This document shows positions 1 to 64,000 of a DNA stretch of 64,000 nt, in pieces. A program made the translations under genes and the position numbers. The stretch's first letter is position 1; the number at the start of each line of letters is the position of its first letter. The DNA is taken from assembly GCF_932294415.1 (NCBI RefSeq), contig NC_065541.1, positions 53,670,290-53,734,289 of the forward strand, read 5' to 3'. This stretch comes from Quercus robur. Its lineage: Eukaryota > Streptophyta > Magnoliopsida > Fagales > Fagaceae. The notes below the pieces were generated by a model. The model saw nothing but the letters and a program-made list of their open reading frames with translations, had not been told where the DNA came from and made no database searches.

Positions 1-13
1 ATTTCATAGCAAA

Positions 14-110
14 ATTATGGGGTAAACTACGGATCCTCAACAGACTACTCAAGGTCAGCAACATGTATTCTTTTCCGCCTCTCAAGTGACTCTCCCATTT
101 CATTCATAAC
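14..110 (-). mobile_element. RTE-type LINE or SINE 3' remnant
   Basis: The block GGGGTAAACTACGGATCCTC followed by a match to 'aagactagttaaggtcgg' resembles the sequence at 27276-27320, which is the 3' end of an RTE-type LINE. It lies in the last visible intron of URM1. It is only about 70 percent alike over some 60 bases, so this is a weak call. Confidence 0.3.
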
Positions 111-187
111 TACAATTTCATAGTTTTGGAGTGTATGTGCACACGCCCACCTTCAAGATTGAAATTTAGAAGCAAATTTAAACTTAC

Positions 188-653
188 ACAGTATCTCCTT
201 TCATGAACATTTCAGGCCTCTCCTTGATCAAATTGGTACGAACCCAACCGAGCAAATCTTTCATTATTAACTGCCAAGTGCAAAGATAAACACATTGAGT
301 CTGCTCACATATCTCACACTTTAAGCTTTTAGGAAAGCATCTGTTAAAACTAGAAATTTACCTTTTCTGCACCCTTTGGCATATCAACATTGACATTATG
401 GACCTTTACAGAGTCACAGAGAAGCTCTAATCCCCCGCTGCCAATAAAATTAACATTGCATCCATTCCAATGAGACATAAAGCGTAGACAAAGATTAAAA
501 GCAACCAATCATGTACAAAGTTAAAAATTGGAACATGATAAGTAAATTGATGTCATAAAAGAACCTAAGACATGCCCATATGAACCTTTTAACTGAACAC
601 ACTGCACTGCTACAGTACTTGCAAAATCCCAAATCTTACAAAACAAAATACCC

Positions 654-687
<34 letters not shown>

Positions 688-1019
688 GAGATTACAAATA
701 TTGAAAATTTGGAGAATAAAGAAGTGGGTTTCGTTTATTATGCAACCTTTTTATCAGTAATCAATAAACACTTGACTGAGACAGTGAAAAACAGATTAAA
801 GATCAAATTTTTATTGAACGCTAAACAAAAAAGGATTCATCTTGACAAATTCATGTTAACCTTAAAACTCTCAAACTTAAAAGCAGATTGAAACCAAAAA
901 AAAAAAAAAAGAAAGAAAGAAGAAGAGAGAAGCAGTTGTTATTAAAGTCATATGCCCAAGTTTTGATGTAAGATTACAAGACAAAAGGAGCATTACCCGA
1001 ATTCGAGAGTGATTTGCAT
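188..1019 (-). CDS. URM1: URM1, ubiquitin-related modifier 1 (first three exons; 3' end off the window)
   Basis: URM1 is a small beta-grasp protein that acts as sulfur carrier for thiolation of the tRNA wobble uridine and can also be conjugated to proteins. Three minus-strand exons read as one frame: 997-1019 (MQITLEFG), 362-437 ([20 protein letters not shown]) and 188-270 ([20 protein letters not shown]). All junctions are GT-AG and phases agree. The pieces match the N-terminal two thirds of the roughly 100-residue plant family, including the [10 protein letters not shown] block. The last part, with the C-terminal Gly-Gly used for activation, must lie left of base 1. The intron at 438-996 holds a run of 27 T at about 660. 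The start codon at 1019 is the only one giving the family N-terminus. Identity is firm from conserved blocks recalled from memory. Confidence 0.9.
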
Positions 1020-1176
1020 TTTTTTGAATTTTCTCCTGTGTTGCAAAAATTAGAAACCCTAGAGAGAATGATATTTTTTGTATGGACGCGCCTTCTGTTT
1101 TGGCCTTGCTGTAGCGTAGGATCTAGTCAGATAACACGGCGTCGTTTCTCGACTCTGTCCCAAACTAAGTTCACTT

Positions 1177-1230
<54 letters not shown>

Positions 1231-1493
1231 CGTTATGGGATTTTTAAAAAGATAAATTGTCAATCTACCTTTTTTTTCTTCTTACAAATGGTTTTATAAT
1301 AATATTAATTTAATGAAAATTATTGAGTCGTATAATATTGTTTAATGTTTCACATAATATGTCCTATTCTCTCTCTCTCCATGTGATGTGATTTTAAAAA
1401 AAAAAAATGCAGTGTCAATCTAACCTTTTTTTCTTACAAATGGTTTTAATAATTAATTTAATGAAAATTATTAAGTCGTATAATATTGCTTAG
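1177..1493. repeat. Tandem array with (CT)n-bearing units, left part (units 1 and 2a)
   Basis: Each unit has a (CT)n run, CCACGTKATGTGATTT, an A run, a TGTCAATCTACC block, TTACAATGGTTTTAATAAT, ATTGAGTCGTATAATATT and TTTCACATAATATATCC, then the next CT run. Unit 1 runs from about 1177 to 1370. Unit 2 starts at 1371 and is cut at 1493 by the inserted stack. It resumes at 16762. Unit 1 lies about 160 bp upstream of the URM1 start codon, so it may overlap its promoter. Confidence 0.75.
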
Positions 1494-1495
1494 TC

Positions 1496-1529
<34 letters not shown>

Positions 1530-1606
1530 GCTAAAATACAAAACTGATCCTCTAACTTTTTTCAGATTTCATTTCAATCCTCTAACTTTGTGTTTATTTA
1601 TTTTGA

Positions 1607-2133
1607 TGGTGTCTAAAAATGAGCTAACTCCATACTCGTCCATAGTGGTCGTCCAGAGAAGGAATAACAGAAAACGAGCTACTCGTCCTTGACATGCTTG
1701 TCCATAGAGGTTTTTGGACAAGTTCATCGCGCCAACTCTACAGCTTTTGGATGACCTTCCATCCATCATTGCTTATGACGAGCTCAATGACGGTTATAGA
1801 AAATAGGAGCATAAAATATAACCTCCATGGCAGTTATGGAGGTGTACTCCAAACTTTTCGAACTCCGTAAAGGTAGGGGAAGTTATTAAATAGATAACTG
1901 TTTCCTGAACCTATAAAAACACAAATCTCCGACAAACAAAGGTAAGTTTTTTCCCAGACACAATCCCTATAAGTTTGGAATTCCCTATTTCGGAATAAAA
2001 GACTAACTTTATCATCGGAGGGTTTGTGGACGGTCAACCCTGGTCTCCTCTGATCTTTCGTTTCTTCTTTTCCAGGCCCTCAAAATCATCGAAATTCATG
2101 CCATCCAGCCTACTGATTTTCTGAGTAATATCA
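1607..2133 (+). repeat. 5' LTR of the Tat-type element
   Basis: It starts TGGTGTCTAAAAATGAG and ends GAGTAATATCA, and is co-linear with the 3' LTR without gaps. CTATAAAAACAC near 1910 could be the TATA box region of the LTR promoter. Small ORFs inside are repeated in the other LTR and are not genes. Confidence 0.9.
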
Positions 2134-2152
2134 GTTGGCGCCGTCTGTGGGA
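2134..2152 (+). promoter_or_regulatory. Primer binding site region
   Basis: TTGGCGCCGTCTGTGGGAA directly follows the 5' LTR. TGGCGCC is the kind of sequence that pairs with a tRNA 3' end; the particular tRNA is not certain. Position is the main evidence. Confidence 0.6.
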
Positions 2153-2208
2153 AGATTTGTTAGACTTTATTGAGTTTTACAATTCCTTTCTTTGACAAAA
2201 AGGCTGCA

Positions 2209-3300
2209 ATGGTTCGGACTAGATTGAGGGCTACCAGCCCAGGCCATCAAGAAAGTAAGGATGCTTCTAGCCATCCCCATCGTGATCGTCAATCTGCACC
2301 TACCATGCAACCATCCTCTATTCATGTGCAATCCATGGTAGCCGCTATGGCAGAGTTAACTCGCCAGAACTAAGAACTGACAAGGGAGATTCATCTTAGG
2401 AGGCAACAACATGAGGCATATGGGTAAGAACAAGACTAGAGCCAGGGAGATGGAAGAAATGCTGCGCCCAAGAGTCAATCAAGGGGCACCACATCAAGAA
2501 GGGTGCCACACTTGGAGAGAGAGATTGACCAGATGAGGAAGGTGATGGATGAAATGAGGGAGAACACGAGAAGAACAAATCCTGTAGAGGATCTAGTTCA
2601 TCGCACAGATTCCCCTTTCACGGCTTCCATCAATGGTCATCCCTTGCCTCCAAAATTCAAGATGCCTTCCTTGGATTCATATGATGGAGCGCGTGACCCG
2701 TTTGATCACATTGCTACTTTTAAGACTACAATGCACCTTCAAGGGGTCCCAGATGAAATTATGTGTAAAGCATTCCCTACCACCCTCAAAGGTCCAACAC
2801 GAGTGTGGTTCAGTAAAATACCCCCGAATTCGGTAAGTTCTTTCGAAGAGTTAAGCAAGTTGTTCGTTAATAACTTCATTGGGGGACAGAGACACAAGCA
2901 TCCTTCGTCCAGCCTATTGACCATAGAACATGGGGAGAATGAAAGCCTGCGGTCCTTTATCACTCGTTTCAACAGGGCAGTCTTGACGGTAGATGAGGTG
3001 GATGATAAGCTACTACTGGCAGTCTTTCATAAAGGAGTTAATTCTGATTTATTCATCCACAATCTTTATGAGAATGAGCCCCAATCCATGGCTGAACTCG
3101 TCCATTCAGCCCAGAACTTTATGAATGCAGAAGACGCGATCATAGCCAAGAAGAGGAAGAGAGCGGTAAGAATGGAAGCAAACCCCATGCGCCACTCCGA
3201 GCAAGTCCATCGTCCAAAAAAGGGACGAACGGAAGATAAAAAAGGACCGGGATGGTAAGAGGGCTGGTCCTTCAGCACGGAATCAACAATACATGCCACT
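2209..3300 (+). pseudogene. gag part of the Tat-type element (fossil)
   Basis: The translated region carries the plant Retrotrans_gag capsid domain (for example DPFDHIATFKTTMHLQG and RVWFSKIPPNSVSSFEEL). This is the structural particle protein of the element. The region is broken and is described here only as a fossil part. Confidence 0.75.
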
Positions 3301-3325
3301 GAACGTTCTGCTCGAGTAGGTCCTT

Positions 3326-5282
3326 ATGCAAATCAAGGACGATTCTTCCTTGAAATGGCTAGAGAAAATGAAGGGAGATCCCAATAAGCACAATAGAAAC
3401 AAATATTGCCGCTTCCATGGAGACCATGGGCATGACACGAACAAATGTTATGATCTAAAACAGCAAATTAAAAATCTTATAAGACAAGGAAAGTTGAGAA
3501 ATTTCCTTGGACGAGAGCATAAGGATGAAAAGTTGAAAGGGAAGGTAGAAAAGTCGTCGCGCCCTCCGCTTGGAGAGATAAGAGTTATTATAGGAGGAAG
3601 CTCAGCTGGTCAGTCGTCCAAGTCCAGGAAGATGTATCTGAAAGTAGTGCAGAATGTTCAACTCTCTGGACGATCTCCAAGGACGACGACCACGGACGAG
3701 CAAGCAATCACATTCACAAACGCGGACGCTAAAAGAGTTCACCACCCCCATGATGATGCCATTGTTATTACTTTGCTAATTGCCGATTATACAACTAGAA
3801 GGGTATTGGTGGATAACAAAAGTTTAGCAGATATTTTATATTACCCTGCCTTTCAGCAAATGAGGCTCGGACGAGACCAACTTCGTCAAGTAAATTCACC
3901 CTTGGTAGGATTCGGTGGAATAAAGGTGCAGCTTGTAGGCACTGTCACATTACCTATCGTGGTGGGGGCATACCCACAACAGGTAGCCAAGGACGTGAAT
4001 TTCTTGGTGGTAGATTGTTCATTTTCCTACAATGCCATAATCGGAAGACCAAATTTAAATAGTTGGAAAGCAGTTACGTCTACTTACCACCTGTCAGTCA
4101 AATTTCCAACGGAGCATAGGATAGGACATGTTCAGCGAGATCAGCTGGCAGTAAGAGAGTGCTACCTGGCCATGTTGGCCATAGACGAGCAAGTTCAGAC
4201 GATGAATATTGAAGAAAAGAGAATGGTGGCTGAGCCCATTGAAGTGTTGGAAGGTATTTCTTTAGACGAGAAAAACCCTGAGAGGTGCACCAAGGTTGAA
4301 GCAGATTTAGAAGAGAGGATTAAGAAGGACCTCGTCTGTTTCTTGAGGAAAAGTATTGATGTATTTGCTTGGAGTCATGAGGACATGCCGGGTATAGACT
4401 CTAGTGTCATTACCCACCGTCTAAATGTGTATCCTTCCTCTAAGCCTGTACGATAGAAGAAAATGGTGTTTGCTCCTGAGAGAGACAATGCTATCAAAGA
4501 AAAGGTGCAGAAGTTAACCGTAGCGAAGTTCATTCGAGAAGTTTATTATCCAGATTGACTAGCCAATGTAGTAATGGTCAATAAGGCAAACAGTAAGTGG
4601 AGAATGTGTGTAGACTTTACTGATTTGAATAAGGCTTGCCCCAAAGACAGCTACTCATTGCCTCGCATTGACCAGTTGGTAAATTCCACTGCGGGACACA
4701 AGCTGCTTAGTTTTATGGATACTTTCTCCGGATATAATCAGATAAGGATGGACGACGCAGACCAAGAAAAGACATCCTCTGTCACAAGCCAAGGCTTATT
4801 CTGTTATAAGGTGATGTCTTTCGGTTTAAAGAACGCTGGGGCAACATATCAGAGGTTGGTTAACCACATGTTTTGTCCGCAAATTGGGTGGAATGTAGAA
4901 GTCTACGTAGATGACATGTTGGTGAAAAGTCAGAACGAGGGAAAGCATCTAGACGACCTGCAAGAAACGTTTGACACACTCAGGCAATATAACATGAGGT
5001 TGAACCCCAGCAAGTGTGCTTTCGAAGTGTCATCCGGGAAATTCCTGGGGTTCATGGTTTCACATAGGGGGATTGAAGCAAATCCAGACAATAGCCAGGC
5101 AATATTGAACATGGAACCTCCCCGGAATATCAAAGAAGTCCAATCTCTTACTGGACGAGTTGTTGCCCTCAACAGGTTTGCCTCTAAAGCTACTGATAAA
5201 TGTTTGCCATTTTTTAAGATACTTAAAAAGGCATTTGAATGGACAGACGAGTGTCAAAAAGCCTTCCAAGACTTGAAAATCT
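3326..5282 (+). pseudogene. Nucleocapsid knuckle, protease and reverse transcriptase part (fossil)
   Basis: In order: a zinc-knuckle-like block (CRFHGDHGHDTNKCYDLK), a retropepsin-like region near 3780-4050, and a reverse transcriptase with the YVDDMLVKS active-site box near 4900. The hAT transposon sits just after the RT palm and thumb region. It is a fossil part of the same polyprotein as the integrase part downstream. Confidence 0.8.
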
Positions 5283-5304
5283 ACCTCACTCATGGTTTTA
5301 AAAA

Positions 5305-5392
5305 CCGGTACGGTGAAAGAACCGAAAAATGAGCTAATTACCGGTTTTATGGTCGGACCGGGGTCCGACCGATGGTCGAACCGGTGACGTCA
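5305..5392. repeat. Left subterminal CCGGT/GGTCCGACC repeats of the hAT element
   Basis: Motifs AACCGGT, ACCGGTTTT, GGTCGGACCGGGGTCCGACC and CGAACCGGTGACG lie within 90 bp of the left end, several as palindromes. hAT transposases bind subterminal repeats through their BED finger, so these are likely binding sites. Confidence 0.5.
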
Positions 5393-6034
5393 TAAATAAT
5401 TTAATTAATATTTACTTAAATGATATAAATAATTAATAATTTTTTAATTTACTAAAAACATGATTAGGCTCATGACTAGCACATCACAGAGAGTTCACTG
5501 CCACACACATTTACAACATTTATCAACAGGTCCTGAAAGCCTATCATAAAATCCTCCTCCAATTACAGGGAAAAACACTAAAACAGTCAAGTAAAACAAA
5601 TATCCAATGGGAAGTTAGCAACAGTGTTCCTTATTGTTAAATAACAGAACTCCCACCAGAACAGTCAAGCCTTTGAAAAGCAGATACACATATTCTATTC
5701 AACAAACTCAACAATTTATACAAAAAGGTGGCTTGGCTTATCATTCTCCCAGCTTTGCTTCAAATCCACCCAAGTTGCCATCCAACCCCAACCACAAAAA
5801 TGTAGGACATCCAAAGGACATCCAAACAAACTCAACTCATGTACTTTTATCTATAGCTTTGTCTTTTAATAAAAAGATACACATAAATTCCACAACAATA
5901 AGTTCATTAGTCATTACATTTACATCCAAATGACAAATAACAAATAAGTTCATTACATCCAAATAGCAAATAAGTTTTAAAGTTTCAAAAAAACTACTAA
6001 GTGAAATCAATATCATCATCATGTGACCCAAGCC

Positions 6035-8974
6035 TCATTTGTTATGAAGAAAATTGAAATCAATATCATCATGTGAACCAAATGCTCCACCACTAGCATC
6101 ATTATCATCATCCTCATCTTCATCTTCTTCATCTTCAACATGAATAGGATTATTTTTATCTCTAAATCCGGGAGGAGCATCATCTTCATCACCAAATGAT
6201 TCCAAATTAATGTCATCATCATCCTCAATCACTTCATTGTCCATATCTATACAAATTCCAAAACCAAAGAACAACATCATTTCTCATAAATCATAAATAG
6301 TCTAATTAAAATATGCAACTAGGCAAAAAATTGTTATAAGCTAACCTCTTTGTACATGGCTAGAAGATCCTTCTTCAATTCGATAGGCTCCCTCTTCATA
6401 TAATGCATTCTCTATCTCCTCATGATCAAGAAATGGAGGTTCCTCATCTTCCACTACCCAAAATTCAGTTTTATCGATACTTGCATAATCAATAGGATCA
6501 AAATTGAACTTCTTCCTTTTGACTCTATATCATAAGATGAACATAATTAATAATTTAATTAGTAACCAAATCACTTATATTTCACAATCACAAAGAACCC
6601 ACTTGACCAAATCAGTGAATCACTCATATTTTCTCACAAAAACATTGAAACAAAGAGATTATATAATATATACATTTCTTTCAATTGGTAGTTATAATGA
6701 ACAAACACAAGATCATTAAGTTGTTGATGCTCCAATCTATTTCTTCTTTTGGTATGTATTTGTTCAAAAACACTTCAATTCCGCTCACATCCCGAAGAGG
6801 CAGCTGTTTGGCTAAGGATCCGAATTGCAAACTTTTGTAAGGTTGGAGCACAAGATCCAAACAACTTCCACCACTCATCTAAGTTCCATATAAAACACAA
6901 AACAAAAATACAATGAATCAATAAACACAGCTATACTTATCCCAAAAATATAAAAAAGAGCTATGATCTTTAAAACATATTTTCATTTTATTATTAGCTA
7001 AAGTAAACATTATCTTACCCGGATGAGATGTCTTGGCTAATTCTTGAGTAAGTTGGGTTCCAAAAGTTTGTTCACGCTCTCGAAATAGCCTTAATTCCTC
7101 CACCAACTTCAACCGACCAACTGAAACTTTTGATTCAATAACATCTGTCACGGCCAATTGTGTCTCTAGCCTCTTATTAAGAATGGATGAGTCATATTGG
7201 AATGCAGGATTCAACCAATAAGCAGCAGCATGAATATCTCTATAGAATTGATTATCCCAACAATCCTTGATAATATTAACATAAGGCTCCCATAGTCTCT
7301 TCTTGTCCTTGAATTTTTTTTTTTGATTCCATCAATTACTTTATACATGCCATCATATACATAACCCATAGTTGGTTTTTCATCAGAATCAACAATGCGT
7401 AATAAACGAATCAATGGTGACATAATATGCACAATGACATGACAATCATTCCAAAATTGATTGTCAAGAATAATTTTCACCACTGCCTTTGCTTTCTTAT
7501 CTTTTGCATATCTTGATTCAACATAAAATTTTCTAGTCACCAATGCTTGTAAGTCATGCTTATGTTCCTTAAGACTCTCTAAGGCAATGAAAGTAGTAGC
7601 AAACCTAGTTGGCCCTGGACACACAATTTTCGTCCAATTTTTTCTAGTCCTCAACCAAGCTTGCAAAGCCACATGGTTATAGATGAACGTTGTGATCTTG
7701 AATGCACGCTTTGCAAGTTTAGCTACATGATCCATCTTCCTAATCTCCTTAAAAATTAGGTTTAGGCAATGTGCTGCACAAGGTGACCAACTAGTGTTCC
7801 TATATTTTCCACACAAAATTCTTCCAGCAGCTACATAATTTGCAGCATTATCAGTGACCAAATGTACTATATTTGCAGGCCCAACCCAACTAACAATTTC
7901 ATCAAACAAGTTACTCAAATTAATAGCATCTTTAACCAAGTTAGAAGTATCAACAAAACGTATAAAAATAATTCCCTTAGGACAATAGACAAGAAAATTA
8001 ATCAATGTTCTATACCTAGTATCAGTCCACCCATTAGCCATTATTGTACAACCAGTGTCAGCCCAATATGAACAATGAGAATCAACAATCAATTGGACTT
8101 CTCTTTTTGCGTCTCTCAACAAAGGCACTCGAAGGGCATGATAATTTGAGCCTCTATATCCATGACCATAAGAAGCTACAGCATTGAACATAGGTTGATA
8201 ATAACTAGAATTCATAGCATTAATTGGAATGCAAGCATCATGCATCCATCTTGCTACAGCCATATCAACGCTCCATTTCTTTTCTTTGCCAGCAAGCACA
8301 CTTTTAATAGACGGTTGAGCTCCTGATGTTGTTCTAGGAGCAAAGTAATTACCAATGTCACCAACCTTTCTCTTGCCAAGATTGGATCTTGGTGGAAAAC
8401 TACTAATACCACTTCTATTTCCCCTACCTAACCCCCTACCTCTAGGAGTAATTTCTTGGACATCTTAAAATTTTGGTGAGTCCTCTAATGGTGAATAATT
8501 AGATGCTTCTTGATCCTTTTTTGTTTATTCTTTAGATTTTGAAAATTCTTTCAAATTCTCAACCATTTGAAGCCTAACATCATAAGGTACACCTATACAT
8601 GCAGCCACATCACCTTTAATTCCAGCTAGATGTCTTTTCATCCTATTGATACCCCCTCCTTTATAAGTTTTCCCACAATGTATACATCTATAACTACTTT
8701 TTCTGTCTTTCAACTCTTCAGTTACATGATCCCATGCTGCGGGATCACATTTCGCTCTCACAGATGAAGAATTAGCATTAGACCCGATTGTAGAAGCATG
8801 TTCATTAGATGGTACAGAGGCGGACTCCATTTCACTCAACAATTTCAGACTGGCAGCAACCATTTTATCAACAAATAAATTCATCAACACAACATACACA
8901 ATCAATAGTATAATACTCTGTAAACTATATTTCACAAACAATAATGCTCTGTGAATCAAACCCACAACATACAC
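6035..8974 (-). pseudogene. hAT transposase (BED finger, DUF659, hAT dimerization), decayed
   Basis: The minus-strand product has, in order, a BED zinc finger at about 8770-8540 (YRCIHCGKTYKGGGINRMKR), a DUF659/RNase H-like core at 8299-7330 with GWTD and VTDNAANY, and the C-terminal hAT dimerization region at 6878-6730 (EWWKLFGSCAPTLQKFAIRI), ending in a very acidic tail near 6280-6090. A GT-AG intron lies at about 6879-7019. Decay: two stops in the linker between BED and core (8450-8530), a frameshift near the T run at 7312-7321, and Trp to stop in the conserved ERNW motif at about 6775. It cannot make a full transposase. Confidence 0.88.
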
Positions 8975-9667
8975 AAAATCACAAATAAACTAAAATGCAA
9001 TTGTAAACTAATAATTGAAGTTACCACTTACTAGTGAAGTCACAGAAGGAGAACCTGAGAACATGAATTGAGAATCTGAGCTGAAGCCGAGAGAAATGAA
9101 AAAAAGAAAAAGAAAAAAAAAGAACAGAGCAAATGATTAAAATCAAGTAATCAAAATCAAAATAAATAAATAAAAAAGAATATTAATTATTAGTTTATTA
9201 CCTGATGAAGCCGAGAGAAATGAAAGAAAAAAAAAAAAAAAACAGAACCGAGAAAATGAAAAAGAAAATCAAAATAAAAAGAAAAGAACATTACCGGTGC
9301 CGCTGTGCGTGACGCAGAGAGTGCAGAGAGCGAGAGCGAGAGCGAGGGCGAGAGCGGGCTTGGAAAAAAGGGAAAAAAATAAAACCTCAGCTTGACCGAT
9401 CTGAGGGAGAGTGTGCTGGTGCCGGTGCCGCTGTGCTTGACTGCTTGAGCTTGACCGATTGTGAGATGAGAGAGTTGAGATTTGAGAGCTTGGATCGTGA
9501 GGCTGAGGCTGAGTGAGGCTTAGGCAGTGAGGCTGAGGTAGAGTGATCGTGAGTGAGATGAGAGAGTCTGAGGGTGAAGACTTTAGGCTTAGGGTTAGTT
9601 TTTAGGACTTTAATGGAAATTCTAAGGACCAAAACGACGTAGCTTTCCCAGAAAAGTCAAAAAAATC
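8975..9667. other. Untranslated upstream part of the hAT element
   Basis: It holds A-rich runs (9100-9270) and a GAGAGCGAG-rich stretch with GAGGCTGAGG and GAGTGAGATGAGAGAG repeats (9320-9570). This is probably the promoter and leader of the transposase gene. The open frames here are low-complexity artefacts. Confidence 0.4.
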
Positions 9668-9835
9668 CCAACCGGTCATTAACCGGTTCGACCTCCGATT
9701 TTTTCGGTTCTTAGGTTGAACTGGACGGTTTTTACTGTTTGCTAGTTTTTAAGTCATTTCTGGTTTTGTATCATAATCGGATTGGATTAGAGGCCGATTC
9801 TCGGTTGAACCAGTCGGACCGGCCGGTCTTGTTTA
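9668..9835. repeat. Right subterminal CCGGT/GGTTCGACC repeats of the hAT element
   Basis: AACCGGTCATTAACCGGTTC, CGACCTCCG, TCGGTTGAACCAGTCGG and ACCGGCCGGTC cluster near the right end and mirror the left cluster. They are likely transposase binding sites. Confidence 0.5.
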
Positions 9836-9858
9836 GTTTTTAAAACTATGACCTCACT

Positions 9859-12001
9859 ACGGCTCCTTTACTAAGTCCATCCGTGTTGGGAGAGAAGTTG
9901 TACTTGTACTTAGCAGATACCCCACATGTCGTTAGTTTAGCATTGATATGGGAGGAAGGAAGAGTGCAAAAGCTCGTGTACTATACAAGTAGACCACTAA
10001 GGGGAGTGGAAGGACGATATCTGCTAATACAGAAGCTGGCTTTTGTATTGATAACGGCTTCCAGTAAGCTAAGGCATTACTTCCAAGCTCATGTCATCAA
10101 TATCATTACCGATCATCCGCTCAAGAAAGCAACGAACAAGCTAGAAGCTGCAAGACGACTGATCCAATGGACTGTCGAGTTTAGTGAATTTGATATCAGA
10201 TATCAACTAAGGCATGCAATAAAAGCTCAAGCCCTGGCAGATTTCATTGCAAAGTTCGCTCCGAGTTATGAAGACTTAAGCGAGGTAGAAAATAGAAAGA
10301 AATGGATCATCCATGTGGATGGATCATCTACACAACATGCAAGAGGAATAGGAGTTGTTTTATTATCCCCGAAGGGAGATAAATTGAAGCACAAGGTTCG
10401 TCTGCAATATCAAACAACCAACAATGAAGCTAAGTATGAAGCCCTTATTAAAGGGTTGGAGTTGGCTAAATCTGTAAAAGCGAAATCGATACTCATCCTA
10501 TGAGACTCTCAGCTAGTCATAGGCCAAGTAAATGGGACATGTGAAGCCAAGAAGAACGAATGAAGAAGTACCTTAATAAGGTGGTATGCCTTATAAAGAA
10601 ATTTAAGGAAGTTGATTTTATTCAGATCCCGAGAGAAGAAAATATGGAAGCAGATACTTTAGCAAAAGAAGCCTCAACGAGAGAAGTAATGAACGAATTT
10701 GACGAAATTCAATACCTGCCTAGCATAGACTTTCCAGAGGTGCAACAGATAGAGGGTGAAGAAAATTGGATGACTCCAATAGTATCATACTTGAAGGACG
10801 GAAAGCTTCCAAAAGGAAAAGATAAGGCCAGGAAGCTCAGACTCAGATCAGCCAGATACGTCCTCATGAACGAGGTATTATACAAAAGGAGTTTTTCACA
10901 ACCTTATCTGAGGTGTTTAGCTACGGACGAGGCTAACTATGTATTGAGGGAGGTTCATGAAGGAGCATGTTGCAATCACTCAGGAGCCAGATCACTTATT
11001 CACAAAGTCGTCTGTGCAGGCTATTACTGGCCAAACATGCAAGCTGATGCCAAGGCATATGTCAAGGTCTATGATCAATGCCAACGATTTAGTAATGTCC
11101 CCAGACAACCATCAGAATATCTCACCCCGATGATGGCCCCATGGCCTTTTGCACAATGGGGGCTAGACAACTTGGGTTCCTTTCCACTTGGGATGAAGTA
11201 GATGAAATTTCTGGTGGTAGGTATTGATTATTTCACCAAATGGGTAGAGGCGGAACCCTTAGCAAGTATCACGCAACAAAATGTCAAGAGTTTCATCTGG
11301 AAGAACATTGTGTGCAAGTTTGGGGTGCCCAAAGTATTAATGTCTGACAACGGACGACAATTTGACAATGCACTTTTCAGGGACTTTTGTAAACACTTCG
11401 GAATTCAAAATCATTATTCCTCACCTGCCCATCCCTAAGCAAACGGCCAGGCTGAAGTTGCAAACTGATCCTTGTTGAAAATCATCAAGACTCGACTTGA
11501 GGGGGCAAAGAGAGTATGGCTAGATGAGCTACCAGGTGTTCTATGGGCGTACAGGACGATGGTGAAAACCCCAACGGGGGAAACTCCTTTCAAGCTAGCC
11601 TATGGAAGCGAAGTAGTCATACCTACAGAAGTGCACATGGCCAACCACAGGGTGACGATGTATCAGGATAAGGATAACGAGGAGCAACTCTGTTTAAACC
11701 TCGATCTAATAGATGAGGTAAGGACAGACGCAGAACATAGGACGGTAAGGTATAAAAACCTAATGTCTAGGCAATATGATGCAATGGTGAAGCCGAGGTG
11801 ATTCAACATAGGAAACCTCGTCCTAAAAAAGGTTTCTTTGGCAACCAAGAACCCGGCTCATGGGAAATTGGGGCCTAATTGGGAAGGACCCTACAGAGTT
11901 ATAAACTATAAAAGGCAAGGATCCTACTACTTGGAGGCCCTGGACGGGAGAAAATTGGAGCATTCTTGGAATGTTGAGCACCTGAGGAGGTACTATCAAT
12001 A
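9859..12001 (+). pseudogene. RNase H, archaeal-type RNase H and integrase part (fossil)
   Basis: The part resumes right after the hAT insertion. It holds the RT-linked RNase H (YYTSRPLRGVEGRY), a second RNase H beginning WIIHVDGSSTQHARGIG, an HHCC integrase zinc finger, and the integrase core (GIDYFTKWVEAEPL and GVPKVLMSDNGRQFDN). The doubled RNase H points to the Tat lineage. It is broken. Confidence 0.8.
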
Positions 12002-12950
12002 GAAGTGCTAGCCTTGATGAGTGTTACTATGGACGAGCTTAGAGCCTGTTTGTCTACTTATGTTCTACTTATGTTTAATAATGCTGCTACTTTATTATTT
12101 ATGTTGTGGTTATGAACAAAGTTATGGATTTGTTTGTACTTATTAAACTCCCTGGAAGGCATTTGCTTCTAAGTATATGCCTCGTTTGTGAACAATATTT
12201 ATAACATGCACATAATGTTGTGTGAATCCTAGTTTCTATGCTATTTTTCGTTCAAATTAGTTCATAAGAAGGCTAAGAGCCCAAGATGAGTAAATTCTCT
12301 GGACATGGAGATGTAACATCTGTAAACTCTCCTAACGAAGGTATACTCGTCCACATCATGGACGAATAGAAGCCTTAAACTTGGAGTGAAAATGTCCAAA
12401 TAATGGACAAGGTAAAGCCCATAATACCTTAGTCCAATACATGGATGAGGAGAAAATTGAGCAAGCGCTCAATCTATGGACGAGAGAAAAGTTGGGCCTT
12501 CATGAAACGTGAAAAATCAGCTAAGTCTAAGGACGAGTAATGCTAGTAATTATTATTTCACAAACGAATTACACTTGGTGAAATTCAAAATAATATAAAT
12601 GAATAATGGACGAGCTGAGCTTGAAGTCTATTGTTTATAAAGATAAAGCTGATAAAAGAAAAATAACATTCATTCAGATTGTTCAAGGGCGGACAACCAA
12701 CGTCCAAACACCCTTACGAAAGTAAAGTCAACTGTTGATAGCTCGTCCTAAAACTATGGACGAGCTTAGTATACTTGAGTTACATTAAAAGGTCCAAAGA
12801 CCAAGGACCAAACAAAACTCAAAAGAAAAATATATATAAGAATACAAAGGTAACCAAAATATTAAAAGCTCGTCTTCAGGCAGGTGGGGCATCGGTATTT
12901 TGGTCGTCCTGATGTGGCTGAGTAGTAGCGTCGTCCTCTATATTGACGTC
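12002..12950. other. Non-coding spacer of the Tat-type element
   Basis: This stretch between integrase and the antisense ORFs has no credible coding region. It is rich in short GGACGAG and CTCGTCC words, which also occur in the LTRs and in the antisense ORF region. Confidence 0.5.
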
Positions 12951-12962
12951 TTCTGAACTCGT

Positions 12963-13568
12963 CTAGAGGAGGGAGCTTGTAGGAGCACCACTAAGATTGA
13001 GCTTGATAGAACTGAAGTCAATGTCAGGGAAGTTCTCCATGGCGTCCATCCTGAAGTCCTCAAACCCAACTGCATAGTTGGTATCCAGTAAGTCCGTAAA
13101 CTGCTTGGACACCTTAAACTCCGCAACTGTGTCATCCTTGGCTTTCTTAAGAAGAGCAGTCAGCTCGTCATTCCTCTTCTGAAAGTGGTTAAGACGAGTG
13201 TCCTTCTCTACGATATCAGTTTTCAGCTCTTCAATTTGGTTCTGCAGCTCCTTTACCTCTTCCTTGGCCTTCGTAGCTATCTCAGCCCACCGTTTACTCT
13301 CGTCTTTCACCTCCTTAATCCTCCTCTCTAGCAAGACCCTCGTCTTGTCCAAATCAGTTGCTTGCCTAAACGCGGTGATGAACTTGGACATTGCCTGAGT
13401 CAAAGTTTTGTTAGAGCAAAAATACACGTCTACCTTGCTAACAAGACGAGACATATAAAAAAAAGGGAAAAGAAAAAGCATGCATACCTTGAAAAGGTCA
13501 TGAACACCAGAATGCTCAAAGTCCTTTAATGACATGTTGTAGCAAGTCGTCACGTCCGCATCTGTCAC
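12963..13568 (-). pseudogene. Antisense ORF of the Tat-type element: coiled-coil protein
   Basis: About 200 residues read on the strand opposite to gag-pol. A central stretch of roughly 90 residues rich in K, E, L and R (for example RRIKEVKDESKRWAEIATKA) is a likely coiled coil, followed by an acidic tail. Extra antisense ORFs between integrase and the 3' LTR are known in Tat-lineage elements; their function is not established. It may be a downstream exon of the same antisense unit as 14302-15069. Confidence 0.5.
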
Positions 13569-13591
13569 AGCCGTCCCAAACCTTTCCCAAG

Positions 13592-13844
13592 CTAGATCCT
13601 CATTCCCAATAAGGTTTTGAGGTACCTGTTAGGAAGGCTGAGACGAGGAAGGCGCCTTGGTTGTGGACGGGACCTGCATAGGAGGATCCTTGAGCTCTGG
13701 ATCATCAAGGATCTGAACATCCCCAGGCTCATGGATAGAGATGGACGAAGTGGACTGAATGTTCTTAGGCTTAGATGACCTATGCTTAGCCTTTTTCTCC
13801 TTGCGCCTGCTTGGGAGGTTCCCCAAATCAACCCCTAAGGACAA
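13592..13844 (-). pseudogene. Antisense basic segment between the two larger antisense ORFs
   Basis: A short Lys/Arg- and Ser-rich reading (for example RRKEKKAKHRSSKPKN) lies between the globular and coiled-coil antisense ORFs on the same strand. It could be a nuclear-targeting linker exon, but two overlapping frames are open here and I cannot choose between them. Confidence 0.3.
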
Positions 13845-14301
13845 GCGCTTTCTTTTCTCACCTGCTAATGGATGAGGTTGGGACGGTAACTCCTACCCAG
13901 CTGCCTCGTTCACCACTTCTTTACCCTTGTTCTCCTTTATTGTAGCCATTCCTGAAAAGAAAGATGTCAAAAAAAAAAAAAAAGAGGGAGGGACAACAAG
14001 AAAACTTACGTCTACGGACGATGGCTTCAACGGACGGTTTAGGACCTAAGCCCTAGATGGCAAGACGTTGGAGACTTACTAGAGAATGAAAAGCACTGTT
14101 AGTGTATAGATGAGCCTTCTGAATTCACTCAATGTAAAACCTGCTTAAATGAGGTCGTCTAGCACCTATAAAAAAAGAGAGAAGGAAAATTATTAGGTAA
14201 CTACCTACAAGAATAAATATAATAAATAACAAAGTCACAGCTATAAGCATACCTTCAGGACGAAGGTTCCCTACCTCTCCTATGTAGGGAGGAAATGGGT
14301 C

Positions 14302-15069
14302 TTAGGCAACCTCAAGGCGTCCAGCCCAAAAACCTGAGACGAAGAAGAACTCCGTCTTCCAGTTCCTATCTGAGGTAACTATGGACTTAATTAATCTATA
14401 ATCTTTCCCTCTGGCTGTAAATTGATAGAAGCCAAGGGATTGATTAATTTCGGAGGGCTTATAACAGTAGAGGAACTCGTCCACGGTAAGAGGACGATTC
14501 CCCTCAAACACCTCCCTCCACAAAACTTGCATAGAGACGATTAACCTCCATGCATTGGGATTGAATTGACAGACACCTAAACCTAACTTAGTAAGTAGTT
14601 CTCTAGCAAAAGCATTTAAAGATAACCTAAGTCCACCTAAAAGATAGGCTTTATAGATACCTATCCCAAAATGTGGCTGACAGCACCACTCCCCACGAAT
14701 CGCTAACCTAGGTTTAAGGTCATCTGGGATTTGATACCATTTCTTAAGTAAATCCAATCTCCTATCGTCCGTCTTGGAAGCTACTCCTATAGCACAACTA
14801 TACACTACCTCAACCTCGTCCTGACCTGTGGACGAGGGAGCACTCGTACCAGCCTTGGATCCAAACTTAGTCCTCGTCCTAAGTCCTTTCAGGAGAACCT
14901 CTAAAGGAACCCCAGGAACACCGGACTTGTACTCGTCCGTGGTGTTTCCTCCACTACTACTATTGCTATTACTACTATCACTAAAGCCACTAAAACTACT
15001 AGGATCATGATATTCGTCTATGGCCTTATCCACCCTATTGCTAGACGTGGAAAGAACGGTCTCAAACAT
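14302..15069 (-). pseudogene. Antisense ORF of the Tat-type element: globular protein of unknown role
   Basis: About 255 residues on the strand opposite to gag-pol. A Ser/Asn-rich N-terminal part is followed by a region rich in W and aromatic residues (IRGEWCCQPHFGIGIYKAYL and NAWRLIVSMQVLWREVF), typical of proteins often labelled 'putative plant transposon protein' and encoded by such antisense ORFs. It starts about 370 bp inside the 3' LTR, so its transcript could begin near or in that LTR. Function unknown. Confidence 0.55.
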
Positions 15070-15418
15070 TTTTAAGAAAACTTAAAATCTGAGGACGAGA
15101 ATGAAAAAAGTACCTGAATCTAGACAAGGAAACTAAGGACGAGAGGACATTTCTAGACGAGACACTAAGACGAGGAAGCTAAAGGAAGGAAATTTCAGAA
15201 ATGTGAAGGATACCGGAGGAATTCTACTATTTATAGGCCGTAAGCTTAGGTATCTGAAACGACACAACCAATCAAAAAGTGACACGTGGCATGCTCCTCG
15301 AAAAAAATAACTCGACGCGACTGGTTACCAATGAGATTGTGACACATGGCACACCTAATTGTTGACATTAAATACACATTATGAGAATAACATTAAACTT
15401 ATCCTAGAGACGACCCAT

Positions 15419-15436
15419 GGACAAGGGGGCAATTAA
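15419..15436 (+). promoter_or_regulatory. Polypurine tract
   Basis: GGACAAGGGGGCAATTAA lies immediately before the 3' LTR. A G-rich purine run in this place primes second-strand synthesis in LTR elements. Confidence 0.7.
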
Positions 15437-15963
15437 TGGTGTCTAAAAATGAGCCAACTCCATACTCGTCCATAGTGGTCGTCCAGAGAAGGAATAACAG
15501 AAAACGAGCTACTCGTCCTTGACACGCTCGTCCATAAAGGTTTTTGGATGAGTTCATCACGCCAACTCTACAGCTTTTGGATGACCTTCCGTCCATCATT
15601 GCTTATGACGAGCTCAACGACGGTTATAGAAAATAGGAGCATAAAATATAACCTCCATGGCAGTTATGGAGGTGTACTCTAAACTTTCCGGACTCCGTAA
15701 AGGTAAGGGAAGTTATTAAATAGATAATCATTTCCTAAACCTATAAAAAAACGAATCTCTGACAAACAAAGGTAAGTTTTTTCCCAGACACAATCCCCAT
15801 AAGTTTGGAATTCCCTATTTCGAAATAAAAGACTAACTTTATCATCGAAGGGTTTGTGGCCGGTCAACCCTGGTCTTCTCTGATCTTTCGTTTCTTCTTT
15901 TCCAGGCCCTTAAAATCATCGAAATCCGTACCATCTAGCCTACTGATTTTCTGAGTGATATCA
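15437..15963 (+). repeat. 3' LTR of the Tat-type element
   Basis: 527 bp, TGGTGTCTAAAAATGAG to GAGTGATATCA, aligned to the 5' LTR without gaps and with about 31 differences by eye. The flank after it does not repeat the five bases before the 5' LTR. Confidence 0.9.
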
Positions 15964-16761
15964 CATTTCAGTCTTCTAAGTTTTAGATTTATTTAATTAA
16001 GGCCTTTTCGTTAACTTTTGTTAAAATTTTTGGAAAAAAAATCTGGAAAATGTTTTTCAATCATTAATTGAATTTTTTTTTAATTTAAAAAATTTGAAGA
16101 AAAATTTATAAAATTGAAAAAATAACCACAACATATAACAAAAGTTGATAGAAAAAATTTAATTGAATAAACTTGAAAGTTAGAGGACTGAAATGAAATC
16201 TGAAGAAACTTAAAGGGTCAGTTTTGCATTTTACCATATATATTAATACATAAAGCTCAGAGAAAGTTTAATTAGAATTTGAAATTAGAATCCAACTTTG
16301 CGCCATGTGTCTAATTTATGTAGGGATCACATCATAATTATCCACTTAAGTTTTTTAATCTTTGTTCCAAGTGAGTTAATGAGTGCAAAATACTAAGAAT
16401 CTAATATTAATGAACTATAAAATTAAAAAAAAAAAAAAAATCACCTATACTCAATACAAATCATCACACATCAAAGATCACCACACATTCTATCTTATTA
16501 AAAAAAAAAATATCATAAGTAGTATTAAATTTGGGTAAGACTTTTAATATATGACTAATTACATTTACTTTAAAAAAAAAAATTTGATTAATTATTTATA
16601 TTTTTATGATATAAATTGTGTTTAATTTTAAATGTATTCATACATATGCACATGCTACACGCTATTTTTTATTATAATAATTTGACTAATTATATATTTT
16701 TATAATAAAAATTGTGTTTAATTTTAAATGCATCTATGCGTTTGCATGGATTACATACTAG

Positions 16762-16850
16762 TTTCACATAATATATCCTACTCTTTTTCTCTCTCTCTCT
16801 CTCTCCATGTCATGTGATGTGATTTTAAAAAAAAAAAAAAAAACATTGTC
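16762..16850. repeat. Tandem array, middle part (units 2b and 3a)
   Basis: TTTCACATAATATATCCTAC, a CT run and CCATGTCATGTGATGTGATT, then an A run and CATTGTC. It continues unit 2 from 1493 and is cut by the LINE at 16851. Confidence 0.75.
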
Positions 16851-16932
16851 TTTTTTTTTTTGGTAAGAAAGGGAAGATAATTTAATTAACTACTAATAAG
16901 TCTGTTACAAAAAAAGCCAGCCTCATCAAGAG

Positions 16933-19900
16933 CTAGCAATCTGACCACCACAAGCGGAGGTTCAACAAAACAACAAAAGAGGAAACAACACTTGATCCCA
17001 ATCTAGCTAGTGCGTCTGCACATTGATTGGCTTCCCGATACACATGCTGTATCCGTTTGTTAGGGATTGTTCTGTACAGGCTCCTGCAATCAGACAGTAA
17101 AGGTTCCATTAACAAATTTGGCTTATCACTAGATAACATATGAACAACACTTGAAGCATCTAGCTCAACAATCAAGTTACAAAGCCCAAATTCCTTAGCA
17201 ATGGTGAGGCCATCTCTGAGAGCCCATAATTCTGCAATAAAGCTATTAGTAGTCCCCAAAGCTCGGTTGTATCCTTTGATCTAGTGACCAAGGTGATCTT
17301 GAATCACACCTCCCTTACCTACTCTGCCAGGATTGCCTAAGGCAGAGCCATCCATGTTGAGTTTCGCCCACCCAAGAGGAGGTTTCTGCCAAGCTACGAG
17401 AACACAGATTTTGGATGGATGGATTTTGGTTTTCATACCAATGGAGAAATATTCAGCACTGCTCTGAACACATCTCTTGACAAGGTTCAAGTTGTCCCGC
17501 CTAGTTCTAAAAACAACTTCATTTCTGTGAATCCATATTTGCCAAATGCTCATGATGAAAATAATTTTCCACGGAATGCCCAGGAACTTAGAGCTGACTT
17601 CCATTTTGCAATTCACAAATAGCCACTCCCCTAATGGTTTACCAAAAGAGTCCACAAGACAGAGAGGAAAATCCAATTTTTGCCAAAGTTCCATGGCTAT
17701 CTTACATCCCCGGAGCAATTGATCTATAGATTCAATATCTGCATTACAAATGGGGTAGTAGATACTGAGGTTTAAACCCCTTGAACCCAGGATTGTGCAT
17801 GTGGGGAGGCTGTTGTGAAGACAGAGCCATAAGAAGAATAGAATTTTTGGAGGTGCATCCAACTTCCATATCCACGATACAGTATCAGTCCTTGGGTTCA
17901 ATGGATTTAAATCTCTTGCTAAGAGATAAGTAGACCTTAAAGAGAACCAGCCATCTTTATAAAAAGCCCAGGCAAGGGAGTCTTATGTGTTTGGATCATT
18001 TAAGAATGGAATGGCCTTAATCTCTTCAATAAGGTCATTAGGTAACTCAAAGGAGAGATTATGCAAAAACCAACCAAGAGAGACACTATGGCATTGATGT
18101 ACTGTTAAACATTCTTCATTTCTTGCAAGTGGACCATGGATGTGGCTTCGAAGGGTGCCCTTGGGAAGCTAGAAGTCCTGCCAAAACTTCACAGATTTAC
18201 CATTTCCAATAGTCCATTTGAGGCCTCTCACATAAACCGAACCCCCAACCTTACATGCAGCCCAAATTTTTGAGCAAGGCCTATTCCTGCCCTCCTCAAT
18301 CAACCTATTGGGAGTTAGGTACTTCTTTGACAATAGCTGCGCCCAAGGAGACTCATTCTCATTTGCAATCCTCCAACAAAGTTTTGCAAGTAGGGGAAAA
18401 CCTTACATGCCAGCCTTACATGCCAGCCAACTTATTTTGGACTCTTTCGATCACAAAATTAAAAGCATCACCATTCCTACCTTGGTGTAGTAGGGGAAAA
18501 CCCAAGTATCTTCCCAAATTTTGGGTTGCAACCATTCCAAGCTTTCTGCAGATAGTATTTTTCTTCCTACCAGAAACATTAGGTGAAAAAAGGATCCGCG
18601 ACTTGTTAACATTTATTCTTTGACCAGCCAAATTGCAAAAATTGTCCAAAACTTCCAAGATTGCATCACAGTTCTTGGAGTTTGCCTTGGCAAACAGGAT
18701 CAAATCATCCGCATAAAAGATATAAGAAAAACTCGGACCATTTCTGGATGCCTTGATCTTATCCCATCTCTTTTCCTCGCATAAGGTAGAGATATGAGCT
18801 CCCAAGAATTCCATACAAAGCAAAAATAGGTAGGGGGAGATGGGATCTCCTTGCCTAATACCCCTAGAGGGGTGGAATGAGTCTAGCTTGTTACCATTAA
18901 ACAGAATTGCTGTTGATGTAGACGTCACTCAGCTCATAATCAGGTTGACAATGTTTGGGGGGAAGCCAAAATGATCCAAGACCATTTTTATGAAGCTCCA
19001 TTCCAATCTGTCATATGCCTTTTCAAGATCAATTTTTACTACCATGAACCCCTCCCTCCCTTTTCTATTCTTCAAGGAGTGGATAAGCTCTTCAGCAATG
19101 ATGATATTGTCTGAACCTCTTCTACCAGCAAGGAAGGCAGATTGCATGGGAGAAATTAAGGAAGGGAGAAGGGGCTTCAGTCTGTGGACCAGAATCTTTG
19201 TGACAATCTTGTAGATGGTAGTACAAAGGCTAATGGGTCTATAGTGGCTCACCAGCTCCGGGCCCATCTGCTTTGGTATAAGTGCAATTAAAGTTTGGTT
19301 AAGATAGGCAGGGATTTTTTGGGTAGCAAAGATCTCTTTCACTTCCCTTTTGACCGAGTCTCCCACTAAGAGCCAGAACCTTTGGAAGAATTCGGCATGG
19401 AAGCCATCAATACCAGGTGCTTTAAAAGGTTTCATGGATTTAAGGGCATCCCAGATCTCAACATCAGAGGGAGGTTGGGCTAAAATAAGAGTTTCTTCCT
19501 CAGCCAAAGAAGCACACCAGTTAGAATCCCATGCTGGGCTTAAAGGGCAATAGACTTGCTCAGATTGATATAATTTATGGAAATAGTCCACAAAAATTCT
19601 TTTCACTTCTACAGTATCATGGACCCACTCCCCATGGGCATTTTGAATGCTGGTGATTCTATTCTTACTTCGTCTCACAATGGTAGACAGATGAAAGTAA
19701 GAAGTGTTTCGTTCACCGTTGATAATCCAGTTAGTCCTGGCCTTCATAGCCCATAATTCTTCTTCAAGCTCAAGGATATTATTGTACTCATCAGAGAGTT
19801 GATTCTGGAGATTGATAAGGAAGGTGCAAGGTCTGTTGGCCATAGCTTTCTGGATTCCCACCAACCTAGCCATAAGTCTCTTCTTCTTGGCAAAAACATT

Positions 19901-20775
19901 ACCAAAAACTTCTCTATTCCAATCCTTGGCTTTAGAAACAAACACAGAGATGGCATCAGCCAAATTGACCTGTTGCCCCGACCAAGCATCTCTTACAATA
20001 CCCGGAAAATCATTGTGGCTAAGCCATATAGATTGGAATTTGAAAGGCCTATTTAGTTCCTCTCTCACGGAAGGCTTCAGCTTAAGCAGCAAGGGGTAAT
20101 GATCTAAATTTACTCTGGCCAAATGTGTGACACTTGCTTCATCAAAAAAGGCCTTCCAGGCCGGGTTGGCCTAACATCTGTCCAGCCTACATTGGATCAA
20201 ATCTTCAACACCCCTCTTATTTGTCCAAGTGAATTTTGGGCCTGAGAACCCAAGGTCAAGCATGTGGCATGTGTCCATACAGTCTTGGATGGCTCTAACC
20301 CGTCTCTGGCTAATGTGGTTGCCACTAAATTTCTCTTCCTCAGTTATAACTTCATTAAAGTCACCCATAAGTGCCCAAGGACGGTCATGCATATAAGCTA
20401 ACATTTTAAGATTTTCCCAAAGAATGCATCTCTCCTCAAACCTAGGACTAGCATAAATAGCACTAATAAGCCAGTTAAAAGTTTGACATCTTACCCGGAC
20501 AATGGCATGGATTTCTTGTTCTGTGGTCGCCAACTCCTCCACCTGCACCAAATCAGAACGCCATAAAAGCCATATTCCACCAGCAAAGCCAATAGTGTCA
20601 GTGACCACCGCACCATCAAAAGGAAGGGTCTCAATAATTTCATTGGCTCTCGCACCACTTAGCCTAGTTTCCGTAATGACCATGATAATGAGGTTATGCC
20701 AATCAACTAAATCCATCACCGTTTCCTAAAGAGCGGTTTCATTGCGCCTCTGCAATTCCAGACCAAAACATTCAT
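16933..20775 (-). pseudogene. LINE ORF2 (endonuclease, reverse transcriptase, zf-RVT, RNase H), decayed
   Basis: It starts MNVLVWNCRGA at 20775. Endonuclease motifs are TETRLSG, MGDFNEV and LDHYPLLL. RT motifs are KAPGIDGFHAEFF, VVKIDLEKAYDRLEW, GIRQGDPISPYLFLLCME and FYADDLILF. The zf-RVT region is at 17900-17700 and RNase H at 17360-16940 (MDGSALGNPGRVG, ELWALRDGL). Damage: a one-base frameshift near 20720, Trp to stop at 20171-20173, a stop near 18927, Trp to stop near 17280, and a missing segment near 18400-18430, where RT thumb sequence (KLAG) runs directly into the zf-RVT approach (LLAKLCWR homologue). Confidence 0.85.
18404..18429. repeat. 13-bp tandem duplication at a LINE internal deletion junction
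   Basis: CTTACATGCCAGC occurs twice in a row. It lies exactly where about 70-80 residues normally present between the RT thumb and zf-RVT region are missing. This looks like filler or slippage at a deletion junction. Confidence 0.55.
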
Positions 20776-21770
20776 TTTTGGATATAGGTGGGTAGCAGTT
20801 TCAGAATGAGACTCAAAGGAGCTATCCGCTGTGTCCCTCAACCTCCATGCTTCCATCAGTTCCCTCTTCCCCTTCATGCTTCCTCGAAAAAGAGTGATTG
20901 AGTGTTTGATTATCCACATCCTCGCCTGGGTTGCTTTGATGAGAATGGTGACTTTCATCTCTGGCTCCGCAAACTGAAGTAGTTTCACTTGATGAAGGTT
21001 GCCCCACATCATGCTTTCCACAGGTATTTCCTGAAGAAACTTTCTCACCGTTATCTCCAAGTGAATCCCCTCTATCTCTGCTTCTGAGAGCAATTTTTCC
21101 GAAGGGTGCACATTTGATCTTGTTGCAAATGGATCCGAGCTAATCTGAGGAGAGATTTGGACTGCAGGTCGGTCGGAGAGGAACCTCCACCATGGGTTTG
21201 GTGTGAGGGCCCAGGCTTCGTCTTTCATGGGCAGGTACCCCAGCCTCTTGCTCACCTCTGTGAGAGGGAACAAATTCTTCCAAGCTAACATCAACTCCAA
21301 GTCAAACCAACCCCATATCTCCGTCTAGTCCTGCCTGATCCATTTGATCGTTTCCTCCCCCATCGGAATAACTTTGCCTTGATAGAAAATTGCCCAGCTA
21401 TTTGTGGTCGTCATTTTTGTGAACTCTCATAGCAGTATCTCTTATCTTTGGTTTAAGTAAAGAAACCTTAGACGGTGCACTCGCTGGGCTAGAAAAAATT
21501 AGAGGTATTGGGCTCGGCCCAGGTGCACCCTCATAAGATTGGCTCTCTCCAAAGGAAAAAATGGGTTCGTAGTTGCTTGTCCCCACCTCATATCGTTGGG
21601 ATTGAACCAAATGCCTTCCCTGTTTAGTTGCCTTCGCGCGCGATTTCACAGTCAATGAGTCAGATTTCACATCCATCCTTTCTTGGGACTGGCCTAGCAG
21701 TCTTATCAACCATTCTCTGTGACCCCAATGAAGCCGGAGATGGAACTTTTCTCTTGCCATCTTTTTTGCT

Positions 21771-22850
21771 TCACTCATCCACTCTAGGTGACCTTTTACC
21801 ACCTTGCCCCTGAGAGGCATCAGACATTTGACTCATTGTCTGAGTTTGGTTACTTATCTTAGCCTTGCTCATCGGCTTCCGTCTTGTGACCACCATCCAG
21901 TCGCCATATTCCTTTGATTTTTCATCCACCTTGCTGCTAGCCTCATTGTTTTCTCTCTGTGGTAACGGGGATTCCTTTTGGCTTAGAGTTGTCTCCTTAT
22001 GTATATCCTTAATGGTATATGGACATTCCTCCATCCTATGCCCAATCCTACCACAGGAGAAGCAGATAGAGTTAATCCCTTCATATAAAATAGTTTGGGT
22101 CCGCTTACCAATGGTTAGAGATTTTGCCAAAGGTTTGTCTAAATTGACTTGTAAGCATATGCGAGCAAAACGTCCCCTAATTCCACTCGCTGTGTGTGCG
22201 TCAATGCAAAGCACAGGCCCTATCGCTTGCCCGATTCTCCGGAGAACAGCAGGGTCATAATATTCAATAGGCAATTCAGGTAGGCGCACCCAAACTGCTA
22301 CAGATGAAAACGTAGCTTCTGAGGCACGAAACTCTGGTTCCCATTGTCTAATAGCAAGAAATTGCTGTCCAATAAACCATGGCCCTCCTTTGAGTACCCT
22401 GTTTACATCCTCTTCCAAGTCAAATTTGATTAAAAAATAATCTGAACCCAGATCAATACAATCCATCTTTCCACACGGATTCCACAGGCTTCGGATTTTG
22501 GGGTATAAATAATTATACCCTACCTTTCTCCCAAAAGCCTTAATGATTAAAGCCTTTCTCCAAACCGCCCTTATACGTGCTATTTCTTCTCTAGACAAGC
22601 ATACCACCAAATTTCCTTTAGTACCATCCCCAGTCTCTGAGTCTGATTGAACATCTTCATCTATGTCATTGGACAACCCAAAAGCCCCTGGGATCTCCCC
22701 AATGAGTTTGTCTTTATAGCTTGTAGTGTTCTTAAAAGGGTTCTCTTGATTTTCCTCAGTTTCTACGTGACTTTCTTTGAACTTTTTTGTGTTGCGGGTT
22801 AAAGCATCCTCTTCTTCCTCGGTGCACTTCAGAGTTTCTCTCTCCATCAT
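21771..22850 (-). pseudogene. LINE ORF1 protein (DUF4283 and CCHC zinc knuckle)
   Basis: 359 codons from MMERETLKCTEEEEDAL. The N-terminal third is acidic; a DUF4283 region follows (YPKIRSLWNPCGKMDCIDLG and GGPWFIGQQFLAIRQWEPEF), then a zinc knuckle CFSCGRIGHRMEEC near residue 270. This is the RNA-binding particle protein of plant L1 elements. Reading continues past 21771 only in other frames (21398-21820, 20790-21300), so the C-terminal tail is probably frameshifted. Confidence 0.8.
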
Positions 22851-22880
22851 ACTTTGAGAATTGTCCTAGCCGACTAGTAG

Positions 22881-23132
22881 TGTCTACCTTTTCTTGTCCT
22901 ACAATGGTTTTAATAATATTAATTCAATCAAAATTATCGAGTTGTATAACATTATTTAAAGTTTCATATAATATATTCTTCTCTCTCTCTCTCTCTCTCT
23001 CCACGTGATATGATTTTTTTTAAAATACGTTGTCAACCTACCTTTTCCTGTCTTACAATGGTTTTAATAATATTAATTCAATCAAAATTATTGAGTCGTA
23101 TAACATTACTTAAAGTTTCACATAATATATCC

Positions 23133-23212
<80 letters not shown>

Positions 23213-23345
23213 GTTATGTGATTTAAAAAAAAAAATACATTGCCAATCTACCTTTTCTTGTCTTACAATGGTTTTAATAATATTAATTCAATCAAAATTA
23301 TTGAGTTGTGTAACATTATTTAAAGTTTCACATAATATATCCTAT
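22881..23345. repeat. Tandem array, right part (units 3b, 4 and 5)
   Basis: Three further passes of TACAATGGTTTTAATAATAT, ATTGAGTCGTATAACATTA, TTTCACATAATATATCC and the CT run. The CT run of unit 5 is about 80 bp (23134-23208). Together with the two left parts the array has about five units of 150-200 bp, the difference being mostly CT run length. Confidence 0.75.
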
Positions 23346-23779
23346 AAAAAAGTTTCATTATATATATACATATGTCTTATTTAATGACAAAAAATTTATT
23401 GAGTAAAAAAAAAAGACTTATCAATTGAGCTAACTAATTAAAGTGAATGCATAGCTTTAATCCTATCACCAAGATTAAAATAATGACATAAAAAATTAGA
23501 AAAAGTCAAATCTAACATCTTGAAGTCCTTACTAAAGAAATACTCTTTTGCAATTAAAAGTGCTTAGGATTCAATTGATATTTAAATTGTAATGACACTA
23601 TTTGCTGTTCCTGATATCTATGATTCTTTTTTTTTGCTGAATCTAATATCTGTTATTCGAACCCTTACTCTCCACACCAAATATCTATCTAAAAAAAAGG
23701 TGTTAAAAAGACTATGGACACATGTTAAGGAAACAAAATTATATTGTGCATGTAATAAATTTATATTATTTTAAATCTA
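23346..23779. other. AT-rich spacer, nothing recognised
   Basis: AT-rich sequence with short A runs and a (TA)n stretch. No coding region, RNA gene or paired repeat was seen. Confidence 0.4.
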
Positions 23780-23930
23780 AGAGGTTGACTTAGTAGTTCT
23801 TGAGGTCTTAGGTTTGAAACTTCTAATTAGCGTTTTAGCATCACTTCAACAGGTTCCTCCCTGCTATAAAATAGTGTGTATGTGGGATGAGAAAACAACA
23901 CACACCCATTTGAATAGCTATGTATACTCT
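23780..23930 (+). mobile_element. SINE-like tRNA-derived remnant
   Basis: TTGACTTAGTAGTTCTTGAG resembles a pol III A box, and AGGTTTGAAACTT about 30 bases on resembles a B box; an AT-rich tail follows. No clear target duplication, so this is weak. Confidence 0.3.
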
Positions 23931-24128
23931 TGTTTATAAATAATAATAAAAAAATATATTACTTTTTCAAAATTTAAATTTACATTACTTGTATTAAGCA
24001 AAAATAAAATTATATCATGGATCGAAATAAGATATCTTGAGTAATATTGACACTTAATCTCAAAGAGGTACAAATCATAATTTCTTTTTGGTGAGTAATA
24101 AAATTTAAAGATTCCTAAAACGAAAGAG

Positions 24129-24305
24129 AAGTGCTATATTTACAATAATTTCACAACACATTTACAACAAATCCAATATGGTAAGTTATTATTAGTTATA
24201 ATTTGAATTAAAAACTTAAATTACATTTTTATCCATCATAACAGTCAGTAACAACCTACCACTTAGGATTTGTTGTAAAAATATTGTGGACATGATATTT
24301 CTCAA
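24129..24305. mobile_element. MITE with long imperfect inverted repeats
   Basis: CACATTTACAACAAATCCAA near the left end is inverted as GGATTTGTTGTAAAAATATT near the right, with TGGTAAGTTATTA mirrored by TAACAACCTACCA inside. It is about 175 bp, with no coding capacity. This AACAAATCC family is common in plant genomes. Confidence 0.5.
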
Positions 24306-24454
24306 AATGAAATGAGAGATTTACAAAACTACAAATGAATTAGTTAAAAACTTAAAGTAACAAAATTTTTTTTTTTTTTTTTATACCAAATTTGAAAAAG
24401 ACAATTTTCACCAAACAATTTCCTAACAATAAATATTAGTTGAGAAAATGCTGA

Positions 24455-24548
24455 TATTGGTGAGTAAAATTGTAATTTAAGCAGTAAACTCAGATTAGAA
24501 CTAGTAACAACTTGTTACCCAAAATTTGTTGTAAAAACATCATGAATA
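24455..24548. mobile_element. Half copy of the same MITE family
   Basis: AGTAACAACTTGTTACCC followed by AAAATTTGTTGTAAAAACAT matches the right arm of the MITE at 24129-24305. The left arm is not seen. Confidence 0.4.
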
Positions 24549-24599
24549 GATCAATAGAGCACTTATCTTATTATTTTTATCCAAAAATAAACTAGAAAA

Positions 24600-25033
24600 A
24601 AACTAAAGGCACTCAGCTGGCTGTGGTGTGGATCCCATACAGTCGGGATCTAAGCAGCAAGTGTAGAATCATTATACATAACAACTACTACAATTGCCAA
24701 AGCATGTCATCATTAAAACACATCATAGTATCGGACGGTCCCAATGAACGGACAGATCTAACAACCTTAAATTAGCAAATGACATAAGTTTACAGCTCAC
24801 CACAACCTTCATTCTCTCTGTCTCTCTTATTATATTCATAGTCATTGCTCAGTTTTGAAGTTCTCAATTATCGGGTGTCAAAATCTAATCCTAGACCAAA
24901 AACAAGGTTTCACTATTAGTTTATATGGGTTTCTGGGTCAGGGCCCAAACGGTGAATAAGACCAAGGTGGTGGTGGCTTAGCGAGCCAGGGGTTGAGTTT
25001 GCAATCAGTGCTGTGAATTTCTTTGTTTCTGAT
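24600..25033 (+). promoter_or_regulatory. Probable PEX16 promoter and 5' leader
   Basis: The stretch before the PEX16 start codon becomes less AT-rich and has pyrimidine-rich CATTCTCTCTGTCTCTC near 24810 followed by TTATTATATTCATAG, a plausible TATA and start region. No experimental start is implied. Confidence 0.3.
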
Positions 25034-28000
25034 ATGGATGCTTATAAGAGGTGGGTTAGGCGGAACAAGGAGTATGTGCACTCGTTGGAGTCTCTAGCCA
25101 ATGTGAGCCCCGATCAATTCCTTGTAATTTCGTTTTTTTTTGTTTTTGTTTTGGTACTTTGTCAGTTGTTACAAATTTAAGGACAAAGTTTTAATATTTA
25201 ATTGGGTATTGGATTGTTTGCTGTGTTTGGCTTTGTGGGTTTTCGTTATTATTGCTTTTGATATCCATGCTAGCTTGATATGTGAGAAATTCCGAGAAAA
25301 AAAAGTAAAATTTTATTGCGTTTGAATATTTTGAAATTATGAATTATCTCATATGGGACAATGAAAAAAAGTAATCTTTAAACTATTTTTGGACATGTAA
25401 TTGAAAGAAGTAATTGTGTTTGGGTATCGAGGTGATGTTATCTCATCTAGGCCAATGTGCGTCCTATCAGTTAATGATAATTATATTATCTGTTGTGTTA
25501 AGATTATGAATGTAATTGATCAATATCTAATCTTATGCAGTTTGTGGGTTGTCCATATATGTTTTTGTAGCTCCAAGATGGTAAAAAAAAAAAAAAAGGT
25601 ACAGAAAAGGGTTTATCATAAACTGTTTTCGTATGATCATATTTTGTTTCTTACCTGACTATTGAAATTCGTGGGTTATTGAAAACCATAGTGAAGAGTC
25701 CGAAGCTCTGTTTAGTGGAATTTTTTGATTGATTCTGCTGAGGGCTGAGGCTAAGCATATGGCTTCAAAAAAGGTCCTTGGTTTCTCAATTGAAGCCATA
25801 CATCTGGAAGCCATGTAACCTATTATAAACTGAGAAGAAGAGGGAGTTAAGTCAGTCACCATCCCAATTAGGCTACTCAACCTTAAGCCTGATTTCGTGG
25901 CCAGCTCAGGTTTTGAGCGAGAAACCTTAGGTGGAGGGAAGATTATTGTTCACTGTCTGCCCCAAGAGAAAGAATAGGCATGGATAGGTGTTGTAGCCAG
26001 AAGCCCAACCTACGGAGATTTCATGATAACAGGATCAATTTGTAAGATATTTGAGGAATTTGGTCGTGGTGATGCTACTACTAGCGTTAAGCTCCCAAAA
26101 CCAAGCAGCAACAGAGTCCTAAGGAAATTGATTTAGTAAGTATGGCAGGGTATTCATAGCCTATAATGGAGGATGGGATGCCCATGGGGCAGTGAAAAGA
26201 GAGTCAAAAATAAAGAAAAGAAAAATGTTGGCATGAGGCTAAAAATAAGTTTTAGTAGCTACTAGCTTCTAGCAATAGAGGAAGTGCTTAGGAGCAGGGA
26301 GCTGATTCAGGAATGGAGGATTGTAGCTCAGGTGAAAAAAAGAAAGGGAAAAAAGATGTATACTCAATGAGGTTGAGGGCCTGTGATTAAGGATCTTCAC
26401 TATATTTCAACTCATTATTTACCTCAAAATAAAAGGATAAAGTCATGTTCATTTTTGTGAGTTGCTGGTTAATAAGCCATATAAACTACATGCAAACTCA
26501 TTGCATAATCTGATATATTACTAATTGACCTATACTTTTCCCCAATTTAATTAATTTGATTCTCTTGACTTGTTCTCTAATTATCATATCATCCGTGCTT
26601 GCTCATGAATGTTGAAAACATAACTGATCCCGATCTTTGTTTGGCTAGTGGAGCTTTGTTATCTTATTTAGGTGTTGAAAATCTTTTGCAGGGAATGACA
26701 TGGCTTCTTCCTGAACGGTTTTCTGATTCAGAGATAGGACCAGAAGCAGGTTTTGTGAAATTTTGGTAACCTTTAGCTTCTCTTATTAGCTTAAATATTG
26801 AAAAGAGTTTTTCTCCCATTTTGGTTGATGTCTTTTTGAGAAAATGAAGGGATAGAAACAAAAGTAAATTTCTTGGAAAAAGATAATTTAAGCTGGCCTG
26901 TGTATATATATATATATATATTTTTTTTTTTTCTTCAGTCTGCATGTAATGGAAAGTTTTAGAATTGTTATTTGTTTTTCCTATCTTTTGGACCGGTTGG
27001 TTTGTCTATCCATTTTATTTTATATTCTTTTACAGTATAATTTTGTGTTTTTCAAGTCTAAAAGACAATTTAATCCCCCAAAATTTACACTTCATACAAG
27101 TTGTCAATCTGGCCCCTCACATTGGCAAGCATGGTCAATCAAGTCATTTTGCTAGCTGGTGTACACGTTTATTGTTAAATATATAAGATGGAACCATTTT
27201 GGACCAAAACTTGATTTTCAACAAGTTTTTACTACAACAACAACAACAACAACAACCCTTGCTTTAGCCCCCAAATTTTGGGGTCAACTATGGATCATCA
27301 ATAGACTAGTTAAGGTCGGCCTCATTTTTTTTTTTTTTCCCTTATTCTATTCTATCTAAAAGTCATACTTTTTGTTACTTAAATAAAATTTCATTTTTTA
27401 CTACTTCTATCAATGTTATTTTTGGTCTTCATCTACAGTTACCAATTAACTCACTTTTTCTTACTAGTGCATTAATCGCTCTCCTTTGAAGATGATCAAA
27501 CCATCTCAAGGGACTGTCCTACATATTTTCATCTATAAGGGTCACCCTTATCTTTAAGTAAATTTCCTCACTTTGAATCCCATCTTTCCTTATATTTCCA
27601 CTCATCCATCTTAACATTCTACGCAAATTTCCTTATTTTGAATCCTATCTTTCCTTGTAGTTCCACCCATTTTTCTTCCTATTCTATGAATATGTTGCTT
27701 CTTAACAAGATTTCATTTAAAAGCAAAAGCATAGATGGTCTTGTAGCAATCTTATAAAAATTTTCACTTTAGCTTAATCAGTTTTCTTTTACTTATCCAA
27801 AAGCGGTCGTGGTTTTGAGGTGAGTGGGTATTATCATTCTCTCTCCCCTTCTATTGTCGTATCTTTCTTGTGGAAAATGGAAAATGGTGTGGCAATTGAA
27901 GGTTCCTCCTCAGGTAGCTTTTTTCTCTTGGACTGCTTCTTTAGGCAAGATTCTAACTACGGATAATCTTTGGAAGAGGCATATTGTTGTACTTGAGTGG

Positions 28001-31000
28001 TGTTATATTTGCAAAAGGTGTGGGGAATTTGTAGATCATCTCTTCCTTCGCTGTCTTATAGCATATGAGATGTAGAGTCTTATAGCATATGAGATGTAGA
28101 GTATGGTCTTTTGCTTGTTTGGTATTTGTTGGGTGATGCCGCAAAGGGTGGTGGATTTGTTGGATTCTTGGTCATGCAATTATAGGCGACATCGCAATAT
28201 AGATATATGGAGGATTGTGCCGCGCTGTTTGATGTGGTGTATCTGGCGGGAATGGAATGTTAGAAGCTTTGAGGGATGCGAACAGTTCATTCTTGAGTTT
28301 AAGTCTTTTGTCTTTTTTACTTTTCTCGAATGGTGTTTAGTTTTATCATCTTTTTCTTGTCTTTCCCCTCTTGTTTTGCTTGATCATTGTAATTTGGTTT
28401 CTTGATGTTTTTGCCCCTTTAGTACATTTCCTATGTACTGGACTGTATATATATATTTTTTAATAAAATCTTTTTGTTACTTATCCCCCCCAAAAAAAAA
28501 AAATCCAAAAAAAAAAAAAAAAGGTATTCTATGATCATATAATACTCTTGATGTGTTTTTCCGCTCTATCCACCTGCTCTCATCTAATGATTCACATCCT
28601 CTTCAATTTCAACAAGTTCTTACAAAACATATTTTTTAAGTCATGTAATGAGGATAAAGCAAATGGGTCAATGAGGAAGTGCAATTTCTTTATTGTTACC
28701 AGGATGGGGAAAAACCAGAAGATGATGGCACTAAGTGAGAGTGATGATGTGGATTATGAACTTGGCAAATTCGAGACTAGACCTTTCTTTGTTGGCAACG
28801 TGGGGAAGGGGATTGTATGTGGGTAGTGATTGGTTGGCGTTTGAGGAAGAAGTTTTTGACAAAGATGATGAGAAGCACTCAGAGACTCTCATTGTGCTTG
28901 ACCACGTGTGCATCTTCTATTCCTCTTGGCTTGAGAGAGATTAGCTTGGAAAGTATTTTGCTTTGTACTCTTCCTGGGTTGAAGCACTAGTCCCAATGAC
29001 AGTTTTGTTAAAATTTCAACCACACGTAGCCCCATTCAAAATCATCCAAGCCACCACATATCACATTAACCACCATACATGACCTGAATCTCCTTAATTC
29101 CAGCCAAACCCACACCCAAACATGCCGCCAACAGCCACTATCAATATTCACCAAACCACTTCACAGTTGCGAACTTTACACATCCATTTCAATGCCGGTC
29201 AGCCTGGTCCTGAGGGGCCAAGGATAGGGAAAAGGAGAGAATGATTTTCTGATTTTTTGAAGAAGGGGAAACTGCGTCGTTTTATGCTGCAAATGCTTTT
29301 CCTCTTAATAAGCCTGGAAAAAAATGATTCTTTAAATTCAAAATTTATATTAAAAGGGGTGTCATGGACACCAAAGGAAGGGCTTAAATCACTTGAAGAC
29401 CCTAATTGGCAGGAATTCACATAAAGGGCCAAATTGACAACTCATGTAAAACTTAAAGGGACTTAATTGTTATTGAACCCTGTTTTCTTTGTGCTATATA
29501 CTGATTGGTGCTTTGTTAAACAATTTGGTGATCTTCTGCAGTAACTACTATTTTGGGCATAATCACTGCTATCAATGAACATATCATTGATACGGCTCCT
29601 GCTCCAATGCACAGAGGCTCTGCGGAGCCTTATTCATTTCCTTATCCATTATGTATATCTGCGCTGAAGGACTTGGAAACATTAATTGAAGTTGTGGCAC
29701 AACATTACTATGGAGATGATAAGAAATGGAATTTCATTGCTATTACAGAGGCTTCCAAGTAAGCAGCTTCCAACACCCCCCCCCCCCCCCCCTTCTTTTC
29801 CCCCCCAAAAAAAAGCTGTCTTCAGTCTGCCACTTGTTATCATCTCCAGTTAGGCTTTTATTTTATGATAGCATTTGTCTATTTGACTTATCATTGGGTG
29901 TTCAATGAATCTCAGGGTGCTAGTTAGGTTAGCCTTGTTTTGGAACAGTGGATATAAGATGCTTCTGCATGGAGGGGAGACACCAAACATCGACAAGCAG
30001 CCAGATGCCTTCAGTTCTCAACATGAAAATGGTGGTTTCGCAAAGCCTGGAGGGCAGAGTGAGTCAGATTACTTAATGAACAATCATGCACAGAATCTAG
30101 AAGGAAGAGCACTGTCTGCATTAAACAGGTTCGGAGAAAATGCTAGGATGGTTTCAGAGCCAGTATGGTTGCGCAGGGTTCAACAACAACATGCTATAAT
30201 GGAGCCTCCAAGTAACTATTCATATAAAATTAAAATAAGTCATTGGTTAAGATGATGTGTTTCATTCATAGAATATGTTACAAAAATAATATTCTGTTGT
30301 TACAGGATCAGTGGTTCAGAGGCCAACCATTTCCACCATATTGTCTGAAAAGGGTCTTCATGGGGCTTTATTTCTAGCAGGGGAAATGCTATTTATCACA
30401 AGACCACTAATTTATGTTTTATTTATCCGGAAGTATGGAATCAGGTCATGGATTCCTTGGTTGCTTTCTCTGACTGTGGACTTCGTTGGGATGGGCATTC
30501 TCTCAAAAGTTACAGAGTCGAGCAGTCTTAGAAAAGAGCAACAGTTTCATCTTTCAATCTCTGAAAAGAATGAGGTTTGAGTCTCTCTGAATCTTACCAT
30601 GTAGACTTTATAGACATTTTGGGTGCATCCTGCTCATCAGTCTTCTGCATGAATTTAGCAATATGTATTCTTTGGAACTGACTTTTTGGTTTTATTGTTT
30701 AGTCCTTCATGAGTAGAGTCAATGCTGAAGTGTTTTTTGATATAGGTTAAAAGAAGGAAGCTGTTATTGGCGCTTTACCTTATGAGAGATCCTTTCTTTA
30801 GCACGTATACTAGGTACTGATCTATTTCAGTATTTCATTCTTAATCTACACGGTTTATTTGTGTATGACGTTTCTAAAGAGGAGAAACTATATGAAACAA
30901 GACCATAATTGTCATATATATGGTTTTGATATCTCAGGCAAAAACTTGAAAGCACCAGGAACGTCTTGGAACCTGTACCTATCATTGGATTTCTTTCAGG

Positions 31001-31174
31001 TGCTTTTCATATAGTTTTTCACTTTCAAATTCTTTTTTATGTAACCAAGTGTGCTACATTAATAGTATGCTCGCATCTTTCTCATTTTCTTTACGTATTT
31101 CTTCATTTGCAGAGAAAATAGTTGATCTTATTACTGGAGCCCAAACACGATACACTTACATGTCAGGATCATAA
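25034..31174 (+). CDS. PEX16: PEX16, peroxisomal membrane biogenesis peroxin
   Basis: PEX16 (SSE1 in Arabidopsis) acts at the ER and peroxisome membrane in membrane protein import and peroxisome and oil or protein body formation. Eight exons: 25034-25102, 26692-26749, 29542-29758, 29916-30211, 30306-30574, 30746-30813, 30938-30999, 31113-31174. All introns are GT-AG, phases agree, and the sum is 1101 nt, 366 residues, almost the Arabidopsis length. It starts MDAYKRWVRRNKEYVHSLES and has WLLPERFSDSEIGPEA, ALKDLETLIEVVAQHYYGD, a hydrophobic LIYVLFIRKYGIRSWIPWLL and ends RYTYMSGS. Intron 2 (2.8 kb) is enlarged by transposons. No breaks seen; likely functional. Confidence 0.95.
25103..26691 (+). 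other. PEX16 intron 1
   Basis: 1.6 kb, beginning GTGAGCC and ending TTTTGCAG. A short antisense open frame at 25659-25880 matches no family I know. A (TA)n and T run lies near 26905, in the next intron. No mobile element is clearly recognised here. Confidence 0.4.
27234..27790 (-). mobile_element. RTE-type LINE 3' fragment
   Basis: The left end has (CAA)n, i.e. a (TTG)n tail on the minus strand, then the conserved 3' block (CCCCAAATTTTGGGGTCAAC). Reading minus strand gives decayed RTE reverse-transcriptase tail peptides such as RMLRWMSGNIRKD, LRWFDHLQRRAINALVRKSE and RPKITLIEVVKNE. It is 5'-truncated, has several stops, and lies in PEX16 intron 2. Confidence 0.65.
27800..28530 (+). mobile_element. 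L1-type LINE 3' fragment (zf-RVT)
   Basis: The plus strand gives WQLKVPPQVAFFSWTASLGK, WCYICKRCGEFVDHLFLRC (zf-RVT Cys/His motif) and IWRIVPRCLMWCIWREWN, followed by an AT-rich 3' end and a poly-A tail at about 28490-28520. It is 5'-truncated and opposite in orientation to the RTE fragment beside it. An 18-base duplication (CTTATAGCATATGAGATG) near 28055-28095 interrupts the frame. Confidence 0.7.
28531..29410. other. Rest of PEX16 intron 2, unassigned
   Basis: About 0.9 kb without a recognisable gene. A short open frame at 28548-28826 (MMALSESDDVDYELG in its C-terminal part) belongs to no family I can name. Confidence 0.3.
29776..29806. repeat. Poly-C tract in PEX16 intron 3
   Basis: Seventeen C, TTCTTTT, then seven C and eight A. 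It is one of four long C or G runs in the window. Confidence 0.9.
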
Positions 31175-32929
31175 GATGGAAGCACCAACTAGTTACCCTT
31201 CTTACGGTCCTATATTTTTAGGACCTATTACCCAGAAGGAACAAAAGCAACAAAAGAACAATTTTTGGATGAAGTAATCCTCCAAAATACAATTTGAAAA
31301 GCACTAGGGTGAGCTTTGGTGTCTCACACTCTTGCTTTGGTTCAAAATTTTGTCCCCTCTGATTTGGCCACTGGTGATAGCTTAGATCCTCACAGATGTT
31401 TTCTTGCGAGTTCCTTATTTTTTATTGTTATTTTATTTTCAGGCCAGAACATAAGTTGGTTTTTTTTTTTTTTTTTAGGGGGTAAAGTTTTCTTGATCCA
31501 CTGTCAATTTGAACAGTATATTTATTATGAGTCTGGAAAATCCATGTACAAGTTTGGATGGAGGATGTACCTGAGTTTTGGATGTTGTAATTCAACATGA
31601 CATCATTCGTTACTTGTCTTACTTCTCAATAGTGTAGTACAATTGGTTTTCGAATATCTTTCCTTACATATATTCTGTTTGATAAGATTTTTTTTTTTCT
31701 TTTTTTTTTCTTTATAATCATATTATCTATATTTCTGAAAAATTCTTTGTTCCACGGTCAAGTTGCAACCTTTTTGTCTTGCACAAAAAGCATTGCTACT
31801 CGTTATGCCGGCGTTGGTCTTCTTGACATGTGACGTATAATTTGTCAACTCTATCCCTTTGTAAACTGTTGTAAATCATGCCTCTCTTGATTCCTGCTGG
31901 ATATTCCTTTGATTGAAGAAAGCATCTGCTATAACAAAGGATATTCTTTTGATTGGGCCAAAGATTATCAGTATCAGGTTGAGTATGTATATAATTCAAT
32001 AGTTACAATAATTGGGAGGTCCTTTCAAAGAATCTTGGTTCTCCTATCAAGGAAAAGACAATGCTATTGAACTATATGGCTCTTAAGAGATTGAATCGGT
32101 ATTTGATAAGCAAAAAGATGTACAAATGAGGTTCACTTGGGAGGGAAGTCTTAACATGCCATTAAGAAACTACTTTATGTCACATCATTATACTTTAGGT
32201 TAGATTTTTAATTAATTTTATGAAATGTAGAGCCAATAAAGCTAATTTTTTGAGTTTCATTTATCACTTCAGTTATATTTTAAATTATTTTATTAATTTA
32301 TATCAATTTTTTATTAAAGAGACCTCACAATAAATAATTCTTAACAAACACTTTAAAGTATCTGTCAACATTTTCCATAAATTAAATGTTCATTTCTTCT
32401 GTTTTGGTTTTTTATTTTTATTTTGCTCAAGTCATAGCTAAATCCTAACTTAACCCCATCCATTGGTTGGTTGGGTGAGTATGTCATTGTTTACTATTAT
32501 TATTATTAAAAAAATCAGCACTATAAAAGTGAGTGCAGGTTTGGCTGATTAGCTTACATTTTTTTAAAAGTACAATTGAGAGAGAGAGAGATATTACATG
32601 CAGCACCGCGAAATAGGAATACGTTAGCACTTAGCAGTAGTAGAAATAAACTTGAACAATATTGTAAACAAATTATGTGCAAATGATACTGCTAACTCCA
32701 CCAAAGACATACCATTACATAATTTACATCTATTAACTATACAAGGAATTAGCAGTAAATTAAAATACATATAAGGTTCTTCCATTATTACATTTTTTTT
32801 TTTTCAAAATCAATATGGAATGACATGGGGACACTTGCCAATTCCATATGAAAACTGTGGTGAGCAAAAAAAATGAAATTATCGAGTGGAAGCTTTAGCT
32901 AGACCTAGACATAAGCCCTCAATTAACTT
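31175..32929. other. PEX16 3' region and spacer
   Basis: The PEX16 3' UTR must start here. Beyond it the sequence is AT-rich with T runs (31456-31475, 31689-31710) and no gene recognised. Open frames at 31316-31600 and 31796-31999 look like chance. Confidence 0.4.
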
Positions 32930-32964
32930 CCCCCCCCCCCCCCCCCCCTCCCAAAAAAAAAAAG
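32930..32964. repeat. Poly-C tract followed by poly-A
   Basis: Nineteen C, T, CCC, then a run of about twelve A. It resembles the C-then-A arrangement at 29776. Confidence 0.9.
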
Positions 32965-33100
32965 AGAGCTTAAGATACCAGTTGCTCTGAATTATTTTAC
33001 ATAATTTTTCAAAAACAAACCAAGGCTTACGGTTCAAAAAAAAACACTACAGCTTTTCAAAAGTTCAATAATGGTATGATTTAATTTTCAATTAAAAATT

Positions 33101-33556
33101 TGGTCCCATGAGCCATGCCCCCCACCAGAAACAAAGAAAAAAAAAAGTGAGATATTACTTTCAAGTTTTCAACAAACAAAAAAGGAAAAACAAAACCGTG
33201 CATACGTGCCACGAAGAGTTGGTGGTGGACAAGTTAGTGCAGGAGTTATTAAAACCAAAAAAAAATGTGGGGGTCCCATCCCGTGTACCAAAAAACTAAA
33301 ATGGAGGGACCAAGCCAAGCCAAGCCAATAAGAGGGTCCCCATCTAGAAAACTAAACATGGACCACTTTTGTGCAAGTGGGTACCTGTAGTGGCCTACTG
33401 GAAATGGTTATGGTGGGTCCCCCACCCCCCATAGTCATAGATGTAAATGTGGATGTGGCTGTGGCTGCGAGTAACCAGGAACCGGTAATAATGGTGGATC
33501 CCACCCCCAGTTGTATGGTCCATACGGACCACACCACACCACAAAGTGCACGCACA
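33101..33556. other. GC-richer stretch before the tandem repeat
   Basis: It has many GGTCCC and CCCACC words and CCAAGCCAAGCCAAGCCAAT. Several short frames are open on both strands because of low complexity; none looks like a gene. Confidence 0.3.
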
Positions 33557-34080
33557 GTTGTAGAATCTGGAAGTAGAACTTAGATGCCACCACAATGGGA
33601 CCCCCACCAGGTGAGAGTTGAACCGTTAGATTAACTGAAGGGGATTAGATCCCACCACGTATTTTTTAAAAAGTATGAACACTTTATTTAGAATGTTGTA
33701 TTTATGTTGTATTGATGTCAAAAATTGCTCGTGTTTCTATATCATACTTATATTTGTACCCATACCCACATATATAGTTGTAGAAACTAGAATCTACTAT
33801 ATAGAACCTTGATGCCATCACAAAGGGCCCACCAAAAGAGAGTTGAGCCGAGGGGATTAGACTCCACCACTTATTTGGTAGGTAGTACAAACAATTCGTT
33901 TAAAATATTGTACCCGTATTGTATTAGTGTAAAAAATTATTTTTGTATCCGTACCATACCCGTGTAACTATATAGTTTGTAGAATCTACCATGTAGAACT
34001 TAGATGCCATCACAATGGGGCCCACCATAGGAGAGTTGAGCCGTTAGATTAGCAGAAAGGGGATTGGACCCCACGGGTCT
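33557..34080 (+). repeat. Tandem repeat, about 210-bp unit, roughly 2.5 copies
   Basis: GTAGAATCT, then TAGAACTTAGATGCCATCAC, GGGGCCCACC, GAGAGTTGAGCCGTTAGATT and GGGGATTAGACCCCAC recur starting near 33557, 33780 and 33978. Between them are AAATATTGTACCCGTATTG and ATACCCATACCC blocks. GGNCCCAC words, the class I TCP binding consensus, recur in each copy. Confidence 0.65.
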
Positions 34081-35085
34081 ATTTGTTGCCGTACACAACA
34101 AGCTGCGTGTGCAGCCTTTACATTACAGCGGAATCCCCAAGGCCAAGATGAAGATAAAGAAGTGGGTCTCACAGCTCTCACAACCCATGCACGCGTAGGG
34201 TACCTAACTAAGCCCATCACCGCATGTTTTTAGTTCCTCGCCATTGTGGGCAAAGTCTTGCCCTATACAACAACAAAGCCACGGCTTGTTTAGAGTGGCT
34301 GGGGTCACACATACGCGTTCACATCTCATACTAGCCAATTAGATAAAAATAACTCTGACCCACCTAAGAAAACAAGAAAAGGACAAAACTGAAAAATGTT
34401 TTTAGTGTTGTGCAAATAATTGTTGATTTCACTTTCACATTACCCTTCTTTTTTCTCTTTAACATGGAGCAATTCAATAATATGTTTATTTTATTGGGTG
34501 TATGTAATCCTCAGACCCCACACACATTAAATAATTTCAAACAAAAACCGAGCTAAAACTTAATATGATAACTTACACAATTGAATCAGTGAAACTCAAC
34601 AGGCTCTTTGCAACTTAAATAAGTTGTTTTCATCAACCAGTTTTTGTTATTTCGAATACAATTACTTTTATATTTCCATTGTAGTACCATTCTCTACTTC
34701 TCTACTATTCAAAATGAGACAATTTGGTAATTTGCTATAGTTAACAACTTATTTGTCAATCTATTTATTTGTTTAGCAAAGACATGTAATAGGATTTTCA
34801 TCTATTCCATGTCTATTTATTTGAGAAGATATTCATCTATTTATTTGTCAATCTAGAAATTAAATAAGTGTATTTTTTAAAAAACATGTAATAGGATTTT
34901 ATTTAGCAGAGATATGACTGAAAAATCTTTTAATTTAATGTTTTTTGGTGTTGTTACTTGTAGAACCTTGATTTTCAATTATATTAGGTGACTAGTTTTT
35001 TAGACTTAATTTTAAATAGGAATTTAGACATGCTTAATTTTTTTTTAACTTACATATTGATTTTATGATTTCTCAATCATTTTTG

Positions 35086-35119
<34 letters not shown>

Positions 35120-36635
35120 ATTTTTATTTTATCTTGTGACTCTGATGTTTCATTGCTTGAATTAGTGACCCAGTAAACCAACTCTTCAACTCGGATTAAA
35201 TCTTATCTGGGTTTAATGATTATGCTTAGTGTAATAAACATAACTAAATTATTGTATGGACATTAATCAATTAGAATTTTAGAATTCATTTTTTCACAAG
35301 ATCTGTTGAAATTTATACAAAAAATTCCAATAATAAATAAATTCTTGGTAAATTATGTTTGGTTTCCTCTAAACAATTAGGTTTGGTCTTCAATAAAATA
35401 TTGTTTGATCTTCTATGAATTTTCGAACTTTTTTTATTCATATGTTTTGGCATCTCAAAACAAAATCTAATCAACTTTAATTTCATTACGTACTCACTCT
35501 GTTTAACCCTATATATTCACATGCAATTATATAAACCTACTACATAATATCCTGATTGTTTGTTTTTTAAACACAAAACGACAGCAAAGTCAATAAATAT
35601 TATGCATGCCCTATTTATTTTATATATATATATATATATATGATTATATATTTTGTTGTATAATATTTGAGGCAAAATTTTTGGATTAGATTATTTATAT
35701 CTTTATCAGGTTAGGTTTCTGTTTATATTTGACATAAAAAGTTTCGTATTCTGTTTAACATTATATATTCACATTATAAACATAAGTGTGCGTTTGGCAT
35801 GGTTTAAAACCGAGCTTATTTGATTTATAAGGAATATCTTATTAAACTCACACTTTTTCTGTACACAGCAAATTTTTTCAATCCTCACTTAACAAAATTG
35901 ATCTCACACGGACCTCACTTTTAAAAACAACTAAAATATACCACAAAGTTTAAGCAATACAAATACCTGCACTTTAATACTCCTATATATTTGTTTTTTT
36001 CTCTTAAAAAATTACTCGTATTTGTTTTATAGGTAATCTCCATTACTCTTCATTGTTAATTTGATTAGTATGATCGTTTCTGTGTTTTATTTTTTATTTT
36101 TTGAGGAGACTATGTTTAAAAGTTGAAACACAAAAACAAGAGAGACAAAAAATATCATGTCATATTATCGTATTCGAATGAAAAATATATAAACCATAAT
36201 TATTTTCATAATGTTTTTGTTACATTTATTATGAAATACTATACCCCCATTAAGTTAAATAATTGTAGCAAAGTATTTAGAACATCGTAACTCCACTTTC
36301 CTAAAAAAAAAAAAACATCGTAACTCCACTATCTTATGATTGTTTCTCCATTATGTATTTATGTTGTGATTAAAGTATTATTTAAAATTACAATTATTTT
36401 AACTCCATATAAAAGACTATTGCCGCATTTGAGATGTCCACCTAATATGTCTTTTTAGGTATAGAATGTGAAAATGATTGATAGCAACATGCATAGAGTG
36501 GATATTTTATATCTTATTTTGTGGGTAAAAATGACATTTCCTTGTTTGAGTTCTTACTCTATGGTATAGTGCAGATGCATGGAATGATGGAATATATACA
36601 ACATATGTGACTTTTTTTCCCCATTAATTATATAT
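34081..36635. other. AT-rich spacer
   Basis: 2.5 kb with (TA)n runs at 35088-35117 and 35620-35640 and no gene or paired repeat recognised. The first 250 bases (GTACACAACAAGCTGCGTGT onward) are less AT-rich. Confidence 0.4.
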
Positions 36636-36640
36636 ATAAT

Positions 36641-37459
36641 TGTAAGGACCAGATTTGAGATCTTAGCCCAAAGTATGAATGGATTTCGGCCCAAAAAACC
36701 CAAAACAATAAATTTGTAGAGAATGGGTTGAAGAACTGGGCTCTAATGGATTAGACTAACTAAAAAATAGGTTTAAAGGAGAAAAAGATGTGAATGAACA
36801 AGTTTATAATGAATAAAATCGTCCTCAGCAAAGTCCAAGGAGATTTGTTCTTATGTATTTTTTTCAAGTCTGATTACAAAGTCAGTTTTAGATACTACAG
36901 TAATTTTCCCTCTCTTTTTTCGATCCCCTTTTCATCGTGGGTCTCTTCTACTATATAGTTTCCTTTAAACAATTTTGGCCTTCCACTTGTTGATCATCCA
37001 GGCCTCTAATTGAGCGTCTGTCCCATCGGACACTTTCCTCTGGCTTCTTTGTGCGTTGGGGCGGTCAATACAACCTTGTTCAGGGGTCTTCTCCACATTA
37101 ATGCAGCCAGCAAGTTAGCTGTAGAGCCTTTAATGCGGTGATAGTAGCTTTCTTCCTAAATATTTTAGGACTCCCCTCTGTACTTTGTTTTTGCAATGCT
37201 TATCCGTGTCTGCAGAATTTCTAGGAAAGTCCCTATGGACAGCAGACCACCTATTCGGATCTCGATTTTGTTTACCCGAGGTGACATTCGTCCTTGGCCT
37301 ACCCTTTTGTGTCGTTGTGATCAAAACTAATCTTGTCATCCACTAACACAAACTCCCTTGACAGCATTTACCCCTTCTCAGACAATCTCTAGTCCTAGGC
37401 TTGGGCTTTAGGCCCAGTACATACAGTGATAGTGAGCTCCTGGGCCCAATATCCCTACA
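36641..37459. mobile_element. Solo LTR, 819 bp, in a Helitron-like element
   Basis: It begins TGTAAGGACC and ends CCCTACA, flanked by the 5-bp duplication ATAAT (36636-36640 and 37460-37464). Removing it restores TATATATATAATAATAGG, the start motif of the neighbouring Helitron-like copy at 38759. Internal coding is absent, as expected for a solo LTR left by recombination. The parent family is not identified. Confidence 0.7.
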
Positions 37460-38672
37460 ATAATAATAGGTAAAGTTAAGAAAAAATTCAATTAGATTTC
37501 AAATTAGAATTAAATTAGAGTTTAATTTTACGCTGTGCGCGCCGGAAATGAGGCTGTTGGATTTAACCTCACTTGGGCTCACAACTTACTTATAAGGTGA
37601 GCTTAGGATTTCCTACTTTAGGTCGTTCTCGGCACAGAGACTCAACATAGTTTATTCTCTCTCTTTTTGAATCGCTGTTTTGCTCTCTTCTCTATTTCTT
37701 TTGTGAACTTCCCAACCCCCCTTTTTCCTTCCCCAACTTCTCCTATTTATAGCTCTAAATTAGTGGAGAGATCATGATTACTGCCATAGTTAGTGCAATT
37801 AAAGGTCCAATATTATCTGTTGTAAGTGGATGTTTAGGTGAGAGTGGAATGTAGCGATTGTGGTCTTGGAACTTGGTTCCAACTCAAGCGAATATGCTCG
37901 GTAGAGATGTTTCCTAGAAACTGCCGAGCATGCTATGGTATGTTCAGATTTCAGTCTTTCTTTATTATTCGAGCATTTTACGCCGAGCAGTGGTTAGGTG
38001 ACGAGATTTGGACTTGTAGTTTATGAGGGTAGAATAAAAAGGGATTGAAAAATTGGGCTAAGCTATTGGGCCTGAATCCAAGGCCCAATTGGATCTAGGC
38101 ACCTCAGTGCCGTACATACACCCTGTATCCCATCTAATCTAAGTTTTTAAATTTTTGTACTAAGTGAGTTAATTCATTAATATAAAAATGGGATTTCAAT
38201 CAGAGTTTAATTTTGTGACATGTGTCCCATCTAATCTAAGTTTTTTAATTTTTGTGTCAAATGAGTTAATTTAGTGTAAAAAAATGAGAAGTCCAATATA
38301 AGTAAATCATAAAAAATATAATTTTTGAATGATTTTATATTTATGAATTTTTTTTGTATAACTAAAAATAATTCAAGTTTATAAGTCATATATATATAAA
38401 TAGCCAAAGTTAAGAGAAAATCCAATTAAATTCTAAACTGGAGTCTAATTTTGCGTTATGTGTCTCACCTAATTTTTAAATTTATGTTTCAAGTGAATTA
38501 TTAGGTGCAAAAATTAAAGAATTTAAAATTCAATTAGATTCTAAATTGAATTTTAATTGGAGTTCAATTTTGCGCATGTGTTCCATCTATTTTTTTAAAA
38601 AAAATTTCATGACAAGTAAATTATTGAATGCAAAAATAGAAAAGTCTAGATCTAATTAGATTCTATATTATA

Positions 38673-38703
<31 letters not shown>

Positions 38704-38758
38704 GAAATTATGATTGTTTTTAAATGTATCCGTGCATATGCACTGAGTTACACACTAA
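37460..38758. mobile_element. Helitron-like non-autonomous element, copy 1, with internal repeats
   Basis: Several copies of a block AGTTTAATTTTGCGCCATGT, GTCCCATCTAATCTAAG, TTTTTAATTTTTGT recur (about 37520, 38205, 38440, 38565). The right end has the hairpin palindrome GTGCATATGCAC near 38732 and CTAA at 38755-38758. Two LTR insertions split the left part, and the true left end near 36610-36635 is eroded. Confidence 0.5.
37536..38120. mobile_element. Probable solo LTR, 585 bp
   Basis: It begins TGCGCGCCGG and ends GTACATACA, with CGCTG before and CCCTG after (4 of 5 match). Without it the Helitron-like family text reads through (TTTTACGCTG then TATCCCATCTAATC). No coding region inside. Confidence 0.5.
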
Positions 38759-39191
38759 TCTATATATATAATAATAGGTGAAGATGAGAGAAACTCAAAT
38801 TAGAATTCAAAATTAGAGTTCCAATTTTGCGCCATGTGTCTTAAATTATTTATTCTTAAAGAGTTTTATTTCTTAATTTTAGAATAAAATGTGGAACCAC
38901 ATCATAAATATTCATCTAAATGAGTTATTAAGTACAAAAATCAAAGAGTCTAGACTAAATGAATCTTAAATAAAAATAAATAAAAAAAAAGTGCTTTACA
39001 ATAATTTTTTAAAAAAAATTACAATTTACATTTTATACCTAATAATATCTTTACAAAATTTTTTAAAGAGTTAACAAAATATAAAAATGACTATTAATAG
39101 TATTTAAATTATATATATATAAGAATTATATTATGTATCTTATTGTATATTTTTAAGTGTTTCCATGCATATACATGGGGTTACAAGTTAG
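38759..39191. mobile_element. Helitron-like non-autonomous element, copy 2
   Basis: It starts TCTATATATATAATAATAGG directly after the CTAA end of copy 1, and ends with hairpin CCATG-CATATA-CATGG at 39163-39178 and TTAG. It holds GCGCCATGTGTCTTAAATTA, shared with the copy at 1494-16761. Confidence 0.55.
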
Positions 39192-39917
39192 TTAAGCATA
39201 TTTAACAAGAGCCTTGTAATTTAATTAATTTGCGTGTTTTAGTGTTTTTAAGACATTAAGGTTCAATTCCATGGTCCCTTGGAAATTGGAATGAAGTTAG
39301 TCAAGCTTTTTATTTTTATTTTTAATATTAATTTCATTAATTTTTCAGTATTTTTACTTAATTAAAAATTTGGACCTATAAAAGGCTATAACTGACTTTA
39401 ATCCTGATATGGGGAATTTTATATGGACACTGTACCACGTCATAAGTTGGATAAAAATTCATGCTATCCAAGTTGCATAAAAACCTTTTTCCTTTCTTTG
39501 AATTCAAGCTTTTAATACGAAATTGACGTACTGAATTGAAAACTGGTAGCCCATTTTTGGGTTTGAAATAGTTAAAATCTTGATTAATTTGGAAAATCTA
39601 ATTTGCAACTTTTTTTGGACACAATTGGTGACTTTTAATCTCAACTTTGTTTTTATCAAATTTATGTGTTAAATATTTTTTTTAGAGAGTTTTAACATAT
39701 GTCATCAACTCCTGATGTTAAAAAGTTTTTTTTTTTTTTTTTGGATGTGTTAAATGTTAATTTAGAACTTTTGATTATTTTTTTTAAGGGAACCTTAATT
39801 AATATTTGATAGTTAGAATTATACCAAAAATTTCCTTAGGTGATTTAAAACAATTATAAAGTTAATGTTTGTATTTTGATAATAATAATAGTAGAAAATA
39901 GGAATAGTTATAATTTA
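39192..39917. other. AT-rich spacer
   Basis: T-rich sequence with a run of about 20 T near 39725. No gene recognised. Confidence 0.4.
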
Positions 39918-40261
39918 TCTATACTATATATAAGAGGATTCCCCTCTTTCAACTATACTTTTATGTGGTTCAAAAATACCATCATTAATAAAGGGTAACT
40001 TTATCTAGAAATAGAGACATAAATGTTAAATAACAAATTTTATTTTAAATTCAAAAAGAGAATTTCTAAAATTTAGAATTTTTTTCCTTCACGTTCAAAA
40101 AGAAAATTATAGTTACCGCTTATCTCTAAAGTTTATTTATTTTTATTTGTTTGAAAAATAAATAAATATTTTTAAATTATAATAGATGCAATTTATTAAC
40201 ATTTACCTAAAAAAATAAAAGAGCTTCTAAGCAGGCACGTGATCGCGTGCTCAAAGGCTAG
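39918..40261 (+). mobile_element. Canonical short Helitron (344 bp)
   Basis: It starts TCTATACTATATATAAGAGG and ends in GCACG-TGATCG-CGTGC hairpin followed by TCAAAGGCTAG. The flanking bases are A on the left and T on the right, the Helitron target. Non-autonomous: no Rep/helicase coding. Confidence 0.75.
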
Positions 40262-41191
40262 TAATAATAATAATAATTTTTTTAGAATACATAATCATCT
40301 TATTATAAAGAGAGAGAGAATTTTATTGGAAATTAATTATTATTATTATTATTTTCATAACTTACTTGGGAAGCAACGCATTTATACCAATATCAGCCAA
40401 ATGCTTGACTAATAAAAACGACAGGTCTCCTGTCCACAGATTTACCAACTGCTTTAGTGACAATTGAAGCCATACTTTTTTTCTCGAACAACACTTTTTA
40501 AAATAGTTATACCAAAGAATTCTTAGTTTATATGGCGAGCTATGCTTTGAGATCCCTTTAATTTTCGGATTCAAAAAAAAAAAAAAAGAAAAAGAAAAAA
40601 GATCCCTTTAATTTTCTACTCATTTCTTTTTCTCTCTTTTAGTTTCCTTCTGTTTGGATAAAATTTATGGGCACGTCTGTATCTTTTTTATTAACTAAAA
40701 AAAAAACGTCTGTATTAGTGTATTAGGATTAGGATTAGCGGTATTATGTCTACTGATTCCAGATTATATTAATAATTACTAGATAAATATCCACATAGTA
40801 TAGTTATTATATTTTTACTAAAATTACAAAATATATTGCTAAAATTTTTCACCATAACAGGTCATGAGATTACAAATTAGGAATCAAATAATCAATGCTA
40901 CAATAATATTAAATGAATTTCCACTTTGCTTAGATAAGTATCCATAAAATAAACTCATTGATACACACATATCATTAGCATCTATTTAACAAATTGCTTA
41001 ACGACCAGGCTTGGGTCTAGTAAAATCCTGTACATTGAATCCATTAAAATTTGGACAAGTTCAAATAATTGCCATCTATGCATATCTCAACGAGTTTAGT
41101 ACATTAAAGTATTATTGAACCCAACCCTTACCCTTTTCTTATGTAACAAAAACGGAAATTTGAGAATGCTAGAATATTAATGTATTATCGG
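40262..41191. other. AT-rich spacer
   Basis: Includes AAT/ATT runs, A runs near 40575 and a direct repeat GATCCCTTTAATTTTC (40551 and 40601). An open frame at 40362-40574 has no family resemblance. Confidence 0.35.
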
Positions 41192-41207
41192 AAATGAGTT
41201 ACAAAAC

Positions 41208-41547
41208 ACAACCTTATCATTGAGCTTGATGTTTTGAGTATTGTTTTGCTTATGAATAATGAAGCTGAAAATATCATGATGGAACCATTACTTTTTGATT
41301 GCAGGAGCCTCTTGAAGCAAATCCCAAACAAGCATGTGTTTCATGCTTACCGTGAAACCAATCAATGTGCGGATGCTTTGGCCAAGTTAGTAGCGCATTC
41401 CGGCACTCATTTTGTTGTTTTTTTGTAACCCACCATCTATGGTGGAGACTTTGTTAGCTTTTGATAAAGTTAGCATGTTTTGTAATAGACTTATAAATTC
41501 CTAATTTAATATTATATCACGGTTTACCCAAAAAAAAGAAGAAAAGA
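41208..41547 (+). mobile_element. 5'-truncated L1-type LINE, RNase H end
   Basis: It encodes the tail of the LINE RNase H (MEPLLFDCRSLLKQIPNKHV and YRETNQCADALAKL), close to the matching part of the LINE at 16851-22880, and ends in an A-rich tail. The 16-bp duplication AAATGAGTTACAAAAC flanks it (41192-41207 and 41548-41563). A textbook truncated insertion. Confidence 0.85.
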
Positions 41548-41563
41548 AAATGAGTTACAAAAC

Positions 41564-42035
41564 CAGTAGAAATGAAACTCATCTAAGGTAAAAAACCATC
41601 TTACATTTTACCCTTAAGTCTGGCTCCATGACTTTTTGGCTTGATTGGATTAGTGAGTGCGTGCGAGTGAGTAAAATTTTAGAAAAGAGATGGAACTACA
41701 ACAAAAGGACCAAAAAGTGAGGAGTCCTTGAAAGGTGACAACTAGCAAACACCCTGCAGCTTTAGGCCTGACCAACTCAAGGCTATAGGTTGATTATGAT
41801 GACCATATAGTTTGGCCTTCGGTCTAAGGCTTAAGCCAATCCCAACAGGAGTCATGAATATTGGACCAGAGAAGGTGGAGCAATATTATTGTGTTAGCAT
41901 TATTATAGAGTTTAATTGTATTAATATTACATTTTTATACAGAGATATGATCCTCATGAAACTTTTTAGATTTAACATAGAATTAAACACAATCATTATT
42001 ACATTTTTTTTTTTTAAATTTGAATTAAATGATGG
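41564..42035. other. Spacer, nothing recognised
   Basis: Mixed AT-rich sequence. The open frame at 41812-42045 has no family resemblance. Confidence 0.35.
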
Positions 42036-42222
42036 ATCATGCTAACGAATGTCCTAAGGTCTAAGGGTACTCGTTAACAATTCATTTTAAGAAAATTTTG
42101 ACATCACTTTTATGAGAAATGAAAAAAGTTGTTAAAATATTAATTGTTTTTTTTTTCTATTAAAACTTTATTTAACTGGATTCTTAACTAGTGCTTTAAA
42201 AATACTCGTTAGCATTTCTCTT
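42036..42222. mobile_element. MITE with GCTAACGA terminal repeats
   Basis: ATGCTAACGAATGTCCTAAGG at the left is inverted as ACTCGTTAGCATTTCTCTTA at the right; about 185 bp, AT-rich core. A related copy may be at 51068-51230. Confidence 0.5.
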
Positions 42223-42788
42223 AAAGGATAATCACAACTCTGAACATTCCTATTCACAAGTATGACATTTACAAGAATCTATATATAAAGAGATACGTAA
42301 ATGCAAATCTTTCATTTCATATTGCCCACCATGACACGATTCATGACAGACATGAAAGTATGGGCTAAGTTTCAAAAATTCAAGCCTAATATTAGACTCA
42401 TAGTCTGACCTCATGAAAATTCAACCAAAACAATATTCATCTTGTAATTTATAAACTCAAACACCAAAAATAATATTTGTTAAAAAAAAAAAAAAAAATC
42501 AGAGGATTTGTTGTGTGGCTCATTGGAGTCATCACCACCTTTGACCGAAAACCCAAACAGATAAATCCAGTGAAACGGGAGCCACCACGTGTCGTCATCG
42601 AGTGGGTCAACCGAGTTTTGTGACTAATAGACAACCGTAGATTTATTAGCCCATGGAAAAAAAAAATGAAAATACTAGGCCAAACATATCAATCAAACCA
42701 CACTTCATTTCCACGTTATATATTACGAACGGTGCTTTCTTCATCTCAACGTGTTATAGGTTTCGTTTCTCTCCATTTCATTCCCCAG

Positions 42789-42822
<34 letters not shown>

Positions 42823-43032
42823 TTCTCACTCTAATGCGTAAGCTAAGAAGAGAAACGCACATAAAAGTAAAACTAATCTTCCCTTAACTTTCCCGAGAAA
42901 CTTCGCTATTTTTTCCCAGAAAAAAACATTCCATTTTTTCTCGGAGTTTACGTGGAATTCTATCTCTCTTTCATTTACTAGGTTTTGGACTTTTGTTTTG
43001 GGTCATAGTAGTTGTTAGTTGTTGTCACTCTC
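42223..43032 (+). promoter_or_regulatory. TCP gene promoter and 5' leader
   Basis: Contains a G-box CACGTG at 42586-42591, a possible TATA region (CGTTATATATTACG, 42714), and a (CT)n run at 42792-42819 typical of plant 5' UTRs. The leader between the CT run and the start codon is free of long open frames. Confidence 0.45.
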
Positions 43033-44079
43033 ATGGCTATGTTTCAAAAACAAGAGCTTGAAGAAGAATACAGAGGCGCCACGAGAACCGTTGATCTCAG
43101 AATCAACGAAATCAGCGGTGCACAAGAAGCGGGACCCACGTCGCCGCCTAAGCCGAAGGAAGAGCCGGACTCAGAGGAGGACTCGGAGGAGGGCATGTCA
43201 CGTGCGATGCAAGTGACGCCAGTAGCTATGCACGTGCCTTCGGGAATTCCCATGACCAAAGCGGCTGCGAAGAGAGGCTCCACCAAGGACCGCCACACCA
43301 AAGTGGAGGGTCGCGGCCGGAGGATCCGAATGCCCGCCACGTGCGCCGCTCGGATCTTTCAGCTGACCCGAGAACTCGGCCACAAGTCCGACGGCGAAAC
43401 CATCCGGTGGCTGCTCGAACACGCCGAGCCCGCCATCATCGCCGCCACCGGAACCGGTACCGTTCCCGCCATCGCCATGTCCGTTAATGGGACTCTCAAA
43501 ATCCCAACCACGCCCGCTCCAACGTCCGACCCGAAACCCGGTGACCCACCCGTTAAAAAGAAACGCAAACGACCCGCCAACAGCGAATACATAGACATAA
43601 ACGACGGCGTTTCGGTCTCCTCTGGGCTCGCTCCAATATCAACAGCAGCAACAACCCCCATGCCTCAAATACAAGCGCTGCCTCAAGCTTTGGTTCCCAT
43701 GTGGGCTATACCATCAAACGCCGTCGTTCCGGGCGCGTTCATTATGGTCCCTCCGATGACGTCAATTCCCGGAGCTCCGAACCCGGCTCATATATTCACA
43801 TTCCCGGCCACAGCCACGCCTTTTATTAACATTTCGGCCCGACCCATATCGTCTTTTGTGTCCTCCATGGCCAATATAGCCCCGCCAGTTCAAATCCAAG
43901 CCAGCTCAGCAGCTTCGTGTTCAAGCTCTGCTACAGCTATTACAACAAGTACAACAACAATTGCTACAGTTAGTGCTCCCACTGCAACTATTTCAACCAC
44001 TCAGAAGCTGAGAGACTTTTCGTTGGAGATTTACGATAAACAGGAGCTTCAGTTCATGTCTCGGTCTTCGAAACACTGA
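43033..44079 (+). CDS. TCP9: Class I TCP transcription factor, TCP9-like
   Basis: Class I TCP proteins are plant nuclear factors that bind GTGGGNCCC-type sites and steer growth and leaf and flower development. The protein has 348 residues and no intron. After an acidic Pro/Glu-rich N-terminus comes the basic helix-loop-helix TCP domain at about residues 75-135 ([19 protein letters not shown] and [20 protein letters not shown]), then [20 protein letters not shown], a Lys/Arg run KKKRKRP (likely nuclear signal), [14 protein letters not shown], Ser/Thr/Ala-rich stretches and the conserved C-terminus [17 protein letters not shown]. These shared blocks point to TCP9 rather than TCP19. I take MAMFQKQ at 43033 as start; an in-frame ATG 21 bp upstream is possible. 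The coding region is much richer in GC than its surroundings. Confidence 0.93.
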
Positions 44080-44191
44080 AAAAAACCACCGAAACAAAAA
44101 AAAAAAAAAAAGAAGGAAAGCCACCGAGAGAAAGTCTGAAACTGAAAGTGTTTTCCGTGTTTCTGTTTTTGGAATTTCATGAAAGGGGGAG

Positions 44192-44529
44192 CACGTGCGC
44201 ACGTGAGGCCAGGGAAGTGTTTTTTTATAAAAAGTGGAGGCACGTGTGTGTGGTGGGGTTGATACTCCAAAACTCAAAAAAAAGTGGGCCCCCAAAAAGG
44301 TGAAGGAGTGGGAGTGGGGGCCAAAAACGGGACCGTTTTCGCACTGTAACCTATGTTGCGTTGCGGCCTTCGCGGTCGCTGGTGGTCCCTACTCTCTTAC
44401 TGGGGTGGGTTTGGTGGTCCGATCGAGACGAGTGGGGTAAAGTATTAAAAAAGCTTGGAGAATTGGACACGTGTCACTCACTTCGTAGTACAGGGTGTGG
44501 GGTACGCGATGTTTCCTCTTGGAGCACGT
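44192..44529. promoter_or_regulatory. G-box cluster downstream of the TCP gene
   Basis: CACGTG occurs at 44192-44197 and 44200-44205 as one 14-bp palindrome CACGTGCGCACGTG, and at 44240, 44468 and 44524. G-boxes bind bHLH and bZIP factors. They may lie in the 3' UTR or just beyond. More copies are at 46132 and 46623. Confidence 0.5.
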
Positions 44530-45325
44530 GGGGTCCCATTTTTTTTTTTTTTTTTTTTAATTGGGGTGGGGGGAAGGGGGGGCCCAACCCCAAGTATAAT
44601 GTATGGGCCTTTTGATTGCGTTTGCTAAGCAAAGCGTGATGATGATGGTGGTGGTGGGTATCAATTTCGGAATCAGATGCGTTCTTCCATATATATATAT
44701 ATGCATGTTGCGTACGAAGATTGAATTGTGAATTGTATTTTTGTTAATTAATTACTACTCGCTGCAATTAATTTCTCATTTTCAGTTAATAACACATAAC
44801 ACGTTGGAAGCAATGCAATGCTTAGCGTAATGGAAATTTTTATTATATAGGAGTATTTCGTAGAACTTCTTTATTTCATTCACTTATGAATTTTTGTTAC
44901 ATAAATGTGATATAATCGTATAAGGATACACTTGCACGGCAAAAAGGAAGTAATCTTTTTCTCTTAAAAGGACGTTAATTTATTACTCAAATATGGAATT
45001 TATTAATGTCAAATATGCACGACATTCTAAATTTAATAAGAAAAGTTTGGTGTAATTTGTGGATAAGAATCCTAACTAGTCACAAAAACTTGAGATAATG
45101 ATTCAACATAGTGATTTACCACCCAAAAAAAAAAAAAAAAAAACCGTAACTGTCTTATGGAATAAAAAGGAATATATTTTTTGGTGAATAAGAATATTCC
45201 AAATGTTCTAATACTTTTCTGATTATGCTTTGTTTACTAATTATTGCCAATGGTTTAGAATGTCAAAGAATTTTAGAAATAGTAGCATGAAAATTAATGA
45301 TCAATAAAAGAATATTGGAGAACCT

Positions 45326-45360
<35 letters not shown>

Positions 45361-45498
45361 AAGAATCACCAAGTTTTCATTTCACTAAATTGAATCATAA
45401 TTGTTAAATGTTGTCGCGTTCTCTCAAGTCTCAAACAATCACACACACATTTATAAAAAAGAATCCAACATGGCTTGCAATGATTTGGTTTTAGTAAG
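44530..45498. other. Spacer after the TCP gene
   Basis: It holds a T run (44540-44558) followed by a G-rich stretch (GGGGTGGGGGGAAGGGGGGG), a GATGATGATGGTGGTGGTGG repeat and (AG)n at 45330-45355. No gene recognised. Confidence 0.4.
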
Positions 45499-45751
45499 TG
45501 TTAGATATATTATGGTCCAAGTGGCTCAATTAAATTGTAGGCCTATGTACTTGTAGAACAAACATACTAACCTTAGGTTAGTTTATGATTAATTTAGGGT
45601 TAATTAAGCACTCTCTAGTATATAAACCCTACATTGGGTTCATTGTAACACAAGTACTTGATATAATATATGTAAAGGTTTTTTCATTGTAAATACAAGC
45701 CGTTTGGCTGAACCACGTAAATCTTTGTATGTTTCATGCTTCCGCTCAGCA
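45499..45751 (+). mobile_element. Probable LTR fragment or solo LTR
   Basis: It begins TGTTAGATATATTATGGTCC and could end CGCTCAGCA, with a TATA-like TATATAAACCCTACATTGG inside. TTGGTGCCGCA just after looks like a primer binding site. No target duplication found. Family not fixed. Confidence 0.4.
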
Positions 45752-46199
45752 TTGGTGCCGCATTTTTCACTCTGCTCTAATAAAAAGATTTTGATAAACT
45801 TTTTATTAGTGAATTTGGAGTGAACTAGATATCAAAATTTTAAACCTATTAGAATTTGTATTCATCCAGTTATGTATTTAAATTATTAATTTTTTAATTA
45901 AAAAAAGAACTAAATTTTTATATACATTTATAACAAAAGTATAGGTGTGAGTGTGACTCTAACCCGATCGGCCTACCCCAGTTTCTCCAATCTCTACAAA
46001 ACGGTTTGTACCGCAGGAGAAAGTAAATGCAGGGCCAGGGGTGGTGTGTGTTTCAAAGTGGCCCAGCCACTTTGGGAGCTGAAAATTGGTCATATAGGCA
46101 ATAGCCACCGACAATGGCGGACCCATTGGAACACGTGTTGGGCAATAACCATAATGGAATCAAACACCAAACCCTTTTTGTAGTTTTAACTTTAATCTA

Positions 46200-46376
46200 A
46201 GGATAAGTCTATAGCCCCATAATATGTGGCGCAATTTATGTCACAATTTGTCCATGTAGCGAGTTATAGTTAGTAAATGAGTGTCTTTATATGGACCCAT
46301 TATTACCTCTCTACCCATTACAATTCGTCATATAAGCGAATTGTGACACAAATTGTAGCACTAAACTTGTTCCTAA
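46200..46376. mobile_element. MITE with CACAATTYG inverted repeats
   Basis: AAGTCTATAGCCCCATAATA and CACAATTTGTC at the left are mirrored by GCGAATTGTGACACAAATTG and TAGCACTAAACTTGTTCC at the right. About 175 bp, no coding. Confidence 0.45.
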
Positions 46377-47689
46377 TCTAATCTAAATAAACTAGTGAAA
46401 AATAGTAATATCTACGGTGGGGAGTCCAAATTCTAAACTCTAAACTCAAAACCTCATAGGTAGAGGCCTAAAGTGTGGGGACAAGTGTGGACGATGAAAT
46501 CAGAACAGATCAGATCCGAGGCCTAAAGTGTGTACCTAAGTTGTGGTGGCCAAACGACCCCAGTAAAAAGATGGGTCCACACACAACACCTATAGCTAGT
46601 TAGACAGCCTGGATAGGTGGTCCACGTGTACGGTTCATGTTGAGGTTTGGTTCTTGTTTTTAATGCGATGGATTGGTCGGCCCCACCTCCAAAATTTTTC
46701 TTACGCAATGCCTATTTAGTTTAATTTAATAGCCGTTTATTGTATTTATTTTACCCTACAACTGCAAAGGTATTAGTACTATTCCCACCTTACTCATTGG
46801 CGCGTGTTCGACTGTCAATTTTTTGTTTTTCATTTTAACTTATAATTTGTATAGCTACCAAGAAAAAGAGAGGAAATTTTCCTTTTTCAGAAGAAGAGAG
46901 AGGGGGAGGATGTGAATCTAAACATTTCGGTTGGACTGTAAATCATCGTTCATGAGTTTCTTAATTCTTATATTATGACAATTGATAAAATAATAATTTA
47001 TCATATCTTAACTGATAATAATGAGTAGTACGTAATTGTACAACAAAATGAAAAATATTAAGTTTAATTGATTATATAATAGATATTTAGAATTCATGAA
47101 TTGATTTTTTTTGGGTAATACATTTAAGAGAATTGAGGTGGATAATTATGTGGCATTCATGCCATTGAAAAAACTATTTTATAGACCAAAGAATTGCGAT
47201 ATGATGCGCATTTACAATACAAGGACCACTAGGGCAACCATAAGATTCCAAAAAGTATAGTATAGAAACTATAAATCAAAAAAGAAAAGAAAAAAAAAAA
47301 AAAAGACGTCCTTTAAACAGAATGTTTTTCTTTTGAAATGGAGATAATCGTGATCTTTAAAAATGGACACCCAAGGCTTATTAATACATGGACTTGTCAA
47401 TATTCTTTCTTTGTGAGGAAGAAGCCTAGGGAAGGAGTTTGAGTACATAAAGTAAAACAATGTAAAGCATTTTTCTTCTTATATCATATTCATGCTTTGT
47501 GATATTTTTATTCTTTTGCTCCTTGAATCTAGAAAAAAAGTATCTCTTCTGCTAAAAGTCAATAATAACTTCTTGTATGTTTTTTTAGAAACAATAGTTA
47601 CTTATAGTAATTGATTTTGACAGGCTTATTAATTTAGTTAATGGCTAGTATTGTTCTTAGCTTTTAAAATTTAAGTAAATGTAATTTAT
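46377..47689. other. Spacer
   Basis: Mixed sequence with a G-box at 46623 and A runs near 47290. No gene or paired repeat recognised. Confidence 0.35.
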
Positions 47690-47895
47690 CTTTTTTTTTT
47701 TTTAGAATAAGAATAGATATTTTATTACTCAATCATGGCTATATTAGAAGCCATAATACATTCTATACTTTTTTTACAACAGGTAATAAATCAGTCCATA
47801 TTTTTGTACCCTTTAGTTCTTTAGTTGGTCTTGATAATGTATGTGCCTTACTATTCCCTAGTGTTTTTACATGTACAAGAATATATGTCTACATT
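47690..47895 (-). mobile_element. L1-type LINE 3' tail fragment
   Basis: A T run at 47690-47703 (poly-A on the minus strand) is followed by sequence reading minus as LINE RNase H tail (GNSKAHTLSRP-like) and the 3' end ATTGAGTAATAAAATATC. 5'-truncated and decayed. Confidence 0.45.
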
Positions 47896-47904
47896 CTTAA
47901 CATT

Positions 47905-48118
47905 AGAGTGTGTTTGGGTACCGCTTATTTGCTAAAGACTGAAAATTGATTGCTGAAAACATTGTAACAAAATAATTTTTGAATAGTACTGTGGGACCCA
48001 AAAATGCATTGGTATGTGCGTTTTTTTTTTTTTTGGCTGGGTCGTGAACAATGCCGTGGGACCCAGCCAAAAATGCAAACGCTGAAAACGCACACGAGTC
48101 GCTGCCCAAATGCACACT
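47905..48118. mobile_element. hAT-type MITE with central hairpin, copy 1
   Basis: Ends are GAGTGTGTTTGGGTACC and CCCAAATGCACACT. The middle holds GGCTGGGTC ... GGACCCAGCC, an inverted pair. It shares its layout with copy 2 at 56359. Target duplication is not clear here. Confidence 0.6.
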
Positions 48119-48601
48119 TAGTCACATCTAAGATAATACTTTTTTTTTTTGAGTGGTAAGAATAAATATAAATGATTTCAAATTACAAGAATGGAGATTT
48201 TTGTCCATTCTTATAATTACTCATATTCTCATGTTTGAAAAAAACTTACTAAAATAGTAATTACCCTCAGAGCTCATAAGTAAAAACAAATACTAGTAGT
48301 AACACTAAAAGCACTTATAAGTAAAAACAAATTATATCCTTGTCAATGATCATTATAAAAGCACTCACATTATACTAGCAATCCGATTAGTTGAACTAAA
48401 ATTTACATGTTCAATCTCAAAAACTACCACAAAAGACTAATTAGTCAAACTACATGCTAGCTCCAATAAACCCATTTTTAAAGTGGATTAATTTCTTTCC
48501 CATCCCTCCTCCAAGGTATGTCCCTCCGCCAAATGAACAAAAAGTTGAAAAGCATATCATTCATTGTTAGGTTAAAAATAAAAATAAAATATAAATATAA
48601 A

Positions 48602-48996
48602 TTACAAACTACTCCCTTAAAGTTTGGGAGAGTTCGGATTTTATACCATGAAATTTTAGAATTTAGATTTTACCCCTTAAAGTTCGATTTTGTTTGCATC
48701 AGCAGTCTCTTCGTCTATATTTTCAATTAGTGACATATAAACTTGTAACACATGTTTAGTTTATTCAATAAAATGATGCAACATGATCATTTTTGTAGCA
48801 AAAATAAAAAAAATGACATGATATAATAAAAATAACGTGACATCATTTTAACAAATGAACTAAACACTCATGGCAAACTTATATGACACTTTCAAAAAAT
48901 ATAGATAGATGGGTTTTAGATGCAAACAAAATAATACTTTAAGAGGTAAAATTCAAATTTTAATATTTTGGGGTGTAAAATCCAAACACACTTGTT
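48602..48996. mobile_element. Fold-back element with about 110-bp arms
   Basis: ACAAACTACTCCCTTAAAGT, GGATTTTATACC and TTTTACCCCTTAAAGTTCG at the left are mirrored at the right by GTAAAATCCAAACACACTTG and CTTTAAGAGGTAAAATTC, with TTTGTTTGCATC/GATGCAAACAAA at the inner ends. About 395 bp, no coding. Confidence 0.65.
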
Positions 48997-51067
48997 TAGT
49001 TTTGTAATTTAGCCAATATATATATTTTTATTTATTTATTTATTTATCTAATGGATTTTCCGTTCAAGGTGTTATTTTCCATGTGAACCGTACGGATATC
49101 TTCAAAAGTACCACCATGTGAGAGAGTGCTGGTTGCACCCAATTGTGGCGCGTGGAGCTATTCCTTTTTAGCTGACCAGCAATGTTGAGATGCTTATCAC
49201 CATTCACTACATCAATGGGGAATGTAGGGCCCAACCCACCACCAGTATGGAACCCCATATGTTTGTGGGCCATGGTGGCTTATAGTGATGGACCATTCAA
49301 CCCCATTAGATAATAAAGGTTGAAGACAATGGACGGTCCAGATGATCTCAATTGGAATTCAATGTTATTTTATTATGGCCGCTTTTTCTCAAGCTTTCTT
49401 TTGTGTGGGGCTTGTGGGGCCCATTTCCGTTGGCCCGTTCGAGAGGTGAGGCCCAAAAATGGTGGGTGAATTGGGTACTAGGGTCCACTTAGAAGTCGGT
49501 GAGAATTTGGAATAGGCCTGGGCCCACATTACAACAGCATACGCAATCTCATCCAATTGATTGCATTAAACATATTATGTTATATTAATCGTTTTCTCTT
49601 TTTAGGTCAAGCTAAGGCTAACCAAAAAAAAAAAAAAAAAAAAAGATCTTGGGTTCTTTACAAATTACTTTCTTTTGGAGGGGTAAACAAGAGAGAATTT
49701 TATTTAAAAAAAAATAAAAAATAAATGAGCACAAAGGGCCTACATTCAATAATTAAAAAAAAGTGCAAATTGTGCACAAAAATTATGCTTTTGCGGCCTA
49801 CAATTGAATATAATGTATAAAAATATATATGTTTTTTGGGAAATAGACCAGGGGCTGGGGACATAACACAACCGAGCAACTAGATAAAGACATTGTGATA
49901 AAAAGTTCGACATTTGCAGCCATGATTCTCCTTATTCTTTTTCACCTTCTTCAAACAATTCATTTTACACTAAACATTGTTAAGAATTTTTAACTATACT
50001 ACACAAACGTGCAGATTAGGTGTGGAAGAACTTCTCCATTGTGATTGTGACTTGGTCAAGTATGGTTTTTTCTAACCTTTATCTATTTAGTGCTGGTTGA
50101 AAAAGGCTACAAAAACATCCAAATTCTCTCAACAAAAAAGACATTTGAAGAATAAGCGGTCATGATTTTCGGAGGTTGTGACTACAAACTAAAACATCAT
50201 GTTTTGCATTTGTTGTTAACTTGTTGGTATGAATTAGATCCTCAAAATGGAGAAATTATATAGTTCTCATGGTGGACCACGTCATTTATCTACAATTTCA
50301 CTAAAAAAATTTCACCTGTTTAAAATTATCGAGTCAACTCATGATTAAACAAAAAAATTGTTAAACTAACTCAACAATTATAAATATGTGGAAGTTTTTG
50401 AGTGGAATAGTGAATAAGTAATGTGATTTACTATGAGAATCATATAATTTCTCCTCAAAATAATCTCTCCAGTAAAATATTATAGTAAAGTTGTCAATTC
50501 CATGTCGTTTCTTAGTCCAAATGTTTTGCACAAGTCTGTAAGTTTGTACAAATAATCCTCATGTTTCCCTGCTATCCAAATTCAGGTCAATTTCAATCTA
50601 TTTTAGCCCTTTTTAACATTTATTTTCTTCCAAATTATGTGAAAAAGTCAAAATTCTTTAAACATTTCTAGATTGTCTTAGTTAGTCACTAGTGTATCAG
50701 TTTGTAAAATAGGATTTTATGGACTTCTTCCATATTATGTGAGGATATGTTAAGAATTTGTATTATTAGGTAAGATCAAGTTGTTCCATTTAGTTTTTAT
50801 TTATTTGATTGATACTGTGAATTATTATTGAATTATTTGTTTTCTATATTCTTAATATACATATTAAATTTTGTGTTGATTTGATGTTATTGACTATTTG
50901 ATTTATAAATCATTATTTGTAAATACTTTAATGTTAAAAAAAATTAAGTATTTTACAGATGAGATAGCTATTGACATTCGATTGTAGGGTGTAAGGAGAG
51001 AATATAATTAAATGGGTAACTTATTAAAATAAAATCATCAAATAAAAAATTATTAATAAAAGATGGG
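48997..51067. other. Spacer with one GC-richer island
   Basis: 49060-49520 has raised GC and many TGGGCC/GGCCCA and GTGGGGCCC words but no convincing coding region. The rest is AT-rich with an A run at 49624-49644. Confidence 0.4.
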
Positions 51068-51230
51068 AAATGTTAACAAGCATTATGCGGTGTTTGTTAA
51101 GATTTTCTTATATGAGTCTCATTTAAAAAAAAAAGAAAAAAGTTGTCAAAAAAACTATCAATAAAGATAAAAAATTGCCAAAAATTGACAAAAAAAACTG
51201 TTGTTAACGGGCACTTAACACAGCCTGTAA
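51068..51230. mobile_element. Possible MITE related to 42036-42222
   Basis: GGGAAATGTTAACAAGCATT at the left, with GTTAACGGGCACTTAACACAG inverted at the right; A-rich core. Weak. Confidence 0.35.
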
Positions 51231-52160
51231 AAGATACACCACCTTTTGGGTTTAAAAGAGAAGTGGTGGGTGATTGATTTAAGGGCAGGTTGATGAAATC
51301 ATTGGGTCCAAAGAGGGAAACCCACCCCCCAAAAAACACTCCCTGAAACCTCTTTATGAAACTATTAAAAGTGTGAATAAGGTGCAGAACAAAGCCCACA
51401 ACTTAGATAGTTAGATCTAACCGATATCCAACATGTATAAAAATAATAATAACCCCAAAAAGGATAATTGTTATTGAAAAAAATTGTGTTATACTTTTTT
51501 CGAGAAGATATTTTTTTTTTGTTATACTGAACAAACTAGAGCGATCCTTGAAATGAAATTCAAATAAAAAAGTATAAATATTGGCATTTATTCATTTTGT
51601 TCCAAAAAACTAATAATAGGAGCTGTATCTATCTATTTTATTAATAATAAGCCTGTTTGAGTTTCATTATTTTGCGTACTAAAATATTTTTACACAACTA
51701 TTTTTTAATTTTTAATTTTTTTTATACAAAATAGAAATTTCATTTTAACTTAATCTAAGTGAATATGTGTGTGAAACTCCTCCTTGCAAACTTGAACTTC
51801 GGTCTTTACCCCCCACTTCCCACACCTCACTCTTTTAGTTAGATAATTTTAAATTTAAAAACACAGGTTAAAATAATAATTTGCTATTTTAAAATTTTTT
51901 TTATAACTTTTAGGCTTTCAAACCTTTATCAACTTCCCTTGTAGAGAAAAATCCTAAAAATTAGGATAGTTTATCTGCCTCACTTTAATAGTACAATAAA
52001 GAATTGAAATGGGCCTCAGAAGAGGCCTGTTTATTCGAAATAGTCATGGTGTTTTACAGTTTGAACCATATATATTTGGTTGGTGTGGCAGCCTTGACAG
52101 GGTGAGGTGAAATTGATGAGAACCCAATCGGCCCAAACCCGACAGTACTACCCGCCGAAC
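51231..52160. other. AT-rich spacer before the ataxin-10 gene
   Basis: No gene, RNA gene or paired repeat recognised. The stretch 52020-52160 is probably the ataxin-10 promoter. Confidence 0.35.
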
Positions 52161-52167
52161 CACAGGT

Positions 52168-52199
<32 letters not shown>

Positions 52200-53258
52200 G
52201 CTCTGCCATATTGGATTTTGTTTCTTGTTCAATCCCTCCATGTTTTTGTGCTGGGTAATTTTTTTTTTTTTTGATGATGTTTGTGTATGGGGCATTGAAT
52301 TTGAGGGACTTTTGTTCTCAAAATTTGTCTCTTGAATTGTTGCTCACAATGTGTTTGTTAGAATGCTTGAGTGAATGAGGATTGTTGAATTTGTGGGAAT
52401 TTGGACTTGGTGGGTGTAGACTGGAAAATCAAATTATGAGTTTCCTTCTTGTTGATTTTTAAAAATTATTCTTATGGGCTGTTGTAGTGAGGAAAATCAA
52501 ATTATCTCTTCCCTTCCTGTTGATTTGAACATGCTTTCTTTTTGTCATGAAAAGTTGGTTATGTGGGTTGGTGTCCATTTGTTTCAACTTTCAAGTTTTA
52601 TTCACAGAAAAAATTGTGATTTTCCATACAAGCCAAAAATTGGAAAGTGTTTTTCAAATGCATTTTTAGGAATGGAATCATACATTGGAAAACAAGTAGC
52701 TTTTACGCCGAAATGAATGGTGCCAGGTGGCTAAGTTTGCTTGCCGGTTCCCTGGTAGCTGATTGAAGAGAAATGGCATGCCATATGGTCTCTTCATTTG
52801 TGTTGTATAGGGACCAAATTAGGAAATTACAATTTTCAGCCCAGAAATTCGAATATGTGCTAAGGACCAAAGTGTGTTTTTACTTTTTAGGCTAAAAATA
52901 TGTAAAAATAAAATTTTTGAATACTATTTATTGTGATCTCTCTGCACATTATCGACAAACACCTTTGAAGTGTATGTGAGTCTTTGTGAAAACTTACTGA
53001 CATGTATCCCAGAAGTTTTGCCGACTTTGTGTTTGTTTATTCCATATGCTATAATTTTGCTGTACTACCTATCAAAAAAACATGTTATAATTTTTTTGTA
53101 CCGTTTTGTGAACATCTTATTAGAACTTGTTTATTGAAGTGGTTTTCATTGTTTGGCACCAATTTCTGCAGGACAAATCATTTCATTCGCCACTGAAAAT
53201 TTTATTGTTTTAGTAGATTTTGCAAATCAAACTGAAAAGCTCTTAGTTGAAGTAATTA
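52168..53258 (+). promoter_or_regulatory. Ataxin-10 gene leader with (CT)n and probable 5' UTR intron
   Basis: A (CT)n run at 52168-52194 and CTCTGCTCTGCCATATTGG fit a plant 5' UTR. A GT-AG intron from about 52253 (GGTAATTTTT) to 53172 (TTTCTGCAG) would join this leader to the sequence before the start codon. This is inference from splice-like sites. The open frame at 52474-52716 then lies in the intron. Confidence 0.35.
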
Positions 53259-54852
53259 ATGGGTGATGCCTCATTGGTGGAGTTGTCTATCCCACAAGAT
53301 GTCCTCCAACCATTGTTGAGTGCTTCAAACTCATCTTCTTTGGAAGAAACCTTAGAAAATCTTATAGAAGCTTCAAGGACTGATGTTGGCCGCTCGGGCC
53401 TTGCTTCCAAGAACATCCTTCCCATAGTTCTTCAGCTTAGTCAGAATCTCCCTTACCCTTCTGGTCGTCACCTTCTCTTATCATCTTTGAAGCTCCTCAG
53501 AAATCTGTGTGCCGGAGAAGTTGCAAATCAAGATGCTTTTGTTGAACAAAATGGAGTTGGTGTTGTTTCAAATATTTTGAGTTCTGCTGGGCTCTTGTCT
53601 GATCCAGATTATGGGACCATTCGTATGGGGTTGCAGGTTTTGGCCAATGTTTCTTTGGCTGGAGAAGAACATCAGCGTGCTATTTGGCGTAAATTTTTTC
53701 CAGATGAGTTTGTTGCTCTTGCAAGAGTCCGTAGCCAGGAGACTTGTGATCCACTGTGTATGGTTATTTATGCTTGTTGTGATGGATGCCCTGGATTGGA
53801 TGCAGAACTTTGTGGTGACTTTGGTTTGCCTATTGTGGAGGAAATTGTAAGGACTGCTTGTGTAGGTAAATCTGGATGTCTTTTTGATTGTAAAATTTTG
53901 TTTTAATTTGACGTGATCTGTATCTGTTTGAACTACATTTTTGTGTCCTATTTTTTCTGGTGTCTTAACAGCTGGCTTTAGAGAGGAATGGTTGAAGTTG
54001 ATCCTTTCCAAAATCTGCTTAGAAGGACCTCACTTTCCTCCATTGTTTTTGAAATTATGCCTTTTTGGTGCCTCTTCAAATGGTGAAGACATTGAATTTA
54101 GAAATGATCTTTTTTCGTCCGAACATGCGTTTCTTTTGAAGATTGTATCAGAGATCTTGAATGAGAGATTAAATGATATTACTGTTCCTAATGAATTCAC
54201 ATCATGTGTTTTTGGGATATTCAAGAGATCTGTTGGAGTTACTAATTCTGTTTTGCAATGCAAGTCTGGTCTTCCAACAGGCTCGACTGCGATTGATGTT
54301 CTTGGATATTCGCTCATCATTTTGAGAGATATTTGTGCCGGCAAGAGGAGTCTGGGAAGCTCAAAGGAGGATGATTCAATGGATGCTGTTGATATGCTAC
54401 TATCTTCTGGACTAGTAGAAATGCTTTTATGCTTGCTTGGTGAGCTTGAGCCCCCAACCATAATAAGGAAAGGCCTCAAACAAGGTGAAAACCAAGACAG
54501 TTCAAGTTCTTATTCATTGAAGCCTTGTCCTTACAGAGGATTTAGGAGAGACATTGTTGCAGTCATTGGAAATTGTGCATTCGGAAGGAAGCAAGTACAA
54601 GATGAGATTAGACAGAAGAATGGGATTCTTCTGCTTTTACAACAGTGTGTTACTGATGAAGATAATCCATTCTTGAGGGAATGGGGCATTTGGACTGTGA
54701 GAAATTTATTGGAAGGGAGTACAGAAAACCAACATGCAGTAGCAGAGTTGGAGCTTCAAGGATCTGTTGAGGTGCCTGAATTAACTGGACTTGGTCTTCG
54801 AGTGGAGGTGGATCCAAAAACTCGACATGCAAAGCTTGTAAATATCTCATGA
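53259..54852 (+). CDS. ATXN10: Ataxin-10 homologue (armadillo-like protein)
   Basis: Plant ataxin-10 homologues are cytosolic armadillo-like repeat proteins; the Arabidopsis one is linked to embryo development (MEE50). Exons 53259-53865 and 53972-54852 join by a GT-AG intron in the Val codon (GTA G|CT GGC) and give 495 residues, near the family length. Leucine-rich helical repeats fill the protein (for example HLLLSSLKLLRNLCAGEVAN and GLQVLANVSLAGEEHQRAIW). The C-terminal ataxin-10 domain is clear: KPCPYRGFRRDIVAVIGNCA, then NGILLLLQQCVTDEDNPFLR and REWGIWTVRNLLEGSTENQ. The first ATG (MGDASLVELSIPQDVLQPLL) follows stops in frame. No damage seen. The molecular role in plants is not settled. 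Confidence 0.92.
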
Positions 54853-55110
54853 AAAAGTTCCAAGCTGCAAAAAGAGCTTGGCTTGGCTGGAGTTGATAAC
54901 TGTGTAGGATGAAATTTCATGCTCATGCATGATATGAATTTGGTGTCAGGTTTTCATTTACTAGTTAGTAACTCCACCCAAGCATCATTCTTTTCTCTGA
55001 TTGTAGTTTCATGTTTTGTGTAGAATGGGAATATTGAGGATGAAGCTAATTTATAGTGAACTTTTGGTAGATACATACATTAGAGCAAGAGGTGGATTGA
55101 ATTGTTTCAC

Positions 55111-55149
<39 letters not shown>

Positions 55150-55430
55150 TGAATTGAGATATATCTTTAAATCTGTACTGTCATATCTAGTTCTGTTTAC
55201 TGTCTCTAGATTTTAAAAGAAAAAAAAAAGTTTTGTTTTGTCTCCGTTGTAAACTGTCTCTATTGTAAGAGCTTGACGCATCTCCTTCAGCTTTTGCGTT
55301 AACAGAAGGCGTAGAACTCTGTGTGTGTGTGTAGTGTTGACTGGGTATGTATCCTTGTTGGAGTTGTCATTTGCTGTATTGATGTTGTGCCTTTAGGACG
55401 TTAAAACTTGCAGTGAAGTTCATTTTTGCG
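54853..55430 (+). other. Ataxin-10 3' UTR and spacer
   Basis: After the stop comes a likely 3' UTR, then a 35-base A run at 55111-55145 and a (GT)n stretch near 55320. A degraded poly-A-bearing insert is possible but no body is recognisable. Confidence 0.4.
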
Positions 55431-55996
55431 AGTTTGCATAGCTAGGCTTCTGAAATATTAGCTCTTAGCGCATGAGGAAATAAGTGTGCTACAGAACACA
55501 ATTACATTACTTCCAGGATGAGAGCAGTCATAGGTAAGAATATCCCAATTTAAGGGACAGAAAAGGGAATCATGATCCAAATTTCTGGCAGTTTGCATAA
55601 GCATATCTGGACTTCGGAAATATTAACATGCAGTACATTTTTATATATAAAAAAGTGTCACAAACAACACATGCGTTAATTCCAAGATGAGGGGACAAAA
55701 TTGGGATCCAGTCATTGCCTAACATTGTGAACTTTCTTCTTCCCTTATCATGAACCAAATTTCTGGGCAGTTTGCGTTAAGGCAAATCTGGACTCTCTGA
55801 AATATTAACTCGTAGAGCATGAAAGAAAAAGAAAAAGAGAAAGTGCCACCAGCAGCACAGATATCTTACTTCTAAGATGATGGTTGTCACAGATAACACA
55901 ATCCTAATTTACAGGACCAAAAAGGAATGAGCAATGGATAGGAATTTCTTAATATTGTGATCTTTCTCCTTCCCTCATCATGACCTGAATGCTCCA
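55431..55996. repeat. Degenerate tandem repeat, 160-180-bp unit, three copies
   Basis: AGTTTGCATAAGCATATCTG, CTGAAATATTAACTC, CTTCCAAGATGA, TTTACAGGACCAAAAAG and CCCTCATCATGACC recur starting at 55431, 55590 and 55769. It fills the gap between two convergent genes. Confidence 0.7.
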
Positions 55997-56358
55997 AGAA
56001 ACAGGAGTTTTCAGAAAGAAGCAAATTCAATGGCAAGCTGCATCTAAAAACTTATCGAACTGTAAAGTTTCAGAGTGAATTGTAACCTGTAACTTTTTGC
56101 TCTTTTTCAAAGAAAAAAACTGCACTTGTATAAACTCTTCCCTCTTACCATAAACTTTTTGTCGGAGAGTTGTAAAGAATGTATACTTTCAAACATTTCA
56201 AGTTGGACTTTGAACACATACAAAAACCTGACTGATTCTTTGTGTGAGTATATTACACTGAAATATACAATAAACTACAAAAAAATTGCAACACTATACT
56301 ACTAAAACAAGAGGAAAATGGAAAAAGAGCTGTACACCATCGTGAGATTTGGACATAT

Positions 56359-56536
56359 GGAGTGTGTTTAGATACCTCTTATTTGTTGAAAACTGAAAAC
56401 TTATTGCTGAATAATGTTGTAGGACCCATAAAACACTGTTGCTGCGTTTGTTGGGGGTTGGCTGGTCCATGAACAGTGACATGGGACCAGCCAAAAAAAC
56501 GCAAAACGCACGTTCATCCCTGGGCAAACGCACACA
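56359..56536. mobile_element. hAT-type MITE with central hairpin, copy 2
   Basis: Ends GAGTGTGTTTAGATACC and GGGCAAACGCACACA, with GGACATAT before and TGACATAT after (7 of 8 match, hAT-size duplication). The centre has a perfect hairpin GGCTGGTCC ... GGACCAGCC. It lies just past the PLD stop codon, so may be in its 3' UTR. Confidence 0.65.
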
Positions 56537-56624
56537 TGACATATAAATGTGAAAAACTTGATCATACTCCGTAATTTCTTTCTCATCTAAATTTGCTAGC
56601 AAGTAGAAGCTGGAAATGAGCTGC

Positions 56625-59600
56625 TCAGATGGTTAGATTCTCCTGAATGGCAAGAAATGAACCAACTATACTTCCTCCAACATCTGGGAAAGTTTCACAT
56701 CCAGGAAGGGGCTTCACCTTGCCCTTCCGATCAACTTCAACTGGGTATTTTAATAGGTGGCCTGTCATCTCTATGATCTCATTGGCTGCAAATTGTTTCC
56801 AGTTCATCTCTCCCAGTGATCTTACTCTTCTCACACAATCAAGAGACTCTGGTTGTTTGAAGTGGTCTTCAGTAAATCCAAGATGTTCTGCCCATAATGA
56901 CATCCTATATCCATAAATCTATGAAATACACATTCACATGAAACAGAAAGTCAGTTATTGTAAGTCCAGTTAAAAACCAGTAAGAGTGATGAAATAGTAG
57001 CATCTAGGACAGCAACAAACAAATTAAGTTCTTTCATATCCCTTAAATGTTTTACTACTCATTGTTTTTGGTATATCTAGGTTGTTATAAATTTCATTAT
57101 TTTTTGTGGCAGTACCACCTTCCTTGGAATTGACACTACTTTTGTTTTGCATATTAGTCCAATCTAGAAATTTTAAGTAACTTTACTGAAAAAAAAATTC
57201 ATTCCCTGGTACCCTCAGCTTTGGAGAAAATTCTTGGCTGGGAATTACCTTATTGAAAGATGTATTATTTGGTGGATTGGTCTTATATGTGCAAATGTAT
57301 GGCTGGAGAAGCTGATATAGCGAGCATAGAAGTTCTTTTGCTTGCAATACAGCTCCTCTTTGTTTAAAATTGACCATATGGAGGGAGAGGAATAATTGAA
57401 CATTCAATGGTATGGAGCTCTTTGTTATTGGGTTGAAGTCGGTGAATTTGAGATTGTTGTTCGAGCGGTCCTGCACCCTTTGGTGAAAATGACATGCATT
57501 ATGTTGCAGATTTTCTCTCTTTGCGATTATAATCTTTTGATTATGTAATTTTTTTAGGAGAATCCTCTGTAATTTTTCACCCTTTGGTTAAACAAGAAAT
57601 GATATTCACTGGAACATCAAACTGCACAAGTAACTTCAAGAAAAAAATGAGTGCATTTACTCTAGGAAACAATATTCACTCCATCATTGTGGTTTAATGA
57701 GTTTGGTACATTTTGATTGAAATCACAATGTCACAACTGAAAACTTTTTCAATGTGTCCCAGTGTAGGTTCTCTAAAAGAGAAATTTTTTAAGAAATGTC
57801 TATGGTTAAATAAACCATTGATTATGGACCTAATTGGAAAATCATATCACACTGTTTAAAGATTGAAGCTAGATTAAATTTTATGGATGTAGGCCTTCTT
57901 GCTTCCCCTAGATCTTATGTCCATGTGATCATGTGACTTACATAGTAACTGAACTACTAAACGATTTTTTTGATATTTTTACATTTTAAACAGCAAAAAA
58001 TTATCTTTTATTTTCAAGAAATCTAAAATTTTAAGCTGTTCCTGTTCCTGGTTAATTCCAAAATATTTCCAGTTCCATGCAATTGAAAATGAAGAGCCAA
58101 AAGGTTTCAAAAAAAAAAAAAAAAATTTTTTTTTTTTTGGGAGAGCCAAAATTATATCAGCTTAGGATACAACAATAAAATAAATGATTCTGTTGAGTGT
58201 TCAATTACGCCTAAAGATGGTCCTAAAGTTTGAGATCCCATGCAGACATGAAATTGTTGTATTTCAATTTTTCTGTTACCATGAATGCTTTTCTGGTATT
58301 GCAATTTTTGTAGAAAGTTAATAAAGGGTTTAAAAGTTATTCATAACATCCAGGAACTACATAAACTACTACATGTAAAAGAAGCAGTTTTTTTATCAAC
58401 ATGAATAGCAAATCAGAAGCTGCTGAATAAGCTTGTCTCCGATATCTTTCTATTTCAACCAAACAACATTCCAGTGAAAAACATAATCAGTTAATATCTA
58501 TATCTAAACTTTCAGACAAAAAGATATACCCTTCCCCTGAAAAACCTTGGAAATGAATCTTCCCAACCTTTTTATGGCAAAGAGGAAAGATTTTATTTGC
58601 TTTTCCCAGAATTTGTTTAAAGTGAAATGCTCTTTCTTTTTTTTTCCTCTTTTTTTTTGAGAAAGGGAGGGGGGGAGAGGATATCAACATTTGAGAAAAC
58701 ATAATACTTTCTAATTTTTCTCTTTTTTGTTTTGATTTGTTTGTTTGTTTGTTTTTTTTTGTATATTAGCAGTCCCTTTTTCTGTAAATAAATTACCACT
58801 GTTGAGTTTCTGCATTTGACTGCAAAACCAAAAAAGAAAAATAAGTGTTTCTATGATCAAACAGCTCCTTAAGTAACTAAGGTTACCTGTCCATGCGGAT
58901 CAGAATATTTTCTTGCCCAGGTATGGTTTGGTTGATATGCTCCCATTGCAATCTCAGTGTCTCTTGTGCCCTCCATGGAGCGCTGGTTGATGTTTGCAGA
59001 ACCCACTATTATGTATTCGTCATCAACTATCATGCCCTTTGAATGAACATAAATCATAAATCGCCGGTTTTTTCGACTCTGTGCCTGGCAACACCAATAT
59101 ACAACACATATATAAGTACATTTACTGAATAAGAGCATGTCTGAGACTCTGAGGAACCAGAAGAACAATAGTTAGGAACGTTTCTAAGGATCAAAGAAGT
59201 ATCTTGAGTTCAAACATGCTCCAGACAAAAGTTCAATGATTATATGTACATTATATAATATATGTATGAAACATCACATACAGAATCTGAAAGATTCTCT
59301 ACTTATACACTAGAAGAAGGTCTCTCCTGTGAATAAGAACAAGTGGTCCTAAAACTGATGGCTAAAATATTAATCACTTTTAGAGGAAGAGAGACCTGAG
59401 GAGTGTTAGCTGGAGGACTTCCAGGCACTGTAGTGTCATATCCATCTATGGCTTCACGGTTGCCAAGGCAGAAGAAGTTCAGATAATCTTGTGGTGAGTA
59501 TGCTTCCTCAAGCCCAACCTCCACCAAAGCCCTGTAGATGGTCTCATACATCATTTGCATTGTTTTATTCTGCAATAATCAATAATAACTCAAGATCAAG

Positions 59601-62600
59601 AAATGCAGTAATCAGCCACTAAAAAATGCTATAAATTTTACTAGAAATGGGGCCATTTGATGTCCAGTCCATATAGTTAAAAATTGATGAGTCCATTTTG
59701 GAATACACATTTCTATAACACTGAAATGAGTCCTCTTCTTTGGATCCCCCCACCCCTCCTCTTTGACACCACCCCCCCCCCCAAGCGCTGCCAGGGGGGG
59801 GGGGGGGGGGGGGGAGGTCCTGCTTCTTTTCAAATCTATTTTTGGAATAACAGAATAATGCAGTATAAAGATAAGCAGAAACAATAACAATCCAATATTT
59901 TCTGAATCATCTCAAAAAAAAAATCTCTTCATATAAACTATCAAAATTCCATACTGGAATCCAACATATGAAACAAATCAATTCCTATAGAGAATGTTCC
60001 TTGGTCCCACTATAGAATTCAATGAATTAAGAAGTTTGATATGCTGGAGTGAAGCTTCCACTTTCTAGAATCTTTTATCCAGGAAAGATGGAGGGTCATG
60101 GGTGGGTGGAGAATTGTGTATGCGTTAGAAGCATGAGAGCCATATTTTGTGGCAAAACAATTTGGTGACACAGCCGAGGACTTACAGGAGAAAAACTCCT
60201 GTTTGAAGTCCTTGAGGTAAAAAAAAAAAAAAAAAAGAATCTCTAGACTGGCATTTACAGAAACCTGCCATTGAGCTCTAGCTCAAACACTACCACCTCC
60301 TAGCATAATAAAGGGTGCAGTAAGATTGTAGGTTCAAATTCATTGGGAGTGTGTGTAAACTTACCAATGAAAACAATGGCATTTACAATTTTCAAATAAC
60401 CCCATCACAGACCCTCACCCCCAAGGCCCTGCCAACTCTATCTTAAATGACCAAAGTATATCTTTCCTCATACCAACAAACAAAAGATACATATTTCTGG
60501 GTAACAACAAAAACTTCTTTCACCCTGTAAGTTACACAAATTAGCTTTAATAGAATTGCTGCATATGGAGAACCTTCTGGCAAAGCTTTTTACTACAAGG
60601 CACTTAGCTAATAAAAGATGTGAGGATGAAAGAGATAGGGAAAAAGATGGAAAAGGGATACCAGTAGGGGTCTATGTCATTCAGAATGCTAAGTATAATA
60701 GCAAAAGCCTTCCCTGACTGAACATAGGTTTCAATTCTCAGTCACTAATTGGAACCTACCTGCCAATATAGAATCCTCTGAGTAGCATTACCAGTTGGAG
60801 CCCCTTCTGGCCACATTGGGATAACAATATATACAGCAAATCTCTCATTTGCTCTAATTTTCTCAGCAATCTTAAGGGCAATTTCCATTGGAATCAAATT
60901 ATTAGCACCTGCAGAAAGACAGTATGAGCAAAATTCAGCAAACAAAACAAGAAAAAGAAATCATGAGACACCTTATTATCCAGTAAGTGATTTCCCGGGA
61001 AGATAATAGCACAAAAATGCAGTCATTTAAAATGGTGCAGCACAGTGAGAGTATTTTGTCAAAAACAGTAAATAACTACATATAACACCTAATATATTCA
61101 GTTCTAATTCTGCCAATCCCAATTTGTGACTCGCAACTGATTAGCTATTGAAAAGAAGTAAAGCTCTTTTCTTGACTTCATCACCATTCTTTATTCATCA
61201 TCTTTCTTAAATACCTGCGTAAGTGCCTTTATCACTGAAAGGCAATTTAAAATTTTAATTGATTAGTTTCTATTTCTAGCTATCCATTAAGCATATGCAT
61301 AGGCTAAACTTGACCAAACAATGGAAATGGTAGGTTACTTTTTATTTGAACCTCCTTTATGCATGTCCAACTTTCAGATTCTAACTGTGGACCTGCTATT
61401 CACTGAGAATAAATCTGATTCCATTAACTTTAACCTCATACAAATGCACAGCTCATGTGGATTTCTGTTGGTTGTGGAAATTATGACACCATCAGACAGC
61501 AATGAGTTCTATTTTTTTTTTTTTTTTGGGTAAAATAATTTAATAAATAATTTTTTTTGTTCTAAATATTTATAAGATCAAAGATATTAGTTCCTCTACA
61601 TATCATGGCTATCAGTGTGATCCATTTATGTTAAAATTAAAGTTTTCTCACCTAAGTCTTTATGTGAACTCCAATTGTATGAAGATCCAATGAAATACTG
61701 GTTCTCTATATAAATGAAATGCTGGGCAGCACGAATGGCCTTTACATATGCCGTATGTATGCTCATGTCAATCAGCAAGTTCTTCCCACACACCAGGTTC
61801 TGTTACAACAAAGTAATTAATTAACTTTCAGGCACATGAAAAGAGAGAAAGGGAGGTAAACTGAAATTAGTGAAAATTCATAAAGGTAATCACTAAGTTT
61901 CACCTCACCTTGCTTGTGGCATCTCTTGGATCCTTAGGGAACCCTCTAACAGAATTTGAATCAATAGAACGAAAAATCTGCAGTTGCAAACCACAGAAAA
62001 TGAATAAGATAATTTAATCAATAAGCTAATACACATTACAAAAACAAATTGCCAATCAACACTCCTTTTCGACCTGAGCCAAGGCCCTAGGGCAATTAAG
62101 ACCATCTTACTTGAACATGCCAAGCTTCTGGATCATTATCATTAGTCCAAGGAGCATCTGAGAGTCCAATAATCTCCGGAATTCTTTCTAGCCTGAGCAA
62201 TGCATCATCATATGACGTTTTCAGTTTTTTAATCCCATGGGGTTTTGCAGCCTTAAGCCAGCGGTCCTCAAAGTTAGTCAGGACATCATATGCCGCTGGA
62301 CCATCAATTCTAGAGTGCAAGTCATGCCATGGCTCTCGTGGACAACCAGCAGTGTTACCCTGTTGAGGTAATAACCCACCATATAATAATGTGGTTGATT
62401 GCATTAAAAGACAACTATAAATTATAAGTATTACAATATTTGTTGCATATATTTGCAATTTTATCGGAAGAAAATTTTATATTAATATAGCATTTCCATA
62501 TCCATTTAGCTGAACATTCCATCAAGATTTTCAGTTGCTTGACTTCAAAAACTAAATTCAGGAATTTAGGATATTTGTTGCATACACTTGCACGTTATTG

Positions 62601-64000
62601 GTATAATGGCAAGTACATTTGTTCAAGCTGTGTTTCTTTGCACCTTCCAATGACTAAATGGGATCAGGATATCAGATAGGTTTATGCCACAATATTCCAC
62701 ATGTTACTTGCAAATTTTTTTCTCTGGTTTCAATTTCTTAGCACTTGAGATGAGACTAATTTGCCCCTTGTATCATGTCACAGGTAGGATCTCATGATAC
62801 AGTATAGGGTTTGCTTTTTAAGTCATTAGTTCTGGTAACAGTAAACACACATCTCAACTCTTATAGAAGTTCTGTGCATTAATAACAAAAGTTATCAATG
62901 TGCCAAACAAGCAATATGGTACTGCAGAACTATATAGCTACTGACAGTTGTTCAACCAGTATTAGGATAGGGATTAAGAGATTACTGCGTAAGTAGGATT
63001 GTGATAGTCATCCTTGTGGACTGTTTGTAGTGTCCTAAATATAGGGTGCTGTGGAGTATCATATCGCCCATCACATAAATCAAGTCCTCCAACAAAAGCG
63101 ACGATTTTTCTTCTAAAATTTCCAGCATCGGCATCCACAATCACAGTTTTTTGATGGTGTGTATAGATTGTTTCAACTTCCTGATAATATGAAGTGAGAA
63201 TAAATTCAAACTTCAACACCAATTTCCATAACAAACCAATTACAGTTTTCTTATTTGGATAAGTCCAAATACAGCTATAGATAAGGACATTACATAACTG
63301 ACGTTTTTTTCATGCTCTCAACTATAAACAATACAATGCTATATTTTTGAAAATCAATGCAAGCCATACATTACCAGATAATGGTATTAACAGTTAAAAC
63401 AATAAGAAAATTGTATTATGCATTTAGCCCTCACTTGTAGCTTAGTAGCAATGCAACTAGGATAATCCCTTTATTTACTATCTGACACATCAAAAAGCTA
63501 AGACATCAGTACCAATGTCTGAAAGATTTACTTTGAGCGTCAATATTACATGCTAAATTCTTATTCGGTTTTTAAAGCCACCAGGTCAGACAGCTCACAG
63601 TCATATCCACTTCAGGCACCAAACCTCAGCTAGGGTCAATGACTAGATGGTGGATCCACATTTAGCGAACCATATTGATTATCAAGAATGTAGGACACAA
63701 CCTCTCTCTCCCTCTTCACCCCCCCCCCCCCCCCCCCCCCCATTTTGGATGGAATGTATGGTGCAGCATTAATATTTCCAAAAAGGCTGCTATCCTCTGG
63801 GATCCAACAACCTAGGAATTCTAGATCATGATGTTGAACAAGTTCGGAACTGATTCAGAAAATGAAGAGCAATGGTATTGTGTAGTATGAAAAAGAGCCT
63901 ACAAGTTTTTTTCCCTTTTAAAATCTAACCTTTTGCTTGAGCCAGCTATGTCTCTTTCCTGCAATGCGGGGACAAAGTAGCACTTGAACAGAAGAGCGTT
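56625..64000 (-). CDS. PLDBETA: Phospholipase D, beta type (C-terminal nine exons; 5' end off the window)
   Basis: PLD hydrolyses membrane phospholipids to phosphatidic acid; beta forms need PIP2 and calcium and act at membranes in signalling. Minus-strand exons: 63930-64000 (partial), 62986-63180, 62111-62359, 61909-61977, 61652-61799, 60760-60908, 59396-59569, 58887-59084, 56625-56918. All are GT-AG and in phase, about 515 residues. Both catalytic HKD motifs are whole: [11 protein letters not shown] in the second visible exon and [20 protein letters not shown] in the eighth. [13 protein letters not shown] and the C-terminus [20 protein letters not shown], with [17 protein letters not shown], fit beta/gamma rather than alpha or delta. 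The C2 domain lies off the right edge. No damage seen. Confidence 0.93.
56919..58886 (-). other. Last PLD intron (2.0 kb)
   Basis: It holds an A/T run pair near 58110-58138, a (GTTT)n stretch near 58735, and no recognised element. The open frame at 57183-57476 has no family resemblance. Confidence 0.4.
59772..59814. repeat. C11 / G21 inverted homopolymers in a PLD intron
   Basis: Eleven C, AAGCGCTGCCA, then twenty-one G. The two runs can pair as a hairpin or the G run can form a quadruplex. Frames that read through it are artefacts. Confidence 0.9.
60260..60376 (+). mobile_element. Short SINE-like insert in a PLD intron
   Basis: It is flanked by an 11-bp duplication TGGCATTTACA (60249-60259 and 60377-60387). 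Inside are an A-box-like CTCTAGCTCAAAC and a B-box-like GTAGGTTCAAATTC about 50 bases on, and it ends AATGAAAACAA. About 117 bp, which is short for a SINE. Confidence 0.6.
63719..63741. repeat. Poly-C tract in a PLD intron
   Basis: Twenty-three C in a row after CCTCTTCA. It is the longest of the window's C runs. Confidence 0.9.

Follow-up and report, generated by a model that had tools for sequence, protein, structure and literature searches.

How a small (CT)n-linked tandem array came to hold transposable elements of five classes, most of them inside one another, is the question raised by the locus described here, which lies near the start of a 64,000-nucleotide window (C37:53670290-53734289) of a 786-Mb genome in 42 contigs. 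An earlier note on this DNA had claimed a nest of a Helitron-like element, a fold-back element, a Tat-type LTR retrotransposon, a hAT transposon and a LINE, with a clear order of events from oldest to youngest. All of these elements are present, their nesting is supported by rejoined array units, direct repeats at three layers and uninterrupted siblings, and we consider it highly probable (about 93%) that the nest arose by successive independent insertions through the ordinary mechanisms of the five element classes. It consists of a chain of four inserts in array unit 2 (from the outside inwards, Helitron-like element, fold-back element, LTR retrotransposon and hAT transposon) and of a separate LINE in unit 3. 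The order of events is fixed for the chain only; the LINE cannot be placed against it, since it lies in another array unit.

It is proposed that the (CT)n-linked tandem array was there first and that a Helitron, a rolling-circle element, would then have entered its unit 2. Next, a MULE-type fold-back MITE would have entered the (AT) tract of the Helitron, duplicating 9 bp; one arm of the MITE would in turn have received a Tat/Retand-type LTR retrotransposon (5-bp duplication), and the pol gene of the retrotransposon a hAT transposon (8-bp duplication). Apart from this chain, an L1-type LINE would have entered unit 3. The modes of transposition in this scheme would follow from family membership and established knowledge, whereas the anatomy of the nest is read directly from the window and from sibling copies in the same genome. 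Coordinates are collected in Table 1.

Table 1. Position and strand of the array, its inserts and their component parts (window coordinates).
Feature	Position	Strand	Remarks
Host array	1177-23345	+	Five 135-145-nt units linked by (CT)n tracts
Non-autonomous Helitron-like element, interrupted	1494-16761	+	TC...CTAG, 3' hairpin
MULE-type fold-back MITE, interrupted	1529-16236	+	Own parts 1529-1603 + 15964-16236, ~343 nt
Fold-back 9-bp target repeat TATATATTA	left 1520-1528, right 16237-16245	+	Perfect, 9/9
LTR retrotransposon, Tat (Retand-like) lineage, hAT-interrupted	1604-15963	+	
5' LTR	1604-2133	+	530 nt; TATTT directly before (1599-1603)
3' LTR	15434-15963	+	530 nt; then CATTT (15964-15968)
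Antisense ORF between pol and 3' LTR	14302-15081	-	Weak Transposase_28 (TRP28) match
hAT transposon	5291-9850	-	Decayed transposase: BED, DUF659, dimerisation domain; flanked by 8-bp target repeat
L1-type LINE, near full length, decayed	16851 to ~22882	-	3' (poly-A) end at left

The coordinates given earlier are good to within 3 nt. Both ends of the hAT transposon stand as claimed, with the 8-bp repeat adjoining. The fold-back element (1529-16235) keeps its start and gains 1 nt at its end from the 9-bp repeat, the limits of the Helitron-like element (1493-16762) are refined to run from TC to CTAG, and the LINE (16851-22880) keeps its start and ends about 2 nt further on. For the LTR retrotransposon (1607-15963) the end holds; the start had been set 3 nt late, since the LTRs of its siblings begin with TG at the position matching 1604. 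A start at 1607, which would leave TTTGA and CATTT at the edges, was rejected.

With its inserts taken out the host array measures ~0.87 kb, and the inserts total 15,268 + 6,032 = 21.3 kb, in agreement with the earlier figures of ~0.9 and ~21 kb. Units 1, 4 and 5 are intact, unit 2 is broken at 1493/16762 and unit 3 at 16850/22883. Once rejoined, the two broken units can be aligned over their full length with the whole ones: the array parts on either side of an insert make up one unit, as had been claimed, with 85-93% identity in all ten pairwise alignments and global scores of 101-179, against a best score never above -12 in 100 Markov shuffles per pair. Duplicated sites mark three of the layers (9 bp at the fold-back element, 5 bp with one mismatch at the LTR element, 8 bp at the hAT transposon), and at these same three steps the genome also holds sibling hosts that lack the inner insert. 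The left flank of the array (100-1170) matched only itself in the genome search, and a search of the window against Rfam returned 0 matches.

The outermost insert belongs to a large Helitron-like family, of which 40 places were scored from 1296 candidates in the genome search; its own parts are 1494-1528 and 16237-16761, with the 9-nt target repeat of the fold-back element counted on both sides. Among five siblings fetched for comparison (L095-L099), four (L095, L097-L099) pass from (AT)n into the body of the element with no fold-back element between. The window copy and four of the siblings (L096-L099) end in CTAG followed by T, and the last 63 nt of the window copy fold into a hairpin at -12.3 kcal/mol, so that a CTRR end, a hairpin just before it and a T as the next base are all found, as in Helitrons. 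Helitrons begin with TC at the 5' end and canonically insert between A and T (A^T). Here TC occurs at 1494, in a window copy at 38760 and in one (L098) of the four siblings that reach that end, being absent from the other three (L095, L097, L099), and the host site is G^T, where the join lacks 2-3 nt of unit 2. Of all boundaries in the nest, the 5' limit is therefore the least certain, and the 3' limit is firmer; the break in unit 2 is independent of the 5' limit. The flanks of two siblings, L098 and L099, resemble each other.

The fold-back element, with arms of 63 nt that are 87% complementary, sits in the (AT) tract of the Helitron-like element. In a genome search its family was scored at 40 places from 1392 first-look candidates; of 29 sibling loci, 20 had two ends that could be recognised by motif, and in the other nine the ends were not recognised. 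Ten of these 20 share their boundaries and have a 9-bp repeat without mismatch there; of the ten non-perfect fits, four are homopolymeric or nearly so (A or T). Since the script accepted repeat lengths of 8-10 bp and boundaries displaced by as much as 4 nt, agreement on one setting outweighs any single fit, and the window copy follows the family rule with TATATATTA. This 9-mer is AT-rich, lies within the (AT) tract and occurs four times in the window (both strands), once in the right part of the Helitron-like element. The 9-bp repeats with the same boundaries, together with terminal inverted repeats and the lack of coding capacity, lead us to class the element as a MULE-type MITE; a separate class of "fold-back" elements is thereby rejected. 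Microsatellite-targeted MULE MITEs have been described as MuTAnT in Medicago (PMC4486113) and SaTar in guayule (PMC5907723). As far as the available parts of these two accounts go, the window copy, which lies in an (AT) tract, shares with them a short fold-back structure and duplications of 9-10 bp, and differs in that its siblings lie in AT-rich 9-mers that are mostly outside TA microsatellites.

In one arm of this MITE, at a site that is uninterrupted in fold-back siblings such as L010 and L017, lies the LTR retrotransposon. Its domains follow the gypsy order of gag, RT, RNase H and integrase; for integrase, the zinc-binding domain alone was recognised. Between RT_RNaseH and integrase there is a further RNase H-like match (RVT_3, in two ORF pieces), and a second RNase H is a mark of the Tat lineage. 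The target repeat agrees in four of five letters (TATTT and CATTT). Five sibling LTR pairs, matched by eye, all start with TG 3 nt ahead of 1607; their 5-bp repeats are perfect in four pairs and differ by one letter in the remaining pair. Without the hAT transposon the element measures 9.8 kb, and the sibling pairs span 8.8-10.2 kb in four cases and 3.5 kb in one. Together with the LTR pair and the domain order, the 5-bp duplication, here in 4/5 letters, is what a Tat/Retand element would leave. Two antisense ORFs precede the 3' LTR, and one of them gave the Transposase_28 match (23.4 bits, below the curated 26.2). According to the part of a report that deals with it, the Retand lineage of Tat has a long region between pol and the 3' LTR with antisense ORFs, one of them TRP28-like (PMC11963269). 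The window element likewise has a long region there with antisense ORFs, one of them weakly resembling TRP28, and looks like a member of the Retand branch; unlike the elements in that part of the report (PMC11963269), it is decayed, carries a hAT transposon in pol and has a TRP28 match below the curated cut-off.

The two LTRs differ at 32 positions over 530 nt (K2P 0.064). Absolute ages of 2.5, 4.6 and 14.6 My were calculated with three rates and set aside, and no absolute date is relied on, because 30 of the 32 differences are transitions; any absolute age would be an inference. In relative terms, the divergence gives a minimum age for the insertions of the Helitron-like and fold-back elements and a maximum age for that of the hAT transposon.

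The innermost insert interrupts the pol gene of the LTR element and is flanked by a perfect 8-bp direct repeat, ACCTCACT (5283-5290 and 9851-9858), an 8-mer that occurs six times on the plus strand of the window. It has short terminal inverted repeats (CATGGTTTTAAAAAC / CATAGTTTTAAAAAC), and its minus strand encodes zf-BED, DUF659 and Dimer_Tnp_hAT, the last in two successive pieces, one scoring 32.5 bits (above the cut-off) and the other 13.7 bits (below the cut-off); the 8-bp duplication, the short inverted ends and the transposase domains are those of a hAT element. When its flanks were joined (250 + 250 nt), they aligned without gaps to three of the four sibling stretches fetched (498, 498 and 473 nt, 89-90% identity); the fourth, L080, gave no match to these flanks. 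Matches in the genome to the first 600 nt of the transposon start at its first base in 38 of 48 cases, its own copy included, and the two siblings whose flank at that end was read (L091 and L092) have flanks unlike those in the window.

The LINE that splits unit 3 is 6.03 kb long, and the copy is judged to be near full length since C5 carries two siblings, of 6.24 and 6.26 kb. It carries, in order, DUF4283, a zinc knuckle (just below the cut-off), endonuclease, RT and zf-RVT, and its poly-A end is common to siblings such as L004 and L007; both the domain order and this end are those of a plant L1. L1 target duplications measure ~7-20 bp, and one of the C5 siblings has a 15-nt repeat, GCTACATGATGGTGG, on both sides. 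At the edges of the window copy no target duplication of normal length was found, TGTC being the most that can be read, and unit 3 lacks 2-4 nt: either TGTC is a 4-bp repeat in a unit that is 4 nt shorter, or there is no repeat and 2 nt were lost. The assignment is thus carried by the domains, and the insertion is atypical.

The two layers with a less clean signature, namely the LTR element with its mismatched repeat and the LINE with none of normal length, could be taken to mean that part of the nest is a rearrangement, in which recombination between dispersed copies joined the halves of elements and some layer never inserted. We regard this as very improbable, as the halves of the host match across the insert in unit 2, in unit 3, in the fold-back arms and in the pol gene, and the mismatch at the LTR element is a single C/T difference, with CATTT carried at that site by siblings of its host.

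A different question is whether the outermost host is itself made of insertions. A 96-nt part of the array unit matched the genome 28 times. Four of the matches fall at this locus; the 24 others are partial (76-88%) and, in five longer stretches, prove to be the ends of a ~450-nt self-complementary element that is adjoined by (AT)n or (CT)n in six of eight shorter stretches read. About 60 nt of each ~136-nt unit are similar to the end of this microsatellite-flanked fold-back MITE, and therefore the outermost host is partly transposon-derived. The ~450-nt element recalls the microsatellite-targeted MULE MITEs in the portions of the two accounts drawn on here (PMC4486113, PMC5907723), and SaTar elements, flanked by microsatellites, are described there as stacked end to end (PMC5907723). 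The array might accordingly be a stack of microsatellite-targeted MITE remnants, its outermost layer consisting of insertions as well. This seems unlikely to us: the (CT)n between units is present, whereas the five units are of one family and one orientation, and SaTar stacks are described in that portion of the source as made of unrelated elements (PMC5907723). No terminal inverted repeat can be made out in the unit by eye, its resemblance to the MITE end covers only ~60 nt, and the genome search found no full-length match to the 96-nt query outside this locus, which leans towards a single tandem series. Given that all units share family and orientation, the array is more simply explained as a MITE end duplicated in tandem along with its (CT)n tract. 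Still more doubtful is a microsatellite-driven hot spot, in which (CT)n attracted the MITE ends that gave rise to the array and the (AT)n of the Helitron attracted the next MITE; if this were true, the six transposon-derived layers would owe their stacking to microsatellites rather than to chance.

Nested clusters of transposons are known from plant genomes. On wheat chromosome 3B, 30,199 nested insertions with up to eight layers are given in the part of the report that we draw on (PMC4290129). The present nest resembles those in having elements within elements and a readable order of events, and differs from what is set out there in that the chain changes class from layer to layer (Helitron, MITE, LTR element, hAT), a small tandem array forms the outer host and the genome has a size of ~0.8 Gb. 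Among the literature consulted on nesting, Helitrons, MITEs and microsatellites we found no nest like it, and an example in print may exist. The nest is genuine and its preservation good, and its kind is ordinary and well known; as the wheat nests reach eight layers in that part of the report (PMC4290129), it is best seen as a tidy case of a familiar kind. It leaves ideas on how transposons work unchanged, and there is no sign that the nest as a whole has a function; as a clean, fully readable stratigraphy it makes a useful test case for the annotation of nested elements.

The two LTRs of the nested Tat/Retand-like retrotransposon (1604-2133 and 15434-15963) differ by 30 transitions and two transversions, an excess of transitions of the pattern that heavy cytosine methylation would give; because the differences are so transition-heavy, ages calculated from this LTR pair would come out inflated. 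For the hAT transposon within the retrotransposon, several rows among the matches listed from the oak genome align, at 91-93%, over its first 167 nt only; the family may thus include a short derivative that arose by deletion.

The two long palindromes in the table are probably additional fold-back MITEs. Two genomic siblings of the nest's own fold-back MITE, L028 and L029 (C37:67778861-67780119, on the contig that carries the window), lie about 1 kb from each other and are flanked by identical 9-mers, a sign that the MITE was probably copied as part of a local duplication.

A group of Helitron-like pieces related to the nest's Helitron-like element occupies 38124-39195 of the window. Window positions 16236-16322, in the nest, match 38764-38852 at 81%, and near 38760 a Helitron-like piece with a CTAA end is followed by a next piece starting TCTATATATA, in head-to-tail arrangement. 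Among the matches listed, siblings of the nest's Helitron also occur in multi-copy head-to-tail series elsewhere in the genome, on contigs C35 (42623102-42625230 and 29962641-29965056) and C41 (31682634-31684135).

Additional features of the window
Feature	Position	Strand	Measure
Second LINE, 3' end	41279-41545	minus	68% identity to 16846-17109
ORF, TCP transcription factor domain (PF03634)	43012-44076	plus	E 2.9e-26
Long imperfect palindrome	48576-49037		67% self-complementary
Long imperfect palindrome	50249-50454		69% self-complementary
ORF, Atx10homo_assoc domain (PF09759)	53932-54849	plus	E 1.1e-32
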